Positions 1-64,000 of a stretch of 64,000 bases of DNA are shown in pieces. A program made the translations under genes and the position numbers. Origin of the DNA: Thuidium tamariscinum (taxonomy: Eukaryota; Streptophyta; Bryopsida; Hypnales; Thuidiaceae); NCBI GenBank assembly GCA_947034885.2, contig OX344752.2, positions 10,044,001-10,108,000 of the forward strand, written 5' to 3'. The first letter of the stretch is position 1; every line of letters starts with the position of its first letter. Under the pieces are notes generated by a model. The model searched no databases, was not told the DNA's origin, and saw only the letters and a program-made list of their open reading frames with translations.

Positions 1-1
1 T

Positions 2-1070
2 TTCAGTTCCAACCACACATCAACTTCTGGCAGGAAGTGGGAGTCTGCTTACCAGGACATCCAAGAGCTACAGATCTCCCACACGTCTGCTGCCACTTCA
101 ATTCTTGGGTTAGTACAGGTTTTAAATCCAGTTGAAGCCAAGGGTATGGATTACTTGAGCCGAGGTATATCGTACAGCCTGGTGCTTACGGTGTGAATTT
201 TATTTCGGTGTGCAGGGAGGGCATGAAAGCAAACGCGGATCTCCTGGTGAACATGCAAGGACTGGAGGATGCCGCGCAGCTGGAGATCGAAACTGAGGAC
301 AACACTATTGTGGCCTTCATAGATGGTGCGCCCTATTCCCACCCTAAATATGCACACGTCAATCTCGTCAAGGAGGATGTCCAGCTTTATCCACAAGGGC
401 AAACGCATTGTGCAGGCTCGTAGTCTTGATTTTGTGCATGTCACTCTTTGTGGTCGGCTCTAAGACTTGGCCGAAATCAAGGTTCAACTGACTAATTGGC
501 CGAGCCTGTATCCGTGGATTCGTAGGAACCTGCACAGAAGAGCACGTTGCGGGATCACGGATGCAGTCGACTATGGAATCGCAGGTTTTGGCAGCTTCAG
601 AACTAGAGAGCGGCCATGGCTCACAGGTGGCCGCTCTTGGGGCTCACTCTGAGCATTATCTAAAAGAGGAATACTCGGTGCGTTTCTACTGTTTGCTTTC
701 TCGAGTGTCCGCTTTGAGCTTGTATGTCAAGAAATTTGCGAACTTCGCACTCCGTAGCATTCCGCAGACGATCTGTCTTATATGCTTAAACATGGTGTTT
801 GCAAACTACCTTTTCTCACACTGGAACGGACGAATGGCACTACTTGTGTTGCAGGAGGATCAACCAACGTGTTCAACTCCCCGGAGAAGATCAATTGGAG
901 TGCCGACAGAGTCTTCAATCAATGCCCTGTGCGCACCTTCTCTTGAAATGTTGCTCAACGAGTTCCGATCGAAGCATGCTGCTGGTGGGCCTGATAGACT
1001 AAGCAAAGTGTTCCCGTCGACAGATTCCTCCATTGAAGACTCCCGAACACCACTCATAGCTATGAATTAA
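2..1070 (+). CDS. Kinesin-5 (BimC/KRP125-type) motor, C-terminal tail, 5' partial
   Basis: Kinesin-5 motors are tetrameric and slide antiparallel spindle microtubules. Only the tail exons are in the window. My exon model is 2-108, 216-378, 567-677 and 855-1070. Exon 1 reads ..TSGRKWESAYQDIQEL, like the RKW region of the plant kinesin-5 stalk end. Exon 2 contains EGMKANADLL and ends near LVKED. Exon 3 contains ELESGHGSQ and LKEEYS. Exon 4 contains EDQPTCSTPRRRS, then SINALCAPSLEMLLNEF, and ends SRTPLIAMN. From memory, plant kinesin-5 proteins end in a similar pattern (DEPSCSTPRKR, a SIEELRTPxFEELL block, SRxPLTAIN), and that is the basis of the call. The motor head and stalk lie upstream of the window. 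The phases I chose join in frame (2, 0, 0), but the donor at 379 (gtccag) is weak, so that boundary is uncertain. It is higher in GC than the DNA downstream. Confidence 0.66.
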
Positions 1071-2440
1071 CTTAGGTCAATTGGGTACAACTCTGTGGGG
1101 GAGTATGTCATCGACGCCATAGTTTTCAGTTAGGACACTTCAGACAACCTCGCGTCGCTTGCCGTCATTTGCCCTACTGTGGCAATCCTAGTGATGCGAT
1201 ATACCTGCCGCGGTGGGCAACCTGAAGAGGTCGCAACCTCTGGCACCATCTTAAGAAAGGAATTCGTATTTTAACCGATTTCCTGAAGGTGTCTTGTGGA
1301 CACCAGAGGGGTGTGTTTGCCAAATACCCTGTATTTTTACAGACTCACAACTTGGGCGAGCACCAGCGACGCACTCATCTTCAATCCAGCTGCTGTTTCC
1401 ATCAATACTAGGGTGGCCCGTGCCGTTGCCACGGTCTAATTTTTTTAATGTAGAGAAACTTCAAAATTCAATAACTTTCATGCCGTAGGTTGGAACACCA
1501 TGAATCAAAGCCCGTGCACCCCTCATCGCCGAGGGCTTTCTGACGGTACCAAACACGCACCCTGGGGACTCACGGTCCAGGAGATCTCAACGTAACAACA
1601 AACAAACAAACAAAAAAGAATATACCATGCTAATATACCATACCATCAATATACTTATGTGTTTTTCCGGGGGTATTTGAAAGTGTGCCCTTTATTTCGC
1701 AGTGTTACCCCCTATGCGCACTTTGCAATAGAGTTCCATGGTTCTACTGTTTGTGGACGGAATTGTGCTTCGTCTTTGTATCTGTTCTCTGATAAGTAGA
1801 CAATGAAACCTCACCAAGAATGGACCTTGCTAAAGATAGAGTTCCACTTTCAACCATGATGACTTTTTAGAAATAAGTTATTTACATGTAGCAATGTTGC
1901 AATTTGACAAAAGTTGTTAATAACTTATCAGAGCTTTAAGTTTTTTGTTTGTTTATAACATGCTCCAAAAATCTCCCAAAGGATGCCTTGTGTATGTAGG
2001 GCATAAGGTTGTGTGAATTTCTTAGTTTTCCTTTATAACAAGTTCTAGATTGGGAATACACTTCTTTTATCAAATTCCAACAAACATGAGATCATTTTAT
2101 TTATGAAGGGTAAGTGTAATCATTTTTGGCTCAATATAAATTTTTTTGAGGATTAATGAGGATTTTACTAAGTTTTCACCTTAGAACATTTATATTGTAC
2201 TTGGTATTGGTCAATTTTGAGCTTCAAAATTCATATCAAATTACATAATAAATTTAAAATAATTTCCAATATAAAATATCACAATAAAATTTGATTTTCT
2301 AACAAGAGAAAAATCTCAAGGGATTTTCAAAATTTGAATGTAAGCTTTAGTATCCATTAGATTAAGTAAATTGATTTTTGGATTAATGATATAAATATAA
2401 GACTAAAATTACACTAATGATACTTTGGACTACAATGGTA
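1071..2440. other. Intergenic: kinesin 3' flank, then AT-rich DNA
   Basis: The first 500 bases keep the moderate GC of the upstream gene and probably include its 3' UTR. After a run of CAAA-type repeats near 1595 the sequence turns strongly AT-rich. I see no gene here, and no ORF with coding character. Confidence 0.5.
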
Positions 2441-3775
2441 TTGTATAGTGGGGTCCCAACCAAAATGGCGTTTTCGAAATCGCAGTGAAGGAAATTTTAG
2501 TGGAGCCAACTTTGAAAGCCTCCCGAGAGCTCAAAAATTTGTATTTTATCGCAAAATTTTTATCAAAGCATCATCTTGATGTTAATAACACGTGTATTAA
2601 ATTTCAAGGCGAGAAGATTCACCATTTAAAAGTTATTCAAAATCTACTAGCATGGGTACTGGTGAGAAACATTTCACTACTTTCAACTTTGACACCCTTC
2701 CAAGGATTGAGTTTTGTTTTTTTTGCCATGAAAAAAAGATATTTGAAATCTCCCAACAGGTGTAGTTTTGAGAAAATTTTCACAATTTCCAACTTTGACA
2801 CCCTCCTTAGGGCTGAAAAATTGGTTTTTTACCTTGAATTTCTTTTTGAATTCATCTCTATGTTAATAACAAGTATTGCAAATTTCAAGTTCAAATAAAT
2901 TACCAAAAAGAAGATATCTAAAATCTCCCAACATGTATAGTTGTGAGAAAATTTTTACTATTGCTGAATTTGACACCCTCCTAAGGGGATCAAAATTTGT
3001 CTATTTAGTATGAAATTTTCTGCATAAGATCACCTCTATGTTGATAATATATGTTCTAAATTTCAAGTTCAAAAGACTTACCCAAAAAAATATATTCAAA
3101 ATCTCTCAACATGTGTAGTTGTGAGGTTGAATTTTTACATCCGTGTCAAACTGTGCTTCATAGAATAACACTATATTGAGGGCTCAAAAACTCCACTTCA
3201 CAACTACACATGTTGAGAGATTTTGGATATCTTCTTTTTTATAATTCATTTGAACTTGAAATTTGGAACACATATTGTCAACATAGAGATGAATTCACAA
3301 ACAAAAATTTATAGTAAGAAACCAATTTTTCAGCCCTTAGGAGGGTGTCAAAGTTGGAAATTGTGAAAATTTTCTCAAAACTACACCTGTTGGGAGATTT
3401 CTGTTTTTTATTTTTTATTTTTTATTTTTTACCTTGAATTTTTTTTAACATATTAAAATCATAGATATTGTTTCATAACAAAAATTTCATGGCAAAAAAA
3501 AATAAACTCAATCCTTGGGAGGTGTCAAAGTTGAAAGTAGTGAAATGTTTCTCACCAATCCCCATGCTAGTAGATTTTGAATAACTTTTTTATGGCAAAT
3601 CTTCTGGCCTTGAAATTTGGTACACGTGTTATTAACATCAAGATGATGCTGCGGTAAAAATTTCGTGATAAAATACCAATTTTTGAGCTCTCAAGAGGCT
3701 CTCAAAGTTGACTGCATTGAAATTTCCTTCACTATGATTTCGAAAACGCCATTTTGATTGGACCCCACTATACAA
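2441..3775. mobile_element. Long foldback (hairpin) element, 1.3 kb
   Basis: The whole interval is one imperfect inverted repeat. It begins TTGTATAGTGGGGTCC and ends with the reverse complement GGACCCCACTATACAA. The arms are about 650 bp each and meet around 3125-3200, where ACATGTGTAGTTGTGAG is answered by CACAACTACACATGT across a spacer of about 80 bp. Arm identity stays high to the outer ends, including the GGCGTTTTCGAAAT block next to the tips. No target-site duplication is evident. A short ORF on the left arm (2485-2898) has no recognisable product. The structure fits a foldback DNA transposon or a hairpin-type MITE; a transcript would form long double-stranded RNA. Confidence 0.8.
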
Positions 3776-4450
3776 AAAGACTTTACATTTAATCTCTTCA
3801 ATTCCATGACTATGCTTTCACCAAAAATGCTCCAAAATTGTCATTTTTAATACAAGAACCAATTTTTTTCTTAAACATTTTTGGACACATGTAATTGTAG
3901 AATCTTGTAGTATGTTATTTGAAGAGGTGTGGACAAAACTTCAAAATTTTTCATTTTGTGGATTGGAAGATATTAAAATTTGAATTGACAAAAAAAAATT
4001 TGGCCCTACACATAACCAAGTAGTTGCACTTTACAAGGTCATATATGCATGAAAAAATGTCTATGTTGTTGGTGCTTCTTCAAATTCATTCTTCAAAGCA
4101 AATTGGGTACATGTTCAAAAATTTTCAAATCATTTGGGTTTGAACATTATATAGGGAAAAAATAGCTAGAAGAAACTGAAATAGATGATGATTCAAAATA
4201 CTAAATTAATAATTATGGAATTGAAAAATTCCAATTCCAATGGTTGTAATTTTATAATAAACTATCTACATCCTATAGTTTTATTTTATTTTCAAAAATA
4301 TTGAAAATTGAGTTAAATACAAGACTTCAAAGCTTATTTTAGACTAGAGATTCCATAATTTCCTACAAACTAAAATTCCTCATAACTTTCATCTTATCAA
4401 TAAAAATATAATGATTTAAAGCTTTCTATATCTATATCTATATCTTTTCT

Positions 4451-4499
<49 letters not shown>

Positions 4500-4945
4500 T
4501 TAAAATAAATTTATTTTTATCTACCCAGATTACCTCATCAGTGAAAAAAATTACATATCATATGCGGGTTGCTATTACATGAGCCTAAAAACCTATACAA
4601 CTATGGTTTAGATGTCTATAGCATATAGAAACTTTCTATAATTATAGTGCAACTATGCTATTAATACCTATATTGTAGGTATTTAAGTTATGATCACCTT
4701 CAATGGTTGTTGTATATATCTATTCATATACATACTTAAGGCTCACATGTTCACTATTCACACACTAGCATCATTGCATATCATACAATAACTTTGAGGC
4801 ATTTAGTCAAAAATTATGAAAATTGTGCCTTTGAGATATTCTTCACTCACAAGTTGTGTGAAAATTTGAAATAAAATAAACAAAGTCTATTTGTGATTAA
4901 TTGCCCAAAATTTCTATTTCACCAAAAACTCTGTAGATTTGTTTT
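3776..4945. repeat. Degenerate copy of the ~0.93-kb TTAA-flanked repeat
   Basis: From about 3805 (GACTATGCTTTCACCAAAAATG) this sequence runs parallel to the repeats at 30847-31771 and 32597-33540. It shares landmarks such as AAATTTTCAAATCATTTGG and GATTCAAAATACTAAA in the same order. It is more diverged, is interrupted by the microsatellite at 4449, and lacks the clean right end seen in the other two copies. Confidence 0.6.
4449..4500. repeat. Compound (CT)n-(TA)n microsatellite
   Basis: About 14 CT repeats run directly into about 11 TA repeats, preceded by short TATATC repeats. Confidence 0.95.
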
Positions 4946-6300
4946 TGTGGAGTTAATCTAAAACTATACAATAGTATGATAATATTTTTACACTAATAGA
5001 TACATTTAAAGTATAATGTTATATGTCATACAATAAATGGTTGATGAATGTGAAAGATTTGCCATAATACCAAGAAAAAAGTGCCAAACAAGAATGTAAA
5101 TCTATCAATGCGCTATGAGCCATTATATTGAACTAACCATTATTTTATGATAACTACTAATCAATTTATTTTTTAATTTAATTTATTATTATTATTTTTG
5201 AAATGTTAATGATATTGATTTGAAAATAAGGAGACCTATTTCTAAAATACTATTGCCAAAAATGACCAAATTATAAACTAATCCATTTATGTTCTTGCGT
5301 AAAATATACACTTGTGAGAGTATAGGGTCAATATTAAATACATTTTAAGCAAAATCTTTTTTACAATTCATTCATATTGTATCTAAACACATGTGCTAAA
5401 ATAATCTAAATCCCTTTGTCAATTGTCCAAAAGACTAAGTGAAACTATGACAATCTAATAATAAAATCATATGTAGATATTCAATTGATTGATGTGAAGT
5501 ACATCAATATTTAGTACTTTAAAAATGGATCCTTTTTTCATATAATATCCAAAACACACATTCTAAATAGATTTCAAAACTACTTTCTATATCCAACTAA
5601 TTGAACAAAATTTAGAGAATTCAGTAATAAAACCATGCCTAAATGCTTTTTTGGTTGCTTTTAAGTGCACTTACAATTGACATCATGAAAGTTCATAATT
5701 TATGCAAATAAAGTTGAAAAGACACACTAAACAATTTAAAAACCTCTTTCAATCCTTAGCAAAAATAAACAAAATTCTTTAATTTTTTTTAATAAATAAA
5801 AGTAGTAACTAAGCATAAGGTATTCATACTCTATATTGCCCCCTATCCAATTGTGCTATATTACTTCCTAATGTAGTAAAAATTACAAAGGGTTTGCATT
5901 GTTCCGACAACTTTAATGTCGATTTGGAGTTGGAAGGGCTAGAATTGGATTGAAAAATCATGATTTTATAAATTCAATGTACATTACATTAGTACTTCTA
6001 TGCATGGCAAAAGGCTGGTTCATTATTCCACATCTTCAAGGATGTTTTTAGATTACCATTGCAACCTCATAGGGAGTTGAATGCACCACATTAAAATCCC
6101 CTCATTATACAAAAATAGACCTTGTCGAAAGGATAACAGCTGAAACCTACATTGATTTAGATTGAACTCTCTATGATACATTTTTATATACTATAAAATG
6201 AATTCAAAAAAATACATATGAAAATTTCTCCAATTTCCCATTCCACTTTCAAGAGATTTGTAAATCCAATCCATCTAAAAATGTGCAACAACCAAAGAGA
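4946..6300. other. AT-rich intergenic DNA, nothing recognised
   Basis: Uniformly AT-rich with no long ORF, no terminal repeats and no RNA gene that I can see. Base composition rises sharply near 6300, where the presumed 5' region of the DDI1 gene begins. Confidence 0.5.
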
Positions 6301-6632
6301 CAACAATGCGTTCATATTCCCTCCAATGCCAAAGCATCCGGTGTCCTAACTTAAGGCTTGATTGCTGCAACTCCAATAACTACAGTTTCGCTGCGCCCGA
6401 CTTCAAGTTTTGCTTTCGCGTCCCCTTCGGAAAATCAGTCTGTTTCCAGAATCTTCTAGTGTTTCTGTTTCTTCTTCCCTTGCGCATCACGCTCCTTCGC
6501 CTCAACACATGTATTGCTTCTCTTTTGGTTTGCTCCCGAGCGCCGTATTCGCACCCTTTTGTAGCTTCAAGGAGACCTCCGGAGGTTGAGAATTGCGTCA
6601 GTGTTGTTGTTTTGAAACCCTTTTTGATCATT

Positions 6633-6640
6633 TAGGGTTT
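6633..6640. promoter_or_regulatory. Telo-box-like element in the DDI1 leader
   Basis: TAGGGTTT lies 71-78 bases upstream of the DDI1 start codon, with an AAACCCT copy in the opposite orientation just before it at about 6615. Telo-boxes are common near the starts of plant genes expressed in dividing cells. The role here is inferred from position only. Confidence 0.4.
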
Positions 6641-6710
6641 TCTGTGTCATTTCACGAAGGATTCATTTGATTGCATTAGATTTTGCCAGAATTGGCCAGA
6701 ATTTGGCAGG

Positions 6711-9700
6711 ATGAAGGTCACGGTGCTGACTGCGGATGAGCGCATTGTCTCCCTCGATGTGGAGCCGGACGAATTGGTATGCTTTGGTCTCCCCTTTCTA
6801 GGGTGTTTGTGTACTTTAGGTTATCAGCATTGTGGACAGCTTTTGAATGGTGGGGAATTTTGAAAGTTAGCGGTGGTTGCTTGATTTTCTATTGTACTCG
6901 CGGTGATTGTGAGGGTGCTCTAGTTAGGAATCTCTGCTTGTTTGGTATTGGTTTGTGGAATATTGAAGGGGCTTAGGGTGTGTGGATTAGAATGGTTTTT
7001 AAAAATTGTGAATTTATTTGGAGATGAAAATTCTAGGTTTTTGCTTTGGGGGTGTGCTTTTGTCCGCTTGAGTGTTGCTTCCGTTCAGTTTTTCTGATCG
7101 ATGGCTCTTGTTATTCAGGTGGAGAATCTGAAAGCGATCCTGGAGGTGGAGGTGAGTTTGATGAAGATATAAGGGTTACTGTTGGAATGCTGTTTACAGA
7201 GAGTTCATCTGCTGTTATGTGCTATTTTTTCTTGCTGTTTTGACGACGTTGACACTGGTAGCTGTATATCTGTAACGGTGTGAGGTTTAAGGTGTAGTAC
7301 TGGGCGGGTAAAGAGTGGTGCTTACTAGTGACACAGTACATTTCACTACCATCTTGAAGTGCAGTTTCTAGAAGTCCATTTGAAACTATGTTAGATCTCA
7401 CATGTGCAAGTACAATTCCACGAATTATACGAATTACATCAATCACTCGGGAAGGTGGTAGTGAGAACCACCCTTACCCTCACAACATTGGTTTAGTTCT
7501 CAGAACCTGCGAAGAATTAGACACTTGACCGGTTTTAACGTTTCATCACTGTTCTCAGTCTAATTTGATCGCCTCAAATAAAATGAGACAACAACATAGA
7601 AAGGTTGATCATGGGAAGGCAAAATATGCATGAAATGCTTATAATTTGCTTATTTATGGGGAGACTTACTTCCACTTGCACAGTGCTTGTCTCACTATCT
7701 AAATATATCTGCAATGATTAGGTCACAAACTTCCAACAATCGCAAAGAGATGAATGAGGAGGTCTCTCCTCGATTGACCTACCTATTTACTGTCTCCCGT
7801 AGCACACCTCCCGTTGATTGATGTCCAAAGATCACTAAAAAGTCTAATTTTACTGAATCCCCAGTTATTCACTTGCAAGTGGTTCAGTTCTCCTTGTTTC
7901 TTGGAGTTGTTTGTGGATGGAACTGAGGATATTACTGTTGTCTTCTTTCCAGACCCAAGTACCTCTTGCACAGCAGCAGATCCTGTTCAATGGAATAGAG
8001 ATGCCAAATACGTCTCGTCTCAATACAGCTGGTGTTGGGGAGAATGATTTACTCATGCTTGTGTCTGCACGTCCTGCCTCCGGGCCTGCCTCTAGGTAAG
8101 CGGTTGTTTTGTTAGAATTGGGGCAAGCTTTGTTGTTACATCTCTGTTTTTTGCTTATTGAACATGAATATCAGAGCATTATTGACTCGAATTTAAGTGT
8201 AGTGGCATTAATCATTTGACCCCTGAGTGCTGAAATGGCCCCAAAGCGACCAGTTCCATAGCATGTAGGAAGCTTCAAGGAAGGTTATTCGATGTACCAA
8301 TGGAAAAAACAATCCGTCCCTACATTTTTGAATGCTAAGGAATATGTTTGGGAAGTTACTACTAGCTTCCAAAGTGGGACTTCCTATTTTTAGTTTGGGC
8401 ACTTATTTTGGTTAACCTCATTTACTTGAGTAGCATTTGGGGCTCTTCTTTGGCCTCAACAGTGACCTTACGTTTTACTACATAGTCTGTGAGGGACTTA
8501 TGAGGATACTGTGTTGACAGCCCTGCAAGTGCTGCACCGACGGACTTGGGTCTCAAGCCTGATGGAACCGCCATCAATCCTATTGCTCTCATTAGACACT
8601 TACAGGGTGATCCCAACATTATGAGGCAACTGCAGGAGGTTTTTACATATCTGAAATCCCATGCATCATTATTTCTGCCTGTTGTCTTCTTGTGGGTCTA
8701 TTAATCTTTGGAGCTGGGCCTTTAATGCATATGTTGGGCCCAAGAGGCCTGCATTCTAGTAAGAACGTCTCATTAGAAGCCGGAACATTTGCATTCGCTC
8801 AATCATCTGTACCAAATTCATGTAATGAAGTGGTTTTATGGTGCAGAGTAATCGAGAACTTTTTCAAGCTGTATCGAGTAACAATGTGGATATGCTACAA
8901 AACCTTCTGCGGCAGCAACATCAGCAAAAAATATTGATGCAGCAGCACCGTCAGCATGAGATTGTGAGTTTTTGTTTCAGTTTGTATTTGGAGAAATTAC
9001 GGTACCTCAAATGGCCAAGAGTGGCTGCTTTCACATGTATAATTGCTGAAATGGATCTTTACGAAAGGTAACAAAATATATCAATAGAAAGACGAGATCA
9101 TTTCCTCGATCTTGGATGAAAAGCAATATGTTTTGAAAGTTCAGTCATTGTTGGTTTTCAAAGTGGTTTTCATTCTTTAGACTGAGCACTTAGGGTTAAC
9201 TTGATTGTGGAGAGCAGGAGAAATAACTTTGAAATGTTTCTGGTCGTCGTTGAGAAATCCTTATTGGTTCATTGACAAAATAACTCGTTGTGCACTTTTG
9301 TGATCTTTCTTTTGGTAAAGGAGTAGTAATCGTATCTGTAATATCATACAGTGCGGTGTATGTGATGTGGACATTTCGACTGGAAAAGATTAACATGTGT
9401 TGTTAACTTCTATTTTGGTTCTGTGAAATGCAGGATTTAATGAATGCTGATCCGTTTGATGTAGAAGCGCAGAAGAAAATTGAGGAGGCCATTCAGCAGG
9501 TTTGGAAAGTCTTTGAATTTGTTTGAATCCCTTCAGTTTGTACCAGTTAGTTCCTTTTTTCTGGGAAATTAGTTCGGCCATAACACACCCTCTCTAAGGT
9601 TTCTCTACTTCGTGGTACACAGTGGTTCTCCTACAGCGTGGTCACATCTTTCCCACAAACTCAGTTGCCCATCTGGTGTAGTTTCCCGTTGGAAGTTGTG

Positions 9701-12700
9701 CCTGCTTGCCTTATGCTCTTTCTGTGGTTGAATGTTCAGAAAAATGTAGATGAAAACTGGGAGGCTGCGCTTGAATATAACCCTGAAGCCTTTGCTCGTG
9801 TGGTATTTCCTCTTTCTATGCTGTTTTATCTCTCTTGGTACTGGTATACTCACCCTGTGAAGTTGTTTTATAACGAATGGAGTCCTAATGTTTTTAAGAA
9901 TATGCTTCTGGAGGAGTCATATCAATCTCCATATTGTTTTTTGAAACTTATCTGGGTAGATCCCATCTAGATTTATTCTATGGGGAAATAAGCATCTGGT
10001 TACTGACTAGTCCGAAGCGCCCAGCTCAAAATAGGAAGTCCACTCTAGTCAGTAATAGTAACTGTCACAGCGTATTTCTGTTCTTCAATGTAGGAGTGGA
10101 CATAATTTTTTCTTTCTCTGTATACATTTTATTATCTTCCTTGAAGCTCCCTCAATGATTTATTTCGACTCTTGGATGAATGGAAGCGGTCTTTAGGGTC
10201 CATTGGAACGCTTATGGTCAGAAATCCGTGGTATCGTAGATTGATGCTGAAATGTCTATGAAGTTGAGGAACATGTTTTTAACAGGCTTACCATCTTCCA
10301 GATTATGCTCTACGTAGACATGGAGGTCAATGGCTTCCCTTTGAAGGTATGTCATCGCTGTGAAAACCTGTTTCCTTGTACCCGCATGTGCATCTCTATA
10401 ATCGTTTGGCCGCCTTTGAGTATTTGCTTCCACCCCCAGAACATTCATGAATTGTGACTTCGCCGAATCTCTAGGTCGTCGCATTGGCTTTCGTGAGGCA
10501 TCTAGATGAGATTATTCGACAGCATGCAGTACGAGAGGGACTGGTGGATGAATCTTTGGAGTGACTTTAGCGGCGTGGAGTTTAGTATGTCTTTTATTGC
10601 ATTACACGTTCTCGTGTTTATTTATTCATTTAAAGAATATATGCCCAAAATGCAGAGACCTTCATTTTGAAGTCTGAACGAATTGCTATTGTGAATGACC
10701 TGACAAGAAGGCAAGCTGCTATTCTGAAGCATGACCCTGCAGTTGCTGATTATTTGTGATTGAAATTGGCAGGCATTTGTGGACAGTGGTGCTCAGAGCA
10801 CCATAATTTCGAAATCATGCGCCGAGAGATGTGGGTACGTATTGTGTATGTGATATTCTTTTTTAGCCGATGTCTGCTTTCAGATGGAAAACTCCAGTTT
10901 TTGTTGAGAACTATTGACGTGGTGGGTGATTGTCCTCATTTCTTGTACTTTGTAGTCACTTTCTTCCAATTTGCTCAATCTTTGTAAATTAAGGTACTTT
11001 ACTATCTAGGTTTTCAATATATGGATTTCCATATGAAGTGGGGTGTTTCTCTCTCGACAAAGCCTTCAAGCGTTCTGCCTCATTCTAGCCTCAGACGGCC
11101 AGAAGTAGCCGCTTCCATATTTATAAGAATTGACACATATCATTTCGGAAGCTTCCTAGGAAGGGGGTCAGTTTTCCGGATGTAAAGAAATCATATTCCA
11201 TATGTGTGAACGATAGAAACATGTTTGAAAATTCTTTTAATCTACTGTGAGCTTTTAGTTTGGACTTTTGATTTCAGTTCGGGCACATAGAGGATCGAGT
11301 CAGAGATTCCGAAGCGCCTCTGTGCGTGTTATCGCAGTTTTTGTTTTTTTTAACGTTTGAGAAATCTAATAGGAACTACTTGAGTTTCTGTAGAGATCAG
11401 TTGGTTTCGACGAGGCCCTTGTAAGTGAAGAGAACTGATTGTTCTTCACCAATGAATGGAGTCTACAGGCTTCTCAGGTTGATGGATAAACGGTACAGAG
11501 GTATAGCAAGGGGAGTTGGGCAATCAGAAATTGTAGGTCGGATTCACGTTGCTCCTCTCAAGGTAAATTCCAGTTTTCGTATGCTTTCAAGAGTGACAGT
11601 TTTTTCCATTAATTAATCCTCTTCTTGTGCAATTTTGCACGAATTTTGACACCTCTACACTGGTATTAATTCGGGTTGAAGTATTGAAATTTATTGCTTT
11701 TCTAATATACCAATTCTTGTATGATATGTTTGAGTTTCTTGTTCTATTGAAGTTTGATGTACTGGGGGAATTGATCACTGCAGATAGGGCGGAACTTCTA
11801 TCCATGTTCCTTCACAGTGCTTGATCAACCGGACCTGGAGTTCATTTTTGGTCTTGATATGCTTCGTAAACATCAGGTAAGCGGGGATCCAAAGTACGTT
11901 TTCTCTTCTGTTCCTCTGCACGCTGCAGCTAGGGTCCCTTCAGATTTCCACGTGGAGGATCCGAACCACAAAACATGCTTCTGAAACTGCTTGTAGCTAA
12001 TTTCATGACTTACATTCTGGGTGCAGTGCTCGATTGACTTAAAGGACAACGTCCTTCGAGTTGGTGGAGGAGAGATTTCTGTTCCATTTCTGCAAGGTCA
12101 GTTTTGTTCACTGATGGCAATGCAGTATCCCGATCAAAGCATAGAGGTCGATTGTATAATCTGGTTGGAAGAAAGTGACGTCTGTTTCCAGGACATTTAT
12201 TACAATTAGATGGGCAAATTTTTCAGTGTCAAGCTAATAGCCGTTAGATTCGGAAAGTCCTCGCGGGAGTTAATGTTAGAGCGAAGCATATGTTGTGAAC
12301 TTGATGTTCGTGTTACGCATTGTTTCTAGCTTAATATTGGTGTGATGTAATAGACCTTGGCATAAACTTGATAGTATATTGGCGTGAATGGCAACTATAA
12401 TCATCGAGTCTCCAATAGAGTGACATTAATTTCACATTATGTAGTTCTATTGATCTATTGTTCCGTCAGTTGGACTTACTACGTCATTTATACTAGGGGA
12501 TATTATGAGATGATCTATGTGGCAGGACCCGTGCTCTTATGTCCTATTATTGTCCTCGATCCTTTGAATATTGAAATAACAGACGCAACTCTTCGTGGTG
12601 GGCGCTGTTGACTGCAGAGAACCAGTTGCCGCTGCATTTGCACGACGACAAGCGATTGGAAGAGCCCTCAGCATCGGTAAGATCGAAGTGGTCCTATTCT

Positions 12701-14941
12701 TGGGCAACATCGCTACATGTAGTTCCATATGTATTAATTGCTTGGGGTCTCTTCGCTTTCTCTCCGCTACTAATGAATAGTGTGAACCTGAGACTGATGT
12801 GTGTTGTTTCTATACAACAGGGTCCTAGTAGCTCAGTTGTGAACGTGCACCCTCCGGCTCCCATTCATGCGCCTGGAGGTCCAGGTTTGTGCTTGTTATA
12901 CAGACCTTGTGCTTCTATGGTCGTATCTGGTAGATTCTTGTGCTTCAGAGTGCGAAATTTGTGTCATTGAAATGCACAGAGCTGTGGAAATTAGGACTGG
13001 TATCGTTGTGAGGTTCAGTAGAAGTGCCAATCTCTTCCAAATTGACATTTCTTCTAGGCCAACTTAATCCCTGCCCAACTCTACCTAGATAAACATGTGT
13101 GAACAGATAGCGTCATTGTACTTCCTGGTCTTTTCCTAGTTTTGAGGATGTGCTCCAGAAAACTTCGCTGCAACTGCGATGGATGCGTCAATGCCAGTTT
13201 TGGCGTATTAATTGTGTAAGTCAGATCCGGCTTGTGAGTGCGCAGATTTATTGCGATAGTTGCTAAGACTGGGCTTGTAACTCGTCTTTTTTGCATTGTG
13301 CAGTTTCTACGCAAGAATCCCACAAGAGAGCCAGAAGCCCTCAGGTTCTACAAATCTTTTCTTTTCTTTGAACTTCTGTGTTGTTGCTTGGGTAGTATTG
13401 ATTTATCAAGTCTCTCTAGTCCTCAATACGCCCACACATGTTTAACTCGTAAAGGAGTCTGGTTGGAAGGACAATGTAGATTGGTGGAGTCCTACGCAAA
13501 ATAAATTATGGCCTGAGAAGAATCTAAGGTATCTGGACACATGATCTTCATTTTTGGAAGCTTTCTTTTTCTTTCCATTAGTACTTGAACTGATTCAAAA
13601 CCTTCCACAAAATTCTGAAGCACCAGTTCACCGAGCGAACTTATATCGTTAAAGAATAGATGAAATTCAACATACTTAGATGTACGTCATCCTTTCTGTG
13701 TTCCTCCCGTAGTGTGGTCTTGAAAACATTCATAATCCATGCAAGGGATTTGGTCTCTCTTTGGGGTCAATGTCACATCCTAGACACCCAAAATGCACGG
13801 CAATGTCGATTACTCACTGTAGCATTGAATTAGTGTTACCCAATTAATTAATTTCATATAACGCTCTTCAATTCCTCCCAAAATCTGTTACATGTTTTTA
13901 GATTCATTAGTAAGAACCTGCTAATTGAACTTGAGCTTATTCAATTTTAGGCTCTTTTCTTAGAATCGTAATGCATTTGCTGTATTCAAATTATGCACGT
14001 ACAAGTGTACCGTACAGCCGAGTACCTTGCCACAATAAAAGGCAAAGAAGTATTTGGGGTTGGAGGAAGTCTTGAAGATAGTGTCAAACCCTTTTCACAA
14101 TTGTCAAATTCTTTTCTCTTTCATGTATGCAACCTTGCATACTATGACTATGAGGGTGAGAGTGTAGAATGATTTCAGTAACTGGGTGCATTTACTCTAA
14201 TATTTGCATGGATATGCCATTTTTGACATCCTTGTTCAATTACAATCTTAATTTTTTCGCCTGGATTTTTCCTAAAAAACAAATCCCGTTGGATTAATGC
14301 CTATGAGCTGGGATACAAATGAATACACGTCCAAGTCTACTAGATTTTAACAACAAGGTAGAGGTCCAAGGTAGAGGTACCTGTAGTTATCACTTAAGTG
14401 ATTTTCAGGCAGATTGTGAGTAGGAAATTAAGAAATATAGAGAGTGCAAACTTTTCAGAATTTTATTCCCAAAATTGAAATTCCTGTGATTTTTGGAAGC
14501 CAAAATGTTATTCCTAATAGCCAATGTCTAGACTCTTCCAATTTCAATCATAAATTAAGTACTTTCTGCTCACTACATCCTACTTTCTTGCTTGCTACTT
14601 TGGGACGTGTTTCATGATCTTATTGGGCCCAACCTAAAAAAAGCACATTTCAAACTTTGGTTGGAAATAGCTGCACTCTACAGGTTGGGTATGGGTGCCT
14701 GGTCAGGAATGGGTACCTCTATCTTAGGCTGTTCCCCTGGTGTGGTTAGAGAAGGCAACATTGAGGAGGTTTTGTTGTATTGAAATATGTGGAAGTGCTT
14801 GTGTTTCAGGAAGCAGAGACCGACAGCAAAGTGCAGAGGCTGATGGAGCTTGGATTTGACCGCAATACAGTCACTCAGGCCCTCTCTCTCTTCAATGGGA
14901 ATGAGGAACAGGCGGCTAGCTACTTGTTTGGAGGCTTCTAG
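6711..14941 (+). CDS. DDI1: DDI1 homologue: ubiquitin-like / retropepsin-like protease / UBA shuttle protein
   Basis: Complete gene. The exons are 6711-6776, 7119-7151, 7953-8095, 8521-8638, 8847-8963, 9434-9499, 9740-9802, 10302-10346, 10773-10834, 11469-11562, 11784-11876, 12027-12096, 12618-12676, 12821-12878, 13304-13344 and 14810-14941. All junctions are GT-AG and all phases agree, giving 1260 nt and 419 aa, close to the roughly 414 aa of the Arabidopsis protein. Residues 1-75 form a ubiquitin-like domain (MKVTVLTADERI; LMLVSA). Residues 120-200 are the helical DDI region (NADPFDVEAQKKIEEAI, NWEAALEYNP). Residues 203-330 are the retropepsin-like domain with VDMEVNGFPLK and catalytic FVDSGAQSTI (Asp221), then GRIHVAP and FGLDMLRKHQC. 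The last 43 residues are a UBA domain (VQRLMELGFDRN, GNEEQAASYLFGG). DDI1 proteins deliver or cleave heavily ubiquitinated clients at the proteasome. The start is chosen because the first ubiquitin-like strand begins at this Met. The last intron (1465 nt) is the longest. Confidence 0.95.
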
Positions 14942-15200
14942 TCATTGACGATTCTCATTCCACGTCGGATGTTTTCCATTTTATTCCCATGTCAAGTTTC
15001 TTCTTTTCATAGTTTCATTTATTGTTTATTGTTATTGTGTAGGATGCCACATTGTGAAGGATGCCATTGTGTCATACTCCCACCAAACTGGAGTTTGGAG
15101 GGAACAAATTTTTGTGTGAAACACTTCAATGAATAGATGAGGGAGAATTTTGTGGAATGGAAGTGTAAGAAACTTTGTAATACAATTTTGGTACGAGCCA
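14942..15200 (+). other. DDI1 3' UTR region
   Basis: Follows the DDI1 stop directly and keeps a composition similar to the gene. AATACAATTTTG at 15178 is a plausible weak plant poly(A) signal region. The end cannot be fixed by eye. Confidence 0.4.
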
Positions 15201-17972
15201 TGGCTTGTGATTCGTCAGTCGTGCAGCGGTGGACATAACATTGTTAACTGGGGGGATTTCTACCCTATCACAGGATGGATATTCCCCCAGGATGCTTGGC
15301 TCAAAGTTTAGTTATAATGTAAAGCAGATTAGTGGTTGGTGGGAGCAAAAGCCAACCAACCAGGTGGAGCAGAGTGTCAGTTTGCAGAATGTGATTGGCT
15401 TCAATACAGTTGCTTTATGGTAAGAGGCTCAAAAAGCGACCATCTAAGGGCTGGTTCCCCCGTTTCACATATTTCCTTGGACTGGAATATTTTTAACTCA
15501 TTTTTCAGTTAAGGAGAAATAGATGAGGATTCTAACACAAGTTGTTTCATAATTTTTGAAGCATTCTTGAATTAGTTATGAATTTTTAAACATAGTCTGC
15601 CATAGGTCCCATAGTGGTGATCAGTAGGCCTTGCAAACCCATACATGCGTAGTTTCAAAAAAAATCTGGCTTGGTTCAAAAACTAGCAGTGCAACATGTC
15701 AAAAGTGATCTAATTTGTTTCTAAATGCGTCCCTTTCAAAAACTGAAATGGATGGTTGAATAAATCATTCTTTCAGATTTTTTATCACTTGACAGAAGGT
15801 GGTTCAACAATCAATCCTTATTTTTAATATAATCAAGAGACACCTATCCACATAGTCGAGAATGAACCTAATGGGACTCTGAAACCATCCATTCAATTAG
15901 TGAAAACAAAGTCTTAACATGCTTCAATGTAATCCACAATTTATTTTCTCACAGTAAATGATCCATTTCAGAGCCTCCTAGTGGACAGGTGCAAAAGCCT
16001 GATCGGTTTATGAGCCCCCTCCTATAGAAGTTGCGTTGCTGGGGGGCTCCCGCTTTTGTAGGGAGCAAAAGGGTCCCCTCTACAGTGGAAACACCCAAAA
16101 CCGTCCATTTAAGGAATTTAGCATAGTTGGAGGCATATTTTTTTAAAAATGATATTTTTCTAGTATTAGCGAGTGAAAATCATGAATATTAGAAAAAAAT
16201 TTAAAATTTTCGGAATCAAGATGTAATTTTTATAAATTTCCAAAGTGTTGGCTCCTGAGACCACTAGAACCATCCTATAGGTGTACCTTTATCTGAACAC
16301 CTGCTAAAATCAGTTGTCAGTGAATGAAAACTATACATGTGTCTTACAGTTGCGTCAACAAATTAGAATTAAACATTTGTTAGATGCTTTAATGAATGCT
16401 TATGGACAGATTTAGTGGTACTCTAGGGTCCAGGAATAGGTGTAGGGACGGAAATGGGTGTTTCTCCCTTACTGATGGTTAATAATATTACGAATACATA
16501 ATTAGCGAGGAATCTGAATTATTAAGGTACAACCACCCATTCTTGATCACCACCCCATAACCAATCAATAGGGTACCATATTTCCAACCAAGGTTGGAAT
16601 GCATTTCCATTTTCTCTTTGGAATGCGTGTTTTGTATTTTTCAAGGTTTGGATCAATAACTTAATGACACATAAGTGAGCAAGAAAGCATGAAGCATGAG
16701 TGGGAAAGTAATTCTTGGATGATCAAAATTAGATGACTCTAGATGTTGGTCATGGGTCAAGTCCAACTTTTGCCTTTCAAAATTCATAGTAATTTTAATT
16801 CATGCGATAAAATTATCAAAGTTTTTACAATTTGCATGATTTCTATCATTACACCTTTGGAAATTTTTGCTTTGCCTTATACCACACCAAATCATATCTA
16901 AAATATCTTAAATGATCAACTATGGGTGATTCTACCTTAGTGAACTTGCCTTTCTATTTGATGTTGGTCCCATAGATGGTATCGTATGGAATGCAAGACA
17001 ATGATTTTGGTGTTGTCTTCTGTTCTTGATTCATGTTTCAAAAATTTGTAACTAATTCCACAAAGGTCTAAAAAACATGAAACAACTTTGGTTAGAAGCC
17101 AATCTATTTTTTTTCTACAAAAATTTATTGAAAATTGGTTCAAAGAAATTTAGTTTTTCTAAAAAGGTAACCAGTTCTTTCATGGTAGTTTTAATAATAG
17201 ACTACCTTACATAATCAGAAGTTTGAATGATTAATTAATTTGTCTTTTTTGATAGATTTTGGTTTCATGGATGGTACAATAGAACTCCTTGAAAAATAAA
17301 GGTTGGGACTACATTGATTGTTGATATATTACATTAGAAAGACTATTGTCTTTGCATTAATAAATGGTCCAAGATGGGACTAGGACATCAATATTATCTT
17401 AAAGAGGTTATTACTTTATAGAATATTACTTTATTGGACACCAATACATTGGTGCTCCTTATTGAGAGACTCCATTAAGTTGCATGTGAGGCCCTATAAA
17501 AAATACAATAAATTATAGGCTATAAAAGATTTCTTATCAAAGTACACATGTAATATTTTGTATTGATGGAGACCAAACCAAATTTTAAAAACCTAAAATT
17601 CTATTTTGAAGAAGAAGCTATTTAATATTGAAGAGTATAAAGAATGCAAGTCATTTTTTACATTTATAGTATTGATGTCTCGAATTAATTATTTGTATCG
17701 ATGAAATTGATTAAAAAAACAATATAATTCAAAGTTCAAAGTAAATAATTTAGGTTCTATTGTATCATGTAGATTGCAAGTCTAGGATTTTCATATTAGG
17801 TTGCACAGGGTTATTGGCTTATATTTCAATGAATGAATGATTCCATACCTTAAAGATAGGTTGTTTATTTATTTTGTTTGTTATGTCATTGAGATCTCCA
17901 AGATTGTTCATCTCCTAGTTGCATCCTTATTACTATGGGAAAGCCCTTGGTGTCAAGGATGCACAACTTTGT
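15201..17972. other. Intergenic repeat-derived DNA without genes
   Basis: No coding sequence recognised. Several stretches recur elsewhere in the window. About 15430-15610 resembles 19450-19600. About 16140-16280 resembles 27290-27440. About 17020-17180 shares a motif (AACTAATTCCACAAAG, then a tail around ATGAAACAAC) with 33650-33715 and 57680-57750. A GC-rich stem (GGGGGCTCCC / GGGAGC) lies at 16040-16065. These look like old dispersed repeats. Confidence 0.45.
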
Positions 17973-18534
17973 CATTAGAGAAATTTTGAACCCTCAAAGA
18001 GGCCCTTAGAAATTGACATGCAAAGCTATTTATTAAAGGCTAGAGATGATAGCCTTAGTACACAATATGTGTCGCTACCTTGTGTGAATATTCATCAAGT
18101 ACTTATGAAATTGTTAAATAAAAAATTCACTTATTGTACTAAGGACTTGAATGAAAAAAAGCACCTATTGTTCTATTGTCCAATAAGAGGTATTTCATGG
18201 TACAAACATCATGAAGTACCAATGATCTTATCAAAAAAAAATCTCACTCATTGTACTAAAAACACATGAACCATTAGTACTTAATTGCACCAAATTTGTC
18301 CTTCTTGAAATAAAATAATTCCTCAATGTACTTAAAATTTGAATGACAAGAAGTACCTAATGTCCTATTATTCAATAAAAAAACATGTATTTTTATAAAC
18401 ATTATGATGTCAAAATAGGTAGAAATAGGGAAAAAAATTGTCCTTTCTTTGACAAGTACGCATTTAAATCCAATTGAGGACCCCAATTGAGGCCACTTTA
18501 GAGGCCTCTTTGAGAGTTCAAATTTTTTTTAATG
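17973..18534. mobile_element. MITE-like element, family with 34057-34626 (copy 1)
   Basis: 562 bp bounded by inverted ends: CATTAGAGAAATTTTGAACC on the left and a decayed complement ending near GAGAGTTCAAATTT on the right. The body is collinear with the second copy at 34057-34626 (shared GCTACCTTGTGTGAAT and AAGTACCTAATGTCC). It has no coding capacity. I see no clear target-site duplication, so the superfamily is unassigned. Confidence 0.7.
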
Positions 18535-18660
18535 TTTTGCTCCATTTCGGCATATAATGTGAAAGATATTGAGTTTCAAAGTTCTCAAAGTTTTCATGAA
18601 TAAAAAAAATAAAAATTATTCTTAACTTTATTTTTGTTGTAGCAAATGGCAGTAGGCATA

Positions 18661-18987
18661 CTACACTAATAATGGTATTTAGTGTTATATTACTAATAGT
18701 ATTACTTGAACTTTTACTACATGCATTCTAAATTTCAAGTGGTTTGCATTTAGTGTTTTGTTCACCACCCTTTAATTCATACATTTAGGTTAATATTTTT
18801 TTCATGATAATTTGATGAAATAAAATGTAACACTAAATGTAATTTTGTAAAAAATTTGTATTCAATAATTGGCAAACAGTGTTTAATATATTGACAAATA
18901 GTGTTGACAACATTAATAAAATTGTTGATATTTAGTGTTGTCTTTTGTAATTAGTACTATCAACACTAAAAACCATTATTAGTGTAG
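18661..18987. mobile_element. MITE with CTACACTAATAATGG ends
   Basis: 327 bp with terminal inverted repeats CTACACTAATAATGGT and ACCATTATTAGTGTAG. The interior repeats the theme AGTGTT / AACACT. There is no ORF. Flanking bases give no convincing target-site duplication. Confidence 0.75.
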
Positions 18988-19004
18988 TCCTTATGATAGT
19001 GTAA

Positions 19005-19154
19005 GGCAAACTACTCCATTATGGGCCAAATGGGAGCAAGTCGATTGCTAATAAAATTGTAATGGTGGTGTACATTCAAGTTCAAAAATGTACACCATTA
19101 CAAGTTTGCCTACAATGGGCTTGCTCCCATTTTGTCTATAATAGGGTAGTTTAC
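19005..19154. repeat. Small palindromic element, 150 bp
   Basis: The left half GGCAAACTACTCCATTAT..AATGGGAGCAAG is answered by CTTGCTCCCATTTTGTCTAT..GTAGTTTACC, with a second internal pair (TGTACATT / AATGTACACC). It lies only 17 bp from the preceding MITE, a small insertion cluster. Confidence 0.75.
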
Positions 19155-20830
19155 CCTTTGATCATCTGAGAACTTAAAGGATTAATAAGTTTACTCTGAA
19201 TTGTGGAAAGATGGGTTATAACACTCACTTTGATAATGTGGCAAGGAAGTTGGGAAGCTGAGTTGGGAACTAAGGTAGTTTGCTCATAAAGCAACCGTTT
19301 CAGCCTACCTAACTCATCATTGACAGTAATACATATTTCAAACAACATGTGACTTGCTCCTAACTAGGGCAGGTCATATTTAGAACACAAAGTCACTTTT
19401 AGAGCAGACTACCTTAGTTAGTCTAATAAGGTAGGGGGCTATAAAAGTGACCCTTTACGAGCTGATTTGCATTTTGGGGAAGCTAAACTTCTTTAAAAAA
19501 AATTTAGTAAATTTTTGTGGTAAGAAAAATGGAATTGAGATTTAACCAAAGTTGTTTCATATTTTTTGGACCTTCATGGGATTAGTTATGTATTTTTGAA
19601 GTTGAAAATACAGTGGTTTCTAAAAGCGACCCCTCCTGAAATGTACACTTCTGGTACATGTTAGAGGCAAAATCTACCAGATCTCTTTTAGAGATAGGGT
19701 CACAATTACAGCTCCCTACCTTAACTGTTTCAGCACACGGCCCAATGCCAGGATCTGCAACTTGCAATGGAAGGAATGCTGTGCAGTCAAGTTTCAAAGA
19801 GCCATCGTCGATTTCACGAATTGGAGTACCTGCCTGATTGACACCAATGATCCTTGGTTTGCAACCCGAATTGCTTGCAAGGGAATGCGAAATTAAGGGT
19901 CGAGGAAATCAATGGTGCCCACAATGCTGATGGAAGTGCTACTAAGGTTGAAGCACAAGTACCTTAGTTGCTCATTTAAGCAATTTTGGAGCAGATTGTA
20001 AGAGCAGGTTGTAGAAAATTTTCCCATGTAGGAAGATAGGAAATATGGGGATTGCAAAATTTCCAGAATTTTATTCTAAAAATTGAAATTAAGTCAGTGA
20101 ATTTGGGGAGCCAGAAAGTGCACTTCACACATTGAAAAGTCCCAACCTTAAAAAGGACCAATAAAGACACAATCCAACAGCTTCAGGTGGAAATCTGTTC
20201 CAGCTTTGGTTGGAATTACTACACTGCTACAGCTTGGTTGCTGGGTATGGTTGACAATTGGTGCTTCAACCTCAGTGACTACGAAATTGGCTGTACTGAC
20301 GACGGGAGCACGAGCAGCGATTGCAAACAGGGCAGCTAAGTTACGGCCTATTTTGATTTTGTCTACCTTCAAGTTTGTCTGGTGGTTCGTCGTGTAGCGA
20401 CGGAGGTGTAAGTTTGGAGCGGCTTTCCAGACAGCGTTTAGTTTCGATTCCCAGTTGATGAGTTATTACAATTCTCCAACTCCGTTTAGTGGACACTGTA
20501 CAGTTCTCGTGCAGTTTGGTTGATGGGTACGAGATCTTGACTATTCCCGCACTCAGCGTAGAAAAGTGTGCCTGCGCGCAGAGATGCGTATTTTCCAGAA
20601 TGTAGAGATGTGGATGGGCTCAATGTCCGAGGGAATGGGCCCATATCATCAACACCAGATGGTCCTCGAAACAGTGTCCATCGATCAGCAAGCTATTCCT
20701 TTGCAAACTGGTGGTATTCCGCAATCGGGAACAACACACATATATTTTAGCCTACACGGCACAATCATGGTATATATACTGCAACCACCCATCACCATTT
20801 AATTCCTCGTTCAGCTTATCAATTGAGAAT
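19155..20830. other. Intergenic, diverged repeat related to the last DDI1 intron
   Basis: No gene recognised. About 19960-20280 is collinear with 14380-14710 in DDI1 intron 15. Landmarks are a CAGATTGT block, TTTTATTC near AATTGAAATT, then CTTTGGTTGGAA and a TTGGG/TATGG block. This is either a dispersed repeat present in both places or an old copy of that intron. Short minus-strand ORFs in 20148-20372 look partly protein-like, but I cannot assign them. Confidence 0.45.
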
Positions 20831-21389
20831 CCGATGACCATTCCACGTCTTTTTTGGAAACAAATGAGTTACTGCTCAAATGAAAGTGGGCTTGAAGTCC
20901 AAAATTTCCCAAACAGTGCAAAATGTCACGAAACACTGTCGATTAGCTACAGTAGTGTGCCTGCACAGGTATAGAACTTGGAAATTTGAGACCCCCGCTC
21001 AGTATGATTACGTACTGAACTGCTCGATCAGTACCTTTCATCCATGCGAAGAATGCCACGGCGCAAGGATTTTGCTGGGCACATCTTCCAAGCACGCACT
21101 CCATTAAAATTGACGAAAAGCTCCCGGCCAAGTGCTGGAGAAGAATCTTACCCACCGAACCAGCTGGAGATGTAAAGCCGAGTTGAGTCAGCCAGGTCTA
21201 CCTGCGAAGACGCGTCCCTCGTTGAAATCTGCTTGCTGCGAATTCAGATGTCAACCAATTGTGGGTCCAGCGCGCATGTCGATCCTTCATTAAGTAAATG
21301 CGCTTAGCTTCTGGCCAACTGCCTGCACCCCCTAGATGTCTCCTATTTAAGATGCCTCTCATAGAGACATCTTGCAGCGGAGGTCACCG

Positions 21390-22830
21390 ATACTACATCT
21401 GTCCCCGTCGACTGCGATTCAAGCACCTTGGTCTTCGGAGCGCCGAGCTTGGGCGAGGGGTCTTGCTTCTCACAAGAGTTTGGGGACAATCTGAAGTGGA
21501 TATCCGGTTGCAGTCACTGATCGATATATTCATGATCCCAGTTTCGTACGCTCAAGTGCACGACGCTAGCTCCTGCTGTGCATGCGTTAGAATGCTGCAT
21601 GCATGGATTCTGGTGCATCTTGCGGAATTTGCGGTGAGCTTCATTTTGAAACCTGGTAGCAAGGCAAGCTTCAGTTGTGCTTGGGAGAGTATGCATGCAA
21701 CTGATGGGAGTTTGCTCTGTCTCCTTCTCCTTTCATCCTTTCAAGGTTCTCGGAAAGAGCGCACCCCAGCGTCGGTTGTGTTCTTGATTTCATTTTGTTT
21801 AAATTGTGAGTTTCTGTAATTTCAGCTTACAAGCAATGGTCGAATGTAACCAAACTCGATTCTTCTCGTTGTTTCTGTCCACGCCACGCTGGCTGTCTCT
21901 AATTCCTGATCCCAATTTCGTCCAGGTGCTCGGCGCTAGCTAACTCTTTCGATTCGTTCGAAAGTTTCGGTTGGCGTAGAGGCTGCACTCTGTGGCATCT
22001 TGAATTGTGGAATTGGTGGGGAGTTAAGGATTTGTGCACCTTCTTCCTTTGCAACTTCACATAAAGGTGCTTTGATTACCAGCGCCCAGCTGCATTTTCG
22101 GTTTTAGCTTGTTTGCAATTTTCTATAACTTCAGCTTTCAAGCAATGGTCCGCGTATTTGAATTCAATCCTCTTCGTTGTCTCTGCCTGTATGCTACGCT
22201 GCTAGGGCATCAGGCTTGGTCTTCAAATTGCGTAGAGCTTGAGCGCAGAGTCTCGCCACTGCACAAGGGTTTGTGGGCCTCCTGGAAGTCCAGTGGTTGT
22301 CACTGATTTATGATCCCAGTTTCGTTCAGGTTGTCAGCACTGGCTCTAGGATTCGTTTGAAAGCTCCAGCTGGCGTGGAGGTTGCATTCTGTGTCATCTT
22401 ACGGAATTGGTGGTGAGTTAGGATTTGTCCTTGAAGTATGTGACTATGTGTTGCATTCAAGCAAGTGATGGGAGTTTGCATTATTTATAGTCACCTTCTC
22501 CCTATTTCCTTGCAACTTTCCTCAAAAGAGCTTTTCCCATCGCCCGTTGTAAGTTGGATTTCATGTGTTTGTGAGCTTGGGTAGCGCCTGATCTGCTTCC
22601 GATCCTGTTCTGCGTCCAATTCTTTCTGTTGTCCATTTCTAAGTTGAGCTTTGATTGCGTCTGTGGACCTCCATTGTTGTGGTTAGCCCACCTTGTCGAA
22701 ATGCACACTCCATCATGTGAAGTGGTTAATTTCTTGTGAAGCGCATCCAATGGCTGTGCAATTTGTATCCACAGAAAGCCTTCCATTTGACAAGGGCTTG
22801 GAAGCCGTGTGATCTTCAAGAAAAGTGGGC
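21390..22830 (+). promoter_or_regulatory. Promoter/leader of kinase A built from tandem-related units
   Basis: Three related units of about 250-400 bp start near 21390, 21835 and 22135. Each carries the landmark TGATCCCA.TTTCGT followed by a GCTAGCT/GGCTCTAG stretch and ends near a donor-like GTGAGTT or GTGAGCT. The sequence ATCCACAG just before AAGCCTTCCA at 22776 looks like a splice acceptor and matches TTTGTTACAG in copy B, so a 5' UTR intron is likely. Which unit serves as the first exon cannot be told. The ORFs in this interval are not conserved in copy B. Confidence 0.5.
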
Positions 22831-24180
22831 ATGGCAGATGAGCCCAACCCTCATGCGGCTCCAATCTCTATGGAGTTTCACTCAGCGCATGTTGAGAGCT
22901 TGAGGGCGGCCTTGGAAATCTTGGATGTTAACGACAAGCAGGCGAAGTTGAAGGCAGAGATTGAAGCATCTAAAGTGCACTGGAGTGAGTTGGCGAGTTC
23001 ATACTCCACAGCTGCGGAGAATCCAGCCATGGACTCATCTTCTATCTCATTGTCAGAGTGGGTTCATAAAGAGGGGACACCGGAGTGGAAGTTGGAGGTT
23101 GCCGAGGACAACGTGCGTGTGTTTCGGAGTTTGCAAGAGAAGTATCCTTCCGGGTTTTTCCTCGATGATAATGATCTCGGACCTGATTCGACTCAGCCGT
23201 TTCCCAAGTGGACGACTTTTGACGATGGCACTCACGTGCTGTTGGAGTTGGGATTGAGCAGTGAGACTCCATTTGCCGAGGGAGGTCAAGCAGAACTCTT
23301 TCATGCTCATCTAAGACATGCAGATGGTGGTGTAAAATTTGAGGGTTGGGTTTTGAAAGTGTTTAAGGAAGAAATGCCCTTGAGAGACCTTCTCAAACTC
23401 TTTCCCAGCACCATGCTTAAAAATGAGACATCCGTGGACTATGACTTCTTTGAAGATTACGGCCATAATTATAACTATCTATTTGGTGCACGATTGCTGA
23501 AGTCCACAAGAAGATTTGCATTCCTTATGATTAGAGCTTTAGGGGACTTGCGGAAATTCATCGATGAAAGAATGTTACATTTGAACAACCAAGGCCCACC
23601 ATTTCCAAATGATGTAGCTTTCTATTTCATACATCAAATTGCCAAAGGCATGATGGAATTGCATCAAAGAGGTATCATTCATCGAGATCTCAAAGCTGCC
23701 AATGTATTGGTCTTTGGATCAGAATATGACAATGAGGAATGCGCTTTTGTAATCGATCCATTATATTGGCAACCACACTACTTTCATTGCACAGTAGCAG
23801 ATTTTGAATGCTCCGTTGGGATTGTGGGGACGGGATTTTGGAGGGCCCCTGAAATATTGGAAGCTGTGAAGAAGCGGAATATCTCCCAAAAGCCGGAATT
23901 GTTCACCAAACAAGTAGATGTCTATAGTTTTGGAATGACTTGCTACGAGATCTTATCAAGCAAAATGCCTTTTGAAGAACTAAGAAGAAATGACTATGAT
24001 AGGGTCATTGGTGGTGCAAGGCCCAAGTTGCCTAGCCAAATTTCACCTTGGATGGTAGATTTGATAAATAGGTGTTGGCACCAAAACCCTTCAATGAGGC
24101 CACCATTTGAAGAAATTGTTGGAATCCTTGAAGCTTATGTTCCAAAAGAAGGAGTAGAAAGTAAAAAAGAAGACTCTTAA
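22831..24180 (+). CDS. Protein kinase (TKL-like, intronless CDS) with DFE instead of DFG
   Basis: 449 aa, no intron in the CDS. The start at 22831 is supported by copy B, which aligns from its own Met (MANESN vs MADEPN). The first 135 residues are a family-specific N-terminal region (VHWSELASSY, GTPEWKLEVAEDN). The kinase domain follows: a glycine-poor loop FAEGGQAELFHA (about 140-151), VLKVFKEE with the candidate ATP lysine Lys176, the catalytic loop HRDLKAANV (His284-Asp286), then VADFECS (Asp324) and GTGFWRAPEIL. DVYSFGMTCYEIL and the C-lobe end RCWHQNPSMRPPFEEI follow. The magnesium aspartate is present but the usual glycine of DFG is Glu, so activity may be atypical. About 35 residues separate the catalytic loop from DFE, longer than usual. 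Substrate and pathway are unknown. The family resembles expanded moss kinases. Confidence 0.9.
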   Translation: MADEPNPHAAPISMEFHSAHVESLRAALEILDVNDKQAKLKAEIEASKVHWSELASSYSTAAENPAMDSSSISLSEWVHKEGTPEWKLEVAEDNVRVFRSLQEKYPSGFFLDDNDLGPDSTQPFPKWTTFDDGTHVLLELGLSSETPFAEGGQAELFHAHLRHADGGVKFEGWVLKVFKEEMPLRDLLKLFPSTMLKNETSVDYDFFEDYGHNYNYLFGARLLKSTRRFAFLMIRALGDLRKFIDERMLHLNNQGPPFPNDVAFYFIHQIAKGMMELHQRGIIHRDLKAANVLVFGSEYDNEECAFVIDPLYWQPHYFHCTVADFECSVGIVGTGFWRAPEILEAVKKRNISQKPELFTKQVDVYSFGMTCYEILSSKMPFEELRRNDYDRVIGGARPKLPSQISPWMVDLINRCWHQNPSMRPPFEEIVGILEAYVPKEGVESKKEDS

Positions 24181-26428
24181 GAATTATGTTTGACATTACT
24201 TACAATTTTGATTGCAGTAGTTTTTGATGATTATTATATATAGCATCATACATACACAAAATTGTAGCCAAAGACATGTTTAATTATTACTATGCATTTT
24301 TTGGTTGTAAAAAGTACTTAATATTTATCCAATATGGATTTAATGAAAATTAAACAAATGTTTTTATCTACTAATATAGAAAAATATTATAGGGTTTGAA
24401 GGTGCCTAGGTGCTTGAATGTTGTTAAGTTTCCCAATTTTGAAAAAGACCACTTGTTTTATAGATGTGTTGGTTTTTTGATGTGTGGTTTGACAAGGCAA
24501 TAATTCCCACTTGTGTTCTGATTGTTAGCTACTTTTTATGAAGTGTATGACTTGGGAAGGTTTATGGCCACAAGATATTAAAGTAATCTTTCACAAAAGA
24601 AGTTGTAGATTTGGAGGTGTTAATTTAATCTGAAGTTCTTATTCAATGCCATATTAGCCATTACGCTAGATTCATAGTTGGAAAAGAATGATGATATAAA
24701 GTCATTATATGAAATATTTTTTGATTTGAAATATTCAAAACCTTTAAAAGTTTAATTAGAGATGAAATACTTGATAGCAATGAGACTCTTTATTTTTGAG
24801 AATTTTTTAAGAGTCATTTCATATTTAAATTTAAATTTTGCTAGTTTGTCACACTTTGCAATTTAGGTTTTTTATCACTTCTAAAGGAAATTTTAAAAAA
24901 CATTATTTTATTTCCTCTACATATGCACTAATAGGTCTCCATTGTGCATGATCTCTTAAACATTCAAGTTGATTTTTAAGATCATCTTTTTCATTAAATT
25001 CATAAAATCTCCTAAATTGAAATTTTTTAGTTTTCTTTATAATCCTTTTTCTTATTTTTTACAAACTAAAACGTCAAACAATCTATTTTCTTCAAAAACT
25101 ATATCACTCTATTTGGTGAATAATTTTTGACCTACAATTTTTTTAGGTCTCACATTTAATGATATGCTATTTTTAGTAGTATATTAATTATCTACATTTT
25201 ATCTTATGTTAAAAAAAAATTCTAAAAGGTTATAGTATAGCTAGTACTAAGCCAAATGCAAAAAAATCAAGTGGCATTAGGGGAGAATTGAAGGCAAGAG
25301 ATCTATTTCTAGGTTGTTCCCCTCCCTATTCTTTATGTTTACCAAAAACCATAAAATAGCCTATAATGATTGAATTTTTGAACTTTAAATTTTTTTGTTT
25401 AAAATTCTAAAAATTATTAAGAAATCTAAAAGTGGTTTACAATAAAAATATTTAAAATTACTATTTTTTAATGTGACAATCTCTCATCTATGTTAGATTG
25501 TTGATGTGGTGTGTTCCTACAATTTGGGAACTCAAAAAAACTCACAGTCTTTCTATGCCCTCAAATCTCCCCTAATGGGTTTTCTTGCAACAATCCACCT
25601 AAACGAACTCATAAATGTCAAAATAATATCACCTAAGACTCTCCACTAATCTACATTTTTCCTTCCATTGAGCTCCTTTGTAGGGGTTAAATAGGTCTTG
25701 GCATGTTGAGGTCTTGAGATACTTGATACATAAGGGCATACAATGTAAAAAACTTACAATCTTCGTATGCCCTTAGAACATTATAACGTTCAAAGTGAGA
25801 AGAAACAACTTTTTTTTACCTTGTCCGATAGGGACAACAATCTTTAACTCCTAGAATGAGATTTTCATACTATACATGGTTATTTTTTTTTACATTTGCA
25901 CCTTACATCACATTATATAAGTTATATATGTGCCAAATTTTAGAAATAATGAAGGAGTTTTGCAAAAGTTGCCCGAAGCTGCTCAAGCTCCTAATAAAGT
26001 TTAGGAAAACATATCTTTCAATTTGGACATCGGAAAAAAAAATAGATTTTCATAAAAGAGATACACATTTCTACATTGTATCCAAATTTCAAGAACATTT
26101 GACAAAAAATGACTCTGTAGGAATCTACCCAAATTTTTTTGGGTACATTGAATGGTCACTTGGTCCTTTAGGGATTAATGCCACAAATTTGGCACTTTGA
26201 AGCACAAAAATCTATCCAATAGGACTAAGCATGAAATGATGAAAGTGTAAGTCAAGGCCAAAGTTTAGCCTCTAGAAGCATAAATGGGAGCATGAGGGGT
26301 GCATGTTTACAACTGAGCTGCTTGGGCCTAGTTGCATTGGAACAAGAGACAAATGATCTATTTCAGATTTACACAATTCAACATTAACAATGACAAAACT
26401 AACAATGAGACCCTAAACAATTACTACA
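24181..26428. other. 3' flank of kinase A and AT-rich DNA
   Basis: The part to about 25735 is duplicated downstream of copy B. After that come old repeat fragments: a right end resembling the TTAA-flanked repeat (GGTCCTTTAGGGATTAA at 26164) and undefined AT-rich DNA. The 114-aa ORF at 25856-26200 has no recognisable domain and is probably chance. Confidence 0.5.
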
Positions 26429-27113
26429 GGGCAATTGCAAGAAACACTTGTCCTATTTTCTATCACATGTAGTGTATTGATTTGTTTTTTGGTCATAACT
26501 TCTATGTTTCCGCTCAAAATTACTCAAAATTTATAGAAAAGGTACTCATAACTATCATACACCTTCCCTAAGTTTTTCATAATTTTCAAAAATATTTTAC
26601 TATCCAAAAATAGATCCCAATTGAATGTCACACTTGGCAATTTAGGGGGTTTTAGTTACTAAGGAGTACCTTTTTTTTAATGATTTTGAGATGAAATTTG
26701 GATGAGATGGTCATAAAAAAATATTTTTATGTCATGTAGAAGTTCACAAAGTGAGCTTCTTTCTACTTGCATTTTGAAACAGGTCTATAAAGTATTATTT
26801 TAGTGATTTTTTTTATGAATGACCATCTCCATAAAGTTGTTGCAAATGGATAGTTTTGATTTTGTGAATTTACATTATTTTTTTATTTTTCTTTAATTAA
26901 AAAATCAAGGTATGTATTTTCTTGGGACTTGGTAGTTTTCTAGTTCTCCTATTTAGACAATTTTTCTATGCAATTCCTTCCATGGGTACCTTTGTCTTAA
27001 TGGTGTATACATAAGTCATATTTTTTAAATTAAAATTTTTTTTTTTTTTTAAAGTACTCCCAAAAAGATCAGCCAAACACAACAAAATTGGCAAGTGTTT
27101 CTTGCAATCACCC
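26429..27113 (-). mobile_element. MITE family with 4-bp target duplication (copy 1, TSD TACA)
   Basis: 685 bp. The left end GGGCAATTGCAAGAAACACT is answered at the right by AAGTGTTTCTTGCAATCACCC. Direct repeats TACA lie immediately outside both ends (26425-26428 and 27114-27117). The interior is collinear, in reverse orientation, with the element at 56947-57669 (shared AAGCTCACTTTGTGGACTTC-like block and a poly-A/T-rich core). There is no coding capacity. Confidence 0.85.
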
Positions 27114-27599
27114 TACATAATATAAAACTAGATGTGGCAATTGTTGAAGATGCCAAGATTAAATAATCATACTCTAATCTTAAATAATTATACTCTAATC
27201 TTGTTGATGATAAGGGCTCTTCACCAAAGTCACCACCAACTAAAGTAGCAACATCCATAACCATCAAAATAAGGAATTTCACCATAGTTAGAGGTAGTTC
27301 TTCCTAAAAAAACAAATTTTCGCAGTATTAACAATTGAAAATCATGAATTTTAGGAAGAAAAAAATTAGAATTTTTGGATAAAGTATCAAATTTCTATGA
27401 ATTTTCAAAGTAGAACTCTCTAGAGCACCCTAAACCACACTCTACTAAAGTTGCCTTGATTCTCAAACCAAAATTTAAGAAAATCAGACCCCACCAACTA
27501 CAATCAAGCATTGGCATAGTTTTAAAGTACATCCAACAACACTTTAAGATAACTCTACTATCACTAATTGGATGCACTAACGATTATGGATGTTGCTAC
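27114..27599. other. Short intergenic stretch
   Basis: Contains a repeat fragment (27290-27440) also found at 16140-16280 downstream of DDI1. It has no gene. It may belong to the same old duplication as the DDI1 pseudogene beside it. Confidence 0.4.
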
Positions 27600-28470
27600 C
27601 TTAATAGTAAGTTTACAAGAATGCATTACACACTAATATCAAGTTCACAACATACATGTCCCTCTTCAATGAACTCCAACAAGGCCTTCACGAATCTAAT
27701 GTGTGTTAGCTTCATAATAAAAATGTGCAAATCTAATTCTGATGAGAATGTCTTGACAGTAGTTACCCATGTCATTATTATCACCCAATTAACAAGATAA
27801 TAGAATCGCCTTCCATGCTTTTGTGGTGGTATTTGTGCTGCCGTTGGTGAACAAAACTTACCATGTAGAAAAAGGAACACTGAAAATCTCTCAGGCCTCC
27901 ACCAACTCAAGGGACATTGTCATGTCAATCAAGCAAGCACTACACCCAAAATCATGAGAGCCATGAAATGAGCTGCAGAAAGGTTTTAGAAAGATGTCTT
28001 GTGTTATAAAAATCAGAAGCAACCACAGCAATTCCTACTTTAGAGCCGTGCTCACCTGAAGTGAATGAAGCACAATCATCAACACCAAGCAGGAACTCCA
28101 GATCCAGTTGTTCAAATTGACTGCAAAAGAAGAATGATCTGCCGCCAATCTTCATGAGAACACGAAACTCAAAAAGATCACACAAGAATTGGTGAATCAG
28201 GAAAGCCATGAATGTCCACATTTCTCCCCGAATTGACATCCATTTTGGGGCAGGTTGTTTGAATGCATGTTCAAATGCACAAGCAATAAGAGGGTTGATG
28301 GAAAATTAAACCTTCAACTTTTGAAAGCACAGAAGGACTGGAGTTTATCTTGAGACTGAGGAGCAACGTGAGTTCCACCTTCAGTTTTTGATTGCCCCCA
28401 TTCCCCTTGCTAAGTTGGACCTCTCGGTATGTTTCTCCATCAACTTGAAAAGCCTGCACTTGCAATTTGT
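27600..28470 (-). pseudogene. DDI1 gene fragment (exons 10-12 with introns), decayed
   Basis: Read on the minus strand, this DNA follows the DDI1 gene from about 11460 to 12340, introns included. 28455-28360 matches exon 10 (GCAGGCTTTTCAAGTTGATG vs ACAGGCTTCTCAGGTTGATG; TTCACGTTGCTCCTC-like block). 28240-28140 matches intron 10 (CCAATTCTTGTRTGAT). 28140-28050 matches exon 11 (TGGATCTGGAGTTC, GGTGTTGATG). 27945-27850 matches exon 12 and its donor (GAGTTGGTGGAGG, GGTAAGTTTTGTTCACC). 27660-27600 matches intron 12 (TATGTTGTGAACTTGAT). Stops and indels break the frame. Because introns are kept it is a DNA-level duplicate, not a retrocopy. The catalytic DSG exon is not included. Confidence 0.82.
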
Positions 28471-28479
28471 TGCTGAAGA

Positions 28480-30613
28480 AAATTCATGTACAGCACAAGA
28501 ACGGAATTAACTCCAATTCTACATACTATTTTTCTCCTTTATGTTGAACAATTTCCAAGTGATTTGAAAGTCTTCAAGTATGTAGCTAGCTTGCCTTGAA
28601 GAATGAATCAAAGAGTAACCACCATTGTAGACATTTTTTCATGCCAATGACCAATGTGACCTTGTGAAGTGCAAGTGCTTAGGTTTTCATACGGCTAAGT
28701 ATTAAATTTATGTCAATTAATTGCTAATATCTTGCATTCTAGAAGGTGAAAATTTCTAAAAGTTTTTTACATCTTTTGAATAAGTGTAGCACTATAAGAT
28801 CCTATAGTTACATGTGCTAAAAAAGGCTTCTTTTCAAGAATTTGGGTCTTATATTAGAAATGATAATTTTAGAGCATTTTTAGTGAAAACATAGTCAAAG
28901 ACACTTAGAGGTTAATTTGACAACAAAGATGTAGGTGCCCCTAAATGTAGTTTCATCGGGAGTTCATCCTACATACATAGAAGTGTAGACATCATGAAAC
29001 TCAATAAAAGAAATACTCATCCTGGAAAACTTGGAAATTTGCTTTTTACTTCCAATGCAATATAAAAGTTGACCCTAAACGGTCCTAAATGGCAAAAGCC
29101 CACTTGTGTAGGAATTGAAATTAAGCACTTAATGAGCTTCAGTAAGAAAGCCAATGAAAATTTGAAAGACACTCCTTGACTTTTGAGCCAATGCTATAGT
29201 CGAATCCTTAAAATTTCAATTGTGCATATTTAGAATTATTAGATTTACACTTTTCTTTGGCTTAAATGACAAATCAAGAAATAGTTCACATGTCAATAGT
29301 TGATTTGTTCATTTTGTAATAAGCTATACATAATAAAATCCAAAACATACAACTTTCCATGCTTGTCCCTAAGAAAAAAATTCTTATCCAACTAGATGCT
29401 AATGTGACTTTGTGAATTTCCTATATGGAAACAAGGATAATCTAAAAGTGTTTACACTTCTAAATTGATGAATGCATAGTGAACTTTTTGCCATGTATAC
29501 AAATTGTTTCAATGTGTTCATAAAATTCACAAGATTGTCACTTTTCAACTCCATTTGAACTCTATATATTTGCCCCATTTTTCTACTTTGTTGTCATAAT
29601 GCAACCATGATTATAGTTCTCACTAAGACTAAGATACAATCATGTGCCCATAATCTTGAAGTGTCTAAACAACAATACATACATTGGAATGAGAAAGAAA
29701 TACAAAGACTATTTATTGATTAAACAAGATTTGCACAATCCCAAATTGAAAGCAATCACTTCAAATAAACTCATAGACAATATTAGGTGAATTTTAATTA
29801 AGCCATTCTACTATAATTTCAAAGAGGGCTTGGAACATAAATCTATTTTAGGCTAACTATATAATTATAATAAGTAAATTTTTGGAAAAAAGGCTAGGCC
29901 GACACAATATACTAATTCAAGTTTTATATAGTAAAATATCATATTTAAGGAAAAATAATACATGTAATCCTTTTACCACCTCACATAACATCTACATTCA
30001 TCTAAATAATAAAAGAAAAATTATTGCATTTTATTTTTAGTTATTAATTATTATTAATTTTTGGCCTAGCCTCTAGATAAGCATACTTACATTTATGATT
30101 TGACTTACTATTCACATTTTCTTTGTTGTAACTTGTATTAAAAATTTCTATTTTTATTAATTGTTACATAATTGAATTTTTTAACTTTGATGGCTTGTAT
30201 AGTAATTTAGAGTAAACTTGTCAATCACCATATGGACAAAATTCAAATCCCTTTCCACATAAATATTCACACTTGCATGTTTTGAAATTTGGCATTTTTA
30301 GTGAATGTCACAATAAGAGTCACCTTCAAAAAACAAAATGTAAAAGATATTTTCCTGCAAGTTTTATTGCAATTTAAAGGAGATGAAGCTATAACCTAGT
30401 TAAAAATTCCTTGCATCTCTTCACTATACAAAGGGCAATCAATAGGTGGTGATACAAAATTTGGTTCCCAGCTCAATTGAATTGATAGATGAATTGTGTG
30501 GTTAGTATTTGGTAATTGAAAGGGTTTGTTGTGTGGTGTTTTAATCCGTGCAGTCAATGGCTAATTTACTCTCCTTGAGGTAATAAAGTAATCAAATTAT
30601 TCAAACAACCCAA
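28480..30613. other. AT-rich intergenic DNA, nothing recognised
   Basis: No ORF with coding character and no clear terminal repeats. One phrase (AAAACATAGTCAAAG near 28890) matches the TTAA-flanked repeat family in reverse, so some of this is old repeat. Confidence 0.45.
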
Positions 30614-32215
30614 TTGACTATTTAACCCCTAAATGCCTAGGGCTTGTTTTGAGCTTCTTTGCATTTGCTCTAAACTAAACAAAATGCCAACATTTTGATA
30701 GATTGTATTAATTTCTTTTTAATTGTAATTGTACAAATTCAAACTAGACATGTTAAAGATCGCATAGGAAGAAAAACAAAAACAATATCTCTTATGGAGT
30801 GAAAGATTATAATATTTGACCCAAGGTTTGACCATGAGGGTGTTAACACTAAAGATTTTTTACTATGTTTTCACCAAAACTGCTCTAAAATTGTCGTTTC
30901 TAGGACAACTACCAAATTTTAGAAAAAAAAATATTTTTGGAATAATATAACCATATGATCTTTTATTGCAATAGTTCAAGAAGATGTAGAAAAAATTTCA
31001 GAAAGTTTCACCGTGTAGATTGCAAGATATTAGTGTTTGAAGTTGCAAAAGTCCTTTTTTTACTACTCCAAAAATCTGGGCAGCTGCAATTTCGAAGACC
31101 ACATTTGTATGAATTTTTTTCAAAATGGTTGTTACTCTTTCTATTCATTCTTTGATTCAAGTTTTCTACATGCTTGAAAATTTTCAAATCATTTGGAATT
31201 GTACAACATGTACAAAAAAAATAGTAAGTAGAAAGAAGTAGAAAATGATTCAAAATACTAAAATGTTAACAATTTAATTGTTGAATTGAAAAATGCTAAT
31301 CCCAATGGTTCAAATGTTTTAATAAAAAATATACAACCAATTTTTTAATTATTCTTCAAAAATATTGAAAATTGAGTAAAATAAAGGACTCCAAAGGTTT
31401 TTTTTTGAGTAGAGAATCTATAACTACCCGGAAACTAAAATTCTTCATAACTTTTGACTCATTAATCCAAATGGAATGATTCAAAGCTTTCCACATATAA
31501 ATCTATAAAAACAATTTCAAATTTTTATTTACAAAAAAAGTGATTTTTTTAATCTGCCCAAACTACCCGAATTGAGAAACAAACAACATATGTATTATAC
31601 GATAATTTTTGAACCATGTAGTCAAAAGTCATGAAAATTGTTGGGCTTTGAAGATACTCCTTGTCTACAACTTCTATTAAATTTTGGTTCCAAAACATCA
31701 AAATCTCTAGTCACACGTACTTGCCCAAAATCACTATATTGCCAAAAAAAGGCACTTTGGTCCTTTAGGGGTTAAAATAGCAAAAGTGATGTGAAGTCTT
31801 TCTATTCCCTTTTTGCATGTTATTTTTGAAAAGTTGGTGACAAAAAATAATATGAGGTTGAAGAACCCAACATGCATATCAATTCCTATCAGTTTATGGC
31901 TTCTCAAAATCTACTCAACAATTTTTGTAAATGAATTTTGAATGTTTTTTTTTTCCAAGAGCTAATGTATTTGAAGCTCATTTTCAAAAGCTCTCAATAC
32001 CACTCAAAGTGAAGATTGCAATGGATACCCTTGCAAAAAATTTTGAATAGAAAAATCACTATCATTCATTTTCCAAATTGGATTTTTGAAACTAAAACTA
32101 AACTTCAATAAAAACTTTCCAAAAATATAAATTACTTGGTTAGGTTTTATTTAACTTCAAAGTTTTCCAAGGACCAAGTTTGGGTACCTCATGCATTTAG
32201 GGGTTAATGTATATT
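30614..32215. repeat. Dispersed repeat, paralogous to 50985-51640, interrupted by a TTAA element
   Basis: The outer parts (30614-30846 and 31776-32215) align with 50985-51640: TTAACCCCTAA, AACAAAATGCCAACATTTT, AACTAGACATGTTA, then AAATGAATTTTGAATGT and AAGATTGCAATGG. The middle 925 bp are absent from the other copy, which makes that copy an empty site. Confidence 0.8.
30847..31771 (+). mobile_element. TTAA-flanked non-autonomous element (copy 1)
   Basis: 925 bp bounded by TTAA at 30843-30846 and 31772-31775. The paralogous empty site at 51189-51192 has a single TTAA. The left end CACTAAAGA and the right end CTTTAGGGG form short inverted tips. TTAA duplication is typical of piggyBac-like (or Kolobok) elements. 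No transposase is encoded. Confidence 0.7.
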
Positions 32216-32596
32216 ATTGTATAGCTTGTATTAATCTCTAAGCACCCAAAGCAAATTCATTGAAATCCAAACCTTTCCAAAGTCATTCCACTCAAACTTT
32301 GTTCTAAGAAGAAATCCACATAAACCAACTGTACCGATTGGTAATCAAGAAAGACATGGAGGTTTGGAGAAAAGGACATGTCCTTTGATTGTACCACTGA
32401 AAAGACTATAATAATCAAACAAGAAAGTTTTTCAAATTAGAGAGGCCAGATTTGAGGTGCTGGGGCGCTTGGGGTTTAACTTTGCCTCAGGTTGTCTATT
32501 GTTGGCTTGGTGTGGTGATTGCTTTGTGTGGTTCATTGATTGATGATTGTCCACTAAGGTAGGAGGCTTGAAGTCTAAATAGGCATAAACTTTTAA

Positions 32597-33540
32597 AGGA
32601 TTTTGACTATGTTTTCACTAAAAACGCTCTAAAATTGCAATTTCTATTACAAGTGCAAAATTTTAGAAAAGAAACAATTTTTGACATATATATAACCATA
32701 GGATCTTGAGGTAAGGTGGTTCAAAAGATGCGGAAAAAATTTCAGAAATTTCCATTATGTAGATTGCAAGATATTAACATTTGAATTGACAAAATTCCTT
32801 TTTTATCCTTACAAAATCCGGGCAATTGCACTTCTCAAGGTCACATTTGTATGAAAAAAATGTTCAAAATGGTGGTTGTCCTTTGAATTCATTTTGCAAT
32901 GCAAGTTGGTTAAATGCTCAAAAATTTTCAAATCATTTGGAATTATCTAACATATAGGAAAAAAATGATAAGGAGAAAGAAGTAAAAAATGATTCAAAAT
33001 ACTAAATTGTAAACAATTTATTTATGGAAATGAAATTATGAAAAATGCCAATCCCAATGGTTGTTTTATTGTTATAAAAAATCTTCACCTAATTTTTAAA
33101 ATTTCTTTTAAAATTTCTTTTTAAAATTGAATTAAATAAAGGATTTCAAACTTTTTTAAGAGTAAAAATTTTGTAACTATCTTCAAACTATCCCAAACTA
33201 AGACTCATTATAATTTTCATCTCATTAATCAAAATGGAATGATTCAAAGGCTTTCTACATAGATATAAACTTAATAAACCAATTTCAATTTTTTTTTTTT
33301 TAAAGTGATTTTTAAAGAAGTTTTTTGAGCTGCTTAGGATGCCCAAAGATCAAAGAAAACCATAAATCATGCTATAACTTTTTTACTATGTAGTCAAAAG
33401 TTATAAAAATTGTTGGGCCTTATAGCTACTCCTCAGACACATATTTTGTGAAAATTTTAAAAATAAAAATAAAAACTCCATTCATAATGAATTGCCAAAA
33501 ATTGCTATGTTGCCCAAAATGCAATTTGGTCCTTCAAAGG
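32597..33540 (+). mobile_element. TTAA-flanked non-autonomous element (copy 2)
   Basis: 944 bp collinear with 30847-31771 (TTTTGACTATGTTTTCACTA at the left; CAATTTGGTCCTTCAAAGG at the right), flanked by TTAA at 32593-32596 and 33541-33544. It has no coding capacity. Confidence 0.7.
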
Positions 33541-33544
33541 TTAA

Positions 33545-34056
33545 AAGCAAACATGGCTCAAAGGTACATTTTGCTTTCTTTAATGTTCCAAATCTGCACA
33601 TTTCAAGAGGTGGTTGCTTTTGATGACCACGAGTGACTACTTTTTTTCAACTTCAAAAAGTTGTAACTAATTCCACAAAGCTCCAAAAAATATGAAACAA
33701 CTTAAGTTAGATGCCTATTCCACTTGTCTCACTACAAGGGAATGGGGTCTTTTAAGTAGTGTCCTAGACATCATGTCTTTTAAGAAATGTCTCTTAGTGC
33801 GTCTTTTAAGTAAATTTTATTGAAAATATTGTCTTTTTAGTAGAATTTTACTTAAAAAATGCATTAAAAGACATTACTTAAGAGATATGATGTCTAAGAT
33901 ACTACTTAAAAGACCCCATTCTCTTGTAGTGTCTTTTAAGGAAATTTTACTAAAAAATACTTCAAAGATGTTTTACCTTTCCAAAATTTAGTTCCAAGCC
34001 TTAGATGGTCAATTTAGGGACCTCCTACTTTAGTCCCTTAGGTTTAGCTAGAATGG
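33545..34056 (+). repeat. Dispersed repeat paralogous to 56850-57870
   Basis: Shares AAAGCAAACATG, AAATCTGCACATTT, TTGCTTTTGATGACCAC, ATATGAAACAA and TTAGATGCCTATTC in order with 56850-57870. Each copy carries a different transposon that the other lacks, so each serves as an empty site for the other. Confidence 0.85.
33730..33931. mobile_element. CACTA-type MITE, 202 bp, TSD TCT
   Basis: Ends CACTACAAGGGAATGGGGTC and GACCCCATTCTCTTGTAGTG, with nearly the whole element self-complementary. Three-base duplications TCT lie at 33727-33729 and 33932-33934. The related locus near 57770 has a single CTCTTTAG, an empty site. Confidence 0.93.
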
Positions 34057-34626
34057 CAGTAGAGAAATTTTGAACCCTCAAAAAGGCCCTTAAGAATTGA
34101 TATGCAAAGCAATTTATTGAAGGCTAGAGTTGATAGCCTATGTACACAATATGTATCACTACCTTGTGTGAATTTCATCAAGTACTTTTGAATTTATCAA
34201 TGTAAAAAATTCACTTATAGTACCAAGGACTTGAATGACAAAAAGTACCTATTGTTCTATTATCCAATAAGAGGCATTTCATGGTGCAAACATCATGAGC
34301 ATGAAGTACCAATGATCTATTTTTTTTTTAAAGTCTCACTCATAGTACTAAAATACATGAGCCATTAGTACTTAATTGCACCCAATTTGTCCTTCTCCAA
34401 ATAAAATAATCCCTCAATGTTCTTAAAATTTGAATGACAAGAATTACCTAATGTCCCATTATCCAATAAAAAAAACATGTAACTTTATAAAACATCATGA
34501 CATCAAAATGGGTGGAAATAGGGGAAAAAATTGTCCTTTTTTTGATAAGTACACATTTAAATCCAATTGAAGACCCCAATTGAGGCCATTTTAGACGCCT
34601 GTTTGAAGGTTCAAAATTTCTCTAAT
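34057..34626. mobile_element. MITE-like element, family with 17973-18534 (copy 2)
   Basis: 570 bp with ends CAGTAGAGAAATTTTGAACC and GGTTCAAAATTTCTCTAATG, collinear with the copy at 17973. The right end is better preserved here. It lies 138 bp from the left end of the large MULE. Confidence 0.75.
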
Positions 34627-34764
34627 GGTGAGTGGAATATCTTGGAAACAATGTCTGTAAGAGGCTATTCCTTTGCAAATTGGCTACATTTCCAATCTGG
34701 AACAATAAAATAATAGCCACCAAGAAAAATGGTATTCTATTGCACCTCACCAGTAAGTTAATCC

Positions 34765-34985
34765 CAACGACGCTAGCGTTCGAGCGTGGAGCGGTGAGCC
34801 TGTGAGCTGCGAGCGGGAAAGTTGTGAGCGGTGAGCATGAAGTAGCCTTTTTTTTAGAAATTTGGACTAGAATTTTTTTTCAATCATTTTTTTTTTCAAA
34901 AGTGACCAAAAAATTACTATTTATAGTAAATTTTTCTACCTATGACCGTGTCTCCTATAACCGTGGATTTTAATGAAATCTCATA
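34765..34985 (+). repeat. Left terminal inverted repeat of the MULE
   Basis: GC-rich tip with GAGC spaced every 6-12 bases (GAGCGTGGAGCGGTGAGC, CTGTGAGCTGCGAGCGGG), then an AT-rich stretch, then CCTATGACCGTG and CCTATAACCGTGGATTTTA. Reiterated short motifs at a transposon tip are candidate transposase binding sites. Confidence 0.82.
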
Positions 34986-35361
34986 TTTTTTAATCATTAA
35001 TAATAGCCTGTATACAAAAAAGTTTAGGGATTTAGGATTTTGGTCTTAATAAAAAATAGGCCAAACTCTTCAAATACAAAAGGCTCATGTGCCTTCTTTT
35101 AGGGTTTAGGACTTTTTGTGAGTGGATAAAATATAAATGGGCAACTTTAAAAACGAGATAGACAAAAAAAGTTAAGAATAATATATAATAAAATGAAAAT
35201 AGGAAACTTTAAAAACTGGATAGAAAAAGAAAGTTTTCATATACATGTATTGCAAAGAAAGTCAATGTTCGTGATTGGATACCATCACTTCTTCATTTCA
35301 TTTCTAGCGCATGGAGAAGAATACAATATGAATGTACAACACTCCAAAAACCTAATCATGT

Positions 35362-38300
35362 CTACTTTGAAATAATGATTATCCCTCCTCGAACTAGGAG
35401 TAGCTTCAACTCATTAAAGCTATAACTAGGTGCATGAATGAATTTGTCATCATGAATATCCATCTTGCAGAAGTACCTATACAAATAATACAAGTGCTTA
35501 CAATTCACGTATTGTGCTCGGCCTCCCACAGCAGATACTATCATATTGACAAAGTCAGGGCATGTGCATGTAGGGAATGTACCCATAGTAACTCGATATA
35601 CGTTTTGGTTGGACTCCACTCCAGTCTGTAGCACCACTATTGCACCAAGTCCAGGAAGGGGTACGAGGGTCACTCCTAGAATTTCCCCTTTGATATTTGA
35701 AGCACTTTCCCATTTGTTGCGTTGCTCTACGGTTGGAGGATTTGCAAGTCTTTTGATGGTTCGGTTGTTCCTCACTGTAGGGTGCACATCTGCATTTGGT
35801 GGACATGGTTGGGTGAAGAAGATAGGCTCAAAAATCTTAGACATGGCAAAAAGTTCACGTGCCGACAATGTAGGACGTTCTTGAAGACAAAAGCCTGCAT
35901 GCTGTAACAGTAAGGTTTCTTCACGATTCAAATTGGTCCCCGTTAGAACAGGCCAAAATTTAGGCAGCTCTGGCCTATCAATGACCCACTTCCTCTTTGT
36001 ACCTTTCACACATCGTTCAATGTCATCCCAACAAAACCAAAAATCCACAACCACTAGGCGCTTAGTTCCATACTCTTCTTTCCTACCACAATAAGTAGGA
36101 GCAGGGGTTCCTTTTCCACCCTTGGCAATCCTTAAGGTACACTTGATGTTTGATATTTGTTGTTGAACCCAGCATCGAGCATTTGATTTGTGGTTGATCC
36201 TTGCAATGTGCCACTTGGATGTGTCACAATCGGTTTCACATGCTACCGTCACATAATTGGAGGTATTGACTTCATTGCGATTTCCAATGCCTTCCATTGA
36301 ATGTTCTGCAACCTGGATAGATCTAGTTCGGACCCGCGGTTGCGAAAAGTTGACTTTGTCTGGTCTATGTGAATCTCCAGCATCACCGATAGGTACATCA
36401 AGCCTCCTCTTTGTGCTCCCAAAAATTTCTTCTCCTTCTAGATGAGGTACTCGAGTTCCCACACCATGTGCTTCTGGCAATGTATTCAATGCCTCAGCAA
36501 TTTTTTTTGGACATCCACTGCGCCTAGCGGCCCTCAACCTCAATTCTCCCTTTGATGGTCCTGATCCACATGCATGTCCTCTAAGGTATGCTCGGTAGTT
36601 TGTCATTTGCATCCAAGCCCGAATACTGTCATCACAAGTGGCGTCGAATAAATTGTTTCCTTTTTTCCCCGACATTTGTAGTCACTTGTTATGGATCGTT
36701 TCCGACAGATTACAAAAAGGCATGTCTGTCATCTCTTCTAAAGTAAGACCCTACAATTCCAACCACAGGCAGGCATGAATCAAAATACAATTCACTCTTA
36801 TTATACAAATGAAATCTGAAATTGCTCTCTATACTTCTAAGAATTTTAGTATGGTTTAGGGTTTAGGGAAGTACAATCACAAAGAAGAAACAAATAGTAT
36901 TATGGGTTTGTAGAATGCAAATATCTCACTTGAGAAAAAAAATTCGAAACATAGTAACAACTAGTGCTTCAATGGCAACTAATTTTGAACCTCCAAACAT
37001 TATATTTTTCTAAAACTAACTAGGGTTGGGAATCCGTCGGATCCGACGGATTCTATATATAATATCACTTTATAGTACAGTAAAAATACTAAATGATTGA
37101 AACTTCAAGCAATTACCATTTCCATAAATGCCTTATTGTAAGATTTATAAAAAATATACTTATAGCCGTTGCATGCAATAAGTGCCTCACTAACTCTCTA
37201 CCCTACGTCCTTCAATAAATCTTTCAAATTTTTACTATAAATTATCTTTAAAAAAATTGAAATGATTTGTATTAAAATTTTTAATTACAAAGACATTAAA
37301 AGTTAAAAGAATCATCTCTTCTATATAATTGAAGTAAACAATTGTCTTATTAAAAAAAATACAAAATATAATTTTTAAACCAAAATAAGATCCACATACC
37401 ATTGTCATGAAGCCTCCCCACTGTAAATAACGAAAATGCCAAAATGCTAACCAATGCTCATAGTGATGAAGTGAGTCTTCCGTTGTAGCTCCAAATGATA
37501 ACCACCATGACCGAATTGCAAGATAGTGCACCTCCGCTTCATCCAAAGTCTTGGATTCTTTGTATTGCTTACATAGTGCAATGTGTTGATGTTGTAATCC
37601 TTGCTTGATGTGTTTCTGGGTGTGCTTCTGAAGAGAATTACTCCAATGCAGTAGGCATGTTCTCTCACGATTCTTCATAATGTCATCTGCTGAACCACTA
37701 CCATAGACAATGCGAACTGCATTCTAATTGGTCATTGCGCTATCTGCCATTAATCCTTTAAAATTTGGCTTAGCCACTCCGTGTTTCTCCATTATAGCAT
37801 TCAATGACTTCCAGAATTGTACTTGAATCTCTGTATCTTCTGATTGCATATCGCACACTGCAATGGTCATGACCTTCTTGTACTGAGAGTCGTACACGTG
37901 GCATGCCATGGTGGTCCAGTCCTTCACGCGCTTCACGTGGTCGAACATCATCCACGCATTCTGTAGATCACCGTCAGGTTGCATGCGCCTTACCAAGTCC
38001 ACTCCACTTCCAGGCCCTTCAGTGAGCATTTTGAAGATGTAAACCTTCTCTTTGCCTTGGCCTGGAAAGACACTATCGTGTATGAACTCGAACTTTGATT
38101 CCTTCTTCATGGTCATGATGTTGTCAATGACCCCTCCTTGGTTGTTTGAGCGGAATGAGGAGATGATATTCCGTATACTAGGACTACTTAGAAATTGAAA
38201 GCGATCCATGACCTCTTCCATTTCCTCTCCCTTCAATATCTTCTTCTCTCCTTCTCCGCGGTGAAAAAGGTGGTTTGTAAGGAAGTCTTTGCTAGCAGAT

Positions 38301-39568
38301 AAGGCTATGGCAGAGTTTGTAGCGGAAGGGGTTTTGGCAACTTGTTCTGCTATGAGTTCGGTAATCTCTTTTGCAGAATCTCTATACATGCCTTTTGCTA
38401 CCGGGTGAGAGTGGTTTCCTAGGTGAATAGCAGCCCTAGTCACATTTGAGTTATCACTATAGCAGTAGTAAATTCTAGCATCACAAGTGCTAAGACATGT
38501 AGGAACTGTTTTGCAGACTTTACAAACTAGTTTGCAATCAATTGGTGGAGCAACTCCTACTGCAAAAGGAAAAACTGTGGAACCTGTCCATTCTGTTTCA
38601 TTTTTCCTAGAAGTCCTAGACAAGTACTCGCAACTAGGGTTTTCATAAATAAGATGGCCAACGCAAGAAGACTTACGGAACTTCAGATTGTCCATGTTGT
38701 GGATATTTGTTGTCACTAGCTTGCACCACCCGTGTCCATCGTACCGCTTGTCCATTCCCTCCAAGTTCTTTGTGGCAGATGAAGAAGAAGAGGCCCGACA
38801 AGGCGGAAGTTCAAAGATGGCATCTCCATTGTAAGTAGGTGGTAGATACTCTACTCGTTGGTGCATCATTGCATTCATATCTAATGTTGACAGTTCATTT
38901 CTTGAACGGTGAAGACCAAAAAGTCCCTTCAAGCATTTCATAATACTTATTGTATTGGCCAAACTAGGATGACAAACTTGTTTTGAGAAGGTACAATGTT
39001 CAGAACTACTAGTGGAGGTGTTCTATACAAAGTAGGGTAGTTTTGTGTCATTGGACTCTTTTTTAACAAAGGAAGGTTCCATATCAAGAGTCAAGGAAGG
39101 GGACTGGCCTTCTGACTCACTAGACAGTTCTACAATAGTCCCTAACAACTCTACCTTTACTTTAGCAGACATTTCATTCTGTGCAAATGTAGGAAAACAT
39201 CCTATAGGAGTAGTAGGATTTCCACTCTTAGGTCCAGAAGGTCTATTCACTGTAGAGTTATCAGATTGGCGACTTGTTATCTCAGTGGACGAAGCTAGTA
39301 TAGATAAAGGGAGACCGTAAGCCTTGTAGTTCCCTAGACCTAAATACCAACAATATCCTTGGCTGGAGAGACATTTTGGAAGCGGGATTGATTGAAGTAA
39401 TTCCCCAGACTCAGAACGGCGCTCTTCCTCAACGTAGATAGATGACTCTACAAATTTGAATCGAACATGAAGCAAGTGGCTAAATACAGTAGCACGACCT
39501 TCTAGGTCTAAAGGAAACACTAAAGGAACCTCATTACCATCTACGCGAATACTTGCCATGTCGCTCAT
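35362..39568 (-). pseudogene. MULE transposase gene (SWIM zinc finger), three in-frame stops
   Basis: Two exons on the minus strand: 39568-37400 (donor ATG|GTATGTGG) and 36750-35362 (acceptor TTGTAG|GG), in phase, about 1,185 codons. The order is: an unassigned N-terminal region; a Cys/His zinc-binding module resembling WRKY-GCM1/FLYWCH fingers (CKVCKTVPTC to HLGNHSHPV, about 38540-38400); a DDE-type transposase core (DWTTMACHVYD near 37905, NFKGLMADSAMTN near 37745); a basic linker; and a C-terminal SWIM finger CTCPDF...NCKHLYYL (about 35570-35480). In-frame stops are TAG at 39025-39023, TAG at 37726-37724 (directly after MTN) and TGA at 36684-36682 (after IHNK). The last two sit where related proteins, as I recall them, have Trp. 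I found no frameshift. The third catalytic residue is not assigned. The start ATG at 39568 is the first Met of the open frame. Confidence 0.85.
37031..37052. repeat. Perfect palindrome on GTCGGATCCGAC (intron of transposase gene)
   Basis: A 22-bp perfect palindrome with core CCGTCGGATCCGACGG, in the intron between the two transposase exons. The same core recurs at 43117, 43566, 44075, 48184 and 50390. Confidence 0.92.
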
Positions 39569-40376
39569 AGTCAAATGTAAAATAGAAATGCGGATAGAAA
39601 TGGCTTGAGAGAGTGAAATAAGAAATGGGCAGATTCATATAGGGTTCTCATAGGCGCATTGATTACTTGTGAATGATGGTGGCCCGAAAAATACAGGAAG
39701 TTTGAATTAGCACTAATATCTATAAAATAGAAGGGCTGTTAAGGCATTGAGCTAAGCAATTACTTCAATGACGACCGTCACATTAGAATTAGTGAATACT
39801 AAGTAAATTGTACAGTCCCATATTATCTTTACTACGGCGTAGTTAATTGTAGCACCAGTACTTCTGCATGTAGTAATTAGGTTGTCAATTATAGAATTTT
39901 CTTTTATTTATAGTACTCTCTAATCCTAGATATTCTGTCAATAGATCTGGGGCTTACGAAATGATTATAATCTTGGCGGCTCTCTTCAAACGGCTCCATC
40001 AAATCTCATTAAATGTACGAATCTGTACAACTACTGACATTGGCGGCGCTGTCTCGTGGAGTTGCGTTGGGCAGTGCCAATATCAAATTCTAAGAATTGC
40101 CGGCGCCGAAATAGTAAAGTTTTGACACGCGTGAAGTGCAAAGGCGGTGTAGTATGGAAAATCATATAGGGGACTCTTGGGAAAGATGGATTCATTTCAA
40201 ACCCATCTTTGGAGTGGAGCTCCCATTTGTATGTAGAGCAGAGGTAGGTGTAGTTCTATATGCTCATGATTTTAGAGCAATCTAGTTCATTTTCTGTCCT
40301 TCTAGAGCGAAGCAAGAGTCATAGGAAACATAGCTCTTTCTTCTTTTCTTCTAGGAAAGCTTTAAAGAGAGCCAAG
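39569..40376. promoter_or_regulatory. Divergent promoter region of the MULE
   Basis: About 800 bp between the transposase start (minus strand) and the first plus-strand exon. Moderate GC, with GGCGGC/GGCGCC patches near 40043 and 40100. No clear TATA box could be chosen. Placement alone suggests shared control of transposase and accessory genes. Confidence 0.5.
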
Positions 40377-40571
40377 ATGACTCGTGCGAAGAAAACACTG
40401 TCAAAGAGAGGTCGTGCTATTCCAAGTGAGTCACGGAAGTCTCTCAGTCTCGAGAGAGAGGGAGGCAACCAATTCACGAGTGTTGGAGGCCAAAATGAGG
40501 ATCCTATGCAGGAGTATCCAAACGAGACGCAGGATGAGGATGAAGTCACGGAGTCGCAAGAAACATGTAAC
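40377..40571 (+). CDS. Possible first exon of the small MULE accessory gene
   Basis: ATG at 40377 opens 65 codons (MTRAKKTLSKRGRAI..., then an acidic stretch QDEDEVTESQE) ending at a good donor, AAC|GTAAGT, in phase 0. The acceptor at 44207 is also phase 0, so this exon could join PAAKDTS directly, as an alternative to the exon at 41916. The basic start followed by an acidic stretch resembles that other exon only loosely. Confidence 0.5.
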
Positions 40572-41344
40572 GTAAGTCCATTGTACGCAACTTTTTAGTC
40601 ATTTATTTCATTGCAGTTAGAGTTGTAAACACAGAAAAGATTTAGTGGGTTCAGGGTTTAGGGTAGTCACCAAAGTGGTAAATGAAGGTAGTCACATAGG
40701 AGCCATGCTGATGCATGGTGTACTCTATTAGCTTTGAATATTCTACACTATGATTGAATGCCAACTTCCAGGGCAACACATAAATAGTGCCTAGAATAAA
40801 AATTAGAAAGCAGTAAGACTAACAAATTATGATCTTCATGAGTTTTGAGTTTTCATTGTTGCTTTGTGAGAGGCTTGAAATTCAAGTACTAATCACTTTT
40901 TTAGCAAACAACGTTACACTGTCTTAAGAGAGAAATAGCTTAATACTATTTCACAATCATTGAGAGATTTTGCTCTCTACATATACCAGAGAGTGTAAAC
41001 TATTTGTATTCCTATTTCAAAATTAGGCTAGAAGATTTGGAATTTTCAGTGAGGTGTTACAAATGCACCAAAAATAAAAAGGTCTGCCTAAACACTAAAA
41101 TCCTTGGTTCTGATTTCAAGCTCCTTGTTTATTTTTCACTTTCTCGTCCATAGATTTAAAAAAGCTCTAACTGCTATTGAAAATGTACATAGTTGAAGTT
41201 GAAAAAAATCAAGAGTTTGATATTCAAAACAAAAGTTATCTCATCAGGTCCTGAACCCAAATTCAAGCATTTGCTAATTGAATATATTCTGTAGAAAAGT
41301 CAAATTCCACAGGACAACTTGTCCAAGTGTTCTTGTCTCACCTG

Positions 41345-41915
41345 CCGAGTTAAATTGAGTCATTCAAAATTAGAATGAATCCGGGAATCAGCCAAAATTC
41401 CAGCCTGCACTTGTCTGGAATCGAATATCAGTATTTAATTCTAGCCAGGGAGAGCGTAAGTCACGGCACTGTGACTCGGCTAGTTGCCGACTCCACCTGA
41501 ATTCTTGCGCATCCTGAATTCTTGCGCGTCCAAGTACATTCCTTGGCTGCAGATTCGGTTGGTAAAAAGGACTCCTGCCTACCACCGAATCACCAAAGTC
41601 AACGCGCAGTGAGTTGCCAAATGACACGGCTCCAAATCTGATCAAGTAGCCAACTTTTTGTGAAGACGCGAGAATTCTTGCAACCATGGGATCAATATGG
41701 CATCCCGGGAACTCCTGGCCGCCACAGCATCGACGGATCTTCAAAGTTACTTTTGGATGGCTCGGCGCTGCAACATTTGAAGTTCTAGACTGAGCTCACT
41801 CACTTCTCAAGCCTCCCATTCTCGAACTCACTTCTGTGTCATTAGTCTTAAGCTGCGGCAAAGTAAGACAATTGTTTTTTTCAGATTTTTGAGACCTCTT
41901 GCAAGCTTGGTGCAG
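41345..41915. promoter_or_regulatory. Candidate second promoter, GC-shifted segment
   Basis: The composition is richer in GC than the DNA before it and holds a short tandem copy (CTGAATTCTTGCGC twice, 41507-41535). It lies just upstream of the exon at 41916. It may be the promoter of that exon or captured host DNA. No motif settles this. Confidence 0.35.
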
Positions 41916-44900
41916 ATGGCGAGGACCACGAGGAGCAAGGCGCGAATTTCAGAGGATCCAGATGGACATGAGGCGCAACGTGAGGTAACATCTCTGACTT
42001 CACCTTTTGCATTTGTCTTGGGCTCTCATAACTGCTCTTGACACGCATCGTACTACTTTGTGCGTGACTCCTGGACTCCGCGCGCTGCACCTCCTCCCCT
42101 CGAGTGCCCACCCGGGAACTATCGCGCGCTGCACCTCCTCTCCTCAGGCGCCCACCCGGGAACTGTCGTGTGCTGCACTTGGGATCTCCCCACGCGCGCT
42201 GCACCTCCTGCCCTCGGGCGCCCACCCGGGAACTGTCGCGTGCTGCACTCGGGAACTCCCGCGCTTCGCCCGCTAACTCCACGCGCTGCACCCCCTCCCC
42301 TCGGGCGTTGCACCCGGGAACTCCCACGTGCCGCCCGCTAACTCCACGCGCGCGTTGCACCACCTCCCCTCGGGCGCCCACCCGGGATCTGACACGAGGT
42401 GCACTGAGAACTCCCCGCGCGCGTTGCATCTCCTGCCCACGGGCGCCCACCCGGGAACTGTCGCACGCTGCACCCCCTCCCCTCGAGCGTTGCACCCGGG
42501 AACTCCCACGCGCCGCCCGCTAACTCCACGCGCGCGTTGCACCACCTCCCCTCGGGCGCCCACCCGAGATCTGACACGAGGTGCACCGAGAACTCCCCGC
42601 GCGCGTTGCATCTCCTGCCCACGGGCGCCCACCCGGGAACTGTCGCACGCTGCACCCCCTCCCCTCGGGCGCTGCACCCGGGAACTCCCGTGCGCCGCAT
42701 TCGCTAACTCCACGCGCGCGTTGCACCTCCTTCCCTCGGGTTCCCACCCGGGAACTCCCCGCGCGTGCGGCACATCCTCCCTTCAGACGCTGCACCCAGG
42801 AACTCCCCGCGCGTGCGGCACATCCTTCCTTCGGACACTACACCCGGGAACTCCCCGCGCGTGCGGCACATCCTTTCTTCGGGCGCTGCACCCAGGAACT
42901 CCCCGCGCGCCGCATCCACTCTCCCCACGCACTGCACCCTGGAGTTCTCCGCGCCCTGCACCCACTCTGCCCGCGTGCTGCACCCTGGAATTTCCCGCGC
43001 GCTACACCCTGGAATTCCCCGCGTGCCGCACCCGCTCTTCCCGCGCGTTTATTTAAATCTTTGCGTGAGTGCTCCAGAACTCGGGTAGCACAAGGCATTC
43101 GCGGAAATCAAGTCGGATCCGACTTGGTTTTCCGTTTTGCCTCGTACTACCCGAGAAAATGCTTCAAAATCAACATCAGGGGTACTGAAGGAGGGTTTCT
43201 TTATCTTTGCTCCATCTGCTCTGAAGTCTTGAGCCTCGGCGTTTCCGAATTCGTGAGTGAGTTAGACAGCTTTGTGTCTGTGATTTCTAAATCTACACTG
43301 AAAGTAGTTCGACCTCAGTTCATGCGGCTCTCTATTTTCTGGGCTGCTTTTTTGAATTTGAGAGAGTCTATCGGAGTTCCGTAGTAGCGTGACGCAATTG
43401 AGAATTTCCCATTGGGTCCGGCTTCATTTTCTGACACATCTCGTGGTACGCTTGAATCTGCAATGTTTTAATAACGAAAGTCTGATGATGATTGAATTCA
43501 GTTTCTCGAAGAAAAAAAATGGCGCACCGTGGGTACCACGAGGCGCGTCGAAAAACCAAGTCGGATCTGACTTGATTTCGCGGTGCGCCTCGTGGTACCC
43601 ACGGCACGCCCTTATTATTTTCCGTGACGTGAGATTTGTCGGTACTAGATCTAATTCAGTTTTGTTTTTTTAAAGTCACTGTTCACTGTCGGTGTGACGG
43701 AATGAAGACTGCAGCTCCGCTCACCTCCGAGTAAGGTCGAACTAGTATTCTTTAAGTCAGTTGGTTGTGTACAGATTGACGGAATCATTCATTTTTGAAA
43801 ATTGTTTTTGGGACTCGGTTTACATTTAAAGCTCCTGTATTTGATTTCGAAGCTCTTAAAATTATCTTCTTTAGTTCACAGTACTTGCATTGGAGTCTCT
43901 CAATATTTGATGAAGACCTTGGTTTTCCACTCTGAGCTCTGAAGAGATAGCATTTCATAGAATATATATGAATTTCCAAGCTTTTATTCGGTTCTCAAGA
44001 GAATTTGTGGATATTTCCAAAAAAACAGTGGAAACTTTGGATACTACGAGGTGATTTGGAAAACCAAGTTGGATCCGACTTGGTTTTCCAAGTCACCTCG
44101 TAGTACCCAAAGTTTTCACTGTTATATAAACTTTGATTATGTTTTATTTATTTAGATAATATTTATTTGATTATTTTTGGACTTACATAATTCATTTTTG
44201 GTTCAGCCCGCTGCTAAAGATACGAGTGTTGCAAAGGACAATGAAGGATTGAAGAAACAGGTATACTAAGCATGACCCTTCATAACCCTGAAGTCAATTG
44301 TGTCTTATTTATAATGATTCCAAATAAGTGGACTCTTATGGAAAGATTTAAAGTGTCAAATCTATTCACTTTGAATTTGAAAAGATCTTGGGCATTTTGG
44401 TTAAGCCTTTGTTTCAGTTACTTAGAATCATGAACCCTCAATGAATGTTAAAAATAATTCTTTGTTGTCCAGGACGGCCGAGGGCAGGGCAAACGCCAGA
44501 AGGTTTTATCTTCAGAGGAAGGGAGTCCTGTGAAGCAGACTGTCCCTGATATGGACGTTGGTGGACCATCCAAGCCCCAGATGTGGCCACAGCCAGGGGT
44601 GTCCATTTCACTTGACCAAAGTGATGCAAACCAAAATTTGGTGAGTTTTGATGACGTCATGGATGTTGCAGAGCGAGCCGTTGATGCGTTCGAAACTACT
44701 GTGCTTAGTGGGACTAGGGGCAATGGCCCGTGGTTCTCGTCTTTCAGTGAGGAGGAGGAGTATCCCTCTGATTATGAGCCCTCCAACTCCAGCAGTGTAG
44801 AGTTTTTTGATTTGTACACAGGGGAGAGTGAGGTGTCAAATATGGACCTATTTCAGTAAGATGAAATCATCATCCTCAGCTCTGATGAGGATGAGGATGA

Positions 44901-44922
44901 GGATGTTCAAATCATAGACTAG
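41916..44922 (+). CDS. Small MULE accessory protein, basic N-terminus and acidic SIM-like tail
   Basis: Exons 41916-41984 (MARTTRSKARIS...), 44207-44260 (PAAKDTSVAKDNEG...) and 44473-44922, all phase 0, about 190 codons. Exon 3 reads GQGKRQKVLSSEEGSP (possible nuclear localisation), a Pro-rich part, FDDVMDVAERAVDAFE (helical) and an acidic part. A TAA at 44857-44859 interrupts the frame, which continues as DEIIILSSDEDEDEDVQIID to TAG at 44920. EIIILSSDEDED looks like a SUMO-interacting motif (hydrophobic run followed by Ser/acidic residues). Alternatively CA|GTAAGA at the TAA is a splice donor. No enzyme domain is visible. Its position between transposase and methyltransferase-like genes suggests an element-specific regulator; that is inference. 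Confidence 0.55.
42060..43045. repeat. GC-rich minisatellite, about 1 kb, in the intron after 41984
   Basis: Tandem repeats built from GCGCGCTGCACCTCC, CCCTCGGGCGCCCACCC and GGGAACT modules, with a basic period near 55-65 bp. A higher-order unit of about 190 bp occurs twice, near 42355-42545 and 42545-42735. GC content is far above the rest of the window. Overlapping ORFs exist in all frames on both strands because of the repeat; none looks real. Confidence 0.92.
43080..43155. repeat. Palindrome P1 (MULE family)
   Basis: A 76-bp imperfect palindrome. The tips are CTCGGGTAG / CTACCCGAG and the centre is AAGTCGGATCCGACTT, with CGGAAA / TTTTCCG between. Confidence 0.9.
43521..43610. repeat. Palindrome P2 (MULE family)
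   Basis: A 90-bp palindrome with tips CGTGGGTACCACGAGGCGC / GCGCCTCGTGGTACCCACG and centre AAGTCGGATCTGACTT. One base breaks the perfect centre. Confidence 0.92.
44024..44123. repeat. Palindrome P3 (MULE family)
   Basis: A 100-bp palindrome with outer arms AACAGTG / CACTGTT, then TACTACGAGGTG / CACCTCGTAGTA, and centre GGAAAACCAAGTTGGATCC / GACTTGGTTTTCC. It lies 84 bp before the acceptor of the next exon. Confidence 0.92.
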
Positions 44923-47900
44923 GTGGAGTTTTGTCCTCAAAAACACTATATACCAGGCCAGGCTTTATCTTTATTCAAACTACATCATTTTTGTAGATGT
45001 ATTTGACAATCCAGTTGCAAGTACTATATTCCACTTGAAGTAAACTATTTTTCTATTCATTGATCCATCACTTTGGTCATGCATTTCATATTTTTTTTGT
45101 CTACTGTAAACCTTCCATTTATTAATCTTGAACTTTGTTCTTCTAGATGGACATCTCCCCCGCCAAAACCACAGAAGCAAAAACAATATTTGAAACGCCA
45201 TCCTCTCAAAACCAGAGACAGCCAGAGATCGAACAAGGAGAAGGAGATGGAGATGAAGGAGAGGAGGACATCGAGATTGTCATTCAAGACCGTGAGGAAG
45301 AGAAGGTGATGTCAGAGGAAGAACTCCGGCATATTCAAAAAGGTGATGTTGTGAAGCTTTTGGCACAACTTCGGATGAAGCCCGAGGAGTTATTTCGAAT
45401 GCACATACCATTGTGCAGGCTTGTGGCAATGCCAATGGTCAGACCCGCATTGGCATCTGATATCCTATAGCTAGAGCAAGAGTTTGCAGGTGGAGGGTAC
45501 CGAGATGGTGCTGCGGTATTCTATGTCTCAGCTACAAACGAAGATGGAAACACTGAAGAGTTCACCCAACAGGAGATGGATAGTTGGGACCCCATTTGGA
45601 AGGAGAAGAATGAAGTCTTCAAACAGAAGTTCGAGTCCAAGCCAGAGCTTCAGTTCTTGAAGAACTTAAAGATCTTCATTTGCGATGGGAACCACAAACG
45701 AATTGCGTGGATGAACTACATCTCTAAGCACTCAAAGGAGCACTACAGTGTCGATTCTATCATGTTAGACACGAAAGGTCGGAATGAACTTGTCATGCAA
45801 GTCATGCATGACGTAAACAAGTAAGTTCCTTCTTTCTTATTGTTTTTATTTTTCAAAAAAATATTCAATTTGAATAATGTATTTTCTTGGAGGTAGTTTA
45901 GATATTTGGCTTATATCGCATTGAATGGTTTTTAGGTCTATAGAAGACTCCCACGTGAAGACGAACTTGGTACACACCTTGTACCAAATTCAAAAGTACG
46001 GGATGCTACCCATAGCAAAGTTTGCAGCCTTACTTAGGCCTGCAGAGAGGAAGAGGTGCCTTGAGAACAAGGTTACTAAGAAATGGTATTCAATTCAACC
46101 CGAGGTCTTCACATCTTTCATCTTCCGGGTAAGCTCCTTCAAATTGTTTTTGATAAATATATTTTTATTTTAAGAAATCATCATTGTCCATATTGACTTC
46201 ACATCCAATTGGGTTTTTTTTGCAGCAAGAAATTTCACAAGCTGTAGATGCAGCAGTAAGAAGGTACATGGAGGCCACACAAGAGACTGGAAGTGTACCA
46301 CTACTGGCAGCCGAAGCAATGAGGTTGGGAGCAAGGGAACGAACAAAGGCAACCATGGTGAAGATGTTCAAATTGCTAGCGGTGGCCAACCCAACAAACG
46401 GAGAGGACTTCCTTAAAGAGGTACAATTCAGTAATTTATCTCCAACTTTACTTAAATTGTTCAAAAGACAGTTCAAATCCATATTGGAAAACTAACTGAA
46501 GTCTTCTTATAGGTGGAAAAGCATTGGGGCAATTACGAGGTGCCTGAAATGACTTTGGAGAAGCTCCAGTTGGTCGCCACCTGCAAGATGACTGCAAAGC
46601 ACAAGACAAAGATACTTCAATGGTGGAACTCTTCTATCCTAAATCGCGAATCAAGGAAGTTGCCACCAAAACCTGTCTCTGAACTCTTACTTCCTCAATT
46701 TCTGGTGAAGTGCACTTGGGACGCTGGGATAAGTGTTCAATATCTAATTCCTTTCATTGAATAATAAAACACGTGGTAGTTGTTTTCATTTAAATATTTG
46801 ATGATACAACTAAACTTTTTGACCATATCCCATTTTTCAGATAGAAGATGCTGCAGTGGAGTTCTTCGACAAAATTGTAAAGGAAGACAACCTTTCCATC
46901 GATTACAACGTAAAACTGGAACCAGAGTGGCTACCAGAGTACATAGAAGGATGGAGGCAGAAGATTTGGGAACATGGCTTCATGAATTACTTCAAGGGCT
47001 CGAAGTACTTCAAGAGGGGCCAAACTTTTGCATCTCACGAAGGCTCTAACGCTGTGGTGCGCAGAGTCCTTTATCGGTATGTCATTTTCTGTACTACTTG
47101 GAATTTTGTGGCATCATTGTATACTTTGTAATTAAAGAAACCCTATAGCATCTTCTACTTCATTATAAATCTTAAATTTGTATTGTCTTGGATACTTTTT
47201 CACCCTTGAAAGGATTTTAATTTACAACTTCTATGTTATATTTCGCTCTTATTCTTTCATTTTTAAGTTGAACAGTGCTCCATATAACTCATTATAATTG
47301 AATTACAGGTACTTCAAGTTAGAGCTTGAAGCAAAGGGGGCCATTGCAAAACTGGACCTCCCTCAATTCCTTCCACGCTTCCTCGACCGCAACTCGACTT
47401 CATGCATGTTCAGCCCACATCAATTGCGTACCTACACTACTGCTCATCTCTCTGGCGCGGGTTGGTACTTGGACTGCACATTGGAGTTCACCCATAATTT
47501 GGAGGTTCAGCTCAGGGCATCATTGGAGGGCAAGGGGGTAGTAGATTTGGAGGATGTTGACGAGTTCATCGGCATGGATGATGATGCCAGGAAGAGGGCC
47601 ATCAACAAGAGGGATGCACTGGACCGAAAGAAAGAAGTGAAGAATCAACTCATCGTGGAGGCCAAGGAGAAAAAGCAGGCGGAGAAAGAAGCCGAGAAGG
47701 AGAAGGAAGAGAAGACTAAGGCCAAGGGAAAGAAGAAAGTGGAAGAGAAAGGGCAAGTCTTAGCTTCCTCCACTGTGGATCAAACACAAGGTGGAGTACC
47801 AAGGAAAGTCACCATCTCACAGCTCACTGAAGATGTCATTTCACGAGTGACACAAGCCATGGTCCTTTCTGACGATGATGTGCCACAGACTGAGGATTTA

Positions 47901-48173
47901 ATCCTTAATATTTGCATTGAGGACATCGCCATGGATATGGAGGACAAAAGACAGGGTGCCTACGACGAGGTCTTGAAGTACTTGGTTCAGGTGATCTCTT
48001 CAAACATCTTTGCTCAAATTTATTTTACTTGTTGTCAATGATATGAATGCTAAGCACCAAAGTTGCTATAATGAAACATTGAAGAAAATTTTCTCTCTGC
48101 TCCACAATTATATTTTGTATTGAAGAATTTTTGTATTTGAAAGAATTGGTAAGACAACAAGGCAAAATTTACA

Positions 48174-48195
48174 ATTCCGTCAGATCCGACGGAAT
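48174..48195. repeat. Palindrome with CCGTCAGATCCGACGG core
   Basis: A 22-bp palindrome with a single mismatch, in intron 6 of the large accessory gene. It shares neighbouring ACAA..AAGGCAA sequence with the copy at 50381. Confidence 0.88.
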
Positions 48196-49306
48196 CACCT
48201 AAACCACTATTTTTTTTGTTTTTTTCCTACTCAACATTACCTACTTTCATATGCTTTTGTTTTCTCTAGAAGTTGTTGAACATTTTGACAAATGAAATTT
48301 CTCTTTTAGCTCAGACTTTTATTAAAATGATCCTAAAATTCCTAATGTTGTATTAAATATTATGAATCTGCTTTGAAAGATAGGAAAGTATGCAATACTT
48401 ATATATTGCAATTCTATTGAAATGTGCTTTTGCAGATGGCAGTGGGCAAAACTCGCATGTTTGAAGGTGTCGCAAATTCAAGGGCTGGTGTTGATGTCAT
48501 CTTCATTGACTGTCCAGAGAACTTGCCTGTGCCAGGCATTTCTCTTACGCCGAAGGAGGTGCCAAATTGGAATACGGATTTAGAAGCTAATGCTTTGCAA
48601 TCCGCATGCACCTTTGCAGTAGAGCATCTACACGATGATGGATGCATCATTGTGTTTCACTCCTTCAGCATTGCATCCAGGGAAGATCTAGCAGGAGTTT
48701 GTGAAGCATTTGACTTCAAGAAGAAGAAGGACTGGCTAGGCATGAACCGCATGCATCTCACCTCGCCAACGGACACTACAAAGACGGTAATTTCAGTACA
48801 GATGCTTCAGTTTTGTAACCTATTTTCTTTTAAAATTCTATTCATTGATCTCTAATGTTCTTGTGTCATATATGTTGCAGACACAGAAGTTTGGAGTCAC
48901 TCTCCTTGTCAAGGACCTCAAAGCAAAAGGTGAATCCAAATTTGCTTTCAAGCGTACTGAGATGATGAAGAAGGCTGGGGTGGATGTCGAGAATGATGAC
49001 AAGTTGATGAATTACATGCATGCAGATGACATCTCCATGAATGGGAAGAAGCCATAGAGAGGCCCACGTGAAAAAGATCCGAGGTTCTTCACCCTCCTCC
49101 TTGAAGCCACAAGCAATGAAGGCGATGTCATTGTGGACTGCACGGCATCCACAAGTTTGTCTTCAGTTTGAATATTTCACACTTCTATGTCATTGTAACA
49201 ATTTTGTCACCTCTCTAACACATTTTTTTTACATGAATGCCCTAGGTGCTTGCATTTTGGCTTGTAGAGGAACTGGCCGCAACATTCTAGCTTTTGAGGG
49301 GGACAA

Positions 49307-49649
49307 CATAAGAGGATTTCTGGGCCCCCAAGAGACCGTTTCAGGGGTGTTCCCCGAAATTGTTCCCACTGCTGCAGACCAGCACCCTGCTGGTCTGAAT
49401 TTTTGAATTTTGAAAAAAAAAAATTAATTTTTTTTTTTTCAAAAAACTTCAGAATGCATTAAATAGAAAAAAAATGATTCAAAAAAATATTTTAAAAATA
49501 TTTAATATTTAATTAAAATTAATAAAAAAATATTTTTTTCCGACGTGGCAGTCGCTCGACCACATCAGCATCGCGTTCCCAGCGTTCCCAATGCGTTCCC
49601 AGCGTCTGGGAACTCGCAGTCTCTTACAGGAGCTAAAAATCCTCTTATG
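49307..49649. mobile_element. MITE/foldback (CATAAGAGG ends) inserted in an accessory-gene exon
   Basis: 343 bp with ends CATAAGAGGATTT and AAATCCTCTTATG, and inner arms CAAGAGAC / GTCTCTTA and a poly-A/T core. A relative in the opposite orientation lies at 61938-62221 (shared GGGAACTCGCAGTCTC and TCATAAGAGG sequences). Removing it joins FEGD to DVFNAILK, continuing the methyltransferase-like frame, so it interrupts an exon right after the SAM-binding motif. Confidence 0.85.
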
Positions 49650-50148
49650 AGATGTTTTCAATGCCATTTTGAAGCCCATGAAGAAGTCATCACCCTCAAT
49701 GGCAGTGGCTCCAACCCCCGAGGCAACAGTGGACTTGACAATGGATGTGCAAGACGCGCCTATTGTGCCTCGCAAGTTTGTTCGCAAGGGAAAATCCAGT
49801 AAGTAAGTGGAAACTTCTTTCATTCTTTATTATTTTTCTTCATATCACATTTGCAAAGACTAATATAATGTCTTCAATTTTTGCAAAGGTTGTGGATTGA
49901 TCTTGAGAGAGGTCATGGAACAAAATCAAAGGCTTGTCATTAGTCCAGAGAAGCCTTTCGAGCTACCACCCTATGCTGAGCAGATGGCAAGTGCCTTTGC
50001 AAATTTTGGTTGTTCCAAATCAAAACGACGCAAAGACACTTACGCCCTCAATGTCTTACAGTTTATAGATGCTTCTGCATCTGAGGGACGGGAGTCCTCA
50101 GAGTCCTCTACAGGGTCAGATTCAGTGACTGAGTCCACAGCCACTTAG

Positions 50149-50819
50149 ATTCTTGAGATTGACTAATCTCTTGAATCTTACTATTGTGTATTATTTAGAT
50201 TTTATTTGGATTGGATTTGTGTGTTTTATGGCTACTTCTGGAAGTCTCAAATTTCTCTTTCTATATATTTGATTTTTGTTTTGAAAACATCTAAGGCAAT
50301 GGCTCTTGCTAGTTCTTCCAAAACCTACACCAAAAATAAATAAATAAATAAATTTTGAGGCAAGAAGGCAACACGTACAATTTCGTCGGATCCGACAAAC
50401 CCTTACGTATTGACCATCCAATTCTTTCTCTTCATTATACATCTCAAAATCAATCTTCTTTCAAAAACACCTAGATTGACTTATTTAGTGAATGAGTTGC
50501 ATCAAATTAGAGTATTTCCAATGCCTTCTGTGATTTCAAGGTTTGGGTATTTATGAGATGTTCTTTGCTGTTTTCATTTTGCCTTCACATTCCTTAATTT
50601 ATCTCTATATAAAAAAGATTTAATATACCCATTAAAGCTAATCGACAATATAAACCTAAGTGCTCTGATTCTCACAATTATATTTTATATCCCTACTCTT
50701 GTGTATATAATGTCCATGATCTTAGGTGTATGCAAAGAGAAAATGAAGAAGAAAACAAAAAGTGACTTCTGTAGTCCCATCTTTGAAATAGACATCATAT
50801 CTTCTTCGTCGCCTAAACG
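50149..50819. other. MULE 3' non-coding region
   Basis: AT-rich DNA between the last accessory exon and the right terminal repeat, with TAAATAAATAAATAAA at 50336 and the palindrome at 50381. No gene seen. Confidence 0.5.
50381..50399. repeat. Palindrome TTCGTCGGATCCGACAA
   Basis: The last member of the GTCGGATCCGAC family, 235 bp downstream of the accessory-gene stop and inside the MULE. Confidence 0.85.
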
Positions 50820-50970
50820 TTGAAAGTCCACGAGTATAGGTACTAAACTCTAATTTTGGTTACCCTAAAATCCACGATCATAGGTGGTCAATTCAAAATT
50901 TTTTCAAAATAAATTTCCCGCTCACAGGCTCACAGGCTCCTGCTCCCCCGCTCACCTGCTAGCAACCCTG
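50820..50970 (-). repeat. Right terminal inverted repeat of the MULE
   Basis: Reverse complement of the left end: CCACGATCATAGG and an AT-rich stretch, then CCCGCTCACAGGCTCACAGGC, CCGCTCACCTGCTAGC. The CTCACAGG unit is tandemly repeated. The outer 13 bases match the left tip at 9 positions. Confidence 0.82.
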
Positions 50971-50984
50971 AGCTAATCCTTAAC

Positions 50985-51640
50985 CCCTAATTGCCCAAAG
51001 CCTGTTTTGAGTGATTTGGAATTTGCTCTAAATTGAACAAAATGCCAACATTTTCATAAGTTGTATCAATTTTTTTTAAATTGTAATTGTACCAATTCGA
51101 ACTAGACATGTTAGAGATCTCGTAGGAAAAGAAAACACAACAATATCACTTGTAAAGTGAAAGATTATAATGTTTGACCATGAAGGTGTTAAAACTGCAA
51201 AAAACTTTCAACCCTCTTTTCAAAAGTCAAATCTAAAAAAATGGTGACCAAAAAAATGTAAGGTTAAAGAGCCTAACATGTGTAACCCCAATCAACTTGT
51301 CGCTTGTTAAAATCTACACCGTAATTTTTTTAAATGAATTTTGAATGTGATTTTTGATCCAAGATCTAGTGTATTTGAGGCTCATTTCCAAGAGCTCTCA
51401 ACAGTATGGGAAGTCAAGATTGCAATGGGTACCCTTGTACAAAATCTTCAATAGAAAAATCACTATTGATTATTTTCAAGATTGGATTTTTGATGCTAAA
51501 ATTAAACTTCAGAAAGAAATTTTCAAAAATATTAAACTACTAAATATAGCAACTCAAGTGGTTTTGTTTTGTTTGACTTTAAAGTTTTGCAAACACCAGA
51601 TTTTGGTGCCTTGGGCATTTAGTGTTTAAACAATGCTGAA
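50985..51640. repeat. Dispersed repeat paralogous to 30614-32215 (empty site)
   Basis: Starts TTAACCCCTAATTGCCC just outside the MULE target duplication and ends near TTGGGCATTTAGTGTTTAA. It carries a single TTAA at 51189-51192 where the other copy holds the 925-bp element. Confidence 0.82.
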
Positions 51641-52099
51641 GCCATTTTCTAATTGATGAATACCAAAGAATCTTTCTATGTAGAACATAATTGCAATCAT
51701 TCATCCTTGGAATTAGGGATGGAAAAGGAAGATCTTCTACAATGCTTTGAATTCCAACGTGTGTTTTTAAATTTTTTGGAACCAATGATTCCCACAATAT
51801 CAAAATTCCTCAATTCCACACCCACTGGCTCGTTGTTTAGGGGTTCATGCCTGGTTTTATTTATTAGTTTAGAATCCGATGACCATTCCACTTTGATTCT
51901 GGAAGCAAACACTGCTCAAGCGGACTGTTTCTCTTCAACAAATTTTTCTTGTAAGACGAACTGACCTAAACAGTTCAAAGTGTCACAAAACTGGCGAAGG
52001 TTAGCGCATACGAATTTAATTGGAAGGGCACTCTGTTGTTGGCTGAATGAAAATGCCAAAGCATCAACAAAGAAAAGGTAATTCAAACTGGAAAACAAT

Positions 52100-52880
52100 G
52101 CGTCTCATATCATGACAAGTGAGTTATTCCAACGTCAAGGTCGATCTGAGAAGACTAGCCAGGCGATGAACCGCATTTGAGACCTCCACTTGCTTTCTCT
52201 TCCCGTGAGTGACGGCCTTCCAGTAACTCCATCGCCACAGACTGGCATCACAAGCGATCCGAAGCCCAAAGCGATCCGAATCTTGTCCTGCGCAGTAGCT
52301 GATGAATTGAAAGGTCCAAAAATCATATTACGGGTTGTCATGGCACCTCCAGGTTCCAGATTTTCCTAGGGAATGAAAGGAAAAAGTGAGCCAATCGGGT
52401 TGCTGGATGCCGGAGGTGCCGTGACACCCCAAGGGCAGAAGATGAACCCTGAAGTTCGTTCACCTCTCACAGACCTGGCTGAAATAGTCTGCGCGCTTGT
52501 CAGCCTTTGACTGCAATGGAGGGGCAAGAAAAGTGCCGCAGTAGGGTGAAACTACGAGCGAAAGATCAAATTTTCCCAGGGAATGAATCCCAGGGAACCT
52601 GCGGAGGTGAAGAGAGCTACAGTGATTTTCCCAAGGAATGAATCCCAGGCCTGACACGGAAGACAAATGGAAACTTGCCATGTGGACGTTCCCAGGGAAT
52701 TCCTCAACAAGTGAAGGTGCCGTGACAACCCCTATTGCGTGTATGGAGGATGTGCCAAGTGCCGACACAGATACTGAATGAAATGAGAAACGCGAGGTAG
52801 ACCCCAGTCACAGCAGCAGAGTACAAACTGCAGTTCCGCACGTCGATGCCCAGAATCCCAAGGCACGGGGAGTCTGCTTC
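52100..52880. other. Copy-B-specific block with TTCCCAGGGAATGAATCCCAGG-like repeats
   Basis: Not seen in copy A. The phrase TTTCCCAGGGAATGAATCCC or close variants occur near 52572, 52630 and 52690, with a decayed one at 52362, so spacing is near 58 bases. GC is moderate. The minus-strand ORF 52135-52341 has protein-like composition (MTTRNMIFGPFNSS...), but I cannot name it. This may be a remnant of an older gene. Confidence 0.45.
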
Positions 52881-53059
52881 TTCCCATCTTCCGAGCTTAC
52901 ACCAAGTGTTCTAAGCACCCACGGAAGTCCGGCACTGTGGCAACAACGAATAGGAGAGGGAGACGTGTTGCGTCAGCCTAGTCCAGGGACTGACAGAATT
53001 GGCCGAAGACACGTCCCTGATTGAGCTCTAAGTGCCTGCTAGTATTTCAGCTTCCAAAC

Positions 53060-54506
53060 AATTCTCGTTCAGATTATATCGATCCTTCCGTCCTTCTCCC
53101 TACACCACTTGGTCTTTCTGTTTGTACGCCACGCCGCTTCCATTGGGATTCGGATTGGGATTGCGCAGATTGAGCAAGAGCGAGGGTCTTGCAGACACAA
53201 AACCGAGTTCAATTTGTGGGCAATCTGGAAGTGCATCCAGTTTCAGGCACCGATTGACTCATGATCCCAATTTTGTTAATTTGGATGCACGAAGCTGCCT
53301 AGCTCCAGGGGTGCGTTCGAAAGCTGTCGATTTCGTGGAGAAGCGGCTGGTTTCTTTGGCCTCTTTGCGAAATTTCCGGTGAGTTTTTCAATTTGAACGT
53401 TGGCAGCGAGTGTTGTGCTTGGGAGAGTGGCATCGTATCATGCTTGGGAGTGATGGGAGTTAGTTTCCCTTTTCCCTTTCTCCTTCAGCGTAACTAAACT
53501 GATTTTCTTCTCGTTGTTTCTGTCTGTACGCCTTGCTGCTAGGGCTTCAGGCTTGGTCTTCACATCGCGCAGAGTCTCGCCGCCGCACAAGGGTTTGTGA
53601 GCCATTTGGAAGGCCAGTGGCTGTCACTGATTCATGATCCCAGTTTCATTCAGGTGCTCGGCTCTAGCTCCTGGGATTCGTTCAAAAGCTTTGGTTGGTG
53701 CAGAGGCTGCATTTTGTGGCAATTTGCGGGATTAATTGGTGGTGAATCAGGATTTAATTTGTGCTTGGGAGCATGTGTTGCATGCAAACAAGTGATGAGA
53801 GTTTGCTTTGTCATCTTCTCCCCATTTCCTTGCAGTCCTCTCAAAAGAGCTTTACTTGGCACGTGCAGCATTTTTTGTTTCCTTTTTCTGTGAGCTTGTG
53901 TACCATTTGATCTACTTCCAATACTGTACTATATTGCAATTCTTTTTGGTGTCCATTTGGTAGCATTTCTTGTACTATACAGAATAAGTGGCCAATTTCG
54001 TTAAAATGGTGGTATTCCAAATGCCATTTTTCAGACCGCGTAGTCTGAACTAAAAATTGATATCTAAGACAAGTATAGATTTTCAGACATCTATGGCATA
54101 TATAGATTTCCAAATCTATGACAGATTTAAATTTCAGATCACGTGGTCTAAAACATCTTGGACAAGTATGGATTTTAGAAATCTACAACACATATAGATT
54201 TCAAAAATCTATGACAGATGTGGATTTCAGACCGCGCGATTTGAACTATCAAAAGTGTCAAATTAATGGAATACCGCCATTTTAACGAAATTCGCCATAT
54301 AATCTTCTAAGCTCAACTTCAATCAATTGCCATTGTGGACCTCAATTGTTGTGGTTAGCCCACCAAGTTCAAATCCATACTCCTGACCATCATGTTTGTG
54401 AAGTGGTTTCTTGTGAAGCACATCTAATTATTGTGCATTTTTTTGTTACAGGAAGCCTTCCAATTGACAAGGGCCTTGAAGCCTAGTGATCTTGAAGAGA
54501 GCATCC
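53060..54506 (+). promoter_or_regulatory. Promoter/leader of kinase B with two repeated units and a MITE
   Basis: Two units (near 53075 and 53500) carry the same TGATCCCA.TTT landmark and donor-like GTGAGTT (53378) or GTGAATC (53737) as copy A, which has three. TTTTTTGTTACAG at 54439-54451 is a good acceptor 55 bases before the ATG, supporting a 5' UTR intron in this family. A MITE at 53989 interrupts the interval. Confidence 0.5.
53989..54297. mobile_element. MITE (TGGCCAATTTCGTTAAAATGG ends) in the kinase B leader
   Basis: 309 bp; the right end is CCATTTTAACGAAATTCGCCA. The inside repeats CAGACCGCGTAGTCTGAAC-like and ATAGATTTCAAAAATCTATG-like small palindromes. Copy A passes from GTCCATTT to TCTAAGTTGAGCTT without it, an empty site. 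The target duplication is unclear. Confidence 0.87.
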
Positions 54507-55853
54507 ATGGCTAATGAGTCCAACCTACATGCAGCCCCAATCTCTACAGAGTTTCACTCAATGCATATTGAGAGCATGAAGGCAACCTTAGAAACGTTGG
54601 GTGTGAATGATGAGTATGCAAAGCGGAAGGTGGAGATTGAATTATCCAAAGTGCATTGGAGTGAGGTGGCAAGTACATACTATACAGCTATGGAAGGTCC
54701 AACCTTGGACTCATCTTCCATCTTATTGCCAAAGTGGGTTCATGAAGAAGGGACACCAGAGTGGAAGTTGGAGGTTGCTGAAGACAACAAGCATGTGTTT
54801 CGAAGTCTTCAGGAGAAATTACCCGGGGGATTTTTCATTGATGAAAATGATCTAGGACCCAATTCTACTCAACAATTGCCTAGGTGGATGATTGATGATA
54901 ATGGTGTTCCTTTTCCATGGGAGTTTGGATTGAGTTGTGTGACTCCATTTGCAAAGGGAGGCCAAGCAGAACTCTTTCATGCTCACATGATAGATATGAA
55001 TGATGGTGAGAAATTTGAAGATTTTGTTATGAAGGTATTTAAGGAGGAGATGCCATTGAGAGACCTTCTCAAATTCTTTCCCATTACCATGTTTTCTAAT
55101 GATAAAACATGCATTGAGGGCATATTTGGAAGAGAATTCAATAATTTGAATGTTATAGCTGGTGCACGATTGTTGAAGTCCACTAGAAGATTTGCATTCT
55201 TTATGGCGAGAGCTTGGGGGGACTTGCGGAAGTTGATCGATAAAAGAATGTTACATTTCAACAATCAAGGCCCACCATTTCCAAATGATATAGCTTTTTA
55301 TATCATACATTGAATTGGCAAGGGTATGATGGAATTGCATGAAAGAGGTGTCATTCATCGAGATTTCAAAGCTGCCAATGTATTAGTATTTGGGACATAT
55401 GATAGAGAGAAAAGGTTTTATTCTATAGTTGACCCAATGCACTTGCAACCACACCAATTTTTTTGCGTAGTAGCAGACTTTGAATGCTCCATTGGAATTG
55501 TGGGGACGGGATTTTGGAGGGCCCCTGAAATATTAGAAGCTATGAAGAAGCGGAATATTTCCCAAAAGCCGGAATTGTTCACCAAACAAGTAGATGTCTA
55601 TAGTTTTGGAATGACTTGCTACGAGATCTTATCAGGTAAAATGCCTTTTGAAGAACTAAGAAGAAATGACTATGATAGGGTCATTGGTGGTGCAAGGCCC
55701 AAGTTGCCTAGCCAAATTCCACCTTGGATGGTGGATTTGATAAATAGGTGTTGGCACCAAAATCCTTCAATGAGGCCACCATTTGAAGAAATTGTTGGGA
55801 TCCTTGAAGCTTATGTTCCACAAGAAGTAGAAAGTGAAGAGGAAGATTTGTAG
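54507..55853 (+). pseudogene. Kinase paralogue of 22831-24180 with an in-frame stop (TGA, codon 269)
   Basis: Aligns end to end with kinase A. Start ATG 54507 (MANESNLHAAPI). Codon 269 (55311-55313) is TGA where kinase A has CAA (Gln in YFIHQIAKG), a two-base difference. The frame then runs open to 55853 with no frameshift. Without readthrough the product is 268 aa and lacks the catalytic loop. Downstream, HRDLKAANV has become HRDFKAANV; VADFECS and GTGFWRAPEIL are kept. The last third (from 55495) is far more similar to kinase A than the first third. Candidate outcomes are pseudogene, truncated N-terminal protein, or a sequence error at one codon. Confidence 0.85.
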
Positions 55854-56849
55854 GAATTATTTTTGGCATTACTTGCAATAGTTGTTGATGATTATTATAT
55901 ATAGCATTATATATACACAAAATTGTAGAAAGACATGTTTAATTCTTCCTGTGGATTTTTTGGTTGTAGAAAGTATTTATTATTTTATTTACCTAATTTT
56001 GGATTTAATGAAAATTAAATAAATATTTTATCTAATAATTTTAAAAAAATCTTATAGAATTTGAAGGTGCTTAGGTGGTTGAATGTTGTTAAGTTTCCCA
56101 ATCTTGAAAAAGACCACTTGTTTTATGGATGTGTTGTTTTTTTGATGTGTGGTTTGACAGGGCAAAATTTTTAACTTGTGTTATGATTGCTAACTACTTT
56201 TTATGAAATGTGTGATTTGGGAAGATTTATGGTCACAAGATATTAAAGTAATCTTTCACAAAAGCAATTGTGGATTTAGAGGTGTTAATTTAATCTAAAG
56301 TTCTTATTCAATGCCATATTAGCCACAGTTGGAACTGAGTGATGATATGAAGTCATTATATGAAACATTTTTTTGATTTGAAATATTAAAGACCTTAAGA
56401 TCATTTCCAAATTCATTCAAATGAACCCTTTAAGGACTCGTCGACCACTTTTTGGTTGATTTTTGCACTCTCTGTCTAATATTGTTCAAAATATATTCGA
56501 TCACAAAAATCTCAAAGTGTATTGCAATCAAAGTGTCTTCATGCACTTCAAACAAAATCAACTTCAAGAGAATTGGAGCATTGATGCATTAGATATGAGG
56601 TTGCAAACTCAAATGGCCTAGACCCTAAAATGGGTAATGTTCAACAAAAATACAAAAAAATATCAAAAAACTTGTGAGATTTTTTTGTATCTTGATGTCT
56701 TCACAAGGCTTAAGTGTTGATTTGTGATCTCATGAATGCCTAAAGTAAACTTATGCATTGAAATTTATGTGGCGCAAATTCTAAAGGATTATTCAAGTCA
56801 TTGATTTTTGAGGATTAAAGGAAACAACTCAAATTCCAACAAGGCTCTA

Positions 56850-57870
56850 AAAGCAAACATGATTTAGAGGTATATTTTTCTTTCTTTAATGTACTAAATC
56901 TGCACATTTTAGAAGGGTATTGCTTTTGATGACCACAAATGACCATGGGTGATTGCAAGAAACACTTGTCCTATTTGTTGCATTTTACTACAATACTTGT
57001 GACTTTTTCTGGAGTACTTTAAAATTAGAAAATTAATTTGAAAAATATTTGAAAAATATGAATAATGTATAGAACTCTAAAATGAAGGTTTTCACCAAAG
57101 GAAATTGATAGAAAAATTCTCTAAGTAGGAGAACTTAAAAAGCACCAATCCTCAAGAAAATACATATCTTCATGCTTTAATTCAGGAAAATTAGTAAAAA
57201 TAAATAAATACAAAAAATAAAAAGTTGAAATTTGCAAAAACTCTATGGAGATGGTCATTAATCAAAAAAATTGCTAAAATAATAATTTTTATGTTTAAAA
57301 ATGCAACCAAAAGGAAGCTCACTTTGTGGACTTCCACACGACATAAAAATAACTTTTTTCAAAATCCCTCATGTGGAGAGCTTTAAGTATATTAGAAGAC
57401 CATCTCATATAAAAATAATTAAAAAAAGGTACTCCTCAGTGACTAAAAACCCCTAAACTACCAAGTGTGACATTCAATCACTAGTACTATTTTGAAATCA
57501 AACTATTTTTGAAAATTATGAAAAAATTATAGAATGTGTATGGTACCTATGAATATCTCTCCTATGAATCTTGAGTCATTTGGAGCCAAAACATAGAAGT
57601 TATGGCCAAAAAACAAATCAGCACACTAGGTGTGACAGAAAATAGGACAAGTGTTTCTTGCAATTGCCCCCATTTTTTGTGAACTTGAAAAATTTATAAC
57701 TAATTTCAAAAAGATTCAAAAAATATGAAACAATTTGAGTTAGATGCCTATTCTACTTGCCTCTTTAGAAAAATTTATTGAAAAATATTTAAAGATATTC
57801 CGCCTCCCCAAAATTCAATTCTAGCCCTCAAAAGGTTGATTTATGGACCTTCTATTTTATTTATAGCAAT
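56850..57870 (+). repeat. Dispersed repeat paralogous to 33545-34056, holding a MITE
   Basis: AAAGCAAACATGATTT to GGACCTTCTATTTTA follows the other copy in order. It lacks the CACTA MITE found there and has instead the element at 56947. Confidence 0.85.
56947..57669 (+). mobile_element. MITE family with 4-bp target duplication (copy 2, TSD CCAT)
   Basis: 723 bp; ends GGGTGATTGCAAGAAACACT and AAGTGTTTCTTGCAATTGCCC. CCAT is duplicated at 56943-56946 and 57670-57673. The paralogous empty site at 33637 reads GACCACGAGTGACTAC with no duplication. No coding capacity. Confidence 0.92.
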
Positions 57871-58253
57871 TTGTACCATTGAATGAGTTTCATTTTTTGT
57901 TAGGTTGAAGAATCTTCCTTATGGCAACACTTTATATGGTTTGTTCTAAAATTACATCCTTAAAGTCGTCACAAAATTCACTTTCTTGAAGAACTACGCC
58001 CACCCTCCAAATCAACTACGGTCCTTAAAGGGTTAAGTTGCAAATTGAATTGGAATGTTTTAAATATACATATGGCTTTGCCTTTATTAATAACTAAATA
58101 ATAAAGTAAAGTTCTTTTCCTCTACAATTAACATAAAGAAAATAGAAACTTAAGTCTCATTCACATTTATAGGAATGCTTATTTGTAAGATATTGTAGGT
58201 ATATATGGCAAAGAGAAAATAGAATGAATCAAATGAACAAAAGGTGATTTAAG

Positions 58254-58430
58254 CACTACAAGAGAAAGGGATGTTTTAAGTAAGCTTTTGAGTATATTCC
58301 TAGATATTAGATTATAAATAATGACCTTATTAGGATTTTTGATGAAATCCCCAATAAAGGTCATTACTTATAATTTAATGTCTAGGAATATACTCAAAAC
58401 TCACTTAATACACCCCTTTCTCTTGAAGTG
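58254..58430. mobile_element. CACTA-type MITE, 177 bp, TSD AAG
   Basis: Ends CACTACAAGAGAAAGGG and CCCTTTCTCTTGAAGTG. The whole length forms a hairpin (GAGTATATTCCTAGA / TCTAGGAATATACTC). AAG is duplicated at 58251-58253 and 58431-58433. Confidence 0.93.
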
Positions 58431-58947
58431 AAGAATCAATTTCAAAATCCCTATCAACAAGTAATACTATGTGCTAACAAGAAAAGATGCAAAGGTTTGC
58501 ATCTTTATCAATGGCTTAGAATTCAACATGCAAGTAAAGTCGGGGAGCATAAATGGATTGAATAAGGTTTGAGATTCAATAGTGACATGTATAGATAAAG
58601 AATTAAAGACCAATATTGGTTGCCATGAATATATCTAGATTTGTACATTTATCATAAATATGAATGGCAATGCAGAACTGAAATTCTCATTATGAATAAA
58701 TATTCTCCTTCTCAATTCTCAAATCCTAAATCCTAAACATCCTAGACATTACTAAATATTGTTAAGTACCATGAGCATTTCTATAAATAATTTTTCATTC
58801 AATGAGACACTCACTACAAGAAATGTGGTGGTTTTAAAGATGAGAGATTAGTACAAAAGTGCTGAAATTTTGTTTGTAATATTGAAGGGTCACAATATAG
58901 ATAGTAAAATAATGAGTGAAGCAGAGTGTATAATACTCATCAACTGA

Positions 58948-59587
58948 AGGTGATTGCAAGAAATACTTGTACTATTTGTTGTGCAACACTATTGATGATT
59001 CTTTCCCAAGTACTTTAAAATTAGAAAATTGATTTGAAAATATATGACTTATGTATACACCTTTTAGATGAAGGTACTTAGGGAAGGAAGTGCATAGAAA
59101 AATTGTATAAGTAGGAGAACTTGAAAAGTGCCAAACCTTTAGAAAATAGGTACTTCGATGTTTAAATTAGTAAAAACTAGTAAAAATAAGTGAATACAAA
59201 AAATAAAAATTGGCCAATTGTAACAACTCTATAGAGATGGTTATTCACCAAAAAATCCACCAAAATAACATTTTATATGTTTCAAAATACAAGCAAAAAG
59301 AAGCTCACTTTGTAGACTTCTACACCACACAAAATTAATCATTTCTAAAATTACTTCAACCATTAGCTACAGGTCTACTAGAAGACCACCTCATCCAAAT
59401 TTCACCTCAAAATTTGTTTTTTTTGGTACTAAATAGTACTAAAAATCTCCAAATTGGCAATTGTGACATTGTACCTTTTGTAAAAACTTTGAGTCATTTG
59501 GAGCCAAAATACAAAAGTTATGGCCAAAAAACAAATCAACTTGTGACATATAACAAGAAGTAGTACAAGTGTTTCTTGCAATCATCC
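58948..59587 (+). mobile_element. MITE family with 4-bp target duplication (copy 3, decayed flanks)
   Basis: 640 bp; left AGGTGATTGCAAGAAATACT, right AAGTGTTTCTTGCAATCATCC; interior collinear with 56947-57669 (AAAGAAGCTCACTTTGTAGAC). Flanking bases (CTGA / ATTG) no longer match. It is nested just inside the 3.1-kb CACTA element. Confidence 0.82.
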
Positions 59588-61529
59588 ATTGGTTGAGGCA
59601 TTTCTTAAAAGCACATCATTTTGGGGTAGTTCCTATGGAGTAGTTCCTAATGATAATTTTATCCTATAAGTTAACTACTGATGGAACAACTCCGTTGCCA
59701 TCGGTAGTTTGGATGGATACAATGATGGCCTTTCCACAAAGTTACAAACACAAAGACAACGGATGACATTATGCAAAAGATGAATAATATTTTCTTTCAT
59801 TATGTTAGAATTTTGTCTTTAGTTCAAGTCTTAGGGTCGCAGCTTAGCTGCATGCATTTATGATGATAGGTTTCCTATGGAAGTTGGAGCTTCTTGCAGC
59901 TCTACTTAGAGGAGGTAAGTATTTTCTTGTATTTCCTAAGGATTAGATTTAGGTGCTTATTTTCTCATCTTTTTTTTATTGAATTATGATCATGTTTGAA
60001 TGTTTGTGAGTGCAATTTTGTACTTTTATTTCCTTGCTTTTATCTTTTTGTGAACCAAATACTTCAAAGGGCCAATATAGTAGGCACAAGCTATTATTAT
60101 TTGTCAATGTCAATGGATCTTTAGTTGTTTCACATTGCATATATGTCTTCTATTAGTTTGGATGCACTTTTGTTATTTGTCAAGACTTTAACATGTTGTT
60201 TATACAACTATAGGCCATTTTAGCCTATTCTTGATGCACATCAATTAATTAGTCTTCATAGGGGTATTTGCAATTGTCACTTTCTTGTGACCTATGTTGA
60301 TGAATGTATAGCATTGTGTAGCTATCCTTAAGTTGCCTCTTGTTTGTAATTGGAAGTCCCATGTCCCTCTATAGAGATTGTGAAGAGAATTGATAGATGC
60401 TTCATGCTTGTCACGATAATGACACAAATGCGTTGTATGGAATTTTTCCCTCAAGTTTTGGGCATGGAATTAATTGAAATATTAGATTCTTACTTGAACA
60501 AGTGTTGATAGGAGTTGGATCCTCACCTCCAAACATTGGTTGGCAAATATGTTTTCTTCTCATTGGTTTAAGTTATACTATAGAAATGATCAAGCTTGTG
60601 TAGAATGGCTATTTTATATGAGGTTTTTCAATTTATTTGTCCTTAAGTATAATTACTTAGTTCCTTGTTTCTTTTTTGTTCATTTTTTTCTTGTTCGGTT
60701 TGCATACATAAAGGAAAACCAAGGTTGACATTTATTAACATCTGGTTGCTCTTCAAATGCATATCTGCCAAAAGTTTGTAGACTTCTAAATCTTAGTGAT
60801 TTAAATGGTCACACCAATTAAGAGTACTTGTTTTCTTGGAGTGTGCATATATTCCTCAATGATTGTTTTCTTCAAATTGTTCAATTAAAACTTCAAAACT
60901 TTTGATTTTTAGGAAGTAATGCTAGGATAATTGGATTCCAACCTCAACAAATGTTAACAAAGTGAGTTTCAACCTTCCGAGCTTAAGAGAATGAAACATT
61001 TGTAGGAGAATGAAACTGAAGTGTACGTTCTAGATGCACACTCATAGAATTTGGTGCAAAGAGAGAGGTGGTGTTACTCATTTATTGGAAGCTTCAATTA
61101 CACAGCCTAGTCACCAAGTGACAAGAGCAATTTTTGAATCACTCCTACTATCATCTTTGTATCCTCTTTCTTTATAGAAATCACTTAATAAGAATTTATG
61201 TAGTGCACTTTCAAAATCTTGCACAAGTTTTATGAATTCTTTTGTAATTGGTTGACTTTGGATCTCTAGCCACTAGAACAAGTACATGAGCTCATCCCTC
61301 CACAATTTGACAAGTTTCACCACTACCTGAATTCAGAAGTAGGCAAATGTCAACACCACATTTGTTCAAAATTTTCAAATCATCAACACTGCACGATAGC
61401 ACAATTTGCCGAGTGTAAGTACAAATGAACCCTAGAGTAAAGGTGAAAATCACCGAGTAACTTTTTGTTTCAAATTTCAATTTGTAATATGTAATTTCAA
61501 AACTTAAAAGTCATATGAATATGTATTAA
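59588..61529. other. Interior of the 3.1-kb CACTA element
   Basis: AT-rich, without recognisable ORF products. TTTCCTATGGAAG and GCTTCTTGCAGCTC near 59870-59910 are the only gene-like patch. No known protein recognised. Confidence 0.4.
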
Positions 61530-61748
61530 GGAAGAGGCACCCAATGACACTCATATACCCAATGCCGTCCGTTTCTATAGCACACAATCATTTCAGGCTA
61601 TAAATGTAGGTAGGCAGTACATGACTTATTTCTTTTGACCTAAAACAATAAATAGTCTACAATCACGCTACATTTCTGTTCTATAATGAATGACTGATTT
61701 AGAAATGGACGGCATTGGGTGCAGGTGCGCCATTGGGTGCCTCTCCCG
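61530..61748. mobile_element. MITE with AGAGGCACCCAATG ends, possible TAA target duplication
   Basis: 219 bp; left GGAAGAGGCACCCAATG and AATGCCGTCCGTTTCT, right AGAAATGGACGGCATT and CATTGGGTGCCTCTCCCG. TAA stands on both sides, as in PIF/Harbinger-like (Tourist) elements. The assignment rests on TAA alone. Confidence 0.7.
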
Positions 61749-61937
61749 TAAATGGATAGTTTACAATCTTTCAATAAAGCATAATAATGTAAATCCTAGA
61801 CACAACATTTCCAACAATTTGTACTAAAAACATAAGGTCTTTCAATATGCATTTTTTGACTTAAAATCATACTTAAACATCCCTTTTTCTTGTAGTGACT
61901 AGTCAATAACTCACTAATGCAAACAATATGCTCTAAT

Positions 61938-62221
61938 CATAAGAGGTTTTCTTCCATAGTTGAGAGACTGCGAGTTCCCGGACTGTGGGAACTCGCTGCA
62001 GCAGCTGATCAACAACTGATCTACAGTGATCTAATGTGGCACAGAGACTGCCACATCAGATAATAATATTTTATTAAATTAAAAAAATATTTTATTATTA
62101 TTATTATTATTATTATTTTATTTTTTTTAAATATTTTTTTATTCTGATCAGCAGGGCTGGTTCATAGAAATGGGGAACGAGGCTGAAACAGTCTCCCAAC
62201 ACCCCCGAAAAACCTCTTATG
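61938..62221. mobile_element. MITE/foldback with CATAAGAGG ends (second copy)
   Basis: 284 bp; CATAAGAGGTTTTC on the left and AAACCTCTTATG on the right. It has GAGAGACTGCGAGTTCCC near the left and GGCTGAAACAGTCTCCC near the right, matching, in reverse, the element at 49307. A TTATTATTATT run forms the core. It sits 40 bp right of the CACTA end. Confidence 0.82.
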
Positions 62222-62598
62222 GCACTTTATACAATACCATTGAAGGAACCAAAATCTACTACTAGTAGAAAGTCAAACTAATCATAATTTGGGTGATTGC
62301 AAAAAAAGACTGTGCTATTTTGCATCACTTGGAATCATGATAGAGTTATCATAGATCTACATAACATTCAGTAGCAGCCTGGCACACTGCCTTCCAACAG
62401 ATGAAATGGTGTGGAATATCCCACACCATTCCATTCAGCACCAATAGTATTTCACTCCAATCAGTAACTAAAGTTGCAATTCCAAGAAGTGTCAGATGAA
62501 ATTAGGTGATGGGGACTTCACCAAGGAAAAGGCAGTCCTTCCATGGGCTACTGAATGTTATGTATCATAACTTTTGAAGTATGAGTCTAATTAACTTG

Positions 62599-63625
62599 AA
62601 AGTTTAATTAGAGATGCCTTACTTAATAGCAATGAGATTCTTTATTTTTGAGAAATTTTCAAAAGTCATTTCATATTTAAATTTAAATTTAGCTAGTTTG
62701 TCACACTTTGTAATTTAGTTTTTTTTTTAACTTTTAAAGGAAAATTTAAAAAGCATTATTTTATTTCCTCTATATATGTGCTAATAGGGCTCCATTGTGC
62801 ATGGGCTTTCAAACATTCAAGTTGGTTTTAAAATCATCTTTTTAATGAAATCTCTTCTTTTTGAAGTTCTCCTAAATTGCATATTTTTAGTTTTTTGATT
62901 ATTTTTTTTCCTATTTCTTACAAATTAAAATGTCAAACAATCTATTTTCTTCAAAAACTATATTACTTTATTTTATGAATAATTTTTTACCTACAACTTT
63001 TTAGGTCTCAAATTTTGGTGATATCCTATTTCTAGTATCATGTTGATTATCTACATTTTATCTTATTTTTAAATATTTTTTTCTAAAAGGTCATAGTATA
63101 GCCACTACTAAGCCAAATGCAACAAAAATCAAGTGGCATTAGGAGAGAAATGAAGGCAAGGGAAATCCGTTCTAAGGCTAATTCTTTGCCTATTCCTTAT
63201 GATGACCAAAAACTATAAATTAGCCTATAATGGTTGAATTTTTTATCTTTTAAAAATAAAAATAAAAAAACTCTAAAATTCTAAAAAGTATCAAAAAACC
63301 TAAAAGTATTTTACAAAAAAGAAAATTAATAATTCTTTTAAAATAATTTTAAAAATACTATTTTTTGACACAATAATTTTTTATATGTGTCAAATTGTTG
63401 ATGTAGGAAGTTCTTACAGTTTGGGAACTCAAAAAAAATCACAATCTTCCAATGCCCTCAAATCTCCCTTAGTGGGTTTTCTTGCAACAACCCACCTAAA
63501 CAAACGCATACATGACAAAATAATTTCATATAAAACTCTCAACTAATTTACATTTTTCCTTCCATTGAGACCCTTTATAGGAGTAAAATAGGTCTTGGCA
63601 TGTTGAGGTCTTAAGAGGCTTGATA
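62599..63625 (+). repeat. Segmental duplication, copy B, right part
   Basis: Collinear with 24742-25735 (AGTTTAATTAGAGATG, CTAGTTTGTCACACTTTG, GGTCTTGGCATGTTGAGGTC). It is the continuation of copy B after the 6.2-kb block. Non-coding. Confidence 0.88.
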
Positions 63626-64000
63626 TTCATTCAATTCTATCCATTAAAAAAAAGGCTCAATGAGAAAAACAAATTGTAGAACTTAGAGGGTATATAGCTC
63701 TCTAACTTGTGGGATTCTTGAGTAGACTCTTTACAAAGCACAAAGCACAATCCTATCGCTACCAACAATAACAATGCATTTTTACCTTCACAATCCAAAT
63801 TGAACTTACAATATTAATATGTATCAACTAACCTTGATGCATCTATATAGTAACTTAGTTGTAGCAAAGTATTGTAAGTACATCTTCAAAACAAGGAGAA
63901 GACCATGAAGTATACTTCTACTATTTATTCACACATGTTGATTTAGAGTTGGGAAATTAAAGAGTGAAGTAAAAATGGCCACTTTTTGAAAAGAATAGCA
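63626..64000. other. AT-rich DNA to the window end
   Basis: Similarity to copy A ends near 63625. The last 375 bases show no gene or repeat that I recognise. Confidence 0.45.

Follow-up and report, generated by a model that had tools for sequence, protein, structure and literature searches.

The window analysed here, a 64,000-nucleotide stretch of the Thuidium tamariscinum genome, contains one bounded transposon copy of 16,206 bp (34765-50970). We compared it with ten of its closest genomic copies and their flanks, nine of them full-length at 15.4-16.6 kb and one of 7.4 kb, and homology to the ten copies stops at these two positions. The ends carry imperfect terminal inverted repeats of about 60 bp, the left one aligning to the reversed right one (34765-34824, + strand; 50911-50970, - strand), and are flanked by a target-site duplication, AGTTAATCC on the left (34756-34764) and AGCTAATCC on the right (50971-50979), in which 8 of 9 bases agree. 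All ten other copies possess a perfect 10-bp target-site duplication, as does one copy from a second subfamily (the 72% group); no target duplication was found for the third-subfamily copy, whose left end was not recognised. In the searched genome, a 363-Mb assembly of 19 contigs, the outermost 22 bp on the left are matched at 169 places when one mismatch is allowed, compared to 0 for the control.

Mutator-like elements (MULEs) have target duplications of about 8-11 bp, and the 10-bp duplication and ~60-bp inverted repeats found here fit such an element. Its transposase gene (35362-39634, - strand) consists of two long exons, the second of which has a SWIM-like CxC..CxH motif; in the window it is interrupted by in-frame stops at 39023-39025 and 37724-37726, and in another copy (c1b) it is open over 744 and 462 amino acids. 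The SWIM zinc finger profile PF04434 matched the transposase below cut-off (E 0.024-0.26), and no Pfam MULE transposase domain was matched at E up to 1, nor with the limit set to 10, at which HMMER filters remove most matches above 0.1. Between the transposase and the accessory gene described below, frames conserved among the copies point to a putative gene for a small, acidic-tailed protein, which we call gene B (within 40371-44922, + strand). One of its exons reads MTRAKKTLSKRGRA, and another frame reads MARTTRSKAR, which faintly resembles a histone H3 tail. Inside the element, GC-rich (~70%) tandem repeats occupy window positions 42000-43050, a place at which other copies seem to carry different repetitive sequence.

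Divergently from the transposase runs a 10-exon accessory gene (45147-50149, + strand), with exons at 45147-45820, 45936-46128, 46226-46420, 46513-46704, 46841-47076, 47309-47990, 48436-48786, 48881-49154, 49246 to about 49798 (including an insert) and 49889-50149, the donor of exon 9 having been assigned by hand. The GT-AG splice sites are retained in 10/10 other copies, and the spliced frame is open in two of these (c2a and c11, which encode a product of 1,102 amino acids), contains one stop in six and three stops in one, and is frameshifted in one. In the window the gene is broken by in-frame TAG codons at 45468-45470 and 49055-49057 and by a 343-bp insert within exon 9. The insert (49307-49649) is MITE-like, its ends being CATAAGAGG..CCTCTTATG; it lacks a clear target duplication and is absent from 10/10 other copies. 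A preliminary description of this DNA had reported a methyltransferase-like gene at 48436-49798; the coding sequence is real, and it makes up only the C-terminal part of the gene that begins at 45147. The peptides which that description quoted are all encoded on the + strand: exon 48436-48786 contains VDVIFIDCPEN and LHDDGCIIVFHSF, exon 48881-49154 contains GDVIVDCTAS, and CRGTGRNILAFEGD belongs to the exon starting at 49246.

Genomic distribution and linkage to the transposase

The accessory gene belongs to a large family. Exon 48436-48786 has at least 150 matches in the genome (619 candidates, of which 150 were scored), and these 150 comprise 82 at 85-100% identity and 68 at 62-80%, most of them stop-free. 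Contig C11, which at 17.5 Mb represents about 5% of the genome, carries 47 of the 150 scored matches and is perhaps a sex chromosome or an otherwise repeat-rich one. On contig C6, four near-identical pairs of element places lie between 24.96 and 25.65 Mb at a spacing of about 0.2 Mb, which suggests a segmental duplication or an assembly artefact; these pairs look like segmental copies and are not independent in our counts.

Among the 150 methyltransferase-exon matches listed, 94 are accompanied by a transposase that lies 5-25 kb upstream and faces the other way, and for 117 the N-terminal exon is found upstream at 1.5-9 kb, on the strand of the match itself. Each of the three other gene arrangements was seen once. 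Random positions gave a mean of 1.4 and a maximum of 5 in 200 draws, a control in which the lengths of contigs C3 and C8 were approximated. Starting from the transposase, we found the accessory gene next to 102 of the 150 matches listed, and a diverged form of the N-terminal exon adjoins 26 of the remaining 48 in a comparison that used 96 of 150 listed entries; in total, 128/150 listed transposase matches are accompanied by the accessory gene, and for 22 no partner was found. The partnership is present in all three subfamilies read. These numbers, together with the bounded copies, bear out the preliminary description's placement of the gene on a transposon with its own transposase, and they run contrary to the case, raised there against this placement, of homologues that are never linked to transposases. 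The transposon was there called a MULE, an assignment that we regard as tentative.

The two halves of the accessory protein

The C-terminal half (48436-49798, + strand) contains an amino-methyltransferase-like domain and a tail. Taken alone, exon 48436-48786 gave no Pfam match at E up to 1. By contrast with this single exon, the spliced domain of copy c2a matched the N6_N4_Mtase profile PF01555 with 20.6 bits (E 4.7e-4), its residues 62-234 aligning to positions 40-218 of 221, which upholds the earlier claim of amino-methyltransferase homology with the catalytic motif first and the SAM motif last. Domains from diverged copies scored 27.0 bits (L052, E 5.1e-6, over positions 165-218), 26.0 bits (L054) and 15.7 bits (L039), so that one of four spliced natural domains, that of L052, passes the gathering threshold of 26.7 bits; L052 also has a Pfam match to DUF4747 at E 0.18. 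In PHROGs, c2a matched seven methyltransferase families (best 3.7e-6) and L052 six together with one family of unknown function (best 1.4e-7), most of these matches spanning the SAM-motif half only, and NCBIfam CcrM matched at 0.0055. Phage records matched the C-terminus in 520 cases at E up to 10 (best E about 1e-3), and the best 20 of these 520 comprise 18 annotated methylases and two proteins without annotation. In the PDB, the two best of six matches were the adenine methyltransferases 5hfj and 5hek; at a whole-sequence E of 0.03 they are weak, but they are colinear in both halves (19-95 and 182-237). The other four look like chance matches.

Amino-methyltransferases have a catalytic motif of the form (D/N/S)PP(Y/F/W) and a SAM motif of the form DPFxGxG. 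In place of the former (motif IV), the copies read from subfamilies 1 and 2 have DCPE (in one case YCPE), and L052 and L054, from the most distant subfamily read, have DCQE; L053 reads DYQE and contains a stop. The fourth position is E in 7/7 rows of one alignment (A1) and 5/5 rows of another (A3). At the DNA level, the pattern encoding DCPENxPVP occurs at 97 exact genomic places with varied synonymous codons, compared to 0 for the control. The altered catalytic motif, noted in the preliminary description as DCPE, recurs in the copies read, mostly as DC[PQ]E, but it is not the only alteration: the SAM motif (motif I), which reads DCTASTG in other copies, has its first glycine replaced in 5/5 rows of A3 and retains its second in 4/5. 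Since motif I is altered as well, binding of SAM, which had been put forward as a possibility, now appears less likely. Judged from these motifs, the C-terminal domain is probably a pseudo-methyltransferase that lacks catalysis.

It is distinctly unlikely, in our estimation, that the protein instead methylates DNA and places 6mA or 4mC on the element, either actively through its unusual DC[PQ]E site or in dependence on a second subunit that supplies catalysis. Homology to such enzymes spans nearly the whole domain, the GGATCC core of the palindromic sites described below includes GATC, and inactive subunits can serve active complexes, as METTL14 with its EPPL motif does with METTL3 in the available text of one report (PMC5023411). 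Against this stand the glutamate fixed at the fourth position of motif IV and the missing first glycine of motif I. A genome search with PF01555, which could also have revealed a host paralogue with an intact motif, detected nothing further above cut-off and yielded 43 sub-threshold matches (best E 0.54); it was a single-exon search that also missed the known copies and so could have passed over a partner.

Selection on both halves of the probable pseudo-methyltransferase protein was estimated from dN/dS. In the C-terminal domain the ratio is 0.11-0.17 in four between-subfamily pairs, and the altered motifs therefore appear to be maintained rather than merely decaying. In the N-terminal exon, nine pairs were compared, of which four were saturated, four unsaturated between-group pairs gave 0.04-0.08 (rough values, as some dS are near 2-3) and one close pair gave 0.36. 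Other close copy pairs gave 0.38-0.57, and such values of 0.36-0.57 are as expected of copies that decay after insertion. MULEs tend to acquire host gene fragments, according to the part of the literature available on this point (PMC6446971), and the window copy is broken, both of which would suit a captured bacterial or host gene fragment that is passively copied and functionless. Given the purifying selection between subfamilies, the splice sites kept in all ten other copies and the partnership with the transposase in three subfamilies, we consider such passive capture extremely improbable; it is largely refuted by dN/dS and linkage.

The N-terminal half contains a domain (45297-45820, + strand, with the first of the window's two TAG codons inside it) that is ParB/Srx-like by motif only. 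Its CDGNHR motif is invariant in 7/7 rows of the N-terminal alignment (A2), and L047, which was left out of A2, has CDENHR. We take this motif to resemble the DGxHR of ParB/Srx-like domains. Over the same segment, two of seven A2 rows matched Pfam DUF1015 (best E 0.0046), a family placed near ParB. The ParB profile PF02195 itself is absent among the Pfam matches of seven N-terminal members, and a genome-wide search with it, run at E up to 10, produced 0 candidates, with 11 of 14 control genomes positive. A single-sequence fold model of the N-terminal exon had a mean pLDDT of 39 and was uninformative. No sequence relative of the N-terminal half was found in phages, plasmids, or viral or prokaryotic contigs, nor did alignments A1 and A2 have relatives in viral contigs. 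The N-terminal half may perhaps be ParB/Srx-like, which we treat as an unproven hypothesis.

Several further matches were set aside. Two phage matches of the N-terminus at E 6 and 8 were taken as chance, as were the only PDB matches of A2, to KMP-11 (E 0.29 and 0.4), and the Pfam matches of element proteins to WHIM1, SBF_like, 2HCT and UBA_HYPK, all at E 0.06 or worse. Pfam KMP11, CENP-P and DUF5898 each matched one of seven A2 rows at E 0.069-0.54.

Palindromic sites in the element

The element is enriched in a palindromic 12-mer. Exact GTCGGATCCGAC occurs 55 times outside the coding exons of 11 related element copies (164,580 bp) and 0 times in 107,720 bp of their flanking DNA, and genome-wide it occurs 655 times compared to once for a reversed-pattern control. 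Fifty of the 655 sites were placed, all on contig C1, and 50/50 have an element gene match no more than 16 kb away, compared to 1.9% of random C1 positions. In the window, sites of this type are located between the two transposase exons (GTCGGATCCGAC, 37036-37047), in the central block, in accessory intron 6 (GTCAGATCCGAC, 48179-48190, where 8/10 other copies have exact GTCGGATCCGAC) and immediately 3' of the accessory gene (GTCGGATCCGAC, 50385-50396). Those of the central block are two 78-bp composite dyads, one centred on GTCGGATCCGAC (43079-43156) and the other on GTTGGATCCGAC (44035-44112). Sites are spaced from a few hundred bp to kilobases apart, with no same-orientation tandem arrays.

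When counted by centre, there are 59 distinct sites (one of them probably a chance occurrence), and 32 of these have at least 7/9 complementary positions in an outer box that lies at a fixed distance from the centre and extends the palindrome to a 78-bp dyad. The outer box is mostly GGGTACC/GGTACCC and in subfamily 3 GGGGTCC/GGACCCC. The middle arms of the dyad vary in sequence; across the 32 sites they pair at 11.7/15 positions with their own partner versus 6.7/15 with the arms of other sites, and one copy has a perfect palindrome of 86 bp. The site type is also shared by subfamilies that cannot be aligned in their central noncoding DNA: between copy c7a and the second-subfamily copy (S2), the block from 4741 to 9368 has no BLAST alignment, yet both have sites there. 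The site between the transposase exons recurs in both other subfamilies read, at S2 2635 and at S3 2272, where it is half-degenerate. The third-subfamily copy (S3) has no exact 12-mer but has CGTCGGATCCG[TC]CGG forms, and L053 carries CTCGGATCCGAG twice. As L053 is the only one of 17 pieces of diverged copies (L038-L054, 0.8-2.6 kb) to contain the site type, the position and number of sites vary.

Could the dyads act as RNA hairpins, that is, as intron structures or small-RNA precursors of which the 12-mer is merely the tip? Both long window dyads fold, with z -12.4 for the one at 44035-44112 and -7.1 for the other, and their arms stay self-complementary even as their sequence varies. However, the three other window sites reach only z -3.3, -1.5 and -1.8, and in subfamily-1 copies the sites at about 2.2, 13 and 15 kb keep the central palindrome while their middle arms pair at only 3-9 of 15 positions. 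We hold this explanation to be very unlikely.

The sites may, on the other hand, serve the transposase, for synapsis or as regulatory sites, with the accessory protein having an unrelated structural role. DNA binding is a property of transposases, and the central block as well as the gap between the two transposase exons contains sites; they are nevertheless internal, far from the terminal inverted repeats, and also found inside the accessory gene and beyond its end. In the copy of 7.4 kb, on contig C2, which has a perfect target duplication like the others, nearly all of the transposase is lost, but the accessory gene persists (with a single stop), as do three sites, of which two differ at one base; in either case this copy may depend on a transposase supplied in trans. 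On balance we regard a role of the sites for the transposase, independent of the accessory protein, as unlikely.

A proposed self-recognition role

Together, the methyltransferase-like protein and the element-enriched palindromic site suggest a self-recognition system, and the sites make such a role more plausible than the preliminary description, which had raised self-marking, could know. Our preferred reading, which we consider plausible yet still tentative, is that the accessory protein binds GTCGGATCCGAC-type sites and marks or protects its elements without methylating them. In this proposal the C-terminal half would be of bacterial-type N6/N4 amino-methyltransferase origin and now be non-catalytic and DNA-engaging, and the N-terminal half, probably a ParB/Srx-like domain, would perhaps be the site-binding part. 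The protein would act with the GTCGGATCCGAC-core sites that are spread over the intergenic regions and introns of the transposon encoding it, and the dyad symmetry of these sites suggests that it would bind them as a dimer or oligomer. Once bound, it would mark or coat its own element copies, and copies so marked would continue to be transcribed and to move, much as VANC acts on VANDAL elements. We infer that the sites are bound by the accessory protein and not by the transposase or by the product of gene B; the anti-silencing outcome would follow by analogy. We also entertain, as a doubtful possibility, a eukaryotic transposon-encoded system resembling a centromere or parS, in which a protein combining ParB-like and pseudo-methyltransferase parts would nucleate on the 78-bp dyads, spread over or bridge copies and thereby protect or self-mark the element, protein and sites having co-evolved into the specificities GTCGGATCCGAC, CTCGGATCCGAG and CGTCGGATCCG[TC]CGG.

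To our knowledge, there are few eukaryotic DNA transposons whose self-recognition is understood at a detailed molecular level; VANC is an example. Phage and plasmid proteins that join ParB to an adenine methylase exist, and the present protein may likewise combine a DGxHR domain and an amino-methyltransferase; as a difference, no sequence relative of its N-terminal half was found in phages, plasmids, or viral or prokaryotic contigs. The VANC motifs of Arabidopsis VANDAL elements, which are Mutator-like, are situated in introns and in upstream DNA of the element that encodes VANC (PMC5735166). As far as the accessible text of that report describes it, VANC is also an accessory protein, and the element it comes from has a transposase, too; its motif is enriched in the noncoding DNA of that element, introns included, and target motifs differ between families. 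In contrast to the palindromes and 78-bp dyads reported here, the VANC21 motif is given there as a 9-mer in same-orientation tandem arrays, and the present protein, as compared by Pfam only, has a methyltransferase-like domain that sets it apart from VANC.

Degenerate methyltransferase domains have precedents too. The excerpts available for DIRS1 retroposons (PMC3537659, PMC3266345) describe a catalytically inactive N6-adenine methylase, and thus a transposable element whose N6-adenine methylase-like domain is degenerate and unknown in function, as in our case; DIRS1 is, however, a retroelement with a tyrosine recombinase, and those excerpts describe no family of cis sites. METTL14 similarly is an amino-methyltransferase fold whose degenerate EPPL motif is kept for a non-catalytic role, but in the part of the report available (PMC5023411) its substrate is RNA and it works in a cellular heterodimer. 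Fungal DNA transposons with TET/JBP genes and oomycete Harbinger and MuDR families with SET genes, as portions of PMC12730594 recount, are further DNA transposons that carry enzymes of chromatin or DNA modification, of classes that differ from the one found here. Anti-silencing by accessory proteins and the carriage of DNA modifiers by transposons are known phenomena, and no description of the present combination of features was found in the literature searched, whose coverage was partial. If the proposal is true, an amino-methyltransferase would here have been converted by nature into a module for DNA recognition within a cut-and-paste transposon. With at least 150 genomic matches in several subfamilies, binding, specificity switching and effects on silencing are directly testable.

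Outside the element, the window contains a duplicated region (22830-24634 and 54506-56299) whose two parts lie about 31.67 kb apart and are 80-92% identical in ungapped pieces; one of its frames is protein kinase-like.
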